From contig NC_068974.1 in the NCBI RefSeq assembly GCF_016808095.1, positions 33,139,090-33,203,089 of the forward strand: a stretch of 64,000 nt of DNA. Direction: 5' to 3'. Positions 1-64,000 of this stretch are shown here, in pieces. The DNA is from Vigna angularis. Taxonomy: Eukaryota > Streptophyta > Magnoliopsida > Fabales > Fabaceae. Position 1 is the stretch's first letter, and every line of letters starts with the position of its first letter. Below the pieces are notes generated by a model, which was not told the DNA's origin, ran no database searches, and saw only the letters and a program-made list of their open reading frames with translations. The position numbers were made by a program, and so were the translations under genes.

Positions 1-237
1 AATCTGGTTTCAGACAGACATGTATATGATGGGCCTTTGATCAATATTAATGGCTAACTGCAAAGTTGTCTAGTGTTATGATGAATTGAAATAGGTTATA
101 TAATCATCTTAATGGAGACCCACAAATCAATTCAAACAATTATTCCTTCCAGTACCCTACTTTTCTCCCTGGGCATGAAATTGGCCGCACACAACTGCAT
201 CATTTATAAGGTTCATAAAAAAAAATCTTAGAGTTAT

Positions 238-274
<37 letters not shown>

Positions 275-1289
275 ATAAAATGAAAAAATGGACCATTTTT
301 CTGCTTCCCCTGCTGGTCAGGGGACACTGAATAGTGACACAGATTAATGGAAGTGTCAAGTTTATAATTTATCTTCTGAGTGTAATTATGCATCCAATTA
401 TTTCTAAATGGAGTTTAGGTGTATTCACTTGGAACAAAGTAGATAAATGTACTAATAAATGAATATTTTCATAACTTTATCTGAGATACTACAAATCTTT
501 GTATTCCAAAGTAACATTAATATTTAATATTCAACATACTTCTACTGTCATAAGTTATCATGTTAAATTCAAATTATTTTCTAAACAACACGTAGAAGAT
601 GAAAATTCAAGATCTTTAAATAATTTACTATTACGGGTAATATATGAAGTAATAATATTTGAAAAGAATTGTGTATTTACAAGAGTTTAAAATATTTTGT
701 ACAATTTTAAAAATAAACCATGTCTTTATCATTTTATTGGGGAGATATATCTTTTACCATCATTTTATTCTATAAAATTATGTAAATCAAATTATATTTT
801 AGTGATAATCAGTATCAATATTATGGTAAGTCAATCAGGATAGAAATAACGTTTTATATTCATACCATCATTAAAAATAGTTAGTATTTGATGAGTGCCG
901 AAGAAGAATTCAAAACAGTTGAAAATAAATAAATATGTGTAAAATAATTTACTGTTTTGATTGGTAATTATAGAGAAATTAGAAAATTATTTTAATTTTC
1001 TTTTCTAAATTAGGTATGTTAAGTCTAGATAAACCAAGATGCTTTCTTGCCATTTTTTTCTGAAGCTGAATTTATAATGCTGTAATTATATTTTTTTATA
1101 TAGAAATATAGAAACATGTATTGTTGTTATGTCTTTTTGTACATGATCACCGAGATTGGAGGATATGTTGACATCAAGTAAAAATAATCTCAACAAAGCA
1201 AGCTACTAGTATGCTGGGTATGTGGGAAAAAGTATACGTAGGTATATAATAAAGGAATGATAGAAAAAGAAAATCAGGTATATTTACCT
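1..1289. other. AT-rich intergenic DNA
   Basis: No gene is recognisable here. Short open frames have no domain signature and the composition is strongly AT-rich. The only clear structure is the TA/TG microsatellite at 238-276. Confidence 0.6.
238..276. repeat. (TA)n(TG)n microsatellite
   Basis: A run of alternating TA passes into alternating TG. It is visible directly and is expected to be length-polymorphic. Confidence 0.95.
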
Positions 1290-1745
1290 AGAGCGGTCAA
1301 AACGAGTTATTTGGCTCGACCCACTACGGATTGGTAGGTAGATGGGTTGGCTCACTGACTCACTTAATTACAATCTTTTTAAATAAATATAATTCAAATC
1401 TAAACAAATTTCACTCCCAACAACATGAGTGTTTAATTAATTTTGAAAATAAAAAATTTAAATATTTTTTTCAAACAAAAAATAATAATAAATATTTTTT
1501 TATAAAATTAAAATTAAAATTAAATTTGAATAAAATAAAATTAGTTGGTGAGCCAATCCGGTCCACCACGGGTTCAACCCGCATGAGCTGAGTTTAAATG
1601 AGCCGGATTTAAATGAGTCGGGTTTAAATGAGCCGGGTTGAAATTTGACCCGCATAAAAAAAATACAATTTTTTCAAACCCAACCCGGTCCAAACTCGTG
1701 GTGGGTTGGGTTAGCTCGCGGGTTGTGACCCATTTTGACAGCTCT
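1290..1745. mobile_element. hAT-like MITE (non-coding)
   Basis: The left end reads AGAGCGGTCAAAACGAG and the right end, reverse-complemented, reads AGAGCTGTCAAAATGGGT, giving imperfect terminal inverted repeats. Inside, GGGTTGGCTC-like and GAGCCGGGTT-like words recur on both sides of an AT-rich core, so the ~455-bp unit can fold back on itself. Size, ends and lack of coding capacity fit a hAT-derived miniature inverted-repeat element. I do not see a clean 8-bp target duplication, so the family assignment is an inference from the termini. Confidence 0.6.
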
Positions 1746-2680
1746 CAGAAAACCCGAATCAGTATATTTCCTGGATAGAGTAGAGGACAGTATAGTGATA
1801 TATATTTATCTTTTTCTTCTTTTGGATATGGGTTGGAGTAATTGATTATCTCTATTAACTTAATTTGTTTTTGTCAATAACAAAGAAATCTAGATAAACT
1901 AAGGGGTAAAAATAGTGAGAAATAAAATAAGGAGGGAGAAATTAAAAGTCCATTGACATTGTTTGGATAAATAATTTTAGTCATTCTACAAAATTGAAAC
2001 ATATGATATTTTTTAATTATTCACAATTGAATTATTTTCATTGTAATAGTTTATATTTCAATTTTTTTATACAACAATTCAATTTCTCTTTTAAGACAAA
2101 ATTCTATTTTTTGAATATTTGAAAAACTAAATTTTATCTTTTAATTCAAATTGACTTAGTCTGATTTTCGACTTGGATTAACTCATCTTGATTTTTAACT
2201 CAGAATCATTCGTTTTGATATTTGACTTGACCAATTCATTCTAATCTTCAATCCACCTAACTGGTCTCGACTTTCGACCCATATCAACTTGTTTCAACAT
2301 TTATAAAATACTAACTTATTTATAACTTTAGCAAGGATTAACTTGTCTCAATTTTTGTCTAAGGTTAACTAAACCTTTGACCTAAACTAAATGAGTTTGA
2401 TCATAAGTTAACTTTGTCATGAGTCAATTAAACGCAAACTTTGTCAAGTCAATTTATCTCACCCTTTAGTCATTGCCAACTCGTCTCAAACTTTGATATA
2501 TGTGTGTCAACTCCTCTCAAACTTTGATATATGTGTGACTTATCTTGAATTTTGGTTTGACTAACTCGAAGAGTCATTCATTGTGCGACAAACCAACTTG
2601 ACCTACAACCCACATCGAATCGGCTAATCGTTGGCCTACGCTAAACAGTTATTTTTTTGTTTTTTTCTTTGTTTTTATAT
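1746..2680. other. Intergenic DNA with degenerate short repeats
   Basis: From about 2140 to 2630 words such as AACTCGTCTCAA, TTTGACTTGACC and CTTTGATATATGTG recur at irregular spacing, suggesting an old decayed tandem array. No promoter can be assigned confidently, although this DNA lies directly upstream of the WOX-like ORF. Confidence 0.45.
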
Positions 2681-2689
2681 TAGACGAGA

Positions 2690-3262
2690 ATGAACAACAA
2701 AAGGCTTGAGAAATCGGAGATAGGGAAAAAGCCAGTGTGTCAACGATGGCAGCCGACCGAGTACCAGGTCAAGATCATGACAAACATCTTCAACTATGGA
2801 AACTATGGAGTCTCTCACCTTAGTCGGACTCAAATTTGTGAGATCACCGCACGACTCAGGGCTTACGGAGAAGCTGGGGAATACAACGTTTACTGTTGGT
2901 TCCAGAACCATGGGAACCGAGTGAGGCATCTACACTCAGAGCTGGACCCTACTGGCACAACATCGTCGTTCTCACCACCCTCGCTGCCGGAAGGTCCACG
3001 TTGGCTTCACAACCGCGGACTCTTTCCCGCAAACAGTGTCATCGGGATAGGAAGGACGACCTTTGGCGCGCTAATGGCAGGGTTGCTTCGGATGAACCTT
3101 TCTCTGGGCGTGAATCTTGTTGCTAAAGAGGAGGATCCTTCCCCTGCGCGGCTAGCTAAGAAAAGAAAGGTTGGGGTAGCTTTCTTTTCCCTGTTTTTGC
3201 TTGAGAGGAATACCTTGAAATGGCATGGGCTTAGGCTCGTTTTCAAATCCGAAAAAAATTAA
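2690..3262 (+). CDS. WUSCHEL-related homeobox (WOX)-like protein, divergent
   Basis: An intronless 190-residue ORF. Residues about 18-82 match the WUS/WOX homeodomain pattern: RWQPTEYQ at the start of helix 1, QICEITARLRAYG across helix 2, and NVYCWFQNH in recognition helix 3. WOX proteins are nuclear transcription factors that control stem-cell maintenance and organ initiation. After WFQNH the usual basic stretch is replaced by GNRVRH, so DNA binding may be altered. A basic KKRK cluster at residues 157-160 could be a nuclear signal. I see no clear WUS box (TLxLFP) and no good EAR motif. The first ATG gives 17 residues before the homeodomain, which is plausible. It shares the unusual YCWFQN with WOX fragments at 18.1, 20.6 and 50.4 kb, implying one expanded lineage. 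It may be a functional gene, a retained retrocopy or a young pseudogene; the homeodomain call is firm, function is not. Confidence 0.65.
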   Translation: MNNKRLEKSEIGKKPVCQRWQPTEYQVKIMTNIFNYGNYGVSHLSRTQICEITARLRAYGEAGEYNVYCWFQNHGNRVRHLHSELDPTGTTSSFSPPSLPEGPRWLHNRGLFPANSVIGIGRTTFGALMAGLLRMNLSLGVNLVAKEEDPSPARLAKKRKVGVAFFSLFLLERNTLKWHGLRLVFKSEKN

Positions 3263-4035
3263 AAATAGTGGAGAATTGATTTAGGGTTTCAGCCTATTTT
3301 CATTTCTGGAATGAAAGCGTCCTGTTTCCTTTTTAGAAGGAAATTGGGTTCAGCCATTTTCTTTTCTCCTTGTTCTGTTTTACTTCCTTTAGTTTTGTTT
3401 TTGGTAGGTTTCTTTGTATATATTAATCCTATACTCTTTTCTACAATAAAAATAAGCATCCTTTGTTGTAAATAAATAAATAAAGTTTTTGATTTGTTGG
3501 TTGTGTTGAGCATTGTTTGTGATTTGTTTTATTGAGCATTGTTTTTTAAAATTATAAAACAAACGGTTTTAAACTGTTATTGTTCTTAAATTGTTTTCTT
3601 CAATAAGAAAAATAATACAAATTATAAAATTATAAAATATAATTCTTGAGATTTATTGTTTTGTTTTTCTTAAACATAAAAAGAAGAATAAAAATATAAG
3701 ATTATAAAATTAGCCAAAAATTGGTTGTAGTGTTTCTTTGATATTTAGTACCTTTTAATGATTACGGCATAGTTTTAATTTATTCTCTATTTTAGATTTT
3801 TCTTTAAAAAATAATTATGTAAATGTCACTGTTATTATTTTATAGTTTTTATTTTTTCATGTAGATAATTTTATTTTATTTCATTTTATTTTTTAATACT
3901 TAGGTAAATATATTATGTAAATAATACTTAATTTTACTTTAAAAATACTTTTGTATATATTCTATTTTATATTAAACCTTTATATAAATACTATTATTAT
4001 GTCATTCTTAGGTAAATAATATTAAACTCTTATGT
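3263..4035. other. AT-rich 3' flank of the WOX-like ORF
   Basis: T-rich sequence follows the stop codon, with AATAAA at 3445-3450 as a possible polyadenylation signal about 185 bp downstream. Further on there is only low-complexity AT-rich DNA. Confidence 0.5.
3445..3450 (+). promoter_or_regulatory. Possible polyadenylation signal
   Basis: AATAAA lies ~185 bp after the WOX-like stop codon, a normal distance for a plant 3' UTR. In DNA this AT-rich the match may be chance. Confidence 0.3.
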
Positions 4036-4040
4036 AAATA

Positions 4041-6491
4041 TGTAACATCCCAAAAATGCAGTCCAAAACTATATAATAGAATAATCACATTAATTGATAA
4101 TTCAGATCAGTCTTTGCACTAAAAGCCGAACGTACGCTTACGGCCGAACAACCTTACAAAAAGAGTTACCATAAACTATAAAGAATGAGCAAACCTGACC
4201 GAATGATTTACAAAATAAAATACCGAACGGTCATATATAACAAAAAGGAAAGGTGATCGAACGACCACCTTACTATAACTAGACTATCGACCGAACGTCC
4301 TACGGTTCAGTCTTAACTTCAATCTCAACTAGATTTTCTTCTTCCAACGCCTCTTCCAGCAGCTCGTCTCCTTCTGCTCACATCCACAACGGATGATCAT
4401 TGCAATGACAAGACGAATGTACAAAACAAGACAAGACAGGAAATACACGGGATAAGCTTATGTAATTTAATTCAAGTATAAACATACATTTCCACACAAT
4501 CAACACACAAGATATATTTCATCATACGTTTCATATAAATCATAATACTAGACTAACTGTCCGGACTGTATGAAATCTACATAGCTACAGGCGTTCGTGC
4601 ACCCGGGTGGTGTAGTAACTGGGATGCCCTCAACAGCTGCCACCCGAGGTTAGTCCTATCTGTCCAGAGTACCCCTAAGGACTAGGCCTCCTGCTGTTCT
4701 CACACATGACCTATCCTCCTCTACGTGAGGACGAGTACTCACGGAACATCAGGATGAACAGCCAGCTTAGCATGCCCACAGTCATACTTTACAATTTCAA
4801 TAATCATTCATGAGTCGTTCCTCCCTGGAACGCTCGTTCAAATCCACAACATTTCATTCATCTCATATTTTCTTCATCTTTCATTATCAATCTTCTCAAA
4901 TTCATCTTTCATTACCAATCAGTTAAATTCCATCTTTGTTCAAGTATTCTCAAGGACACCCGATACCGAACGTTCAATCCTCACTCAGAATGAGGACGAA
5001 CACTTGGAACGAGACAGAGAAGTCTCCCGTTCCAGAATAGAATAAGACCGAGAGGGTTACTTGTCAGGTTGAGAAAGAAACTGAGTACAACTATATGTCA
5101 CAAGAACGACTAGAACAAACGTTACTTACAAAATGAGTCAATTAAATGAACTGACTCTCGTGAGCTCAAACCAAACACCTCAAAGAACATGTCAAGTACT
5201 AAGGCTCTAGGCCGGAACCAATGAATGTAGACACGTCAAGACATTTAAAGAACAATACTTAGAAGAATTCACATAAAGAAACCTAATGTCAGTCAATGAC
5301 CGAACACGGTAGAGGGAAAATTCTATTGAAGTTGGACGAACACTATTTTCATCAAGATCATACAAGAAACGAGTACGAGCGCTTGGTATAAGACCGAACA
5401 CTACTCATTACGAGCGCTTGGTGTGAGACCGAGCACTACTAAACTTATAAATAGAAAGCTTAATAAATATAATAAGATACTATTGGAATAAGGTTTAAGA
5501 ATAACTAAAATATACAAATACATATATTTACAAAATTTAAGTTTATCACAAAATACTCAGATACAACTACGCTTGGCCGAACGCTCAAGCATAGTATTAC
5601 CACACGAAGACGCTCGTCCTCAACGAGGGTTCTTTCCAAATGAAAGAATCCAATTTTATCCAAGGTTACTAGTATTACCGAACAGTCAATGACCATTCAA
5701 TGACGAACATACATTATCATAGGGAAATTTCATATCCAGGACTCATTTACATAATTTCATAACTTTATAAATTCATATCATAATCATTTTTCATAATTCA
5801 TACAATCCATATCATAGTAAATAATCATATTCCATATAAACAAGCATATCAGCATTCATACTTTATATACATTCAACCACTCAGCAACATGCATTCATTA
5901 TCAACGAACGTACAAACGAACATATAATTAAATTAGATAGACTTACCTTACCTCTGAGCGTGAACGAACGTCCTAGAGACAGAAATACAGTTCGTCTGAC
6001 TACAAATCTTTCTACCCTTGCGTTCCACAATTCTTCAAACTAAACCAAACAATAGAAAACTAATAATGACTCAGACAAGATGACAGCATGCAAGCAGAAC
6101 TTGGTTTGCATGTACCAGAGAACGAACGACTAAAGACAAGGAAACTTACCAGTTCAGAACTCGAAACTGTACGGTTAAAAATGAAGCTCAGGACGCCGGA
6201 AATGCTTCTACGGTGCCTAAACGGTGATCGGAGAAGACAAAAGGTGAGATTTGGTAGAGAGAAGGGAGAGTTTTTAGTGAGAAGGAGGAGAAATGAGAAT
6301 TTCAGAGTTTTGGAGAAGAAGATGCATGCAGAGAGTGTGACGTAAACTTTTCAAAAACTCAGTTTTGCTTAAAACGAACGTCCGCTCATCTGCTGACACC
6401 TGCATTCCACTATCTGATTTCCGGATCACCTCCGCTTGACACCTAGCGTCCGTTCAGAGGGTTTTTGGGTGCGTTTTTAATGGTTCTGACA
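4041..6491 (-). mobile_element. Solo LTR of a Ty3/Gypsy-type element
   Basis: The unit begins TGTAACATCC and ends GGTTCTGACA (TG...CA). It is flanked by the 5-bp direct repeat AAATA at 4036-4040 and 6492-6496, the hallmark of LTR-element insertion. No internal coding region is present, so it is a 2451-bp solo LTR left by recombination between two LTRs. Read on the minus strand it contains GCAATGATCATCC followed by GGATGTGAGCAGA, the same hairpin-plus-GAGCAGA arrangement as the Gypsy LTRs further right, so the sense strand is minus. The word CGAACG is enriched compared with the flanks. A 64-codon-scale open frame inside is not credible as a gene. Confidence 0.85.
4381..4395 (-). other. LTR hairpin (stem CATCC/GGATG)
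   Basis: CATCC-ACAAC-GGATG forms a 5-bp stem with a 5-nt loop between the conserved GATCATTGC and TCTGCTC blocks. It is the counterpart of hairpins in other LTR families of the window. Confidence 0.55.
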
Positions 6492-6496
6492 AAATA

Positions 6497-7512
6497 TAAT
6501 TACTATTTCTTATAATTTTACTTTTTTTAAATATAGATATTATTCTTATATAATAAAAATTACAAAACAAAAGATAAAAAGTAAAAACAATAAAAAAATA
6601 TAATAAAATAATAAATAACGGTGTGAGTACTCGTGCGATCGTCCGCATCAGTCTAGTACTTATTACCCTCCACATAAATAAATATCAGTACGAGTACTCG
6701 TGCGATCGTCCGCATCAACCCAATACTTATTACCCTCAACATAAATAAATAACAGTATGGATACTCGTGCTATCGTTCACATCAGCTTAATACTTATTAC
6801 CCTCAACATACATAAATAATGGTGTGAGTGCTCGTGCGATAATTGACATTAGCCTAGTGCTCATTACCCTCAATTTATCAATCATATCCAAATACAAAAA
6901 ATATAAAATATCCAAAAATATCAAATTGTCATACAAGTAACCTAGGATAGAACTATGTGATCTTTGATTCTCTACCAAAAAAGGAGATACGTAGGACCAA
7001 GGTTAATCCTTGTCAGGTTCATTCCCCTAAAAATCAAAAGTTTCCCTTAATATCCAAGTCGTTCTAAAAAATCATTTCAAAGTAGAGTTCCAATGAAGAG
7101 TTTCCAAAAAGAACTATGTAACCCTAATTTCTCATGTTGAATGAGAATACGTAGGAGCAAGGTCAATCCTTGTCGGGCTTCCTAAAATAAACAAAAAACA
7201 TTTTTTGTTCTTCTGTGTTGTCTTATATCGTTATTTTCAGGAAAAATAACCATTATGAAAACCACATCAACTTTGCACAATTAATTAAAGTTATTGTCTT
7301 CGGAGGGCGTTGTAGGGTGCTAATACCTTCCCTACACGCAACCGACTCCCGAGCTCAAAAAATCTGATTTTCGTAAACCATGCCTAATTTTATGGTTTTT
7401 TCCGTAGTTTTTCAGAATAAACTATGATGGAGACTCTAAACTCTGATTTTAAATCGTTTGTCATTTTTTCGTACGGTTCGTCAGCTTCCTCGTCGAGATC
7501 CCGGTTACGACA
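6497..7512 (-). mobile_element. Ogre/SNARE-like LTR fragment
   Basis: On the minus strand the unit starts at 7512 with TGTCGTAACCGGGATC and continues with GGGAGTCGGTTGCGTGTAGG and GGTATTAGCACCCTACAACG. The same blocks occur in the solo LTR starting at 18138, which is oriented the opposite way. Tandem repeats lie at its far side (6605-6870). Its left end is interrupted by the solo LTR at 4041-6491 and I cannot find its own terminus. It truncates the viral replicase copy to its right. Membership of the legume Ogre/SNARE (Tat) group is inferred from the TGTCG(C/T)AACC start and internal blocks. Confidence 0.65.
6605..6870. repeat. ~75-bp tandem repeat, about 4 copies
   Basis: Units contain CTCGTGCGATCGTCCGCATC followed by a block like TACTTATTACCCTC. 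They diverge progressively. The position inside the LTR matches a different tandem array in the related LTR at 18.8-19.2 kb. Confidence 0.8.
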
Positions 7513-7690
7513 GATGATTAGTCGCAACCTCATACCCATCAAAGTACGTTGAAATAGTAGAATTACTCGAAAAAGCTAAGGCGTACATATCCTGAATAGC
7601 TTGAATTTCTCCCACATCAGGTACTACAAAAACATTATTTGAGAATACTATTTCCTCATACTTAGACCCACACCGTCATTTGTTACCTTC
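7513..7690 (-). pseudogene. Endogenous RNA virus: segment between helicase and polymerase
   Basis: The minus strand encodes a short open stretch ending in a stop near 7513, containing VPDVGEIQAIQDMYALAF then SNST and FDGYEVATNH. This resembles the conserved segment just before the polymerase palm in alpha-like plant viruses, where a tyrosine, a GNST-like turn and an acidic position are spaced similarly. It suggests that the ancestral protein continued from helicase into RdRp. The rest of the polymerase is absent because an LTR begins at 7512. The match is by eye and short, so this part is less secure than the helicase. Confidence 0.5.
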
Positions 7691-7693
7691 TTC

Positions 7694-9015
7694 TTACAAG
7701 TGATTCATCATTTTTTCTTCTTGCAGTTGCATCATATCAGAAATGTCACAGAATAACTTGTCTTCTGCCTTTGTATAATATACCAATGACCTTCTGTGTC
7801 GAATCGTACCGACAACAATGTACGGGTTAGATTTACGCCCACCAGAATATATTTCATTCTCGGTTGCTTTCAATCTCACCAACACGACATCATTGTAAGT
7901 TTTTCCCTAATTTTCATGTACTGTATTGACACCCTAATTATCATGACCCAAATATCTCAATACATCATCTTTCTCAGCCTGAGTAAATGTCAAATAGTGC
8001 ACTCCTTCAGTCTTAGGTATGCTATAAATGAGCTCATTCCACTTCTCGGTCCAAACACTTTCATAGAATTTACCAAAGGATTAACACTCATCACCAGAGA
8101 ATTACCATAAAACAATTTCTTAGTTAAATATGCAACAACACCTAACGGAGATCTGCAAGTAAGTCTTTTTTTTACTGTATTAGAAATCTGCAACTCACTG
8201 TAACGAAGGTTAATAGCTTCAACTCTATTCACAAAAGGAATTTGTTGAGAATCTCCCTGACACACTACAATGCGAGCAGATAACATGTCAACACAAAAAT
8301 AAACCATTCCTGCATGAACCATCGGAGCTTCATCAAAATGTAAAACGTTAGCGCGTGATCTTCCATCATTCAAAAAGAAAGAGTCGACAGTTCTGACTCT
8401 CTTCAACTGTGCCTCAATCGCTTTCCTTTCTCTTTTAAATCTCTCTTTAAGGTCCATTGTTGCTTCTTTTCCCATTGTCAATACATATTGTTTATCTAGT
8501 GAAGCCTCTTTCACAGTATGAGTAGATTTTCCACAGCTAGGTACACCATCAGTTAGTGTCGCATTGGGCATGTGTTTATGTTTACGCTCAGTCAATGCAA
8601 CTTTCAAAACCTTTAAGATCTCCATTTCATTCATCAAAAAAGTGTGATCACAAACCATAAACAATCCATTCTTAGATTCTGTGAAATTTGGAACGTCGAT
8701 CTTCAAACGATCTTCAGAGTCCTTTCCCCAAAATAATCGTACCAAAGTAGCCCCACTTTTATACGTTTCTAAGTCAAACTTAATTGCATACATATGACCC
8801 AATGTCCTCGATTTTTTGAATTCCCAACGAACATTCCCTTTGACCACCCGAAAGAATCCTGCGTTCTTCTGGAAAGTACCCTCAGATTCATGATACATTC
8901 CGTAAGCATATTCCCTAATAATATCCATCATCGTGGATTTATCAGAGATGATTTTACACTGCAAATACCACAAGTATTCTTTCTTTGCTTTAGTAGCAAA
9001 AGTTTCATCAGCCAA
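7694..9015 (-). pseudogene. Endogenous RNA virus: superfamily 1 helicase
   Basis: A 341-residue open frame (7990-9015, minus) carries the order of motifs expected of an alpha-like virus SF1 helicase: Walker A GVPSCGKST (residues 157-165), Walker B/motif II FDEAPMVHAG (227-236) and motif III GDSQQIPFVNR (254-264). Motif VI appears in the next frame as GTIRHRRSLVYYT (7694-7885). These enzymes unwind RNA and cap viral transcripts on membranes in the cytoplasm. Breaks: a frame change near 9010-9030 relative to the linker, then another frame change and two in-frame stops between about 7990 and 7886. One of those stops falls where motif V normally carries glutamine. This is therefore a non-functional genomic fossil. 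The motif set fits plant Martellivirales (Bromoviridae-, Virgaviridae- or idaeovirus-like); the genus cannot be fixed from sequence reading alone. Confidence 0.88.
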
Positions 9016-9778
9016 TGCATCACGTCTAGCGGCAATTTAGCGTAACCCACCAACAACGCATCCAAGTGTTCTACATCTTTCCTCTTACTTTCAGCTAATT
9101 CAGACTCTTCAGCCATTGAAGCCCAAGCTTTCCCTCTCTTTTCATCATCACTACTCTCATCTGAATTTGAAGAACTACCAACCTCAAAAGTTACAATAGC
9201 TACTTCTTCCACTAATTTCCCTATTTCATTTCCAGTTTCCTGCTTAAGTTGGTTTTCCTCTTCAGAATTTTCCACGTCAGACACCTCAGATCGCATTTCA
9301 GTATTCTCTTTCGCTCCTTGAGATTCCTCAGCTTTTAAATCTTTCTCTTGAGTGTCAACAACCTCTATATCATTGTACCTCAAAAACACATAGTCTTCAC
9401 CCTTCAAACTGTTTACAATGGATTTCACACAACTTTTAAGGAAAGTGATCAAATCTCGTGACTCAATTTCCTTATTCGATTGCCTAAAGAAGTCTCCTTT
9501 CATATATTCGACCAACAAATCTGCATCTACTGTCGACTTTCCTTTAAACTCTTCATTCACATATGTATCAATTAACGATTGTTTCAACTCAGGTTTCTTC
9601 TCTTGTTTCTCTTTCACGGGTTCAACAGTTAATTCACCATTCAGCCTTTGGTTAACCACAGAATCCACCATTTCTTTTCTCTCTCTCATACTCTTCGTAC
9701 AATACGGATTTTTCTTCCAAATCATTAAAGTCCATTACAAAGCTCTCATCCAATGACTTCTCTGCCCATAGTCTGATC
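9016..9778 (-). pseudogene. Endogenous RNA virus: acidic linker between methyltransferase and helicase
   Basis: An open frame (8928-9725, minus) runs into the helicase region from upstream. It is rich in Glu, Asp and Ser, for example SDVENSEEENQLKQE and SSSNSDESSDDEKRGK, as expected for a disordered hinge. Near 9665-9690 the reading appears to change frame within an A-rich run, and the frame to the right then runs without a stop up to the Copia boundary at 9778. No catalytic motif is visible. The linker is unusually long and acidic, which may help place the virus. Confidence 0.7.
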
Positions 9779-10279
9779 TGTAAGCTTTTCTTTAATTTTC
9801 AATTAAATGAAAACAACACACAGGATCTTGAATTTTCATGATACTCACTATTTTCTCATACACAGTAAAGAAGAACTAACCTGGGTCCATTGTGCACTTC
9901 TTCCTGTCTCTTCCTGTGAAATATTCTCTCTCCTCTTACTCCTCCTTAATGCCTTCTTGATGATATAGAAGTTGTAGGATGGTTTTCTCTGTCAGTTTCT
10001 CTTCTTTCCTGAGAACGTTATGTTCTCTATATCTCTTCAGAAACTTAATGTATCACCAGAAGTAAAACTTTTTCCTCTTTTATGATATTTTAATTAACTT
10101 TAATAAAATACCAAAATGCCCTTTTGGAGTGAGAAGAGAGTGATTAACTTTAATAACTCTAAAATAATCCCAATAACTTTAATACTTTAATACTCTAATA
10201 ATCATCACATTAGAATCCTTACATTAAAGGTATACTTTAAATTACATGAACCAATGTAAATTATTAATATAATTTAACA
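9779..10279 (-). repeat. Copia 3' LTR
   Basis: A 501-bp repeat starting TGTAAGCTTTTC and ending AATTTAACA, matched by the copy at 15919. It has one fewer TCTCTTCCTG unit than its partner. Confidence 0.95.
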
Positions 10280-10292
10280 TTCTCCCACTTGG
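10280..10292 (-). promoter_or_regulatory. Copia polypurine tract
   Basis: Minus-strand CCAAGTGGGAGAA lies immediately inside the 3' LTR. It is the expected primer site for plus-strand DNA synthesis. Confidence 0.85.
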
Positions 10293-10648
10293 TTCATGTG
10301 ATGACTTGAAGATCTAAAATAAACTTTAAGTGCGCACCATTCATTAGAATTATCAAGTCATCATCCTTATATGAATTGAAATAATCGGATCATGGCGGGC
10401 AAAAGTCATGATCGACAAGATTCCTTCCATGTATCACATAATCAAAACAACTCAACATAAGTTTAATCAATCTTATAACTTTCATGTCTCTAAAGGAGAC
10501 CTATCATGTCATCACAATCAATAATACATGTATATAATTTAATGTGGATAACAATAGAATAAAGAGAAACATAACTTTAATTGAATTCACAAGTGTCATG
10601 ACAGTACAAGCATATAACTATACATATCTATATAGATAGATAACAACA
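10293..10648. other. Copia 3' untranslated internal region
   Basis: Non-coding AT-rich DNA between the end of the RNase H frame and the polypurine tract. No separate feature is seen. Confidence 0.7.
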
Positions 10649-13174
10649 TCATGTTAACATTGACTTATCCATAATGCCCATACTTTCAACATGGCCAATA
10701 AAAGTTTTGGGCGGTAGTCCTTTAGTTAACGAATCTGCTATCATCAAATCCGTACCAATATGCTCAATTAACACTCTATGTTTCTGCACTTCTTCTTTGA
10801 CTGACAAGTACTTCAAATCCATGTGTTTAGCACCCTTTGAGTACTTATCATTTTTAGAGAAGAAGACGGCTGCGGAATTATCACAATAAATCCTTATCGG
10901 CCTAGCTATACTGTCAATAATGCCAAGCCTCGATACAAAGTTCCGCAACCACAAGGCATGAACTGTGGCCTCAAAGCATGCCACGAATTCAGCCTCCATG
11001 GTGGAAGTAGCAATGACTGATTGTTTTGCACTTTTCCAAGAAATTGCTCCTCCAGCCAAAAGATAGACATACCCAAATGTGGATTTTCTTGAATCCACAC
11101 ACCCAGCATAGTCTGAATCCGAATAGCCAATCACTTCGAGATGATCTGACTTTCTATAAGTGAGCATGTATTCTTTGGCACCTTGTAAGTACCTAAGAAC
11201 TTTCTTTGCAGCTTTCCAGTGATCCATTCCGGGATTACTTTGATATCGGCCTAACATTCCAACAGCAAAACTGATATCTGGCCGAGTACAAGTTTGAGCA
11301 TACATCAAACTCCCAACCACTGACGCATAAGGAATAGACTCCATGGCCTTTCGTTCCAAATCATTCTTGGGACATTGCATTTGACTAAACTTGTCTCCTT
11401 TCTGAATTGGAACTACTCCAGGAGAACATTTTTCCATTCTGAATCTCTCTAACACTTTATTAATATAGCCTTTTTGAGACAAACTTAACAATCCTTGTGA
11501 TCTATCACGGAATATTTCTATTCCTATCACATAAGATGCCTCATTCATATCTTTCATTTCAAAGTTGTTAGAGAGAAACTTCTTTACATCATGTAACATA
11601 CCAATATCATTAGCAGCAAGAAGAATATCATCAACATATAGAACCAAAATAACAAACTTACTCCCACTGACCTTTATGTATATACACCGATCAACGGTGT
11701 TCTCTACAAAACCATACGAAGTTATGATATCATTAAATTTTAGATACCATTGACGGGAAGCTTGTTTTAGTCCATATATTGATTTCTTTAATTTACACAC
11801 TAGATTTTCTTTTCCTGTTATGGTGAAACCTTCTGGTTGGTCCATATAAACTTCCTCTTCTAAGTCACCATTCAGAAAGGCGGTCTTTACATCCATTTGG
11901 TGAAGCTCTAAATCATAATGAGCCACCAAAGCCAAAACAATTCTCAAAGAGTCCTTCTTAGAAACAGGAGAGAAGGTCTCTTTGTAGTCAATGCCTTCCT
12001 TTTGAGTGAAACCTTTGGCGACTAATCTAGCTTTATACCTTTCAATATTGCCTTTTGAGTCATGTTTAGTCTTAAAGACCCATTTACAACCGACTCTTTT
12101 TGAACCCTTAGGCAATTCAACTAGATCCCATACTTTATTGTCATCCATTGATTTCAACTCTTCTTTCATAGCATTCAACCAATTCTCTGAATTATTACTT
12201 TCCATGGCTTGTCTGAAAGAGACTGGATCCTCATCAATGCTTAAGTCACATTCATGTTCAACAGAGTAAACCACATAATCATTCGAAATAGCAGGTCTTT
12301 TCTCCCTTACAGACCTTCTTAATGCTGCTTCTTGTGGTTCCTCTATCAATTGCTCATTTATGACTTGCTCATTGTCAACTGGCTCAACATTTATATGTTC
12401 ATTTTGTGGGATTGGAACATTAATTTGTTGTCTCTGCTTGTTGTGTGACTGTGATACAACAAGAGGGATAACAACTTCAGAAGAGACATTAGATGTAGAA
12501 ACACTATCAGTATGCTCTTGAATGTCCACTATTCGTGATTCCTCACTCCCACTAAATTGACCATTTTCAATGAACCGAGCATTTCCAGACTCAACTATTC
12601 TTGTACTATGGTTAGGGCAATAAAATCTATATCCCTTTGACTTTTCAGGATAACCGATGAAGTAACCGCTAATGGTTCTTGCATCAAGCTTCTTTTCATG
12701 TGGATTATATAACCTTACCTCTGCCGGACAACCCCAAACATGAAGATGTCTCAAACTGGGTTTCCTTCCAGTCCATAGTTCATAAGGAGTTTTAGAAACT
12801 GCTTTGCTAGGAACCCTGTTAACCAGATATACAGCAGTCTTTAATGAATACATCCACAAAGATAAAGGGATATTACTATGACTTAACATACTCCTAACCA
12901 TATCCATAAGAGTACGATTTCGTCTTTCTGCTACACCATTTTGTTGTGGTGTACCGGGCATTGTATACTGTGCACATATACCCCGACTTTCAAGATACTT
13001 TGCAAATGGACCTGGACATTGTCCACTCTCATCCGTTTTACCATAATATTCAACACCTCTATCAAATCTCACCACTTTTACTTTTCTATCTAATTGCCTT
13101 TCCACCTCATTTATGAACACCTCAAGGGCATTCACTGATTGAGATTTTTCATGCAATAGATATATATATAACAA
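10649..13174 (-). pseudogene. Copia polyprotein: integrase C-part, reverse transcriptase, RNase H
   Basis: An 841-residue open frame. Residues 36-90 carry the second Asp and the Glu of the integrase triad ([10 protein letters not shown] and [11 protein letters not shown]). RT spans about 350-595 with GCKWVFKTK, the [13 protein letters not shown] block and the catalytic LYVDD (512-516). RNase H follows with [15 protein letters not shown] and CDNSAAV. The frame is intact and catalytic residues are present, so decay is limited. Its start is artificial: the integrase begins in another frame (13132-13728) and the two meet at a TA repeat near 13160. The enzyme would copy element RNA into DNA in virus-like particles and the integrase would insert it. 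Confidence 0.92.
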
Positions 13175-13728
13175 TAACGTGAGAAATCATCAATAAAGGA
13201 GATAAAATATTTTTCACCACTCCAAGATTTAATGTCAAAAGGACCACAAATATCAGTGTGTATTAACTCAAGAAGTTGACTGCTTCTTGTGGCGGGATTC
13301 TTTGATATGTGTTTTGTTTGTTTACCCTTAATACAATCAATACATACATCCCAGTCATCAAAATCCAATTGAGGTAAAATTTCACTCTTTACTAACCTCA
13401 ACATCCTTTCTTTGGATATGTGACCCAATCTTTTATGCCATAAGAAAGCAGAACATTCCTTTCCTGTACTAGAATTTCTATCAACAACATGTTCAACATT
13501 AAACAGGGATTCAGAAAAATTAACATCAAGATTTAAACGGTATAAACCATCCAATAATGTACCAGAACCATAATAGTAAGAAAGTTTATACAAATGAAAA
13601 ATACCATTTTCAATCCTAAAGTTAAAACCTAAACAATCCAACTTTGCAACAGAAATCAAATTCCTAGCACAACCAGGAACATAGAGACACTTTTCAAGAT
13701 TCAGACAATAACCAATGTCTAGAATCAA
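13132..13728 (-). pseudogene. Copia integrase N-terminal part
   Basis: A 198-residue frame with the GAG-pre-integrase region (HKRLGHISKERM), zinc-binding Cys pair (CIDCIKGKQT) and the start of the integrase core with its first Asp (HTDICGPF). It ends in [10 protein letters not shown], where an expanded TA microsatellite (about 13157-13172) shifts the frame relative to the rest of the core. The frameshift is likely a microsatellite length change and the only break between integrase and RT. Confidence 0.88.
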
Positions 13729-14016
13729 TCTGTAAGTCCCAATTCCTTCTATTCATGCCTTCATTCTGTTCCCCATATATAAATACTTTTCAGTTCCTTT
13801 TATGGGCTGGATTGAAAGGAATCCCTGCATAATATTAGAAACATGAGTAGTAGCTCCAGAATCCAACCACCAGGTATTATTAGGCACTTCAACTATATTT
13901 GCTTCAAAACTTACAGAAACATAAAAAGTACCTTTCTTTTCGAACCAAGATTTTCTTTTCGGACAATCTTTCTTGAAGTGACCTACTTTCTTGAAAAAGA
14001 AACATTTCTGGTCCTT
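13729..14016 (-). pseudogene. Copia zinc knuckle and protease, broken
   Basis: Between gag and integrase the minus strand encodes a nucleocapsid knuckle in which the expected second Cys reads Phe (KCFFFKKVGHFKKDCP). The aspartic protease motif LDSGATTHVS follows. A stop separates gag from the knuckle and another interrupts the stretch before the integrase frame. The missing Cys probably destroys zinc binding. Confidence 0.75.
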
Positions 14017-14763
14017 CTAGATACCGCCCTTATTCACTTTCATTGGGGCTTTGTCCTTCTTGTTCTTCTTTCCTGATTTACCTTTACTGAAGCTAGCACC
14101 TTCATGAGTTGTGAGATGGATAGAATGATCTCTCATTTTCTTTAATCTCCCTTCCTCTTGTACCAACATGGCTTTGATTTCTTGGAAGTTCCACTTATCC
14201 TTAATAGTGTTATAATTCACTTGGAACTGGCCAAATTCAGGAGGAAGAGAGTTCATGATGAACTGTACTAGAAAAGACTCATTCACCTCCATTCCCATTG
14301 ACTTCAATCTTGCTGCTATATTTGCCATTCCAGTTACATGTTCATGTATGGGCTGTGACCAGTCAAACTTTTTGGTAGTCAGCTCACTCATAAGAGTTCC
14401 CACAATAGACTTGTCAGTTATGTCTGATTGTGAATACTCCTTGATCATTTTCATGAATTCCTTTGCGTTTTCCGTTTTGGGCATGGAAGGCTTTACGTTC
14501 TCTGCCATAGACATGCGCATCAAGTTTAATGACAACCTGTTAGACCTATGCCAAGTCTCATAAAGAGACTTTTCATCACTTGTACTGGTCTCTGTAATGG
14601 CTGCGGGCATTTCATCCATCACAATAGCCATATCCAAGTCTAGAACACCCAGTTGGAACTGGATTTGTTCTGACCAATCGGCATAATTGAGCCCATTAAA
14701 CTTGATGACATTGTTGCTTAAACCTGCTAAATTCATGTAAGCTGAAATAATACACAAGCTCAT
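14017..14763 (-). pseudogene. Copia gag (UBN2-type)
   Basis: A 248-residue frame with the copia gag pattern: FNGLNYADWSEQIQ near the N terminus, YETWHRSNRLSLNLM, and a lysine-rich C terminus (SGKKNKKDKAPMK). It ends just before the zinc knuckle. Gag forms the virus-like particle. The ATG at 14763 is the first in frame; translation may begin a few codons further in, at MNLAGLSNN. The stop after NKGGI cuts gag from pol. Confidence 0.85.
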
Positions 14764-15904
14764 ACATCAATGCTTTGATTAAATTTAATGGATTCAAACA
14801 AATTACTACACTAGTCATACATTCAAGTTCACCTTTGGGTGACACTTAAACTGATAGGTAGTCAATAAAGTCATTCATTTAAGTTCACCTTTGGGTGATT
14901 CTTAAACTGACAAATTTCATATATATACTTTAATAAACAATCAATCATACTTAAGACTATATGTATGCTATCTTTGGATATACAAACATATACTAAGTAC
15001 ATGAAATGTTTCACTTTAATGTCATCAATTATAAACCATGGTTCACCTTTGGGTAATCCATAACATCCTTACATCAATGACTAATTACTCTCCGAAATTC
15101 AACATAATTGAATTTCCTTCTTCCAAAATATATAATTCATAAAACAAAATTATATCATGCATGTACTTTTCAAATTAAAAGTATTTGAAACTTTAACTTT
15201 TAATTCACAATTAATTTGCATTCAATGCATAACAATGTTAAAATATACATGAGCACAAGAACACTGCCGCAACAATAAAGTTGCTTCCAAAATAGAAAAT
15301 AGAATTCCATATTTGAATTTCCATATTAGAATTTCCATTCAATGCAGTAACAATTACTATGTTTACAATATAATAATAATATAAATTGCAAAAAGTATAT
15401 TGCTTTACTGCGGAACCAGACAAACTTTTTGCTTTAAAATTAAGTTGCTTTAATTCAATAATGAATAAAAAGTAAACAAAATTGCAAATTCATGTGAATT
15501 GTTTCTATCATTCAGAATTCACTTTACGCAAGGAAATTGACTTTTCTATCATGCAGAATTAACTTTGGCATATTGCAACAGTAGGGTTATTTTAACGTGA
15601 TGATCAAAAATTAAAACGTACGACTTCGAAATTCACGATACAGTGAATTGTAACAATCATGCAACAATAAAATTGCTTTTAAACTTTCGGCTTCTAGGGT
15701 AAAATTCACGTTAAAGTGAATTGAATTTTCTTCCATCAATAGACCAATTAAAAAAAAAACGTATGGCTTCCGAGATTCACACAGTACAGCGAATTTAATT
15801 CTTTCATGCCAACAAATATAAAATCCCTAAATTTTATAATTCAAAAAGTTAGGGTTTTAAATTTTGGGAATATTACCAAGGAGAATCATAAAATTCAGAA
15901 CCTT
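14764..15904 (-). other. Copia 5' leader
   Basis: About 1.1 kb of non-coding AT-rich leader between primer site and gag. The phrase TTCACCTTTGGGTGA recurs near 14830 and 14884, with a partial third copy near 15045. No separate gene is seen. Confidence 0.7.
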
Positions 15905-15916
15905 GCTCTGATACCA
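15905..15916 (-). promoter_or_regulatory. Copia primer-binding site (tRNA-iMet)
   Basis: Minus-strand TGGTATCAGAGC lies two bases inside the 5' LTR and is complementary to the 3' end of plant initiator methionine tRNA. Confidence 0.95.
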
Positions 15917-15918
15917 CT

Positions 15919-16429
15919 TGTAAGCTTTTCTTTAATTTTCAATTAAATGAAAACAACACACAGGATCTTGAATTTTCATGATACTCACTATTTTCTCATA
16001 CACAGTAAAGAAGAACTAACCTGGGTCCATTGTGCACTTCTTCCTGTCTCTTCCTGTCTCTTCCTGTCAAATGTTCTCTCTCCTCTTACTCCTCCTTAAT
16101 GCCTTCTTGATGATATAGAAGTTGTAGGATGGTTTTCTCTGTCAGTTTCTCTTCTTTCCTGAGAACGTTATGTTCTCTATATCTCTTCAGAAACTTAATG
16201 TATCACCAGAAGTAAAACTTTTTCCTCTTTTATGATATTTTAATTAACTTTAATAAAATACCAAAATGCCCTTTTGGAGTGAGAAGAGAGGGATTAACTT
16301 TAATAACTCTAAAATAATCCCAATAACTTTAATACTTTAATACTCTAATAATCATCACATTAGAATCCTTACATTAAAGGTATACTTTAAATTACATGAA
16401 CCAATGTAAATTATTAATATAATTTAACA
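15919..16429 (-). repeat. Copia 5' LTR
   Basis: A 511-bp partner of the LTR at 9779, with an extra TCTCTTCCTG unit near 16045-16070. Apart from that and a few substitutions the two are identical by eye. Confidence 0.95.
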
Positions 16430-17242
16430 TGATCCTATCATTCACTTCAGCAAACATAGGACAATCTTCAATTCTCAACACTGTTTCACCATTCATAAAC
16501 TTAATCCAACTTGCAAACTGTTTTACTGCCTTATGATATAAACTCGTTTTCCCAAATACTCTCGCTACCATTATCCGCACAAGGTCACTCAAAGCAACTT
16601 CTTCTTTCACTCGATCCCTCAACTTATCGATAATACTTTTTTGTTTTTTCTTCTACATCTCTATGTATACTAGTAATGTAGTGGTTATGCCAACCAATTT
16701 CCTAGGATCTACTTTTTCTTACACTTTTCTCGCAGAACCACCCAAAATCACAACATTATTTGTAGGTTCTAAATAACTGATCACTGTTTCCGGTGTTATT
16801 TGATTGTCCTTTAATCTACACACGTACTCTAAAGCACAGTGCACAAAATCCCGAGGTAAAATCTCCTCATCAAAGAATATTTCTCGAGTTCTAGCATCCA
16901 AATCAAACATAGGAAATACTACTTTGTTCTTCGCGTCAATCGGCAAATACTTTACTAACTTATCAAATTTAACACCCATAGCTCTTGCCTCACTCGCGTC
17001 AGTCAAAGAAATAAAAACAACATCACCCCTAATACTGTGGGCAACAAACCTTTTTTCTTTCCCATCAACATTTCCACAGAGAACAAAAAAGAACCTACAA
17101 ATTTTTGTATTTTCTTTTTTCTTTAAGTATTTACCAAATCATAAACATCTACATCATAAATACTGTGAATGTCCATAGCTACTGCTATTTTATCGTCTCC
17201 TCCCAAAGAAGAAGGTTCAAAAACAAAGTTTTCAAATATGTT
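16430..17242 (-). pseudogene. Endogenous RNA virus: C-terminal half of methyltransferase region and linker start
   Basis: Minus-strand frames at 16719-17006 and 16392-16622 (the latter running into the Copia LTR after 16430) hold viral sequence such as GVKFDKLVKYLP and PRDFVHCALEYVC. Just upstream, about 17020-17230, AMDIHSIYDVD resembles the conserved block late in alpha-like virus methyltransferase domains. Several frame changes and stops separate these pieces. The last frame continues on the far side of the Copia element without a stop, showing that viral integration came first. Confidence 0.75.
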
Positions 17243-17851
17243 CTAAAAAAAATTTCTCTCGTTCATATCCTTAGGATTATTGTGACTTTTACTTAAGTTG
17301 CAAGATATCTCTCGATTATCTTCTTCTACCATTTTAGCCTTGTCAACCACGTCCCTTCGCAAAGTCACAGATTCTTCCACATATTTCTTCAAGTTGAGCA
17401 TACGATTCATTTTCCTCTGTGCATCACGAAAATCTAACAACGAATTACAACAATGAACACGCCGATTCTCTTCGCTCTTCACATGAGTTTCCCAGTTTCC
17501 ACCAATATCACATATCATAACATCTTTGGGAAAATTTGATATTTTGAGTTTCTGTTCAATTTTCCGCATAGCATCCGCCATGTTGTGCGTTCCTCTTTCA
17601 CTTGAAGAAGTATAAATACTCCATTCGGGGAAAAGTTCACTTAACAGTTGCAATTGCTCTTCACTTATGTTCCTCTTCGCATTGATTTTTGTTTTCTTTT
17701 TTTGTTTATCTAATTCATGTTTCAATTGATCTCCAATTACATTACACATTACATTGTGTAAAGCTGAGTTCGTTCTACTTGCACGTGTGTGTAACACCGG
17801 ATTACGAATCTCCTCCGACTATAACTTAGCTAATATGTTCAAATTTGCCAT
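17243..17851 (-). pseudogene. Endogenous RNA virus: methyltransferase N-terminal part
   Basis: A minus-strand frame (17243-17797) carries the hallmark block DIGGNWETHV followed by RVHCCNSLLDFRDAQR. It matches the conserved His, Asp-Ile-Gly-Gly and Cys-Cys...Asp-x-Arg-Asp pattern of the alpha-like virus methyltransferase (Vmethyltransf), which caps viral RNA at membranes. In the same frame an ATG lies at 17851, giving a probable original start, but a TAG follows nine codons later. Length from that start to the motif fits a near-complete N terminus. Together with the helicase this is a 1a-like or polyprotein-type replicase. Confidence 0.85.
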
Positions 17852-17990
17852 TAAGCACTTTCACCAAGAGTAACCGGGGGAATGAAAGGATTTATCACAA
17901 ACGTGGGCCTTTCAATAATAATAATAATACTAATAAATAATAAATATATATTAATACTAATAAATAATAAATATATATTAATACTAATAC

Positions 17991-18024
<34 letters not shown>

Positions 18025-18050
18025 GATGTTCAAAAGTCGATCACAAGTGG
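17852..18050. other. Viral 5' flank and TAA/ATA-rich microsatellite
   Basis: About 65 bp right of the viral start codon, possibly remnant 5' UTR, gives way near 17910 to imperfect (TAA)n up to about 18021, then to the WOX fragment. The integration junction probably lies within or beside the microsatellite. Confidence 0.6.
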
Positions 18051-18137
18051 TAGTTAAAGATGTGGTGATGGTGCTTTGCTTCAAGCATCGTTGCTTTTCA
18101 CGATACCCATAATTTTGAAACCAACAATAAACGCTAT
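18051..18137 (-). pseudogene. WOX-like homeobox, C-terminal half (split gene)
   Basis: The minus strand encodes VYCWFQNYGYREKQR, the recognition helix of a WOX homeodomain. The sequence stops abruptly at 18137 where a solo LTR begins, and the first half of the homeodomain resumes at 20553. The GCTAT duplication straddles the LTR. After the homeodomain the frame runs on into low-complexity codons. Confidence 0.85.
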
Positions 18138-18769
18138 TGTCGCAACCGGAATCGCGACGGGACGACGATCCAAAAAAAGGAAAACCGGGTTTGAAAAAAG
18201 ATATTGGAGTCGCCACCATAGTTTATTCTGGAAAACTACGGAAAAACCACAAAATGATAAGGCATGGTCTGCGAAAATGAGATTCTAAGTTCGGGAGTCG
18301 GTTACGTGTAGGGAAGGTATTAGCACCCTACAACACCTGCCCTAAGGCAGTACCTTTTACTAAATATGCGAATATGATGTGGTTTTCAAAATGTTTAACT
18401 ATCCCCTAAAATAAAACTCTAAAGAAACAAAATATATTTTTTTAGTTTTTTGGGCCCGACAAGGATTGACCTTGCTCCTACGTATTCCCATTCAGAATGA
18501 GAAATCAGGGTTACGTAGTTCTTTTAGAAACTGCTTGAAAATTTTGTTTGAGGAATTGTTTAAGAGATTTGTTTGAGAAATTGATTGTGGATAAATTTGG
18601 ATTTTTGGGGAAGTGAACCTGACAAGGACTAGCCTTGCTCTTACGTATCTCCACTTTTGATGGAGAATCAAGGATCACGTAGTTCTGGCTGAAAGACTGA
18701 TTATTGTTTGAAGATGTGAATGTTTTATATTTTGGTATTTTTATGTGAGAAGGAGAAAATGTTTTTTAG

Positions 18770-19170
18770 CACAAGGACGATGCGAACGATCACACATGTG
18801 CCTAAACCTTTAAAATATTTTTTATTATTTTTTTAAAAGAGAAGAAGAAAAGGTTCTAACACAAGGACGATGCATGCGATCACACATGTGCCTAAACCTT
18901 TAAAACATTATTATTATTATTTTTTAGGAGAGAAGAAGAAAAGGTTCTAACACAAGGACGATGCGTGCGACCACACATGTGCCTGAACCTTTAAAACATT
19001 TTTATTATTTTTTAGAAGAGAAGAAGAAAAGGTTCTAACACAAGGACGATGCGTACGATCACATATGTGCCTAAACCCTTAAAATATTTTTTATATTTTT
19101 TTTATAACAGAAAGAGAAAAGGTTTTTAGCACAAGGACGATGCGAGCGATCACACATGTGTTTAACCTTA
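18770..19170. repeat. ~89-bp tandem repeat, 5 copies
   Basis: Units contain CACAAGGACGATGCG followed by GATCACACATGTGCCTAAAC and an A/T-rich spacer. They lie in the first half of the solo LTR. Confidence 0.9.
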
Positions 19171-19599
19171 AAAATAATTTTTTGTTGATTTTTTAGAGAT
19201 AAAAAAAACAAAATTGTTTATAAATGAAAATTTAGAATAAAAAACAATCAAAACAATTATGGAACAATAAAACCAAATTTAATAAGATAATTCAAAACAA
19301 AAAGAAGAGGTGAAGGGATAAGAACCTGGATGAGAAGATAACGATAGTCCGATCAAGATACGAGTGAAAAATAGATGATTCAAGAGATGTAGATGTTGAT
19401 ATAGAGAAGAAGAGGTGTGTTGAAATGTTTCATGATAATAGGGGAGATAAGAAATGTGTGGAAAGATATGTAGTGTGGGAGAGAAGAATGAAGTAGAGTT
19501 TTGGGATGAAAATGAAGAGGTTTGGTGTGAGAGAGAAAAGATGGATATTGTGTAATTGTGTGTGTGAAGTGAAGAGAATGTAGGTATTTATAAAGTTAA

Positions 19600-20210
19600 G
19601 GATGAAGAAAGTTGATGAATAAAATTAATATAATAAGTTGGTGAAAAGTTTAGATGAAATAAAATATAATAGAAAAAGTAAATAGTAAAAGTTAATGTGG
19701 AAATAAGTGAACGAAATAATATAAAAAAGTTGATGGAGAAAGTAGGTGAAATAAAATATAGTAAATAGTAAAAGTTAATGTGGAAAATAAGTGAAAAAAA
19801 TAATATAAAAAATTGGTGAAAAATTTAGATGAAATAAAATATAATAAAAAAGATGAATAGAAAAAGTTAATGTGAAAAATAAGTGAAAGAAATAATATAA
19901 AAAAATTGGTGGAGAAAGTAGGTGAAATAAAATATAGTAAATATTAAAGTTAATGTGGAAAAATAAGTGAAAGAAATAATATAAAAAGTTGGTGAAGAAG
20001 GTAGGTGAAATAAAATATAGTAAATAGTAAAAGTTAATGTGGAAAATAAGTGAAAGAAATAATATAAAAAGTTGGTGGAGAAGTAGGTGAAATAAAATAT
20101 AATAAAGAATAAAAGTTAATGTGAAAAATAAGTGAAAAAAATAATATAAAAGCTGGTGGAAAAGTAGATGGAGAAAAATGAATAAAGGAAATGATAAAAA
20201 GTTGATGGAG
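19600..20210. repeat. ~75-bp tandem repeat, about 7 copies
   Basis: Units contain AAAGTTAATGTGGAAAATAA and GGTGAAATAAAATATA. They are strongly purine-rich on this strand and lie in the second half of the solo LTR. Confidence 0.85.
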
Positions 20211-20552
20211 AAGATATGATTAAAATTTTAAGTGGAATAATTAGAAAAGTTGATATATAAAAATTAATATGGAAATGAGGTGAAAAAAATAAATGAAAAA
20301 GGTAGATGATGTGGAATGTGATATGGAGGGTGATGTGGATGATGATGTGGAGAGTGGGGTGTGGTAAGAGAAAAAGGATGGTGAGGAAGTAAAAAAGTGT
20401 GGAATTATTTTGGGCCATTGAATTAAGGAATAAAAAATTAATTTAGGAGGTGCAAATAGTAAAACAAATAATATATTTTTTTTATTCTTTTGTTTTTTTT
20501 ATTATTTATTTTTGTGAAATCTTATTTACCCAGACGAAATTGGGTATTGACA

Positions 20553-20738
20553 GCTATACTCTCCAATTTCCCCATAAATTTTAAGTTTCATTGCAATCTC
20601 GTGCACTTGCTCTCTATTTGGATTTCGTATCCCAAATGCAAAAAGGGCCTCTAGTAGAGCAACTTGTTCTTTAGTAGGACTTTATCGTTTATATCACAGC
20701 TTGTCTTGAACTTCCAAATTTTTTAAATTTTTGTTCAT
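20553..20738 (-). pseudogene. WOX-like homeobox, N-terminal half (split gene)
   Basis: From an ATG at 20738 the minus strand encodes a WOX homeodomain start, including SPTKEQVALLEALFAFGIRN and helix 2 KLKIYGEIGEYS, ending exactly at the solo LTR. In-frame stops occur at about 20694-20696 and 20682-20684, so it was already, or has since become, a pseudogene independent of the LTR. The copy near 50.4 kb has a stop at a different position. Confidence 0.85.
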
Positions 20739-21430
20739 TTTTCTAAGAGACAAAAGTGAAGGAATATTATGTTTGTGTCAAAGAGGGTTGATACAATTAG
20801 TTTTCTTTTAACTCAATTTTGTCCATAGTCTAGTTTGAAGTACAGTCTAGATGTATCCTCCGGTCTGCGCAAATGATCTTACTAGATCTAAGTCCAACAA
20901 GTTTATATCCATGATTTGTTTAAGTTAAAATAATTTTTAGGGTACATAGCATTGTTCTACCCGAATTCCTCTATCATACCTTCAAACGAAGGGAGGTTAA
21001 CAACGGTTTTCCAGCTTATATACCCCAGTATTAGTTTATTATTAAAAAAAAGTGAAGAGTGGTGAAATAACAAAACAAATAAACAAGTATAACAAGAACA
21101 AGGAACGAACGTAAATGCAAAAGAACATGAATTAAAAAAAGCTTAAAGGAAAGAATGAACAAAATGAAAGATTGAGAGGATGAAACACTTACAAGAATGC
21201 GAAAACAAAAGGCACACTTAGAGAGAAAGGCTCCTCACAAAATCAGGACACTCTCGAAGGACACTAAAGGAGAGCAAACTCACGCTCCACTATGGGACTC
21301 AAGTATCGCTCAACGCGGAGGAATACTCTAGTTATAGCCAAACATTTTCACTATAGCAACAATTTCGGTTGTTGCTACCGGTTGTTTCACAGTGTCGGTT
21401 ATTTCAATAATAATAATAATAATAATATTG
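20739..21430 (-). pseudogene. Upstream region of the WOX-like pseudogene
   Basis: About 690 bp that also occurs at 46.6-47.25 kb, and in part at 50.57-50.79 kb. On the minus strand it begins with a TATA-like block (GGCTATAAC here, GGCTATAAATAA in the 47-kb copy), then a GC-richer stretch with GCTCAACG-type words, then T-rich DNA to the ATG. It reads like a promoter plus 5' UTR, possibly with an intron. Function is inferred. Confidence 0.5.
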
Positions 21431-22081
21431 GTATACGTGAGAAGTATGGGAAATTATTGGATAAATGTCTTGTGTATGGTATTTTGATTTGTGAAATGGC
21501 TAGATGTTTGTTATATTTTTTTTAGAATAAAAAAAAATGAACTGAGTACTAAATTGTTTATGCCTAGTATAATATCGTAAACATTCATGTGTGGATTGAA
21601 TGTTGTCCTGTGAAGTCTAAACGCCTTAATTAATTTTCTGACGTGAGATGGTTGGTATTAAATTCATGTAAAAATCATTCATACATAGTAGGTATGGGCT
21701 TTGAAAGGGTTGTGGTTTGAATAATGCAGAATATGTAATATAACTGTTTAGGGAAAGTATAATGTTATTCGGATCAAATTATACAATTGTACCCTGCACC
21801 AATACAAATGCTCCGTCTTTAATTTAATAGAATCTAATAAATAGTGATGTGTTACCCAACGGGAACCACTCTTATCTGCATAAAAGTGTTGTATTTCTAA
21901 ATTTTAATTATGATGTTGAAATGCACAAGGGAGAAGAGGTAATTACATATTTATTAAAATCTTATTTAAATTAGTTGTGAACAATTATTTGAGGAATCAA
22001 AATATATTACCATAACCATTATGTACTAACACTTAACTATTAGAAGTTGTAATTGACTTGAAACTAAATAAATAAATTAAT

Positions 22082-22095
22082 ACACACACACACAC

Positions 22096-22177
<82 letters not shown>
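22082..22177. repeat. (CA)n(TA)n microsatellite
   Basis: A short CA run is followed by roughly 39 TA dinucleotides. It lies just before the Gypsy terminus at 22247. Confidence 0.95.
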
Positions 22178-22179
<2 letters not shown>

Positions 22180-22246
22180 TACTATCATATATTTTTCTTG
22201 AAATATAGAATTTTCGAGGTCGAAAATTTTTTGTTATTAGGGAAAA

Positions 22247-24101
22247 TGTAAGACCCATGAAAAATATTTACCTTAATAATAATAATTTTATTACTAGTAG
22301 TAATAAATTTCTTTGTGAATGGAAAATATAATTAATAACTTTATGTAAAAATAAAATGTGGAAAGCTAAATAAGAAATTTTGGCAGCTTAAATGGTAGAA
22401 AATTGTGGTGATTTCAAGAACATGGGTTCAAACTTTTTTCTACCTTTTTATTTTAAAAAAAAATCAAAATCATGATAGTGGATAAGCACTCCACGTTTGA
22501 AGTTATTATTGAGGGATCAGATATGTCAAGTGGTGATTAAAATATTAATATAATAAAATAATATTAAAATAATAAATAATATTAAAAAATTATTTAATAG
22601 TAAATTTTTTGGATTATAAATAGTCATGAGAGGGGAGGTTATTCTGCACAAAGAGAGGAAGAATCAAGTGAGAAATCTCGAGAAATAGAGAAGAAAGAGT
22701 TAGGAAGATTATTTTAATTGCAAGAAGAGTAGAAGTTCTAGAGGGTTTTCGGGGAAACAAATTCTGAGCAAGAGATTAAGTCTGGAATAGAGGTAGGGGA
22801 GCTAACCTTTCTAAGCTTTTATATTATGATTTAGTATTGTTTTATTACTATTCATGTCTTGAAATTCTGTGTGAATACTTTTAATGAAAAACATAAGTGC
22901 TTGTTATATATCTATCTATATTGAATTTTTGTGTTAATATTATATGTTGTTTTGAATCTGTAAATAAGAAATTTGTTAAAACTAGTTGAGGAACACTTTT
23001 GCTAAGGAAAGACTTGGTACTTAAGTTGTCCATTGTGACACACCTCTCTTTCCTGGAAGACTACTCGACAAGTTTTTAACTTAAATCTTGTTGAACAGAT
23101 TATGTACTGTTAAATTATTGTGCAATATATCTTGTTGGAATGAAAATTGTTGATGAATTCATGTTATTGTGGTAGATATGGAATTATGAATTATAATTGT
23201 GATGGTAGGATAGAGGAATCTTAAAGAACGAAGTTGGTACATCCCTGATCATCGAGCAGCCCTGGTCAAATCTAGTAAGTTGTGACTAGTCATATGTACT
23301 GATGTTTATGGTGAGTTTGATTCGTCAAACATTTGATTCTTCTCCGGTGACCATTTATGGTGATATTTTAGTATTGTTAATTTATTTTGTGATATATTCA
23401 TTTTGTATGATTTCTGTGATGATTGTATTTTATTATATTGGATTTGAATTTATGCATTTGAACATGATATGAGTATTATGAGAAGATTTTGTAATGGTAT
23501 AATATGAGTTGAGGAATATGAGCATGGTATGAGTCTCGTGGAGAGATTCTGTAATGATATGGTATTTGTGTATATGTTGATGTTGAGGGTCCTGTTGTTG
23601 GAGGTTATCCTGATACTCTAATAATCATCCAGTATCAAGTAGAGAAGGATGAATTATGTGGTGAGAAGGGCAGGAGGTTCTGGTCTATGTGTCGATTTTG
23701 GACATAGTGTTGAGGACTAACCTTATGGATGATATGAAGTATTCTGGAAGTGTATTTGTAAGAAGAAGTAAAAGTCATCACAAGTGCATAACCTCCCATA
23801 ACCGCTCCTCAACGTATCATCCGAATGAGTGTCTATTGAGTATTGTGGGATGAGTGTCTATTGAGTATTGTGGAATGAGTGTCTATTGAGTATTGTGGGA
23901 TAAGTGTCTATTGGGTATTGTGGAATGAGTGTCTATTGGGTATTGTGGGATGAGTGTCTATTAGGGATTGTAGTATGATGGGATGAGTATCTATGGTGCG
24001 ATTGTTGTATGATGGTATGAGGGTGTCTGACATAATTATTATATGAGGTTTGTTGAGTGTATCAAAGTAATTGTGCATGTTTTATAAATGAGTTTTGCAA
24101 A
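22247..24101 (+). mobile_element. Gypsy LTR, family A (plus), 3'-truncated
   Basis: Starts TGTAAGACCCATGAAAAAT after the purine-rich AGGGAAAA and the CGAGGTCGAAAA tail seen after Gypsy pol genes. A TATA box (ATTATAAATAGTC, ~22612) is followed by AATAGAGGTAGGGGAGCTAA (~22788). The unit stops at 24101 before the conserved GCTCACCC/hairpin block and abuts an LTR in opposite orientation. Confidence 0.8.
23820..23990. repeat. ~32-bp tandem repeat, about 5 copies
   Basis: ATGAGTGTCTATTGAGTATT recurs with GGG/GGA variants inside the family A LTR. Confidence 0.9.
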
Positions 24102-25500
24102 TGTGACATCCCAATTATATAACCACAATCATATAATATAAGCGTCAACATCCAAATAAAGAGAAAAGTTAGAGTATGGCTTGCAATTAAGTACGAAATT
24201 ACAGTCATCCAAATTATGAAGACAGAATTTTAAACTTAAACAGTTTAGAGTATTCAACACTTCAAGCGTTCAAATAGAAAATTCCTAAGTAGACTGCACT
24301 GCAACATCAGTATCCTCTAGTTCTTGCTCCAAAAGTATCTCCTCAACAATTTATGCTCCCATCCAAGTGGATGATCATCGCAAAAGAAAAACATACACAA
24401 GCAGCACACAACACAGAAGCAAGGGTGAGCTAGGTAAACAAGCAATAATCAATCGATGTCATCATGCTTAATCACATATAGAAGAACAATTAAAGCATAC
24501 CCTTTAAACCATGACTTAAACACTCACACGACTCATCCGGATTTGTATAACTGTCGAACTATTGGTCGTCTTTGCACTTGCATAGTTCAGCTGGCACTCC
24601 CAACACTATGCAAGGTAAATCCCCCATCTGTCTATGTCTAAACTCTAAGACTACAGACGAGGACCTCCCTCTACTCTCACCACTTACATTATTCTTCTTT
24701 ATTTGAGCATGAACAATGCTTTGAGTGTAGGGATAGACATACCAGTTCAAAGCTCCATACAACTATACAGAACAACAACAACACCCCACACATCACTTTC
24801 AATCATCTCACCCTAAGATGTCCACTTCATACTCAATTACATCATTGCAGTTCACATTCATATTCTTTTCAACCACCCAAACCTCATACATAAATGTACA
24901 TAACAATCTGTTAAGCAAACAACATTAATCATACATTCACATACTTCCCACATAAATCACATCATGTTCAGACGCATAAATGCAAATAAATTTTCTATTT
25001 CGATAAAAAACATTACTCTTCACTCATATCATTAATTAAATATCTGAACCCATCAAACTAATTAACATGTTTAGATCATGTGGTAAAATTTTCAGTCCAA
25101 TCCAACGGTTAATAAGGCAGAACTCATAATTTTTGTATAAATGGTCAAAAACAGAAATTAAGCAATATTGAGATTCCTGAGAAGATACGAAATTAATATC
25201 TCTAAATCTGTAACTCCGATTTCAAATTTGAACGGTAAAAGTAATTCACTATGTGTTAGAAACTACATATTAAAATTTCCGGTTGATCAAACGGTTAACT
25301 AGATAGATATTGAGGTTTTACCGAGGTAACTCAGGGACAAAATTTTAAGTGGTTTTCGGTTATACTCAAAATGCGGAACGAATTCCTCTAAGCACAGACA
25401 TCTAATTACAAATCTGAATGGTCAAGATGACTTAATATGTCTTATGAACTACATACTAAAGTTTGGACTCAATCTAACGGTAAATAAAATATATCTGTTT
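24102..25500 (-). mobile_element. Gypsy LTR (minus), tail-to-tail with 22247-24101
   Basis: Begins TGTGACATCCC, the reverse of the GGGACGTCACA end at 44312. It includes the hairpin block CATCCAAGTGGATGATCATCGC (stem at 24360-24373) and AACGGTCAAA-type repeats toward 25.5 kb. No coding region. With the preceding LTR it forms an inverted junction at 24101/24102. Confidence 0.75.
24360..24373 (-). other. LTR hairpin (stem CATCC/GGATG)
   Basis: CATCC-AAGT-GGATG lies between GATCATCGC and the GCTCC block, in the same place as hairpins in other LTRs here. Confidence 0.55.
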
Positions 25501-25502
25501 TG

Positions 25503-25685
25503 TAACACCCCGACAACTTACAAAGACCATCGACTGCCCCCACACATCACCACGAGGCGTTTCAGTGTGTTTTGTCCTCACTCGCACACTTTTCGGGAAA
25601 ACTTCCCAGAAGGTCACTCATCCCCAAATTACTCCACGCTAAGCACGCTTAACCATGGAAATCTTATGAGTCATATCCTTACCTA
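25503..25685 (-). mobile_element. Cassandra-type 5S-like LTR fragment
   Basis: On the minus strand GGTTAAGCGTGCTTAG, then GGATGAGTGACCTTCTGGGA, match the 3' half of 5S rRNA including the internal Pol III promoter boxes. It ends in GTTGTCGGGGTGTTACA. Cassandra TRIMs carry such a 5S-derived domain in their LTRs. This copy is truncated after the 5S part. Confidence 0.75.
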
Positions 25686-25736
25686 TTCACTGGTAAGTTT
25701 AATTTTCGAGGACGAAAATATTTGTGTTCGGGAGAA

Positions 25737-26380
25737 TGTAAGGATCTGTAGAAACTAAATTAAGGGGGGCAGACTTTTTCCTTTATTAATGCATAAATCA
25801 TATCAACTTTACCAAAACTCTGATTTTTCTTCAAAGTCACATCCTCTCTCTAGAAAGTTTCTTCTTCTTCCTCTGACTTCTCTCTAGATTCCCAGCACCT
25901 TGGACCATAAGAATTCAATTCTGGTGCTACCCAGGCGTCCGCGGAGTTGAGATCTTCAACTCAACCGAACGTTTTCTTCGTTCCGATCGGTTTCGCGTTC
26001 ATAGCGAGGATTACTGTTTTGGGGCTTTTCTAAAGTGTTGTGCGTATAAACCAATGTAAGGGGAGCTAGATCATTTTCTATGGGTTGTATGAACAATACA
26101 TGTGCTGATCTATGTGTGACTATGTTGTTTGGGTTGAAATTGTAGTTCTGTTACGGAGTCCTCTCGGTAAAATATAGATCTTGACCTATTTAACCGTTAG
26201 ATCAACCTGAAAATTTGATATATGCTCCCTAAGATATATTACTACACTTTGACCGTTCGGATTTGTAATTGGAAGTTTGTACTTGGAGAAATAAATCCTG
26301 CAAGTTTGAGTAAAACCTAACCAATTTGACCGTTAGATCAACCTGAAAATTTGATATATGATCCCTAAGATATATTAATA
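25737..26380 (+). mobile_element. Gypsy LTR fragment (plus), distinct subfamily
   Basis: TGTAAGGATCTGTAG follows the polypurine-like TTCGGGAGAA, after the CGAGGACGAAAAT tail. The first part is unlike families A-C. From about 26140 it carries the AACGGT-type repeats in plus orientation. No gene. Confidence 0.65.
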
Positions 26381-26384
26381 CAGG

Positions 26385-26660
26385 CTAAGCACGCTTAACC
26401 ATGGAGTTCTTATGGGTTAGGCTACCGAAAAGCAAATGCATTTAGTGATATGAGTAGCCAAATCAATCCCTTTAAGCTATCTTTCAACTGTATAGTCTCA
26501 TACCTATATAGTCTCTAGATCCCTATCATTTCGGTGTATGTTCGATTCATCCATGTGTCCCTTCCACTCGAAGCCTGCCAGGAGCCGCTCCTTGTCTGTG
26601 CCCCTTGCACTTCATGCCTCTTGCACCAGCGATCACTCCCCGCCCTCGTCAGTGCCCAGG
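26385..26660 (-). mobile_element. Cassandra-type fragment (5S start and internal part)
   Basis: Contains the reverse of AACTCCATGGTTAAGCGTGC and continues with the ~230-bp segment found beside the 5S-like LTRs at 38.6 and 43.2 kb. It ends abruptly at about 26660, where an Athila-like gag begins. Confidence 0.7.
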
Positions 26661-27893
26661 TGTCATACTCGGATGAGGTCTCCATCCTTGATTAAAACTC
26701 TGACCTTGATTATAATTCGTCTGAAGACCTTGATTTCCCATATAATTCACTTCTTCATGAGACATGCTTTGCACTACACATTGACCATTATTATGATTTC
26801 CTCCGCATAATTCACAACTTTGAACCATCTGATGTTGAGTTTGAGAAACATTCTGTAGTTCTTTAGGTAGCTGAGATAACTTCTTCATTAATGTCTCAAG
26901 TTGCTGAGTCATAATCTTGTTCTGAGCTAGTAAAGCATCTTGAGATTGAAGCTGAAGAACACCTTTTTGTTGAAATTGAGCTCTTTCACTCTGAACTTCA
27001 TTATCATTTGCAGCCATGTTTTCAATCAGTTCATGTGCTTCTTCAGGCGTCTTCCATCTGATACTACCTCCAGCTGATGCATCTAACATTAACTTTGTTT
27101 GAGATTTCAGCCCTCCAAGAAACAGATTTAACATTGTAGGCTCATCAAATCCATGAGTAGGAGTTTTTCTCAGTAGGCCTTTGAATCTATCCCATGCTTG
27201 ACCTAGAGTTTCATCAACATCTTGTTGGAAAGACGAGATCTCCTGCTTTCCCTTATTGACTTTGGACTGAGGGAAGAACTTATTTAGAAATTTAGCAACC
27301 ACATCATCCCAAACTGTTAGACTATTCTCTGGGAAGGAATTCAACCACATTTTTGCATTACCAGCCAATGAGAATGGAAATAAGCTGAGTCGACTTGCTT
27401 CATCTGGAACCTGATGAATCCTCACTGTATTACAGATCTCCATGAAAGTAGCCAAGTGAGTGTAAGGATTCTCGTGGGATAATCCATGAAATTGATTGTT
27501 CTGCACCAGATGAATAAGAGCTGGCTTCATCTCCATGTTAGCAGCATTCACCATTGGTCTTGCAATACTGTTGAAGTGCAGAGGTCCTGAGAAAGTATTA
27601 TAATCTGCAAGAGTACGTCTTCCTTGCCCAGAACCTTCTCCAGTGCGATTATCTTCCATTTCTTCTTTTTCTTGCCCTGATGAAAAGTCCAGAATTTCTT
27701 CAGAAATAGCAGGGGATTCTCTGGATTCTCTGGATTCTCTACTTTGTCTCCTTCTTCTACTGTTGTTCCTTCGAGCAGTTCTTTCAATTTCCGGATCAAA
27801 AAGTAGATTTTCAACCTGTTCTCTGCTTCTCATACAAAACACAAACAAAAAAGAAACAATCCAAAAAGACACAATTTCTACAGATGATAACAA
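26661..27893 (-). pseudogene. Gypsy (Athila-like) gag, C-terminally truncated
   Basis: A minus-strand frame of about 410 residues. The Ty3/Gypsy gag domain lies at about residues 110-290: MVNAANMEMKPALI, PYTHLATFMEICNT, FPFSLAGNAKMWLNSFP and FLNKFFPQSKVN. A CELCGGNHNNGQC element near residue 375 is a degenerate zinc knuckle. The first ATG adds a hydrophobic leader; the internal MRSREQVENLL is a more likely start. No protease or pol follows, because the element is cut at about 26660. Its primer site and 5' LTR lie to the right. Gag forms particles that package element RNA. Athila-like is inferred from the gag and from the tRNA-Asp-type primer site. Confidence 0.85.
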
Positions 27894-28000
27894 TTATGCA
27901 CAAGAATTCAAATACAATCACAATAAACACTTAAACAAAAGATAGCAAAAATCAACTAAACCAGATAAACAACAAATAATCAACAAAAACAAAAACAAAT

Positions 28001-28018
28001 CCCCGGCAACATCGCCAA
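28001..28018 (-). promoter_or_regulatory. Primer-binding site, tRNA-Asp-like
   Basis: Minus-strand TTGGCGATGTTGCCGGGG lies just inside the LTR. It matches the tRNA-Asp-type site used by Athila/Tat elements with a small mismatch. Confidence 0.75.
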
Positions 28019-28023
28019 AAACT

Positions 28024-29210
28024 TGTTGTGACCTCGGCAAGCGCACCGGATCGTTCAAGTAATAAATCGGTAAGTCCGGAAATCGTTTCCCAAGAGATTT
28101 GTTTTGATTCACAGATTGATTAAAGTTTACTAATTTAGCGAATAATAAACGTAATTTTGTAGCAAACTTCAGATTAGCATATAGATATGTAAAATAAAGT
28201 GGTGAAAACAGATGAATTAAAGTTCACTGGGGTTGATTTTCAAGTTCATCACTCAAGTAATTTTTCTACTAACACAATTCCTCAAAATTAAGCATCAACA
28301 TCCTAGGCGCATGCAATCCTGATCTCTCAGATGACAGTTTAGAATCATTCAAACTAAATCCTAATCTCTTAGATAATTCAGTTATCAGATTTGCCTTAAT
28401 CACAATGTCACAGATGACTAAAAATTTCCTCCTATGTCTAGGACTCGAAATCCTTTAGCAGTTCTATCCTAGGTCCGCGGTCTCATACACTTCTCAATGA
28501 TTTAACCGTTCAAATAGCTCAGATTCTCATCATAGGCATGAATAATAAAGATAGAACACAAAATTCATACAAGATCATGCATTAATATAGAAATTACAAA
28601 GAGTTTCAGAAATGTACTCTCAACCCCAGTGAAATGGAGTTCTAGCTACACATATACATCATAGAAGCGATAAAGCATGGATTGGACGGTGGAAATTGGT
28701 GATTTTCCAAAACGAGCTCTGCAGCGTCCTCTAGTCTCCTCCCCTCCAGAACTGCCTCTCTCTGCCTCTGGATCGCGTCTTTAAAGAGATAAGTCGTAAG
28801 TGACTTTTCGCTGGGCGAAAGGAATCCACTCGCTGGGCGAGTGGGCTAGCTGGGCGAGTTGCTCCAGCTCGCTGGGCGACTGGCTCGCTGGGCCACTGGT
28901 TCCTGGTCGCTGGGCCACTGGTTCACTTCTGGCTGGGCCACTGGTGCGCTCTGGCTGGGCCACTGATTCACTTTTGGCTGGGCCACTGGTGCGCTCTGGT
29001 TGGGCCACTGATGCACACAGGGTCTCTTCGATATTATCCAATCCTTATTCTATTGCAAAAATAAACACACAAAAGCATCAAAACACATTTAAACATTACA
29101 AACTATACTTACATCAACAATTATATACTTTTCATGAGAATTAATACTAAAACTTACTCAAAAACACAACATTTTAAGTAACAAAAGCAAGTAAAGTTTA
29201 CACCTATCAA
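28024..29210 (-). mobile_element. 5' LTR of the Athila-like element
   Basis: On the minus strand it runs TGATAGGTGTAAAC ... GAGGTCACAACA (TG...CA), about 1.19 kb. The partner LTR is missing. It interrupts a family B Gypsy LTR whose sequence resumes at 29211. Contains a CTGGGC-type minisatellite. Confidence 0.8.
28805..29012. repeat. GC-rich minisatellite (CTGGGCGA / CTGGGCCACTGG)
   Basis: Short units around GCTGGGCGAGTGG pass into 30-34-bp units with GGCTGGGCCACTGGT(G/T)C. Both strands stay open across it, which explains spurious Pro/Ser-rich ORFs. Confidence 0.9.
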
Positions 29211-29799
29211 CCTCCTGCTACTCCTCACCACATGGTTCAATCCTCTCTACATGAGAAGAAAGACCATTGGAGTTTCAGGATGACCCCCAAGACTGAGCTC
29301 CTACTTTCATTCTAAACACTACCAGGGCACCACCATGTATCCTCTCCTTGAGGATCATCGAATTACGTCCATGAACCATACTGTCACTTTGAAACTTAAC
29401 CCAAGACATGAATAACCATATACCATCATATTATCACAGTGAATCCAACATATCTCATACATTCACATACTTCCCACATAAATCACATCATTATAGTTCA
29501 CAACCATGTTCAGATGCATAAATTCAAATCCAATAAAATCCAATCATCGCAGAAATCATAAAAACTGAATATATTGCATAATAATTTAATAGTACTCAAT
29601 CTGTACAACAAGATTTAAGTTAAAAACATATCGAGTAGACTTCCAGGAAAGAAAGGTGTGTCACAGTGGACAACTTAAGTACCAAGTTTTTCCTTAGCCA
29701 AAGTGTTACTCAACTAGTTTTTAACAAATTTCTTATTGACAGATTCAAAACAACAACATATAATGTTGAAACCAAAACTAATTAACAACATGTTTAGAT

Positions 29800-30620
29800 T
29801 ATGTGGTAAAATTTTTAGTCCAATCCAACAGTTAATAAGGTAGAACTCATAATTTTCTATAAAAGGTCCAAAAAGAGAAATTAAGCAATATTGAGATTCC
29901 TGAGAAGATACGAAATTAATATCTCTAAATCTGTAACTCCGATTTCAAATCTGAACGGTCAAAGTAATTCACTATGTGTTCGAAACTACATATTAAAATT
30001 TCAGGTTGATCCAACGGTTAAATAGATAGATATTGAGGTTTTACCGAGGTAACTCAGGGACAGAATTTTAAGTGGTTTTCGGTTATACTCAAAATGCAGA
30101 ACGAATTCCTCTAGGTACACCCATCTAATTTCAAATCTGAACGGTCAAGATGACTTAATATGTCTTATTAATGACATACTAAAGTTTGGGCTCAATCTAA
30201 CGGTAAATGAAATATATATGAAATTTTTACCATGATAACTTAAGAACAGAAATATAATGTTCATCAGATTTTTCAAAACTTCAAAATTACTTTCTCAAAA
30301 CATAGACTTCCAATTACAAATCCGATCGGTCAAAGTGTAGTAATATATCTTAGGAATAATATATCTAATTTTCAGGTTGATCTAACGGTCAAATAGGTCA
30401 GAATCTATATTTTACCGAGAGGACTCAGTAACCAAATTACAAGGGTAATTAATTTACTCAAACATGCAGGATTTATTTCTCCAAGTAGAGACTTCTAATT
30501 GATGATCCGAACGGTCAAAGTGAAGAAATAGGTCTTAGGATTCATATATTAAATTTTTAGCTAAATCCAATGGTAAAAACAATTAAAAGGAAGATTTTAC
30601 CACAGTAATTCGAAAATAAG
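29800..30620. repeat. ~180-bp internal LTR repeat, about 4 diverged units
   Basis: Each unit holds a GAACGGTCAAAGT-type word followed about 60 bp later by CTAACGGTCAAAT or a variant. Centres lie near 29945, 30145, 30325 and 30505. The same unit recurs at 25.0-25.5, 26.1-26.4, 46.0-46.4 and 48.2-49.3 kb. Confidence 0.7.
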
Positions 30621-30936
30621 AAAATTATAATCATGAAAACTAAATTTATACAAATGAATAGATAACTACCATTACCAAAATTTTCACATGTTCATAACTC
30701 ATATTCATGATCATAACATGTATAAAAATCATATATAAGAAGGATTAGCTCCCCTACCTCTGTTCCAGCCTTAATCTCTTGCTTAGAAATTGTTCCCCGA
30801 AAACTTACAGAATTTTCCCTTTGCAATTAGAATTTCCTCCAAGTCTCTTCTCTCAAAATTTTTCTAAATTTTTGGTGCAAGTTTCAGCCTTCCCCATGCT
30901 TGCTATTTATAGGCTAAGATTTGACACTATTTAGGT

Positions 30937-30942
<6 letters not shown>

Positions 30943-30988
<46 letters not shown>
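30943..30988. repeat. (TA)n microsatellite
   Basis: An uninterrupted TA run upstream of the family B TATA box. Confidence 0.95.
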
Positions 30989-30992
<4 letters not shown>

Positions 30993-31278
30993 CATATATA
31001 TTTTATTATATTTTTAATAAAATTAAATCCCATTACCGAAAGTTGTTCCCCCTTAACTCCACTTCTGAAAGTAGTTTTGTCTTTTTTTTTTAAAATATTA
31101 TTTTATATAAAAAAAAATAATATTTTGACTTCACCACCAAAAGTGTTTTGCTCACCATTTCACTTTTGAAAGGTTCTTTGTCATTTTGCAATCATATATA
31201 TATATATATATATATTTGGACTTTACAATTTTTCTCAATAACAAATTTTCGACCTCGAAAATTTAATACATCAAGGAA

Positions 31279-32199
31279 GGCTTATTGCAACAGTTGGAGA
31301 TTCCGGAGTGGAAATGAGATAGCATAGCCATGGACTTCGTTACCCATTTACCACGCACGGTTAGGGGTCATGATGCTATTTGGGTAATTGTAGACAGGTT
31401 GACCAAGAGTGTTCATTTCTTGGCAATCAAATTAAGGATGTCTATGACGAAGTTGGCACAATTGTATGTCATTGAGATCGTGAGACTACACGACATTCCT
31501 TCTAGCATCATATCGGATAGAGATCCTCGCTTTACTTTTAGATTCTGGCAGATGCTTCAGAGCGAGATGGGCAGCAGATTGCAAATGAGCTCAGCTTACC
31601 ATCCTCAGACAGATGGTCAATCAGAAAGGACGATCCAGTCACTAGAAGACTTGCTAAGGACGTGTGTCTTGGATCACTTGGGTGCTTGGGATGAGGTGTT
31701 GTCGTTGGTAGAATTCACCTACAACAACAGTTATCAGGCCAGCATCGGTATGACACCGTTTGAAGCATTATATGGGAGGCGCTGCAGAACACCTCTTTGT
31801 TGGTTTCAGGATGGAGAGGCAGTGTTGACGGGACCGGAACTAGTTCAATAGACCACAGAAGGTGAAGCTTATACAGGAGAGGATGCGAGCATCTCAGAAT
31901 AGGCAGAAGTCCTATGTTGATCGGAGACAAAGGTCGTTGGAGTTTGTCGTTGGGGATCATGTGTTCCTCCGAGTGACTCCTACTACTGGTGTAGGAAGAG
32001 CCATTCGTGCTAGGAAACTATCTCCTAGGTATCTTGGTCCTTACCAGATTTTATGGCGCATAGGACCGGTAGCGTATGAGATAGCCATGCCACCCCGGCT
32101 GGCTAACTTTCATCCAGTCTTTCACGTTTCACAACTTAGGAAATATGTATCGAATCCGTCTCATGTACTAGAAGCTGAAGATGTCGGTGTCAGAGAAGA
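31279..32199 (+). pseudogene. Gypsy chromovirus integrase, 5'-truncated and interrupted
   Basis: A frame starting mid-integrase with MDFVTHLPRTV, the core Asp in SDRDPRF and Glu in QSERTIQSLED, then NNSYQASIGMTPFEALYG and the GPY/F module GPYQILWRIGPVAYE. Stops occur at the W-K-stop before DSIAMDF (~31317) and after ELVQ (~31849). At 32199 a gag-only LTR element interrupts the gene, which resumes at 37446 with the chromodomain. The left edge, about 31278, is an abrupt junction with an oppositely oriented Gypsy tail. Closest to the polyprotein at 51.0-53.6 kb. Confidence 0.9.
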
Positions 32200-32976
32200 T
32201 GATGGAAGCAGCTTCACTCTTCAAGAATGAGCAACTTCTCAGACCAGAGGTGGCAGCGGAATTGGAAAACGAAGATGTAGTTGGAGGCGCACGGAAGGTG
32301 TTTGATGAATTGTCTGGTGCGGTTTTGGAGTGTGTAGGCAGAGGTTCTAGCTCAGACGGCCTTCCAAGAGGGAAGGAAGCTAGAGGATAAGTGTGCTAAA
32401 GTGGCACAATGCAAAGAACTTGAAGAAGTAGTGGCTGGAAACAATCCAACAGTATTTCACTATATCAATTCAAGTTGCCTTTACAAGAATGAGAAGCTCT
32501 CTTTTATAGAGTAAGAGAAGCCTCTGAAATGTGCTAAAGAAGTTATTCAAACGTGCATAGACTACCAGTTGAAGATGTTTCACATGGGAAATGTGCTTTA
32601 GATGAAGGAGATGCATGGTTTGAATGTGTTTCACGTGGAAAATATGGGCCACGGCTGGAATGTGCTCCACATGTGCAGGGTTGATTATTTTGCACATGGA
32701 AAGTGTTGAAAATGTGCACCAAAGTGAAGGCTTCACGGTTTGGCTGCAACATGTACTTCTACTTGCCTCATTTTCTCTCTTTTGCTGGTTTAAGCTTCCT
32801 AGTATGCATGTTCATGGATTCCTACCTACAAAACAAGATAAAGATATTTAGTTAAAGAAGAACATGCTAAGACTTTAGAAAGAAAAGATTAAGTCCTTTA
32901 TTCAACTTCCCTTTCTTGGTCTTAGAGTAAAGTTGATACTTCTTTGGATGGTAAGTCCCTAAAGGGGTTGCCATCA
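32200..32976 (-). repeat. 3' LTR of the gag-only element
   Basis: TGATGGAAGCAGC ... GGTTGCCATCA, 777 bp, matched at 36669. Short frames inside are not genes. Confidence 0.93.
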
Positions 32977-32992
32977 TTCCCTCCCTCTTTAA
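32977..32992 (-). promoter_or_regulatory. Polypurine tract
   Basis: Minus-strand AAAGAGGGAGGGAA lies directly inside the 3' LTR. Confidence 0.85.
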
Positions 32993-33043
32993 AAACGATT
33001 TGTCCTCAAATTGGGAAGAAATAAAGAAGCACAACTTCGGTTT

Positions 33044-34258
33044 TTATGTTCCTCCGGGATCAAAAATATATCTACAAAAGATTGCAAAAATGAGTATGAT
33101 GAAGATGATGTAAACAAAGATAAGAAGACAAAAGAAAAGTCTTGTATTTTTGAAAAATATTTTCAGAAATTTAGGCTTGGAAAAATGGAAAATTCCATAG
33201 TCCCAAGTTATTGGATTTTTATCTTGAGTTATTTGTTTACACAAAGGTAACATTAACTCAAGGTTTGAATTGCCATATTTTGAAAAGGATTGCTCAGAAT
33301 ATTGGATGGCAATTGATTTAAAAGAAAAATGAATAATGGAAGAGTGCACAATAAATGGAAAAGAAGTAAATAATGAGAACCCTTCCCTTTTAGGTTCCAT
33401 GTTGATGGTAAGAGTAGGAGTTGCCAGCATTAGCAAGAGCTCATTCTTTTTACTTTCCTCCTCTTTCTTCTCTTCTTTCTCTCTTTTCTTTTCTTCTTCT
33501 CTTCTCTCTCTTTTATCTTTTTCTTCTCTTATCTTTTCTTCTTTTCTCTCTCTTTCTTCTCTCTCTCTCTTATCTTCTTTCTCTCTTTTCTTTTCTTCTT
33601 GCCTTTGTTCCTCTTTTTGACTCTCAACATCTCTTTTTAGTTTTAATTCTATTTGCTTAGTTTGCAGCTCCTTAAGGTTAATCTTAAATTCTAGTTCTCT
33701 AATAAGGAAACCATTGTCATTTAAGCTTTCAAGAAATGTTTTTCCATCTTTAATGTAAGCTCTTAATAATTGGAGGTTTCTCTTAATATGTGAAGGCACA
33801 AACTCTTTTCTCATGCAAGCTTTTAATTCAGACCAATCATGAATGAGAGATTTTCTACCTATCCTAACATGATATTGTCTCTCATCCCACCACTCTCTTA
33901 CTTGCATTTCAAATCTAGATGTGTAGAGACTAAGGACATAAGATTCACTATTGCTAGAATGAAAATAGGACTCAGGTTTACTTTTTCTAGCAATAAATGG
34001 ATGCATGTCATTAATGTCCTTTTCCCAAGCTAGGTATGTTAAAGTACCAATATCCACACCAAAGTATGGAATTTTTGCCCTAGCTTGTTTATACAATTCA
34101 TCCTCCATCCGATCAAATTCATGATAGGAACAAGTCCTTCTTCTAGCTTCATCAAGTTTTCTTTTAATTTCTTTGAAAGTAATGGATTGATCAAAACTAG
34201 AAGACCGAGAGGACCTATATGAAGAAGAAGACCTATAGGAATCATAACAAGACATCAA
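33044..34258 (-). pseudogene. Gypsy-type gag of the non-autonomous element
   Basis: A 404-residue open frame. The N terminus is Ser/Tyr/Arg-rich. About residues 75-185 carry a retrotransposon gag core: GTLTYLAWEKDIN, REWWDERQYHVRIGRKSLI, and WSELKACMRKEFVP. Residues about 205-275 are an almost uninterrupted Lys/Glu/Arg stretch, a likely long charged coiled coil. Hydrophobic, low-similarity sequence ends the frame, including FLKIFFKNTRLFFCLLIF. The C-terminal FDPGGT resembles the end of pol in related elements, as though pol had been deleted and its tail fused. The open frame suggests recent activity as a structural protein. Typed as pseudogene because the element lacks pol. Confidence 0.75.
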
Positions 34259-36653
34259 AACTCTTTAAATTTTTGTGAAGGATTTCTAGAAAGGTTCTAG
34301 AGGTAAAATTAACCAAATAGCTCCCAGGAAGGAGAGGTGAGTCTCAATGGACAAGCTTAAGAACCTTGTCCTTCCTAGCCAGAGTGTCTTTGGTTGTTTC
34401 TTACCTTAGTTTCTAGGTAGAAATCTTTCAAAAGCGTTTTAAATGCAATATGAAATGCACCTAGAAACCAAATGAAGGTTTATCTATATGAAACGCGCTC
34501 CTAAGTACCACGGAGACTTAAAACATAAAAATCAATAAGCAAAGTAAAGTAAAGTAAAGCAAATGAAAATGAATGAGACACGACCCTAAGTGAAAGTGCA
34601 AATGACACTTGGAGCCACTTGACACACTTTCACACTAAGAAGTGGAAACTAAACTATTACAATGTTCAATGGTGCTCTTGGAATTGCTTGAAAAGCATTT
34701 TTCCAAGTCACTTTAAGTTGCAAATGAGAAATAAAATTGAATGACACTACAAAGGTTCTGTGATACCAAGCCAAAATTACAAATAAAATGTTTACAAAAG
34801 TAGCAAAGCCAAGTGTGGCTGTTGTTTCACAAAGTGCTGGTCCAAAATCATGAGCAAAAAGGTGGTATGGTTGCTGAAACTGCTGCTGAAATTGGTGCTG
34901 GAACAGCAAGAAAGAAGTGCACTTGAAGTCCAAGCTTGTGGCCTTTTTAACACCTCATCCACTTCCTAAGATGCTACCCCCTTGGAGCAAGGAATCTGAG
35001 GTAAAACCAGCTGCACCAATTCGTCACAGCACCCAAAACAAACACCAAACCAGTCAACAAAAACCAGCTGCTGCACCAGAAATGAATTTTCGCAGAACAG
35101 ATTTTGGGCACAAATTAGAAGGCAAACAAGTTGAATTCAAGTGAATTTAAGCTTAGAATCACAGGAGGGACACTAAAGGAACCTAGGAGAGGCACTAGAA
35201 CAGATTAAACAAGCAAGAAAAAGCAAAAACAAAGATCAAAATCAAGTGTAGTGAAACTGTTTGATAATTTTGCAAACTGTTTGATGAAAGTCCCCAATGA
35301 ATTTCAGATTTTGTGATTTTCGGGTTTTGGCGTCAAAACTGGATTACTTGGTTTTCTCTTGCTTTTTATGGATGTAGTACACTCTTTTAAGCATATCATT
35401 GCATTTGGAAACTTGAAACCAGCTTTTTCCAATCCAGAAATGAAGATTTAAAGGTTGGACAAAATCAACAGCACATAATTTGCATACTGCACCAGAAAAG
35501 TGATGTGAAAATGGTGCTTTGAGATGCAAAATTGAGTTGCAATGGTTTTATGGCAGAACTAATGGTTCAAACAACTTTATATGCTTAAATTGAAGGTGTT
35601 CAAACTATCAAACAGCAAGGAAAAAGACCACACCCGAAAGTCACTGGTCCACTAACAAAAATTAAGCAAATTCAATGGTTGGAAACTGATTTTGCAGTGC
35701 TGGTGTAAAATTGACCAATTGAACAGTAACTACAAGTTTCAAAAGTTAAAATACACCTGCACCAATGTTGAAACTGCACTGAAACAGCCAAATGCTCCAA
35801 ATCACAGGTTGAGTTGCAAATTATGCAGCATTTTGAAGTAAAAACTTAGCACCAGAATTTAGAACTGAATGGAATAAAATGAAAACAGCAGGTGCAAAGA
35901 CTCTAGGACAGTCCTACTATCTAGATCTAACTGTAGAATATCAGCTAGAGATATGAAAACACCTAATACCAATCGAGGAAGACAAGCACGGTGATAGCTT
36001 TGGATTGGAAATTCTGGACAACACATGTTATTGGATTGTAAGCAACTAGGCAATGCATTTTGTAATTCAGTACTTAATATGAGTTGCTACAACTTTAGAC
36101 ATGCTTAATAACAACAAAGAAACTTGTCTCATGCTTTAGAAACAAAAATTCTGGACTGAAACAGATTGCTCAAGATCAAACCAGAATTGACTTTTGATGC
36201 AGATTTTTGTGAAACAGTATCAGGTTTTGTTTTGATTTTTGGATGCTTTAGCTCATGTCATCCAGGCTAGACATTGTCTCATTGCCTTGTAGGATTGATA
36301 TAGTGCTAATCATGCATCTAAACACAAATTAAAACAAAAAAAATAGTGCTGGAACAGAATCAATACTTCATGACAGCAAGAACACTGCAGCACATTGCAC
36401 AAGACTTGGACAAAACTGGAGAATGAATTTGAAAGCTGGAATGAACTCATACAAACAATTTTCACCGTTTAAAATGATCAACAAACACTAAGGAAAAGCA
36501 AATGCATGATTACAACACTCACAGACACGAATTAAACCAAAACAGAATAAAAAAAAATTTCTAAAACAGTGACAGAGTTTGACAGCACATGACAGAAACG
36601 AAAATTGAACAAAAGAGCAACTTAGCTCATTGAAGCACAGCGTGGACGTGCTG
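34259..36653. other. Non-coding interior/leader of the gag-only element
   Basis: A 2.4-kb stretch with no credible gene. At 34322-34400 it carries CAGGAAGGAGAGGTGAGTC and TGGACAAGCTTAAGAACC, closely similar to 29640-29720 in a Gypsy LTR and to 22985-23070 inverted. Many AACTG/CCAG words give a mildly repetitive texture. Confidence 0.6.
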
Positions 36654-36666
36654 GCTCTTGATACCA
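36654..36666 (-). promoter_or_regulatory. Primer-binding site
   Basis: Minus-strand TGGTATCAAGAGC lies two bases inside the 5' LTR. It resembles the initiator-Met site with one extra A. Confidence 0.75.
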
Positions 36667-36668
36667 AA

Positions 36669-37445
36669 TGATGGAAGCAGCTTCACTCTTCAAGAATGAG
36701 CAACTTCTCAGACCAGAGGTGGCAGCAGAATTGGAAAACGGAGATGTAGTTGGAGGCGCACGGAAGGTGTTTGATGAATTGTCTGGTGCGGTTTTGGAGT
36801 GTGTAGGCAGAGGTTCTAGCTCAGACGGCCTTCCAAGAGGGAAGGAAGCTAGAGGATAAGTGTGCTAAAGTGGCACAATGCAAAGAACTTGAAGAAGTAG
36901 TGGCTGGAAACAATCCAACAACATTTCACTATATCAATTCAAGTTGCCTTTACAAGAATGAGAAGCTCTCTTTTATAGAGTAAGAGAAGCCTCTGAAATG
37001 TGCTAAAGAAGTTATTCAAACGTGCATAGACTACCAGCTGAAGATGTTTCACATGGGAAATGTGCTTTAGATGAAGGAGATGCATGGTTTGAATGTGTTT
37101 CACGTGGAAAATATGGGCCACGGCTGGAATGTGCTCCACATGTGCAGGGTTGATTATTTTGCACATGGAAAGTGTTGAAAATGTGCACCAAAGTGAAGGC
37201 TTCACGGTTTGGCTGCAACATGTACTTCTACTTGCCTCATTTTCTCTCTTTTGCTGGTTTAAGCTTCCTAGTATGCATGTTCATGGATTCCTACCTACAA
37301 AACAAGATAAAGATATTTAGTTAAAGAAGAACATGCTAAGACTTTAGAAAGAAAAGATTAAGTCCTTTATTCAACTTCCCTTTCTTGGTCTTAGAGTAAA
37401 GTTGATACTTCTTTGGATGGTAAGTCCCTAAAGGGGTTGCCATCA
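36669..37445 (-). repeat. 5' LTR of the gag-only element
   Basis: A 777-bp partner of 32200-32976. Confidence 0.93.
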
Positions 37446-37616
37446 GAAGATCTATCCATGGAGGTACAACCAGTAAGAATTGAGGGGAGCCAGAACAAGT
37501 GGCTTAGAGGCAAAACCGTCAGTTTGGTCAAAGTCATCTGGGATGGTAAAACGGGTGACTCTACATGGGAACTAGAAGAAAGAATGAAACAATTATACCC
37601 TCAACTATATCCTTGA
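37446..37616 (+). pseudogene. Gypsy chromodomain tail (continuation of 31279-32199)
   Basis: Encodes DLSMEVQPVRIEG, LRGKTVSLVKVIWDGKTGDS and TWELEERMKQLYP, ending in a stop at 37614-37616. The pattern VKVIW...TWELE is the chromodomain-like C terminus of Tekay-type chromovirus integrases, thought to guide insertion to marked chromatin. It was separated from the integrase by the nested element. Confidence 0.85.
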
Positions 37617-37661
37617 TGTATTGAATTTTCGAGGTCGAAAATTTTTGTTGTTGGGAAAAAT

Positions 37662-38300
37662 TGTAAAGTCCAAATATATATATGATTGCAAAATGACAAA
37701 GAACCTTTCAAAAGTGAAATGGTAAGCAAGACACTTTTGGTGGTGAAGTCAAAATATTATTTTATATATAAAATAGTATTTTTTTTAAAAAAAAAAAGAC
37801 AAAACTACTTTTAGAAATGGAGTTAAGGGGGAACAACTTGCGGTAATAGGATTTAATTTTATTTAAAATATTATAATATATATATATATATAAACCTAAA
37901 TAGTGTCAAATCTTAGCCTATAAATAGCAAGCATGGGAAAGGCTGAAACTTGCACCAAAAATTTAGAAAAATTTTGAGAGAAGAGAGTTGGAGGAAATTC
38001 TAGTTGCAAATGGAAAATTCTGGAAGTTTTCGGGAAACAATTTCTAAGCAGGAGATTAAGGCCGGAATAGAGATAGGGGAGCTAATCCTTCTTATATATG
38101 ATTTTTATACATGTTATGATCATGAATATGAGTTATGAACATGTTAAAATTTTGGTAATGATAATTATCTATTCATTTGCATAAATCCAATGGTAAAAAC
38201 AATTAAAAGGAAGGTTTTATCACAGTAATTCGAAAATAAGAAAATTATAATCATGAACTACTTGGAGAAATAAATCCTGCATGTTTGAGTACTGTTTTTG
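37662..38300 (+). mobile_element. Gypsy LTR, family B (plus), truncated
   Basis: Starts TGTAAAGTCC after GTTGGGAAAAAT. TATA box AGCCTATAAATAGC at about 37915 and the AATAGAGATAGGGGAGC block at about 38068. Collapses after about 38150 into a short stretch of ~180-bp-repeat sequence and abuts the 5S-like LTR at 38307. Confidence 0.78.
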
Positions 38301-38306
38301 GACATT

Positions 38307-38568
38307 TGTAATGTCTCGGCAACTTACAGGGACCATCGACTGCCCCCACAGATCACTCGAGGCTTTCTAGTGTGCTTTGTCCTTACTCGCACACTTTCCG
38401 GGAAAACTTCCCGGAAGGTCACCCATCCCAAATTACTCCAGGCTAAGCACGCTTAACCATGGAGTTCTTATGAGTCAGGCTATCGAAAAGCAAATGCATT
38501 TGGTGATATGAGTAGTCAAATCAATTTCTTTAAGCTATTCTTCAACTGCATAGTCCCATACCTACACA
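38307..38568 (-). mobile_element. Cassandra-type LTR with 5S rRNA-like domain
   Basis: A 262-bp unit, minus strand TGTGTAGGTATGGG ... GCCGAGACATTACA. The 5S-derived part includes GGTTAAGCGTGCTTAGCC, and GGGATGGGTGACC then TTCCGGGAAGT, corresponding to A box, intermediate element and C box. It is a relic promoter-bearing LTR, not a functional 5S gene: the first half of 5S is absent. Confidence 0.82.
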
Positions 38569-38795
38569 GTCTCTAGATTCCTCTCATTCTAGTGTATGTT
38601 CGATTCATCCATGTGCCCCTTCCACTGGAACCCTGCCAGGAGCCGCTCCTTGTCAGTGCCCCTGCACCATGCCTCTTGCACCGGCAATCACTCCCCGCCC
38701 TCGTCAGTGCCGGCTGTCACATGCCCACCAGCTTCCGTCTGGTTCGTCCTCGAACCACACTGTACTAGGAGAGGCTAGGCTCTCATACCACTAAA
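38569..38795 (-). mobile_element. Cassandra-type internal segment
   Basis: A ~227-bp non-coding GC-richer segment ending at a primer-site remnant, minus TGGTATGAGAGCC (38778-38790). The usual CAGAGC is altered to GAGAGC. Followed directly by the end of a family C Gypsy LTR. Confidence 0.7.
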
Positions 38796-39040
38796 TGTAA
38801 CACCCCAAAAATTAAACATCTCACACACAAAATTATTTCATTAATAATATAAACATCGTACAGTATTACAATCATCCATTTAGGAGTAACATAGTTCACA
38901 TTGGAATTACATTTTTTTTTAAAACATCATTAAAACACTCCTAAATTTATTTATTTTTTATTTTTTTAAACTACTCTTCATTTTTCTGCTGCTTCCTCCT
39001 TCACTTGTATTGGTTCGGACGTCGTTCCAGCATCTGCTCC

Positions 39041-39062
39041 CGTATAACATAAACGTTATACG
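39041..39062 (-). other. LTR hairpin (stem CGTATAAC/GTTATACG)
   Basis: An 8-bp perfect stem with a 6-nt loop, beside GATCATTGC and CATCTGCTCC. Confidence 0.6.
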
Positions 39063-39659
39063 ATCATTGCAAAATAAGATTTTCCGGCACAAACAAACAA
39101 GTAAGGGTGAGCTACCAGGCAAAATTCAAAGAAAAGCATTACACTATTATTATACGTAATACATTCACCATAGATTCTTGTAAGATGCAATTATCATACT
39201 AGACTCTATTATCCGGATAAAATGTTAATGGAAGTCTCGGGTGGTCATGCACTTGTGGTGACATATACAACACAGTTATGGCCAAATATAATATATCACA
39301 TCACCCACAAGGTTAGCCCATTAACGTCTATGAACATAGACTAGGACCTCCTACTACTTTCACCATATAACACATCCTTCTCTAATTGAGACTGGACAAT
39401 TATTAAAGTTTTAGAATAATCACCAACAACAAGACCCTCAACATCAACATATACAATAATATCATAGCATTATAGAGTCTCTCCCCGATACTCATACTAT
39501 ATTTCAAATGCATAATTTTATATCAAACATCATAAAATACACCGATAATAGAATTCATACAAGATAATTATAAACAAATTAACAATCATAAAATATTACT
39601 ATAATTCGTCAGAGAAGAATAAAGTATTTGACAATCATAAAAAAATACTCTTAATATAA

Positions 39660-40200
39660 AAATTCTTGGGGAAACAAGAAGTTGAATCTGGTAGAGCCGG
39701 TTAGACAACTTCCCATCCTTCCAAAAATACAATATAAATAAGGAAAACAAAAAAATCTGGGGAAACAAGAAGTTGAATCTGAAAGAGTCGGTTAGACAAC
39801 TTCTCATCCTTCCAAAAATACAAAATAAATAAATAAGGAAAGCAATAAAAAGTTTGGGGAAACAAGAAGTTGAATCTGGCAAGGCCGGTTAGACAACTTC
39901 TCATCCTTCCAAAATACAATATAAATAAATAAGGAAAGCCGTAAAAAGTTTGGGGAAACAAGAAGTTGAATCTGGCAAGGCTGGTTAGACAACTTCTCAT
40001 CCTTCTAAAATACAATATAAATAAATAAAGCCGTAAAAAGCTTGGGGAAACAAGAAGTTGAATCTGGCAAGGCCGGTTAGACAACTTCTAATCCATCCAA
40101 AAATACAATATAAATAAATAAGGAAAGCCGTAAAAAGTTTGGGGAAACAAGAAGTTGAATCTGGCAAAGCCGGTTAGACAACTTCTCATCCTTCCAACAA
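39660..40200. repeat. ~97-bp hairpin minisatellite, 6 copies
   Basis: Each unit holds AGAAGTTGAATCTGGC, a short loop, GCCGGTTAGACAACTTCT and a TTCCAAAAATACAATA spacer. The flanks AGAAGTTG/CAACTTCT are perfectly complementary. Confidence 0.93.
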
Positions 40201-40837
40201 TACAAAAGAAGCAACTAATAACATACAAATAGCATAACATAATCAATATCGCATTTTACAACTATCAAACTTGGATCTCCTCACAGAAGCATGTTCTTAT
40301 TCAAAATTCAGATCATACTGAAACAAAATGCTTCGTATTCAAGATTTAAGATCAAACAAAAGCAAAATATTACATATTCAAGACTCAGGATAATACAAAA
40401 CAAAAACTTAAGAGTAACTCCCCTTACCTCTATTCCAGACTTAATCTTCTCCATAGAAACCGTTCTCCGGAAACTTCCAAAATTTTACCCTTGCAACTAG
40501 AATTTCCTCCAACTCTCTTCTCTCAAAATTTCTCTCAATTTTTGGTGCAAATTTTCAGCCTCCCCCTTGGCTATTTATAGCAAAAAAATTTACTATTCAT
40601 TTTTACTATTCATTTTAACTATTCATTTTTCTATTCATTTTACTATTACAAAAATAATTTTTTATTCACAATTTGATGAATTCTGATCTCTTATGACCCA
40701 AGGCAACGTGGAATATTTATCTCTTCCACAAATTATATATTTTTTTACTATTCACTTTTTACTATTCACAATTTACTATTCACTTTTTACATTTTTAATC
40801 TAGTATCTGAATTACAAATATTTTTAAGGGTCTTACA

Positions 40838-40855
40838 TTTGTCATTTTGCAATCA

Positions 40856-40951
<96 letters not shown>

Positions 40952-41010
40952 ATTATTATTATCATTATTATTATTATTATTATTTTTATTGGACTTTACA
41001 AAATGACAAA
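40838..41010. repeat. Palindrome spacer with (AT)n
   Basis: The 173-bp centre between the inverted family C LTRs. It starts TTTGTCATTTTGC and ends CAAAATGACAAA, with (AT)n at about 40859-40948. The GGACTTTACA piece inside is the terminus of a family B LTR. Confidence 0.85.
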
Positions 41011-41639
41011 TGTAAGACCCTTGAAAATATTTGTAATTCAGATACTAGATTAAAAAAAAAGTAAAAAGTGAATAGTAAATTGTGAATAGTAAAAAAAATA
41101 TAATTTGTGGAAGAGATAAGTATTCCACGTTGCCTTGAGTCATAAGAGATCAGAATTCATCAAATTGTGAATAAAAAAATATTTTTGTAATTGTAAAATG
41201 AATAGAAAAATGAATAGTTAAAATGAATAGTAAAAGTGAATAGTAAATTTTTTTGCTATAAATAGCCATGGGGAGGCTGAAAATTTGCACCAAAAATTGA
41301 GAGAAATTTTGAGAGAAAAGAGTTGGAGGAAATTCTAGTTGCAAGGGGAAAATTCTGGAAGTTTTCGGAGAACAGTTTCTAAGGAGAAGATTAAGTCTGG
41401 AATAGAGGTAAGGGGAGTTACTCTTAAGTTTTTGTTTTGTATTATCTTGAGTCTTGAATATGTAATATTTTGCTTTTGTTTGATCTTAAATCTTGAATAT
41501 GAAGCATTTTGTTTCAGTATGATATGAATTTTGAATAAGAACATGCTTCTGTGAGGAGATCCAAGTTTGATAGTTGTAAAATCCGATATTGATTATGTTA
41601 TGCTATTTGTATGTTATTAGTTGCTTCTTTTGTATTGTT

Positions 41640-42180
41640 GGAAGGATGAGAAGTTGTCTAACCGGCTTTGCCAGATTCAACTTCTTGTTTCCCCAAACTT
41701 TTTACGGCTTTCCTTATTTATTTATATTGTATTTTTGGAAGGATGAGAAGTTGTCTAACCGGCTTTGCCAGATTCAACTTCTTGTTTCCCCAAACTTTTT
41801 ACGGCTTTCCTTATTTATTTATATTGTATTTTTGGAAGGATGAGGAGTTGTCTAACCGGCTTTGCCAGATTCAACTTCTTGTTTCTCCAAACTTTTTACG
41901 GCTTTCCTTATTTATTTATATTGTATTTTTGGAAGGATGAGAAGTTGTCTAACCGGCCTTGCCAGATTCAACTTCTTGTTTTTCCAAACTTTTTCCGGCT
42001 TTCCTTATTTATTTATATTGTATTTTGGAAGGATGAGAAGTTGTCTGACCTGCCTTGCCAGATTCAACTTCTTGTTTCCCCAAACTTTTTATTGCTTTCC
42101 TTAATTATTTATATTGTATTTTTGGAAGGATGGGAAGTTGTCTAATCGGCTCTGCCAGATTCAACTTCTTGTTTCCCCAA
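41640..42180. repeat. ~97-bp hairpin minisatellite, 6 copies
   Basis: Mirror of the array at 39660-40200. Overlapping repetitive open frames here are by-products of a unit length near a multiple of three. Confidence 0.93.
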
Positions 42181-42783
42181 AAATTTTTATATTAAGTTTT
42201 TTTTTTATGATTGTCAAATACTTGATTCTTCTCTGACCAATTATAGTAATATTTTATGATTGTTAATTTGTTTATAATTATCTTGTATGAATTCTATTAT
42301 CAATGTATTTTATGATGTTTGATATGAAATTATGCATTTGAAATATAGTATGAGTCTCGGGGAAAGACTCTATAATGGTATGGTATTAGTGTATATGTTG
42401 ATGTTGAGGGTCTTATGTGTTGGTGGTTATTCTAAAACTCTAATAATTGTCCAGTCTCAATTAGAGAAGGATGTGTTATATGGTGAGAGTAGTAGGAGGT
42501 CCTAGTCTATGTTCATAGACGTTAATGGACTAACCTTGTGGGTGATATGATATATTATATTTGGCCATAACTGTGTTGTAGATGTCACCACAAGTGCATG
42601 ACCACCAGAGACTTCCATCAACATTATATCCGGATAATAGAGTCTAGTATGATAATTGCATCTTACAAGAATCTATGGTGAATGTATTACGTATAATAAT
42701 AGTGTAATGCTTTTCTTTGAATTTTGCCTGGTAGCTCACCCTTACTTGTTTGTTTGTGCCGGAAAATCTTATTTTGCGATGAT

Positions 42784-42805
42784 CGTATAACGTTTATGTT
42801 ATACG
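42784..42805 (+). other. LTR hairpin (stem CGTATAAC/GTTATACG)
   Basis: Sits between GCGATGAT and GGGAGCAGATG. An 8-bp perfect stem with a 6-nt loop. Confidence 0.6.
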
Positions 42806-43052
42806 GGAGCAGATGCTGGAACGACGTTCGAACCAATAAAAGTGAAGGATGAAGCAGCAGAAAAATGAAGAGTAGTTTAAAAATAAATAAATAAATAAAT
42901 TTAGGAGTGTTTTAATGATGTTTTTAAAAAAAAATATGTATTTCCATTGTGAACTATGTTACTCCTAAATGGATGATTGTAATACTGTACGATGTTTATA
43001 TTACTAATGAAATAATTTTGTGTGTGAGATGTTTAATTTTTGGGGTGTTACA

Positions 43053-43319
43053 TTGCATGTCTTTTATAAATTAATTTTTGAGGTGTTACATTTAGTGGTA
43101 TCAGAGCCTAGCCTCTCCTAGTACGGTGTGGTTCGAGGACGAACCTTGCGGAAGCTGGTGGGCATGTGACAGCCGGACACTGACGAGGGCGGGGAGTGAT
43201 CGCCGGTGCAAGAGGCACGGTGCAGGGGGCACTAACAAGGAGCGGCTCCTGGCAGGCTTTCAGTGGAAGGGTCACATGGATGAATCGAACATACACCGGA
43301 ATGAGCGGGATCTGGAGAC
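43053..43319 (+). mobile_element. Primer site and Cassandra-type internal segment
   Basis: TGGTATCAGAGC at 43096-43107 follows a second GAGGTGTTACA end. The internal segment (~220 bp, GC-rich, non-coding) mirrors 38569-38795 and leads into the 5S-like LTR. Confidence 0.75.
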
Positions 43320-43582
43320 TGTGTAGGTATGGGACTATACAGTTGAAGGATAGCTTAAAGGAATTGATTTGACTACTCATATCACCAAATGCATTTTGTT
43401 TTCGGTAGCCTAACTCATAAGAACTCCATGGTTAAACGTGCTTAGCCTGGAGTAATTTGGGATGGGTGACCTTCCGGGAAGTTTTCCCAGAAAGTGTGCG
43501 AGTGAGGACAAAGCACACTAGAAAGCCTCGTGGTGATCTGTGGGGGCAGTCGATGGTCCCTGTAAGTTGCCGGGACGTTACA
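43320..43582 (+). mobile_element. Cassandra-type LTR with 5S rRNA-like domain
   Basis: A 263-bp unit, TGTGTAGGTATGGG ... GCCGGGACGTTACA. The 5S-like domain at about 43413-43495 includes GGTTAAACGTGCTTAGCC and GGGATGGGTGACC. Cassandra TRIMs are gene-less and depend on other elements. Only this side carries a 5S LTR; the other side of the internal segment is a family C Gypsy LTR. Confidence 0.82.
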
Positions 43583-44312
43583 AAATAGAAAAATTATGAG
43601 TTCTACCTTATTAACTTTAGAATGAAAGTAGGAGCTCGATCTTGGGGGTCATCCTGAAACTCTAATGGTCTTTCTTCTCATGTAGAGAGGATTGACCCAT
43701 GTGGTGAGGAGTAGCAGGAGGTTCTAGTTTTGGGTGCTTCCAGTATAATCTAAGGTGAGTGATAACGGACTAACCTCGTGAGTGTGGTAGGGTGAGACAG
43801 CCCAAGTTCATAAGCCACCACGAGTGCAAGACCCGCCATAGCTCGACTATCATTCTAAGTCCAGACGAGTCGGTCTATAAAGCAACCAGTCTTGTGATGT
43901 CATTTTACCATGTTTGAGTGATTTTTACATATCGTGTGAGGTTGAATAACATGCTTTTTATGTTTAGCTCACCCCTACTTGTTTGTGTTTGTGTTTGGGT
44001 ATGTGCGATGATCACCCACTTGGGTGGGAGCAGATGGCAAAGAGGATACTTTAGAAATAGTACTTAATGGGGACGACAACACTGGAGCTTAGATTCGCTA
44101 GCTTTTATTAGCTAGCTTTGAAGAACTTTTGTGCATTTAAAGTTTTAAATTCTATGTAATTTCTAGGGAGAAACCCTAATACTCTAGTTTTCAATTTCAT
44201 GCTATTCTAAGGATGATTGTAATCCTTAAATTACTCTTGACTGCTTTCCTATATTAATAAATGATGATGACATATTTATATATGCTTTCTATATATATTT
44301 TGGGACGTCACA
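43583..44312 (+). mobile_element. Gypsy LTR, family B (plus), 3' part
   Basis: Lacks its 5' half. Contains GATGATCACCC then GGGTGGGAGCAGATGG and ends TTTGGGACGTCACA at 44312, directly before the primer site. It is thus the remnant 5' LTR of the gag fragment that follows. Confidence 0.78.
44013..44026 (+). other. LTR hairpin (stem CACCC/GGGTG)
   Basis: CACCC-ACTT-GGGTG lies between GCGATGAT and GGAGCAGATG, the same frame as the other LTR hairpins but with a different stem sequence. Confidence 0.6.
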
Positions 44313-44316
44313 TTAA

Positions 44317-44328
44317 TGGTATCAGAGC
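44317..44328 (+). promoter_or_regulatory. Gypsy primer-binding site (tRNA-iMet)
   Basis: TGGTATCAGAGC lies four bases after the LTR end. Confidence 0.9.
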
Positions 44329-44449
44329 AGTTTCTGTCCTTAGCAAATCTTGTAGGGTATGTGTGTGTCTTGCTTATGCTTGTGTACTCTTAATCATATT
44401 CAAGCTGGGTGTTCTTGTGTGTTTGAGTTAGACTGAGGGTCTTTCCTTT

Positions 44450-46005
44450 ATGTGTGAACAGAAGATGGCACCTAGGATTCCTCCTCCTCCCCCACAGGTC
44501 GATCCGTCCGACTCTAACCAAATGTTAAATGCGGTGCTTCAGGCGTTACAACAACAGAATGCTGCACTGGTTCAACAAAACACCATAGCCTTACAAAATC
44601 TGGAAGTCGCTACGGTAGCTGCTGAGAATGCAAGAGTGTCATCTGAGAACACTCAAAGGCAACTCATAGAAGTGCTGACTAGTGACAGAACCATTCCAGG
44701 TGCTTCTTCCTCTATTATTATTGTCCAAGAGTGGAGTCTGGAGAGCTTTCTCCAACATCATCCAGCACGATTCACTGTAAAATGCAGCCCTGACGAAGCT
44801 GATCATTAGTTTAGGGACATGAAAAAAATCTGTGAGGCTAAGGGGTGTTCTGATGAGAGGAAACTGGCCTACACCCAGTATCTATTGACCGGGGAAGCTG
44901 GCCACTGGTGGAGAAGCATGAGGATAATATTGGAAAGGAGTGAGACTCCTATTACCTGGGAGCTGTTTAGGGTCAAGTTTTACACGGAGTACTTCCCTGA
45001 CAGTGTCAGATTTGCCAAAGAATTGAACTTTCTAGAGTTGTACAGGGCAACAAAACAGTATCAGAATATGCTGATTGTTTTAAACATCTGCTCCGCTTCA
45101 ACACTATGGCGGTAGATGAAGAGTAGCAATGCAGGAAATTTGAGAACGGCTTGAGAGGTGATATCAAGCTACTTGTGAAGGGGTTACGCATCAGAGAGTT
45201 TCCTGCTCTAGTGGAGATGGCTCGTGACATGGAGAAGACTAAGAAGGAATCTGAGGGGCCTCAGAGACAGCAGAGCCAACCATTGAGGGTTGGTGGACCT
45301 GTGATATCCAGGGGAGGCTCTAGTTTTAGGAGTACCCCTTTCTCTAGACCTACTTCATCTGGGTCCAGGGGTTTTTCCTCTCATTCATCGGGGCAATCCA
45401 GCTTTGCCAATCCCGTGAGATGCTTCAAGTGTGGTGGACCACACCTCCAGGTTGTGTGCCCTCAGCTAGAAGGGTATAGGAAGTGTAACATCTGTAGGCA
45501 GGAGGGACATTATGCCAAAGATTGTCCTACTACTAGAAGGGCAGGACCGCAACCACGCCAGGCTGAAAGATCTATCCAGAGAGGTGGTAACCGACCACAG
45601 GCAGTAGGGAGAGTCTACGCATTGACTGGAGTTGAGGCAGCCAGTACAGGTAATTTGATTGTTAGCAGTTGCTTATTATTTGGAGCTTCGTGTGTGACGT
45701 TGTTTGACTCGGGGGCGACACATTCCTTTGTGTCGAAGGCTTGTGTGGAGAGGCTTAGTTTAGTTATCAGAGAGCTTCCATGTGATCTGGTGGTGTCTAC
45801 ACCAGCAGCTGGGTTAGTTAAGACATCTAATGTGTGTCCTAGATGTCCTATTGAGGTCGAGGACGCAGGTTCAAAGTGAACCTTATTTGCTTACCTCTGC
45901 AGGGGCTAGAGGTAGTTTTGGGAATGGATTGGTTAGCCGCCAATCGTATCCTCTTAGATTGCGGTGGGAAAAAGCTAATATTTCCCGATGAAGATGAAGA
46001 CCTGT
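44450..46005 (+). pseudogene. Gypsy (Tekay-like) gag and protease, broken and truncated
   Basis: Three successive frames. 44450-44809 holds the Pro-rich start (RIPPPPPQVDPSD) and a coiled segment. 44819-45115 holds the gag core LTGEAGHWWRSM and FRVKFYTEYFPDSVR. 45151-45879 holds MARDMEKTKKE, a two-knuckle nucleocapsid (CFKCGGPHLQVVC, CNICRQEGHYAKDC) and the protease active site FDSGATHSFVSK. Breaks are a stop at about 44807-44809, a frame change near 45050 with a stop near 45124, and a frame change near 45870, after which protease sequence VVLGMDWLAANR is still readable to about 46003. RT is missing: at 46005 an LTR fragment of opposite orientation begins. Gag packages element RNA and protease cuts the polyprotein. 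Confidence 0.88.
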
Positions 46006-46585
46006 AAGTTTTTACCATGATAACTTAATAACAGAAATATAGTGTTCATCAGATTTTTCAAACCTTCAAAATTACTTTCTCAAAACATAGACTTCCAATT
46101 ACAAATCCGAACGGTCAAAGTGTAGTAATATATCCTAAGAATCATATATCAAATTTTCAGATTGATCAAACGGTCAAATATGTCAGGATCTATATTTTAC
46201 CGAGAGAACTCAGTAATAGAACTACAGGGATAATTAATTTACTCAAACATGCAGGATTTATTTCTCCAAGTACAGACTTCTAATTACAAATCCGAACGAT
46301 CAAAGTGTAGTAATATATCCTAAGAATCATATATCAAATTTTCAGGTTGATCTAACGGTCAAATAGGTCAGGATCTATATTTTACCGAGAGGACTCATTA
46401 ACCAAATTATAGGGGTAATTAATTTACTCAAACATGTATAAAAATCATATATAAGAAGGATTAGCTCTCCTACATCAAAATCAAGCAACTTGAACCATAC
46501 TCACAACCACAAAAATTCTAGAAATTAAGTTGAGTTAGTTCCCCTTACCTTGAAACTCCTTTGCTCAGCTCAAAGACCCGCAGCT
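46006..46585 (-). mobile_element. Gypsy LTR fragments (minus)
   Basis: ACCATGATAACTTAATAACA onward matches the interior of the 29.2-31.2 kb LTR, with ~180-bp repeat units to about 46440. Then come the block ATAAGAAGGATTAGCTC and unassigned sequence ending near 46585. No gene. Confidence 0.65.
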
Positions 46586-46589
46586 ACAT

Positions 46590-47250
46590 ATTAAGCTTTC
46601 CAAATTCCTTACATTTTTGTTCATTTTTCTAAGGGCAAAAGTGAAGGAATATTATGTAGGTGGCAAAGAGGGCTTATACAATTAGTCTTCTTTTAACTAA
46701 TATTGTCCATAAGTCCAGTCTAGATGTAATTGTCCGGTCCTCGCAAAGGATCTTACTATATCTAAGTCCAAAAAATTTATATTCATGATTTATTTAAGTT
46801 AAGTTAATTTTTGGGATAGTAGTATTGTTCTACCCACCATACCTTCAAACGAAGGGAGATTAACAACGATTTTTCAGCTTATATAAACCATTATTAGTTA
46901 GCAGTATATATATAAAAAAAAGAGGTGAGAGTAGTGAAATAACAAAACAGACAAACGAGTAGAACCAGAACAAAGAACGAATATAAAAGAACATGGATTA
47001 AAAGAAAGCTTAAGAGAAAGAAGTAATAAAACGAAAGATCGGAGAGGATGAAATACTTACACGGATACGAAAAACGAAAGGCACAGACGCTCCTCACAGA
47101 ACTAGGACACTCTCGAAGGACACTCTCGAAGAACGCTCAGGCAGAGCAAACTCACGTTGAAACTCAAAGTGTCGCTCAACGCGAAGGAAAGCTTTATTTA
47201 TAGCCAAACATTTTTACTGTAGCAACAGTTCCGGTTGTTGCTACCGGTTG
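46590..47250 (-). pseudogene. WOX-like pseudogene, upstream fragment
   Basis: Matches 20739-21430 across the TATA-like block (GGCTATAAATAA, ~47203) and the T-rich 5' region, ending just before the homeobox. The homeobox itself is not present here. Confidence 0.6.
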
Positions 47251-47484
47251 TGAATAGTATCGATTAAAAAAAATTAATAATAATATTGGTATACGTGAGG
47301 AGTATAGGAAATCATTGGATAAATTTCTTGTGTATGGTATTTTGATTTGTGAAAGGGCTATTTTTGTAATATTTAAAAAAAATTATATATATATATATAT
47401 ACACATATGTATATATATTGTACTATCATATTTTCTTGAAGTATAGAATTTTCGAAGTCGAAAATTTTTGTTGTTGGGGAGAAT

Positions 47485-48875
47485 GTAAGACCCATGAAAA
47501 TTATTTACCTTAATAGTAACAATTTTAGTACTAGTAATAATAAATTTCTTTGTGAATGGAAAATATAATAAGTTTATAAAATGTGGAAAGATTAATAAGA
47601 AATTTTGGTAGCTTAATTGGTAAAAATTTTTGGTGTTAGGTTCAAACTCCTTTATACCATTTTTGTAAAAAAAAATATAAGTAAAATTAAATTTAAAATA
47701 TTGATAATGGAGAAAACATTCATATTTGAAGTCATTATTAAGGAATCCATTATGAATCCATTATGTAAGTGGTGAATCCATTATGTAAGTGGTGAATCCA
47801 TTATATAAGTGGTGAAATTAAAATAATAAATAATATTTAGAAAAAAATGATGAATAGTAAAATTTTTGGACTATAAATAGTCATGAGGGGGAAACTATTT
47901 TGCACAAAGAGAGTAAGAATCAAGTGAGAAACCTTGAGAAATAGAGAAGAAAGAGTTAGGAAGAAATTTTTTAGTTGCAAGAAGAGTAAAGGCTCTGGAG
48001 GATTTTTGGGAAAAACGAATTCGGAGCAAGAGAAGTCTGGAATAGAGGTAGGGGAGCTAATCCTTATTATATATGATTTTTATACATTTTATGATCATGA
48101 ATATGAGTTATGAACATATTAAAATTTTGGTAATGGTAGTTATCTATTCAATTGTATAAATTTAAATTTCATGATTATAATTTTCTTATTTTCAAATTAC
48201 TATGGTAAAACCTTCCTTTTAATTGTTTTTACCATTGGATTTAGCTAAAAGTTTAGTATATGAATCCTAAGACTTATTTCTTCACTTAGACCGTTCGGAT
48301 CATTAATTAGAAGTCTGTACTTGGAGAAATAAATCCTGCATGTTTGAGTAAATTAATTACCCCTATAGTTCTGTTACTGAGTTCTCTCGGTAAAATATAG
48401 ATTCTGACCTATTTGACCGTTAGATCAACCTGAAAATTGGATATATGATTCTTAGGATATATTACTACACTTTGACCGATCGGATTTGTAATTGGAAGTC
48501 TATGTTGTGAGAAAGTAATTTTGAAAGTTTGAAAAATCTTATGAACACTATATTTCTGTCCTTAAGTTATCATGGTAAAAACTTCATATATATTTCATTT
48601 ACAGTTAAGATTGAGCTCAAACTTTAGTATGTAATTCATAAGACATATTAAGTCTTCTTGACCGTTCAGATTTGTAATTAGATGTCTGTGCTTAGAGGAT
48701 TTCGTTCCGCATTTTGAATATAACCGAAAACCACTTAAAATTTTGTCCTTGAGTTACCTCGGTAAAACCTCAATATTTATCTAGTTAATCGTTGGATCAA
48801 CCGGAAATTTTAATATGTAGTTTCTAACACATAGTTAATTACTTTGACCGTTCAGATTTGAAATCGGAGGTAACA
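47485..48875 (+). mobile_element. Gypsy LTR, family A (plus), left arm of palindrome
   Basis: TGTAAGACCCATGAAAATT follows GTTGTTGGGGAGAA. TATA box ACTATAAATAGTC at about 47871, AATAGAGGTAGGGGAGC at about 48043, then ~180-bp repeat units. Interrupted near 48875, where the sequence turns back on itself. Confidence 0.8.
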
Positions 48876-49965
48876 GAACCGGTCATAATCTATATTTTAC
48901 CGAGAGAACTCAGTAACAGAACTATAGGGGTAATTAATTTACTCAAACATGCAGGATTTATTTCTCCAAGTACAGGCTTCTAATTACAAATCCGAACGGT
49001 CAAAGTGTATTAATATATCTTAGAAATCATATATCAAATTTGCAAGTTGATCTAACGGTCAAATAGGTCAGAATCTATATTTTACCGAGAGAACTCAATA
49101 ATAAAACTACAAGGGTAATTAATTTACTCAAACATGCAGGATTTATTTCTCCAAGTACAAACTTCTAATTAATGATCCGAACGGTCAAAGTGAAGAAATA
49201 GGTCTTAGGATTCATATATTAAACTTTTAGCTAAATCCAATGGTAAAAACAATTAAAAGGTAGGTTTCACCCCAGTAATTCGAAAATAAGAAAATTATAA
49301 TCATGAAAACTAAATTTATACAATTAAATAGATAACTACCATTACCAAAATTTTAACATGTTCATAACTCATATTCATGATCATAACATGTATCAAAATC
49401 ATGTATAAGAAGGATTAGCTCTCTTACCTCTATTCCAAACTTCTCTTGCTCCAAATTTGTTTTCCCCGAAAATCCTTCAAAGCCTCTACTCTTCTTGCAA
49501 CTAAAAATATTTCTTCCTAACTCTTTCTTCTCTATTTCTCAAGGTTTCTCACTTGATTCTTACTCTCTTTTTGTGCAAAATAGCCTCCCCTCATGACTAT
49601 TTACAGTCCAAAAATCTTACTATTCATCATTTTTTTTTCTAAATATTATTTATTATTTTAATTTCATCACTTATATAATGGATTCACCACTTACATAATG
49701 GATTCATAATGGATTCCTTAATAATGACTTCAAATATGAATGCTTTCTCCATTATCAATATTTTAAATTTAATTTTACTTTTTTTTTTTACAAAAAGGTA
49801 TAAAAGAGTTTGAACCTAATACCAAAATTTTCTACCAAATAAGCTACCAAAATTTCTTATTAATCTTTCCACATTTTATAAACTTATTATATTTTCCATT
49901 TACAAAGAAATTTATTACTACTAGTAATAAAATTGTTATTATTAAGGTAAATAGTTTTCATGGGT
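48876..49965 (-). mobile_element. Gypsy LTR, family A (minus), right arm of palindrome
   Basis: Mirror of the preceding LTR, including the reversed AGGTAAGAGAGC block (~49425) and TATA region (~49600). Lacks the terminal TGTAAGA. The mirror symmetry continues past the LTR to about 50095, including AATATTGGTATA-type sequence. Confidence 0.8.
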
Positions 49966-50139
49966 GTGTGTATATATATAAATTTTTTTTAAATATTACA
50001 AAAATTTCCCTTTCACAAATCAAAATACCATACACAAGAAATTTATCCAATGATTTCCTATACTCCTCACATATACCAATATTATTATTAAATGTTTTTA
50101 TTTTTTATTTTTTTTTACCAGGAATGGGAGGGTTTGGAA

Positions 50140-50785
50140 AAAGATCCAACGTCACCTTAGCTGGAACCGACAACGCTATCCATGAAAGATCTCCAAATAA
50201 ATAAAAATATAAATGTTAAAATAATAATAATAAATAAATAAAAGTAAAAAAAAATACGACATAATTTATCATTCATAAAAGGTGGCAAGGGGGTAATGGA
50301 GAGTAAGATGTGGTGATGGTGCTTTGCTTCAACCATCGTTGCTTTTCACGATACCCATAATTTTGAAACCAACAATAAACGCTATACTCTCTAATTTCCC
50401 CATAAATTTTAAGTTTCGTTGCAATCTCGTGCACATGCTCCCTATTTGGATTTCGTATCCCAAATGCAAAAAGGGCATCTAGTAGAGTAACTTATTCTTT
50501 AGTAGGACTCCATCGTTTATATCCCAACTTGTCTTGAACTTCCAAATATTTTAAATTTTTGTTCATTTTTCTAAGAGACAAAATTGAAAGAATATTATGT
50601 TTGTGTCAAAGAGGGTTGATACAATTAGTTTTCTTTTAACTCAATTTTATCCACAATCTAGTTTGAAGTCTAGTCTAGATGTATCCTCTGGTCCTCGCAA
50701 AAGATCTTAATAGATCTAAGTCCAACAAGTTTATATCCATGATTTGTTTAAGTTAAAATAATTTTTAGGGTACGTAGCATTGTTC
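50140..50785 (-). pseudogene. WOX-like pseudogene with uninterrupted homeobox (empty site)
   Basis: From an ATG at 50566 the minus strand encodes a full WOX homeodomain: YKRWSPTKE, a TAA stop at 50492-50494, then LLDALFAFGIRNPNRE, KLKIYGEIREYSVYCWFQN and YGYREKQR. The site of the 18138-20552 insertion is intact here (~50385), proving that insertion and its duplication. About 220 bp of upstream sequence is shared; the promoter part is absent. Beyond the homeodomain, at 50121-50204, a short GC-richer segment could be a further exon, but I do not recognise it. Confidence 0.85.
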
Positions 50786-50997
50786 AAAATTATGTAGTTT
50801 TCAAAATGTTATTTTCTTCGAAAATATCAAAATCTAGAGTACCGTAGTTCTTTTTAAAATATATTTGAAAATGATTTATAAATTGTTTAAAAATTTTATG
50901 AAAAATTTTGGATTTTTTTTGGAGGTGAACTTAACAAGATCATTTGTTATGTATTTCCACTTTTGATGAAGAATCAAAAGTCACGTAGTTCTTACTT
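50786..50997 (+). mobile_element. Ogre/SNARE-like LTR fragment
   Basis: GGTGAACTTAACAAGAT and CACTTTTGATGAAGAATC match the interior of the 18138-20552 LTR (18600-18690). It abuts the Gypsy RT directly. Confidence 0.6.
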
Positions 50998-51002
50998 AAT
51001 AG

Positions 51003-53613
51003 TTGAACAAGCTAACCATCAAGAACAAATATCCTCTACCTAGGATTGATGATCTGCTGGACCAGTTGCATGGAGCTCAGGTGTTTTCAAAGATAGATCT
51101 CAGGTCTGGATATCATCAAATTTTGGTGAAGCCAGAAGATGTACAGAAGACCGCTTTTAGATCCAGATACGGACACTACGAGTATGTAGTTATGTCGTTC
51201 GGTGTAACTAATGCTCCAGCCCTGTTCATGGATTTCATGAACAGAATCTTCCGACCATTCCTTGATAAGTTTGTCATAGTCTTTATAGATGACATACTTA
51301 TCTATTCTAAGACTCAAGAAGAACATGTTGAACACTTAAGGACTGTCCTTGGGATCTTGAGGGAGAAGAAATTGTATGCAAAAATGTCAAAATGCGAGTT
51401 TTGGATGCAAGAAGTCAAATTCTTAGGACATGTTATATCAGCTCAAGGTATAGCGGTGGATCCAACAAAAGTTGAAGCAGTGCTGCAGTGGGAAAAACCA
51501 AAAACCATAACAGAAATAAGGAGTTCTGTGGGATTAGCCGGCTACTATAGAAGGTTTATAGAGAATTTCTCTAGAATAGTAGCGCCTTTAACACAACTAA
51601 CTCGCAAAGATCAACCTTATGTCTGGACGGATAAGTGTGAGAAGAGTTTTTTTGAAGCTGAAGCAGAAACTGACCAGTGCACCGGTTTTGGTAATCCCTG
51701 AACCAAGTAAAAAGTTTGAAGTTTATTGTGATGCTTCTCATCAGAGATTAGGTTGTGTACTCATGCAAGAAAGAAAAGTGGTGGCATACGCTTCAAGACA
51801 ATTAAAGATTCATGAGAAGAACTATCCTACTCATGATTTGGAATTGGCAGCAGTGGTATTTTCCTTGAAGATTTGGCGGCACTATCTCTTTGGAGCTCAA
51901 TTCCAAGTATTCAGCGATCATAAGAGCCTAAAGTATCTCTTTGATCAGAAGGAGCTTAATATGAGACAAAGGAGATGGATGGAGTTTCTTAAAGATTTTG
52001 ATTTTGATCTCCTGTATCACCCAGGGAAAGCTAATGTGGTGGCTGATGCATTGAGCAGGAAGTCAGTGCATATTTCAGCCTTAATGGTCAAAGAGTTAGA
52101 GTTGGTAGAAAGCTTCAGAGACTTGAGATTGCAGATGGAATTTGAAGCTGATAGTATCAGATGCAGTAATTTGGTGGTGTCCAATGACTTGTTGAAGCGT
52201 GTCAAAGTAGAGCAGTTGAAAGATGTTGAGCTTCAAAAGTCAGCAAGTTTGATTGGGACTGAGCAAGGTAAAGATTTTACCTTGGGAGCTGATGGCATTC
52301 TGAGGTTCAGAGGCAAAGTCTGTGTTCCTAGCAATTCAGAGTTGATAAGATTAATCCTTGAGGAAGGTCATAAGAGTCGTTTTAGCATGCATCCTGGCAT
52401 GACTAAAATGTATCAAGACCTCAAGGAGTCTTTTTGGTGGTCTGGTATGAAGAGGGATGTAGCGCAATTTGTTGCTTCTTGTTTAACCTGTCAGAAGGCT
52501 AAGGTAGAGCATCAGAGACCTGGAGGTCTATTGCAGCAACTTGAGATACCTGAGTGGAAATGGGATAGCATAGCTATGGACTTTGTTACCCATTTACCAT
52601 GCACAGTCAAAGGACATGATGCTATTTGGGTGATTGTAGATAGATTGACCAAGAGTGCTCATTTCTTGGCGATTAATTTGAGAATGTCAATGGCAAAGTT
52701 GGCACAACTGTATATCAAGGAGATCGTGAGACTACACGGCGTTCCTTCTAGCATCATATCAGATAGAGATCCGCGGTTCACATCACGCTTTTGGCAGACA
52801 CTTCAGAGTGAGATGGGCAGTAGATTGCAGATGAGTTCAGCGTATCATCCCCAGACCGATGGGCAATCTGAAAGAACGATCCAATCACTTGAGGACTTGC
52901 TGAGGACATGTGTTTTGGATCACTTGAGAGTCTGGGATGAGGTATTGTCTTTGGTGGAGTTCACTTACAACAATAGCTTTCATGCCAGTATTGGAATGGC
53001 ACCTTACGAGGCTCTGTATGGAAGACGATGTCGAACTCCTTTATGCTGGTACCAGGACGGTGAGAAGGCTCTGATAGGACCTGAATTACTACAACAGACC
53101 ACAGACAAAGTAAAGTTGATACGAGAAAGAATGAAGGCTTTGCAGAGCAGACAAAAGTCCTATGCTGATCAAAGAAGGAGACCATTGGAGTTTGCAGTCG
53201 GAGATCATGTCTTTTTGCGGGTGACTTCAACTACAGGAGTAGGAAGGGCTCTTCGCTCGAAGAAACTTTCTCCTAAGTTCATTGGTCCATATCAAATTTT
53301 GAGAAGAATTGGGCCAGTCGCTTACGAGATGGCGTTACCTCCTCAGTTAGCCAAACTCCATTCAGTATTTCACGTTTCTCAACTAAGAAAATATGTTCAT
53401 GATCCTTCTCACATTTTAGAAGTGGAAGATATTCAAATCAGAGAGGATCTATCCGTAGAAGTGCAACCTGTTTGTATAGAAGACACTAAAACCAAAGAGC
53501 TTAGAGGGAAAACTATCAACTTAGTGAGAGTAGTTTGGGATAGAAAAACAGGTGACTCTACCTGGGAATTAGAAGATGATGTAAAACATTCTTATCCCTA
53601 TCTTTTTTTGTGA
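51003..53613 (+). pseudogene. Gypsy chromovirus polyprotein: RT, RNase H, integrase, chromodomain
   Basis: RT (51003-51650): [23 protein letters not shown] and catalytic [10 protein letters not shown]. It is 5'-truncated, so protease and the first RT block are missing. A frame change follows in a run of seven T at about 51645. The 664-residue second frame carries RNase H (VYCDASHQRLGC, FSDHKSLKYLF), the integrase zinc finger (HPGMTKMYQDL, CLTCQKAK), the catalytic core with Asp in MDFVTHLP and SDRDPRF and Glu in QSERTIQSLED, the GPYQILRRIGPVAYE module, and a Tekay-type chromodomain tail (INLVRVVWDRKTGDSTWELE). Apart from the T-run it is open, so decay is slight and the shift could be a sequencing error. 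A polypurine tract and LTR follow. Confidence 0.93.
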
Positions 53614-53644
53614 AGTGTCGAATTTTCGAGGTCGAAAATTTTTG

Positions 53645-53657
53645 TTGTTGGGGAGAA
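53645..53657 (+). promoter_or_regulatory. Gypsy polypurine tract
   Basis: GTTGGGGAGAA sits immediately before the LTR start TGTAAGACCC, after the CGAGGTCGAAAAT tail. Confidence 0.85.
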
Positions 53658-54435
53658 TGTAAGACCCATATAAAATATTTAAATTTAATAAATAGTTGTT
53701 TTTTTTTATTTTTATAAAGTTAATAAAAGTATGGTAAAAAAAAATTAAAATTTATGATAGGTAACAATAATAATAATTTCAAATGAAGGAGTTTAAAAAT
53801 TTGAGAATTTATTTTAAGAGTTAAAAAAAATGAATAGTAAATAGTAAATAGTGAATAGTGAATACTGAATACTGAATAGTTAAAAAAAAATATATTAAAA
53901 TAATTTGTGGAAGAGAACACTCCACGTAGAATTAATCATTCAGAGATAAGAATGATGAATAAAAAATAATTTTTGAATAGTAAAAATGAATAGTAAAAGT
54001 GAATAGTAAAAATGAATAGTAAAAATGAATAGTAAAAATTTTTGGCTATAAATAGCCAAGGGGGGGAGGCTGAAGATTTGCACCAAAATTCTAGAGAAAT
54101 TGTGAGAGAAGAAGAGTTTGAGGAAATTCTAGTTGAAGAGGGGAAATTCTGGAAGTTTCCGGAGACCGATTTGAGAAGAGGAAACTAAGTCTGGAATAGA
54201 GGTAAGGGGAGCTAACTTTGAGTATTCCTTTTATATTATCTTGAGTCTTGAATATGCTATATTTTGCTTTTGTCTGATCTTAAATCTTGAATATGGAGTA
54301 TTTTGTTTCTGTATGATCTTGAATTTAAATGAGAGTATGCTTTTGTGTTGATATCCAAGTGTGATAGTTGTAAAATGTGATGTTGATTATGTTATGCCAT
54401 TTGTATGTTATTAGTTGTTTATTTTTGTATTTTGG

Positions 54436-54975
54436 AAGGATTAGAAATTGTCTAACCGGCTCTGCCAGATTCAATTTCTTGTTTCCCCAAACATTTTACT
54501 GTTTTCCTTATTTATTTTTATTGTATTTTGGAAGGATTAGAAATTGTCTAACTGGCTCTGCCAGATTCAATTTCTTATTTCCCCAAACATTTTACTGTTT
54601 TCCTTATTTATTTTTATTGTATTTTGGAAGGATTAGAAATTGTCTAACCGGCTCTGCCAGATTCAATTTCTTGTTTCCCCAAACATTTTACTATTTTCCT
54701 TATTTATTTTATTGCATTTTTGGAAGGATTAGAAGTTGTCTAACCGGCTCTGCCAGATTCAACTTCTTGTTTCCCCAAACTATTTATTGCTTTACTTATT
54801 TATTTTATTGCATTTTTGGAAGGATTAGAAGTTGTCTAACCGGCTCTGCCAGATTCAACTTCTTATTTCCCCAGACATGTTATTGTTCTTGTTATTTAAT
54901 TATATTGTATTTTTGGATGGATTAGAAGTTGTCTAACCGGCTCTGCCAGATTCAACTTCTTGTTTCCCCATGAAT
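54436..54975. repeat. ~96-bp hairpin minisatellite, 6 copies with two stem types
   Basis: Units 1-3 read GAAATTG ... CAATTTC and units 4-6 read GAAGTTG ... CAACTTC. The change on one arm is matched on the other. Confidence 0.93.
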
Positions 54976-55576
54976 TTTTATATTAAGATTATTTTTATGA
55001 TTGTCAAATATTGTATTCTTATATCACCATTTATAGTAATATTTTATTATTGTTAATTGTTTATAATTATCTTGTATGAATTCTATTATGAATGTTTATT
55101 GTGATGTTTGATATGAAATTATTCATTTGAAATATAGTATGAGTCTCGGGGAGAGACTCTAAATTGGCATGGTATTAGTGTATATGTTGATGTTGAGGAT
55201 CCTGTTGTTGGTGGTGATCCTAAAACTCTAATAATTTTCCAGTCTCAATTAGAGAAGGATGTGTTATGTGGTGAGAGTAGTAGGAGGTCCTAGTCTATGT
55301 TTATAGACATTAATGGATTAACCTTGTGGGTGATATGATATATTCTATTTGGCCAAAAATTTTGTTGTTGAAATCACCACAAGTGCATGACCACCCGAGA
55401 CTTCCATCAACATTATATCCGGATAATAGAGTCTAGTATGATAATTGCATCTTACTAGAATTTATGGTGAATGTATTACGTATAATAATAGTGTCATGCT
55501 TTTCTTTGAACTTTGCATGGTAGCTCACCCTTACTTGTTTGTTTGTGCCGGGAAAATCTTTTTTTTTTGCGATGAT

Positions 55577-55598
55577 CGTATAATGTTTTTGTTATACG
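55577..55598 (+). other. LTR hairpin (stem CGTATAA/TTATACG)
   Basis: A 7-bp stem between GCGATGAT and GGGAGCAGATG. Confidence 0.6.
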
Positions 55599-55983
55599 GG
55601 AGCAGATGAGGGAACGACGTCTGAACCAATTCAAGTGAAGGAAGCAGCAGAAAATTGAAGAATATTTTAAGAGAAAAAAAAATAAAATTAAGAGTGTTTT
55701 ATTTGTGTGAAAATATAATGTATTTCCAGTGTGAACTATGTTACCCCCAAAATATAAAACATCTCACACCCAAAATTATTTCATTAATAAAGAAAACATC
55801 ATACAATATTACAATCCTCCATTTAGGAGTAACATAGTTCACACTGGAAATACATTATATTTTCACACATAAATAAAACACTCTTAATTTTATTTTATTT
55901 TTTTTCTCTTAAAATATTCTTTAATTTTCCGCTGCTTCCTTCTTCACTTGAATTGGTTCAGACGTCGATCCCTCATCTGCTCC

Positions 55984-56005
55984 CGTATAACAAAAACATT
56001 ATACG
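55984..56005 (-). other. LTR hairpin (stem CGTATAA/TTATACG)
   Basis: Mirror of 55577-55598. Confidence 0.6.
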
Positions 56006-56608
56006 ATCATCGCAAAAAGATTTTCCCGGCACAAACAAACAAGTAAGGGTGAGCTACCATGCAAAGTTCAAAGAAAAGCATGACACTATTATTATACGTA
56101 ATACATTCACCATAAATTCTAGTAAGATGCAATTATCATACTAGACTCTATTATCCGGATATAATGTTGATGGAAGTCTCGGGTGGTCATGCACTTGTGG
56201 TGATTTCAACAACAAAATTTTTGGCCAAATAGAATATATCATATCACCCACAAGGTTAATCCATTAATGTCTATAAACATAGACTAGGACCTCCTACTAC
56301 TCTCACCACATAACACATCCTTCTCTAATTGAGACTGGAAAATTATTAGAGTTTTAGGATCACCACCAACAACAGGACCCTCAACATCAACATATACACT
56401 AATACCATGCCAATTTAGAGTCTCTCCCCGAGACTCATACTATATTTCAAATGAATAATTTCCTATCAAACATCACAATAAACATTCATAATAGAATTCA
56501 TACAAGATAATTATAAAAAATTAACAATAATAAAATATTACTATAAATGGTCATATAAGAATACAATATTTGACAATCATAAAAATAATCTTAATATAAA
56601 AATTCATG

Positions 56609-57060
56609 GAGAAACAAGAAGTTGAATCTGGCAGAGCCGGTTAGACAACTTCTAATCCATCCAAAAATACAATATAATTAAATAACAAGAACAATAACAT
56701 GTCTGGGGAAATAAGAAGTTGAATCTGGCAGAGCCGGTTAGACAACTTCTAATCCTTCCAAAAATGCAATAAAATAAATAAGTAAAACAATAAATAGTTT
56801 GGGGAAACAAGAAATTGAATCTGGCAGAGCCGATTAGACAATTTCTAATCCTTCCAAAATACAATAAAAATAAATAAGGAAAACAGTAAAATGTTTGGGG
56901 AAACAAGAAATTGAATCTGGCAGAGCCAGTTAGACAACTTCTAGTCCTTCCAAAATGTAATAAAAATAAATAAGGAAAGATATAAAAAAATTTGGGAAAA
57001 TAAGAAGTTGAATCTGGCAGAGCCGGTTAGACAACTTCTAGTCCATCCAAAAATACAAAA
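56609..57060. repeat. ~96-bp hairpin minisatellite, 5 copies
   Basis: Both stem types occur. One unit near 56905 has mismatched arms (GAAATTG with CAACTTC). Confidence 0.92.
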
Positions 57061-57842
57061 ATAAATAACTAATAACATACAAATGGCATAACATAATCAA
57101 CATCACATTTTACAACTATCACACTTGGATCTAAACACAGAAGCATGTTCTCATTCAAAATTCCAAATCATACAGAAACAAAATACTTCATATTCAAGAT
57201 CAAACAAAAACAACATATGCAAGAGTCAAGATAGTACAAAACAAAAAAACTTAAACGTAACTCCCCTTACCTCTATTCCAGACTTAGTTTCCTCTTCTCA
57301 AATCGATCTCCGGAAACTTCCAGAATTTCCCCTCTTCAACTAGAATTTCCTCAAACTCTTCTTCTCTCACAATTTCTCTAGAATTTTGGTGCAAATCTTC
57401 AGCCTCCCCCCTTGGCTATTTATAGCCAAAAAATTTTACTATTCATTTTTACTATTCATTTTTACTATTCATTTTTACTATTCAAAAATTATTTTTTATT
57501 CACCATTCTTATCTCTGAATGATTAATTCTACGTGGAGTGTTCTCTTCCACAATTTATTTTAATATATTTTTTTTTAACTATTCACTATTCACTACTCAC
57601 TATTTACTATTTACTATTTACTATTCATTTTTTTTTAACTCTTAAAATAAATTCTCAAATTTTTAAACTCCTTCCTTTGAAATTATTATTATTGTTACCT
57701 ATCATAAATTTTAATTTTTTTCTTACCATACTTTTATTAACTTTATAAAAATAAAAAAAAATAACTATTTATTAAATTTAAATATTTTACATGGGTCTTA
57801 CATTCTCCCCAACAACAAAAATTTTCGACCTCGAAAATTCGA

Positions 57843-58620
57843 CACCCCCAAAATATATTGTATTTTTATTTTTGTATTTTTGATATGATTTGATAAGGAA
57901 AGACAAAATTAAAAGCTAAATAATATTTTTTGTAATTTTATTATTTTCTCTTCTTTTTTCCTTTTTTTTAAAGCAAAACAAAACCATAAAACTCAAGAAA
58001 CATTTGTAATTTTTATTCCTGGGAACGATAAAAGCCTAAAATTTATTTTTGTGATTTTATGTTTTTTTATTTAAGCAAAATAACCTTTTAAAAGGAAAGA
58101 TAGCAACAAAACAATTTTTTTTTTGTGATTTGAGAATTTTTATTTAAGAAACAACATTATTTTAAAAGACAACAAGAAATGCTTTAAAAATTGTTTTTGT
58201 GATTTTATAATCTTTATTATAAGAAAAATAACATTATAAAAGGAAAGGTAAGGAACTATTTTTGTGATTTTTATATCTTATTGATGAAAAACAAAGAGAG
58301 ACAATAACGAAAATCTAAAAATTATTTTTGTGATTTTACAATTTCTATTTTTTTATTTTGTTAAAACAATGTTTACACAACGTGGGATGAAAAAAAAGCT
58401 AAGCTAATCCAAGGTCCAAACCCATTTTGGAGTCTCCATAAAACAAATGGACCAAAGTCCAAACTCCTTTTCAGAGTTTCAAAAACGGGCCACAAGGCCC
58501 GAGTGTTTTATTTCTTTTCTTCCAAATTTGAGAATTGGACCGAGCCCAAATTTCTTCCTCTTTTTCGCAAGATGAGTTAAAGCCCATGCACTTTCCTCCA
58601 AAAACACGGACCGGGCAGGA
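57843..58620. other. AT-rich DNA with degenerate repeats
   Basis: TTTTTGTGATTTTA-type phrases recur about every 60-70 bp to about 58345. Then comes AGTCCAAACTCC / CCAAACCCATTTTGG-type sequence. No gene is recognised. Confidence 0.55.
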
Positions 58621-59430
58621 GCCCAAACCTCATTTTGTAGGGTAAACTTTGTCAAGAGTCAGAAAAAGGGAGATCTCCTCTCCTTCCCTTCTCGGCAGCC
58701 AGCAGCCAGCAACAGGGGCAGTTTCCCCTTTCCTCCCCAAACCGATGCGGTGCAAGCGGCAATGGTAGAGGACTCCGATAGGGGTCGCTGCTGTGGAGTG
58801 GCGGAGGGAGACGGCGGCAAACACCATGGCGCCGGCGAGGGCTTTGAGGTTTTAGAACGGCGGCGGCCCCTGAAGGCGGAGTTCCTTGGCAAGACGACGA
58901 TGGCGAACTCGTCGTCTGGGGAGGCTAGTGGAAGGTGACCGGGACTTCGTGGTCGTGGCGGCGATGATTCGGGGTGGCTGATGGTGGAGGGAATGACTCG
59001 CGGTGGAGGTTGACGACGGCTTGGAGGTTGGTGAGTTGGGTGGTCGACGCTGGAGTTCGTGGTTGATGCAACTTCACGGCGGCGCGGTGAGGCTGAGGAA
59101 GTGGTGGGCGGGGGCGAGGAAGTTGGGTTTTACCACCGGTGATATGGTGGTTGATGAAAGCTGCGGCTGCCTGAGGCGATTTGACTGGGTTGATCTAGAC
59201 TTCTGGATTTGCTGTTTGCAGGTTCCGTTTTGACAAACGCTTTGCGGGATTGGGTCACGGTGGAGACAGGATGATGATGCTTTCGGTGGTGGGTTTGTCC
59301 GCGGGTGCGTTGATCCGGTGAGAAAAATGGGGATGAATTTGACGAATTCTAAAATGGAAAAGGTGGAAATCTGAAAGGGGCTGACGAAATTGAAGAGGAT
59401 GAGAGTAGATACTGTCTTGTATTTCCATTC
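58621..59430. other. GC-rich island, LTR-like
   Basis: A sharp rise in GC with GGCGG/CGGCG words in otherwise AT-rich DNA. Open frames exist on both strands, but none has a recognisable domain. The setting, with GACAAAATTGGATATTGACA further right at about 60931-60952, suggests promoter-region DNA of an Ogre/SNARE-like LTR rather than a gene. Confidence 0.45.
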
Positions 59431-61052
59431 CTAATTGAATTACAAGAAACTGAAAATGAAAGAAACCTTGAATCTGATTCTGAAAAGGGTGTTATGTTCA
59501 TTAGCTTTCATTTTTCTCTATTCTTGTAAATTTCTTATGGAAGAAATATTGGTTTCGAATGGTTGCTTGATGGATGAAACAAAAGGATATAAAGGTGATG
59601 AAGGAGGATACAAAGATAGCGTGAATTGACCAATGAGAAGAGTAATCGAGGATAAAGAGGTGTAATATTAATTATCAAACATATCAATCACATATTATAT
59701 AATCCCAACCAACCAGTTAAACACATTTCAAACATTCACAAGAATCCGAACTGCCACCAAATAACATAGTAAACTAGCTGACATACCTGTTGCTATCTTC
59801 TCTGTATTGTTTCTTTTTCGGTCCAGATCTCACCCTCTCGTTCTTTTCCTTTTTCTCCCTCTGGAAGGAGAATCCCCTTCGATTCCAGACTCTCCTCTCC
59901 TTAAATCGGCAGAAGATCAAAACTGTTGGCAAACTTTTACTGACAAATTGTTAAAGGTGGGAGACCTCAATTGGTACATATAAAAATATAGATAAAAATA
60001 GATCTTCTGTAGCTTGTGGGTCATGTTTTTCTATTGTCATGATTGATGCATTGTGGAAATGGTGGAGTAGGAAGACACCAAAGTGTCGGCAGTGAAGAAA
60101 AAAATGTTGAACAGCATGTGATTGATAATAAAATATGATGAATAAAAGATGAGTGAAGGTGGCGATTAAAAAATCTGAAATGGAATAAATGGAGGAAAAG
60201 GTACCGAAAAGTGGGATATAAATTAATGGAAGAAAAATTTCAATTGAGTGGAGAATGGTCGGATATAAATGAAAGCTATAAGTTATTATGAGTTGGTGAA
60301 GTGTAGAATAAAAGAAAAAGCTTGCAGAAAAAAAATAATAAATAGAAAACAAATCAAATAAAATCAAATATAATCTAATTAAACCAAATGAAATCAAATC
60401 AAATCATCTATATCAAAACAAAATAAATAGAAATAAAAAACAATAAATAAAATGAAACACAATTAAATCAAGAAAATAAAAATAAAATAAAAATATAATA
60501 ATAAAAAAATAACACCAAGTAAAATCAACTTAAGAAAATAGGAACATTCATTAAATAAAATAAACAAGAAAGAAAAACTGAAGACTTTAAAAACAAAACA
60601 ATAAATAAAAATCCAATCAAATATAATCAAATATAACCAAATATCACCAAATTAAACAAAATGAAATCAAATCACATAAATCACATCAAATCAATTTAAA
60701 ACAAATAAAAACAACTAACAAAATAATTTCACATCAAATCAAACCAAATAAAATAAAATCTTATAAAATAAAATTTAATAATAAAATCCATATAAAATCA
60801 CAACCAAATAAAAAAACATCGACTAACATCAAATTCAATAAAATGAAATACAACAATAAAAGAAAGAAATATTTAGATTTATTTTTTAATTTGACATATT
60901 TATTTCTTTTACTTTTTTATTATAAATTATTTGGACAAAATTGGATATTGACACGTACCGAAATGAAATAAAATAAACATGATAAAAGAAATATATTTTT
61001 TATTTTAAACTTTTATGTTTTTTTATATTAAAAATACATGGACAAAATTGGA
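59431..61052. other. AT-rich LTR-like DNA
   Basis: AAATCAAAT/ATAAAATAA-rich sequence with two similar termini, ATTGGATATTGACA (~60952) and ATTGGAGGTTGACA (~61052), like the LTR end at 20552. I could not find a matching TGTCGCAACC start. Confidence 0.45.
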
Positions 61053-61477
61053 GGTTGACAGCTGTCTCTCTTTATTTAGATTTTATCGTAATTAAAGATA
61101 AGTAAGGATAGAAACACTAATTTTGTTCGCATTTCAAAATGAACAATTAAAAATACGAAAAATAAGAAATCACATTCAACACTTAAAAAATAAAGAATCA
61201 CAATTAAACAATAAAAGATAACAAATCACAATCAAATACTTGAAACACGAGAAAATGGTTACCATTCAACAACACAAAGGGCATGAACAATGCCCACAAA
61301 AAACTTGAAAATTTTGACGATCACATTAACATGTAACGGGACTCCACATAACAAAAGAAAAGGATTTTTATGATTTCTATCATTATATATATATTTTTAT
61401 ATATTTTTTAAATTTTTAATTAATGGTGGGTGAGGGTATATTAATCATATGAATGACAAAATGAGGTGTGCTAAAAG

Positions 61478-61970
61478 ATTGGGTCCGACCAATGACTTTG
61501 CATAGGACCGAAATACCAATGAAAGAATTGGGCTTGACTAATGACTTTGGAGAGAGCCGACATACCAATGAAAGGATTGGGTCCGACCAATGACTTTGCA
61601 GAGGGTCAAGATTCCAATGAAAGAATTGGGGCCGACCAATGACTTTGTAGAGGACCGAGATACCAATGAAAAGATTGGGCCCGACCAATGACTTTGCAGA
61701 GGGTCGAGATACCAATGAAAGGATTGGGCCCGACCAATGACTTTGCAGAGGGCCGAGATACCAATGAATCTAGATTGGGCTCGACCAATGACTTTGCAGA
61801 GGGTCGAGATACCAATGAAGGGATTGAGCTTGACCAATGACTTTGCAAAGGGTCGAGATACCAATAAAGGATTGGGCTCGACCATTGCCTCGCAGAAGGC
61901 CGAGATACCAATAAATCTGGATTGGGCTCAACCATTGCCTCACAGAGGGCTGAGATACCAAAACTTTGTT
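61478..61970. repeat. ~61-bp tandem repeat, about 8 copies
   Basis: Unit core GGATTGGGCCCGACCAATGA then CTTTGCAGAGGG and CGAGATACCAATGAA. Several frames stay open across it on the minus strand, producing repetitive false ORFs. Confidence 0.93.
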
Positions 61971-62600
61971 GAAGTTCTTTAACTTTTACTGGAAAAATGA
62001 CCATTGCACAGCGGAGGGTCAATTTTCAAAGGATCCGGTGACCTTACACAATAAAGGGTCCCATTCCAAAACTTCCTTGAGGTTCACTTTCCAAAACTTT
62101 GTTATGTTTATTTTTTTCTCAAAAAAACTTTCTTGATATTGATCTCTTTTTCTTTAGCAACTTTTCTGGATGTTTAGTTTCTTTTCAACAAACTTTTATT
62201 CTTCTTGACAATTATCTTTCTTTCAAAATCTTTCTTCTTTTATTTTCCTCTCTTTTTGATTTTTTTTATTTTGAAATATTGAATGCGAAACACACAAAAT
62301 ACATTTTTTCTTTTTTAAAATCTTGATTGACTCGCTCTTATTGAAATGGGTGAAATGAAACTGAGTTTAGCGAGCTTGACAGCTATAGACTCATGTTTTA
62401 AAACAGAGACTTAATGGACACACAAACTGACCTTAATTGGCTAGACATATTAGGCTTATGAGGCCATACACATCGGGCTTACATGAGCCAAACAGACTGG
62501 ACTTAAGGGAAACAAACAAATATGGGTTTAATGGGCTAACCAAATTGGGTTTGACGAGTTAACATTTTAGACTCAACGGGTTTGACCAAACTAAGTTAAA
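61971..62600. other. T-rich and low-complexity DNA
   Basis: Contains TTTCTTT-rich sequence and then words like TTAATGGGCTAACCAAATTG that lead into the next tandem array. No gene seen. Confidence 0.5.
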
Positions 62601-62930
62601 ATGGTTAAACACATTTGACTTAACGAGTAGACAAATTGATTGAATTGGTGAGGAAGCACTAGACAGAAAGGTTAGCCAACTGGGCTTATGGGTTGGACAG
62701 ACTGGGCTTGAAGATTTAAACACATTTGACTTAACAGGTAGACAAATTGATTGAATTGGTACGGAAACACTAGACAAAGAGGTTAACCAACTGGGCTCAT
62801 GGGTTAGACAGACTGGGCTTGAAGATGTAAACACATTTGACTTAACAAGTAGACAAATTGCTTGAATGGGTAAGGAAACACTAGGCAGAGAGGTCAACCA
62901 ACTGGGCTTATGGGTTATTCAAATTGGGTT
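62600..62930. repeat. ~117-bp tandem repeat, about 3 copies
   Basis: Unit contains AACACATTTGACTTAAC, AGTAGACAAATTGATTGAA and CAACTGGGCTTATGGGTT. Confidence 0.88.
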
Positions 62931-64000
62931 TTAAATTTTTTTTAAAAAAAACCTTCATCTCCTAATGTTAAGCAAAATACTATTATTCTGTACATGATGC
63001 AAGACTATGAGAACATGATTTTTTTTAGAGTCAATGTGCTATCTTTGAATTCATCAAATTTATGTATCCTTTGAATCTTCTCTCTCTTCTTTTCCTCACT
63101 CATGGTTCTTTTTATCATTCATCATTCACACTTTTTTGAAATAATGGATGTCACACATTTTTGAAGTCAAATGTTTGAACATGGTGTTCTTGTGCTTGAC
63201 ATTTCTCTTGAAACACTAGTGTATGCATGCTTGATATCAAAGATTAGACAAATGTGTGAAAGGATAAATGAGGCCGAATAGGGTTGCCCCCAGTCTGTGA
63301 ATGGGTTTGGCAAGGATTGAACGAAAAGGATGCTCCCAAATGATCTGACCTTTCTTTTTTACTAGCTAGCAAGAAAATCCCTCTTCCTAAGACATTTCAT
63401 TTCTTTTTTTTCACTTTCTTTTTTTTTATAACTACATTGCAAGTCATTTCAACTTATCACACAATTAAGCTTTATGAAAATTGAAGAAATCATCATTCAA
63501 TCAATGTGGACTTTTATTGGGCTTGTAACAAGGTTATGGGCTCAAGGGTTTTCAAAGAAAGGATAAGGCCCAAACAAATGTTTCCATGTTATTATTCTTT
63601 TTTTGAAACAAGGGTTACCATTCTGGTCTTGAATTCTGCTAGTTGTCAACCACTTCAGTGTTTTACTCTTTTTCAAATTCTATTTCTCATTCTTTTCACT
63701 TATCACCGCTTAGTGATTTCTCTTTTTATTTACTTTTCTTGATGAACTTTCTTTGATCACTAAGTGTTCTTTGTTTGCATCTTGAGTTGACTTCTATTGT
63801 ATTGGTAACTTTTGTTGGGTCAATTTTGACAAAGAATTTATTCTTCTTTTGTTTTTGCTCAAATGGGGGTATCAATGGACATATATTTTTTGGAAGAAGA
63901 AAAACAGTCACACACAGTAATAATTTAAAAAAAATTAAATAATATTTATATATTAATTTAAAAACTTAAGAAAACTAAAAACTTAAAAAAAAAAAACTAA
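62931..64000. other. No recognisable feature
   Basis: T-rich non-coding DNA with TTCTTTTT tracts. No ORF shows a domain, and no LTR terminus is seen. Confidence 0.5.

What the first reader, a model, noticed from the sequence alone, without database searches (positions are those of the whole stretch)
7513..17851. Endogenous positive-strand RNA virus replicase fossil
Minus-strand pieces carry an alpha-like virus methyltransferase block (DIGGNWETHV, RVHCC...LDFRD) and, in the right order, a complete set of SF1 helicase motifs (GVPSCGKST, FDEAPM, GDSQQIPF, IRHRRSLVYYT), with a long acidic linker between. A plant nuclear genome normally lacks such genes and RNA viruses do not integrate as part of their cycle. 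Stops and frameshifts show long residence. This looks like a virus of the Martellivirales whose closest relatives I cannot name.
Basis: partly seen in the sequence, partly recalled or inferred. Interest (0 to 1): 0.88.

Follow-up and report, generated by a model that had tools for sequence, protein, structure and literature searches.

The report
Pomovirus-like replicase fossil in adzuki bean
A broken DNA copy of the replication gene of a potato-mop-top-like RNA virus sits in a bean chromosome, split by a younger jumping gene; a second, better preserved copy of a related virus lies elsewhere in the genome as an inverted repeat.

Summary
Observation confirmed; interpretation supported. On the minus strand, 17851 to 7513, lie decayed pieces of a plus-strand RNA virus replicase: methyltransferase (PF01660, PF08456), acidic linker, SF1 helicase (PF01443), TGA-CGG, and a short stretch beyond. 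The relatives can be named: pomoviruses (Virgaviridae) such as Beet virus Q, PMTV and BSBV. The host is adzuki bean (Vigna angularis) or nearly identical. A second locus (contig C6) carries the same gene from a related virus, with a 956-aa open frame and a palindrome of 2.35-kb arms. The copies differ mainly at third codon positions (214/169/450 over 886 codons), so they most simply parted as viruses: two integrations. A third locus holds cucumovirus 2a-like fragments. This is an endogenous viral element, a known kind; my paper searches showed no pomovirus case. Protein function is unlikely; hairpin siRNA production at C6 is possible but untested.

The parts
17849..17851 (-). ATG at the place where residue 1 of the BSBV replicase aligns
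   Evidence: tblastn P0005 residue 1 at 17851; codon read by eye from the sequence printed
17027..17851 (-). N-terminal methyltransferase block (PF01660), 3 in-frame stops
16425..17033 (-). second methyltransferase block running into Vmethyltransf_C (PF08456), 2 in-frame stops; about 51 residues are missing before it relative to BSBV
9779..16429 (-). Ty1/copia LTR retrotransposon inserted inside the PF08456 part (gag, integrase and RVT_2 matches)
15919..16429 (-). 5' LTR of the copia element
9779..10279 (-). 3' LTR of the copia element; 3 substitutions in 502 aligned bases and one 10-bp length difference against the 5' LTR
9774..9778 (.). target-site duplication TGATC (other copy 16430-16434)
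9673..9780 (-). replicase sequence resuming after the copia element: the C6 copy's residue 254 is matched on both sides (16431 and 9777)
9048..9671 (-). acidic linker between methyltransferase and helicase, 208 codons without a stop
7990..9036 (-). helicase region, 348-aa stop-to-stop frame with motifs GVPSCGKST, FDEAPM, GDSQQIPF
   Evidence: PDB 3vkw 8.6e-22
7679..8029 (-). C-terminal helicase block in another frame, 3 in-frame stops
7673..7678 (-). TGA-CGG directly after the last aligned replicase residue, also present in the C6 copy; a readthrough context of this virus group (recalled)
7513..7672 (-). short stretch past the stop that still aligns with the C6 copy down to 7520 (about 75% nt); in C6 this leads into the polymerase domain
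6553..7512 (-). left flank: diverged copy of high-copy repeat R starting TGTCG..., 74-78% to 15 fetched copies (outer end approximate)
18138..18744 (+). right flank: another copy of repeat R in the opposite orientation

Best explanation
An endogenous viral element. A DNA copy of the first coding part of the replicase RNA of a pomovirus-like virus (start codon to just past the readthrough stop) was inserted into a chromosome of an ancestor of adzuki bean, probably by a retrotransposon's reverse transcriptase acting on viral RNA followed by end joining (inferred, not shown). It most likely has no protein function now. It gathered stops, frameshifts and a deletion, is bounded by high-copy repeats, and was later split by a copia element. 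A second, independent integration of a related virus on contig C6 became a palindrome.
For: Domains in viral order. C6 helicase 60-67% to Beet virus Q, PMTV, BSBV, Colombian potato soil-borne virus, Soil-borne virus 2 and BBNV; named furoviruses 50-54%, pecluviruses 46%. Window helicase 48-57% to the same six, furoviruses 42-45%. Window and C6 are sisters, 100/99, in one fork with the PMTV/BSBV/Beet virus Q rows (87/94; 82/93). Exact copia insertion with target duplication. Host DNA on both sides within a 41-Mb contig and matching V. angularis gene models P0001, P0002, P0032. Third-position excess 214/169/450 over 886 codons, largest in each of 7 blocks.
Against: No polymerase hit of this virus at the window locus and no coat hit in the genome (where no positive control rang); other segments were not otherwise tested. 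A clade of the pomovirus rows with the two copies is not a branch of the best tree, though not rejected (p-AU 0.37), and the placing fork is not strongly supported. The integration mechanism is not visible: the left edge is the start of a repeat, the right edge lies near an AAT microsatellite. PF01443 also rings in 9 of 14 prokaryote controls, so the helicase family alone is not specific; PF01660 and PF00978 ring in 0 of 14. Three scans of viral contigs found no relatives.
Confidence: 0.93

Rival explanations
1. Contamination or misassembly: an infecting virus's cDNA was built into the assembly.
For: RNA-virus sequences can enter assemblies; one earlier plant report (CMV in Medicago) was not confirmed by PCR (PMC3136472, section 12 read).
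Against: Stops, frame changes and a deletion; a copia insertion with target duplication inside the viral gene; V. angularis gene models on contigs of other lengths match the loci: P0001 identical in 207 of 208 and 328 of 345 columns, all differences lying at its exon edges; P0002 and P0032 reach into the flanks of the minus and plus copies at C6.
Confidence: 0.02
2. One integration, later duplicated inside the genome; both copies were long kept as domesticated host genes, the window copy then decayed and C6 was retained.
For: Both copies are sisters in the tree; C6 has an intact 956-aa frame; a low dN against dS would also arise between two long-maintained host genes.
Confidence: 0.04
3. The copies are kept because transcripts, above all from the C6 palindrome (2.35-kb arms, about 1.2-kb spacer), fold into dsRNA and give siRNAs against related viruses.
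For: Inverted arms 98% identical, 9 differences in 1621 nt of the coding part; the cucumovirus fragment at C6:625 kb also has 546-bp identical inverted arms; soybean precedent: inverted CMV RNA1 element giving 22/21/24-nt siRNAs (review PMC6256188, passages read).
Against: No transcription or small-RNA data here; no inverted viral copy was seen at the window locus itself; the arms may simply be young (about 0.4 My at a recalled rate of 6.5e-9).
Confidence: 0.15
4. Plant cellular helicase or methyltransferase genes.
For: PF01443 also matches in 9 of 14 prokaryote controls.
Against: Viral methyltransferase domains PF01660 and PF08456 in colinear order, viral best hits, viral stop context.
Confidence: 0.005

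Closest known systems
Pomoviruses (Virgaviridae): Beet virus Q, Potato mop-top virus, Beet soil-borne virus, Broad bean necrosis virus (genus labels recalled)
   Same: Methyltransferase, PF08456, acidic linker, SF1 helicase in colinear order over the whole first replicase ORF; TGA after the helicase; 48-57% identity of the window helicase piece to these four
   Different: DNA in a chromosome, broken frames, no polymerase hit at the window locus, no coat hit in the genome (no positive control)
CsFRLS1, betaflexivirus replicase-like sequence in cucumber (Chiba et al. 2011, PMC3136472, abstract, section 12 and passages read)
   Same: 5' half (Met-Hel) of a plus-strand RNA virus replicase in a plant chromosome, with a retrotransposon-like sequence nearby
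   Different: Other virus family, other host; here two integrations and a copia element nested inside the viral gene
Soybean CMV RNA1 element (Da Fonseca et al. 2016, known here only through review PMC6256188, passages read)
   Same: Like the C6 locus: replicase-gene element as an inverted repeat with a spacer
   Different: Cucumovirus RNA1; siRNAs shown there, untested here; no inverted repeat at the window locus

Membership tests
Endogenous non-retroviral RNA virus element | Closest relatives are virus proteins | tested here: met
Endogenous non-retroviral RNA virus element | Embedded in host chromosomal DNA on both sides | tested here: met
   C5:33139090-33203089 of a 41-Mb contig, high-copy host repeats on both sides
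Endogenous non-retroviral RNA virus element | Present in another assembly of the species | tested here: met
   P0001, P0002, P0032 of V. angularis on contigs of 30.8 and 31.7 Mb; the assemblies themselves were not compared
Endogenous non-retroviral RNA virus element | Marks of residence in the genome | tested here: met
   8 in-frame stops in the six BSBV-aligned blocks, frame changes, a deletion, a nested copia element
Endogenous non-retroviral RNA virus element | PCR or long-read proof in plants | not testable with these tools
   no reads or plants
Genus Pomovirus | Replicase clusters with pomoviruses | tested here: met
   87/94 with Beet virus Q, PMTV, BSBV, Colombian potato soil-borne virus, Soil-borne virus 2 and one unnamed row; support not starred, and BBNV lies outside the fork
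Genus Pomovirus | Readthrough stop between helicase and polymerase | tested here: met
   TGACGG in window and C6; PF00978 follows in C6 (minus copy 5.3e-13; plus copy 1.5e-5, under the cut-off); that pomoviruses use such a stop is recalled
Genus Pomovirus | Tripartite genome with TGB and rod-type coat protein segments | tested here: inconclusive
   PF00721 0 hits, no positive control rang; the 4 PF01443 hits are the replicase copies; TGB2/TGB3 families not searched
Hairpin siRNA element (soybean CMV type) | Inverted repeat of the viral sequence at the window locus | tested here: not met
   all tblastn matches of six viral replicases in the window lie on the minus strand, none repeated inverted; present at C6 only
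Hairpin siRNA element (soybean CMV type) | siRNAs from the locus | not testable with these tools
   no small-RNA data

The most novel reading that the evidence does not exclude
Adzuki bean holds a set of plus-strand RNA virus fossils (two independent pomovirus-like replicases and one cucumovirus 2a). Two of the three loci found are inverted repeats, which may act as natural hairpin sources of antiviral siRNAs, so that legumes repeatedly turned captured replicase genes into RNAi loci.
Probability: 0.15. Interest if true: 0.75.

Novelty: new member of a known kind. Interest (0 to 1): 0.5.

Why it matters
It adds a virus group (pomoviruses, soil-borne viruses carried by plasmodiophorids, as recalled) to those known to have left copies in plant chromosomes, with two captures by one host lineage. 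It gives a rough age for pomovirus-like infection of Vigna ancestors and offers a defined palindrome (C6) in which to ask whether captured replicase genes feed plant RNA interference. It also suggests that three annotated 'hypothetical proteins' of V. angularis (P0001, P0002, P0032) are viral fossils, not ordinary host genes.

Tried and rejected
Close relatives in IMG/VR: helicase pieces of window and C6 and the cucumovirus-like polymerase piece, 3 scans, no relatives. The shared flank repeat R looked at first like a terminal inverted repeat of an element carrying the virus; dropped, because R is a high-copy repeat (1583 first-look candidates, 40 scored; the 39 besides the query's own place are 91-94% identical) with a sharp start TGTCGCAACC. 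In the 15 fetched copies (one is the window's own right-hand copy) there are about ten different upstream contexts; L027-L029 share one, and L023, L024, L030 and L031 have similar ones. Whether R-left cut the virus later or was there first is unresolved: it is 74-78% to all 15, and a genome search with R-left did not complete. Idaeovirus origin of the third locus was my first guess; one search showed cucumovirus 2a. YN00 dN/dS failed in 6 of 7 blocks; NG86 dS was undefined in 3 of 7. My first codon-position count (217/171/458 over 902) met 16 residues twice where blocks overlap; the corrected count is 214/169/450 over 886. Movement protein PF01107 was asked once and not answered.
Full report
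What is there. On the minus strand of the window, between 17851 and 7513, lie colinear pieces of an alphavirus-like replicase. Pfam matches are PF01660 (1.9e-20) at 17243-17818, a weaker PF01660 piece at 16719-17138 (3.7e-4, under the cut-off), PF08456 (4.1e-19) at 16392-16652, PF01443 (4.8e-21) at 7990-9036 and 1.4e-4 at 7694-7906; the linker 8928-9734 and 7390-7575 match nothing. By sequence the helicase piece matches 4 solved structures, all viral, best 3vkw at 8.6e-22 (the entry says 'Replicase large subunit', tomato mosaic virus is recalled). tblastn with Beet soil-borne virus replicase P0005 (1270 aa) covers residues 1-280 at 17851-17027, 332-534 at 17033-16425, 531-566 at 9780-9673, 788-818 at 9125-9030, 817-1153 at 9036-8029 and 1155-1270 at 8026-7679. 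Residue 1 falls on an ATG (17851-17849, read by eye), and directly after the last residue stands TGA CGG. So the fossil spans the first ORF from end to end, with the deletion named below, plus about 160 nt.

Decay. In the BSBV matches there are 3, 2, 0, 0, 0 and 3 in-frame stops in order along the gene, with frame changes between blocks and about 51 residues missing near 17030. The linker at 9048-9671 is 24% acidic, as in four pomoviruses (21-25%).

The nested copia. 9779-16429 is a Ty1/copia element (RVT_2 2.4e-80, gag_pre-integrs 3.7e-16, copia-type gag 3.2e-19). Its LTRs differ by 3 substitutions in 502 aligned bases and one 10-bp length difference. It is framed by TGATC on both sides, and residue 254 of the C6 frame is matched on both sides of it. 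With recalled rates (6.5e-9 to 1.5e-8 per site per year) it inserted about 0.2-0.5 My ago.

Host. A predicted V. angularis protein (P0001, LR48_Vigan08g146600, 529 aa) matches the window in 207 of 208 columns over 9671-9048 and in 328 of 345 over 9018-7993; the differences lie in the last column of the first match and the first 23 columns of the second, that is at exon edges of the gene model. The window is C5:33139090-33203089 of a 448-Mb assembly with 33 contigs. The host is V. angularis or something almost identical.

Other copies. A search of the whole assembly with PF01443 gives 4 matches: 2 in the window and 2 on C6 near 1.89 Mb. PF01660 gives one match in the window and one on C6. PF00978 gives 5 matches: one at the same C6 locus and 4 near C6:625 kb. 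The C6 plus copy has a 956-aa stop-to-stop frame (L008:818-3688) with PF01660 positions 182-308, PF08456 and PF01443, a TGA CGG, and then the start of PF00978 (1.5e-5, under the cut-off; in the minus copy 5.3e-13). Its stretch 12065-14411 (offset from 1880000) repeats inverted at 10834-8486, 98% identical over 2353 columns. In the coding part the arms differ at 9 of 1621 nt, spread 4/3/2 over codon positions; beyond the frame they differ at 27 of 726; the minus copy has one in-frame stop. P0002 and P0032 (Vigan09g006300 and 006400) reach into the flanks of the minus and plus copies, so the inverted pair is also in the other annotation.

Which virus. With the C6 helicase piece as query, 33 proteins among 2460 candidates pass 1e-5, 3 of them V. 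angularis: Beet virus Q 67%, PMTV 66%, BSBV 66%, Colombian potato soil-borne virus 65%, Soil-borne virus 2 63%, BBNV 60%; named furoviruses 50-54%, pecluviruses 46%, gentian ovary ringspot virus 41%, hordei- and tobraviruses 39-41%, a tobamovirus 32%. Genus labels are recalled. The window helicase gives nearly the same ranking at lower identity (BSBV and Beet virus Q 57%); with it as query in the protein search only P0001 came up, among 1445 candidates limited by length. In a 20-row helicase tree, from which I left out 12 of the 32 rows of the first tree (distant, short or near-duplicate ones), window and C6 are sisters (100/99) inside a fork with Beet virus Q, Soil-borne virus 2, BSBV, PMTV, Colombian virus and one unnamed row (87/94). 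BBNV falls outside that fork; clades of the pomovirus rows and P0009 with or without BBNV are not rejected (p-AU 0.37 for both). The first tree with 32 rows had long tobamovirus branches and gave the same sister pair. I call the source pomovirus-like, not a member of the genus, because the other segments were not seen.

Two integrations. Over 886 aligned codons, summed block by block, window and C6 differ at 214 first, 169 second and 450 third positions (chi-square against equal thirds p 2.3e-36; the third position leads in each of 7 blocks). NG86 dN is 0.13-0.27 in 6 blocks and 0.55 in the linker; dS is 1.0-2.5 in 4 blocks and undefined in 3. Most of the divergence therefore arose under selection for a working protein, most simply while both were viruses. 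The window branch is longer (0.34 against 0.07), as expected of the older, decaying copy. From 5 stops in the C6-alignable part a neutral K of 0.042 follows (95% Poisson range 0.014-0.098), about 2.8-6.5 My by the two recalled rates; from 8 stops in all conserved blocks K 0.052 (0.022-0.102), about 3.5-8 My. No stop in 956 C6 codons bounds its K below 0.024, or 3.7 My at 6.5e-9. These dates are rough.

Flanks. Left of 7513 and right of 18138 stand two copies, in opposite orientation, of a repeat R. Pieces of the same repeat stand beside the C6 copy. R is very common in this genome (1583 first-look candidates, 40 scored) and begins sharply with TGTCGCAACC, so shared R flanks do not show shared descent of the two viral copies. 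R looks like an LTR-type element end; this is inferred.

Third locus. C6:625193-626576 holds polymerase pieces in both orientations with 546-bp inverted arms at 100% identity and 163-bp identical direct repeats further out. One polymerase piece is 84% identical over 85% of its length to a CMV 2a fragment.

Literature. Chiba et al. 2011 (PMC3136472; abstract, section 12 and passages read) report the cucumber CsFRLS1 Met-Hel element. The table of a 2019 review (PMC6908805, part 1 of section 7 and passages read) lists no Virgaviridae element in plants. PMC6256188 (passages read) describes the soybean CMV RNA1 inverted repeat with siRNAs. A search for 'pomovirus' with 'endogenous viral' gave 2 papers. 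In PMC6520822 (passages read) the one mention names Pomovirus in describing a coat-protein Pfam family; the other, an aphid virome paper, was seen only as a listing. In PMC12548735 'pomo', 'Virgaviridae' and 'Vigna' do not occur in the main text. The other searches (mostly seen as listings with the start of abstracts) showed no pomovirus case. The library lacks most subscription journals, so absence from print is not shown.

Function. No evidence supports a protein function for the window copy. A hairpin-siRNA role is structurally possible for C6 and unproven.

Noticed in passing
L014 (G000:C6:620001-630000), about 5160-6675: Cucumovirus 2a-like polymerase fragments in both orientations, 546-bp inverted arms 100% identical, flanked by 163-bp identical direct repeats.
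   Followed up: partly
G000:C6:1888486-1894411 (L007/L008): Second pomovirus-like replicase element with an intact 956-aa frame and a 2.35-kb palindrome.
   Followed up: yes
2684-3262 (+); 18057-18137 and 50305-50385: Weak homeodomain match at 2684-3262 (22.8 bits, cut-off 22.9). An 81-bp piece occurs twice, 98.8% identical, and by eye reads like the end of a WOX-type homeobox on the minus strand.
   Followed up: partly
39701-42145 and 54374-57026: Arrays of short repeats whose frames stay open over several units (..SCLTGSARFNFLFPQTFYCFPYLF..), in both orientations.
   Followed up: no
61538-62025 (-): Another in-frame repeat array (..GPNPFIGISTLCKVIGRAQS..).
   Followed up: no
51003-53613 (+): Ty3/gypsy-like polyprotein pieces (RVT_1 6.9e-34) directly beside a piece of repeat R (50830-50992).
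   Followed up: no
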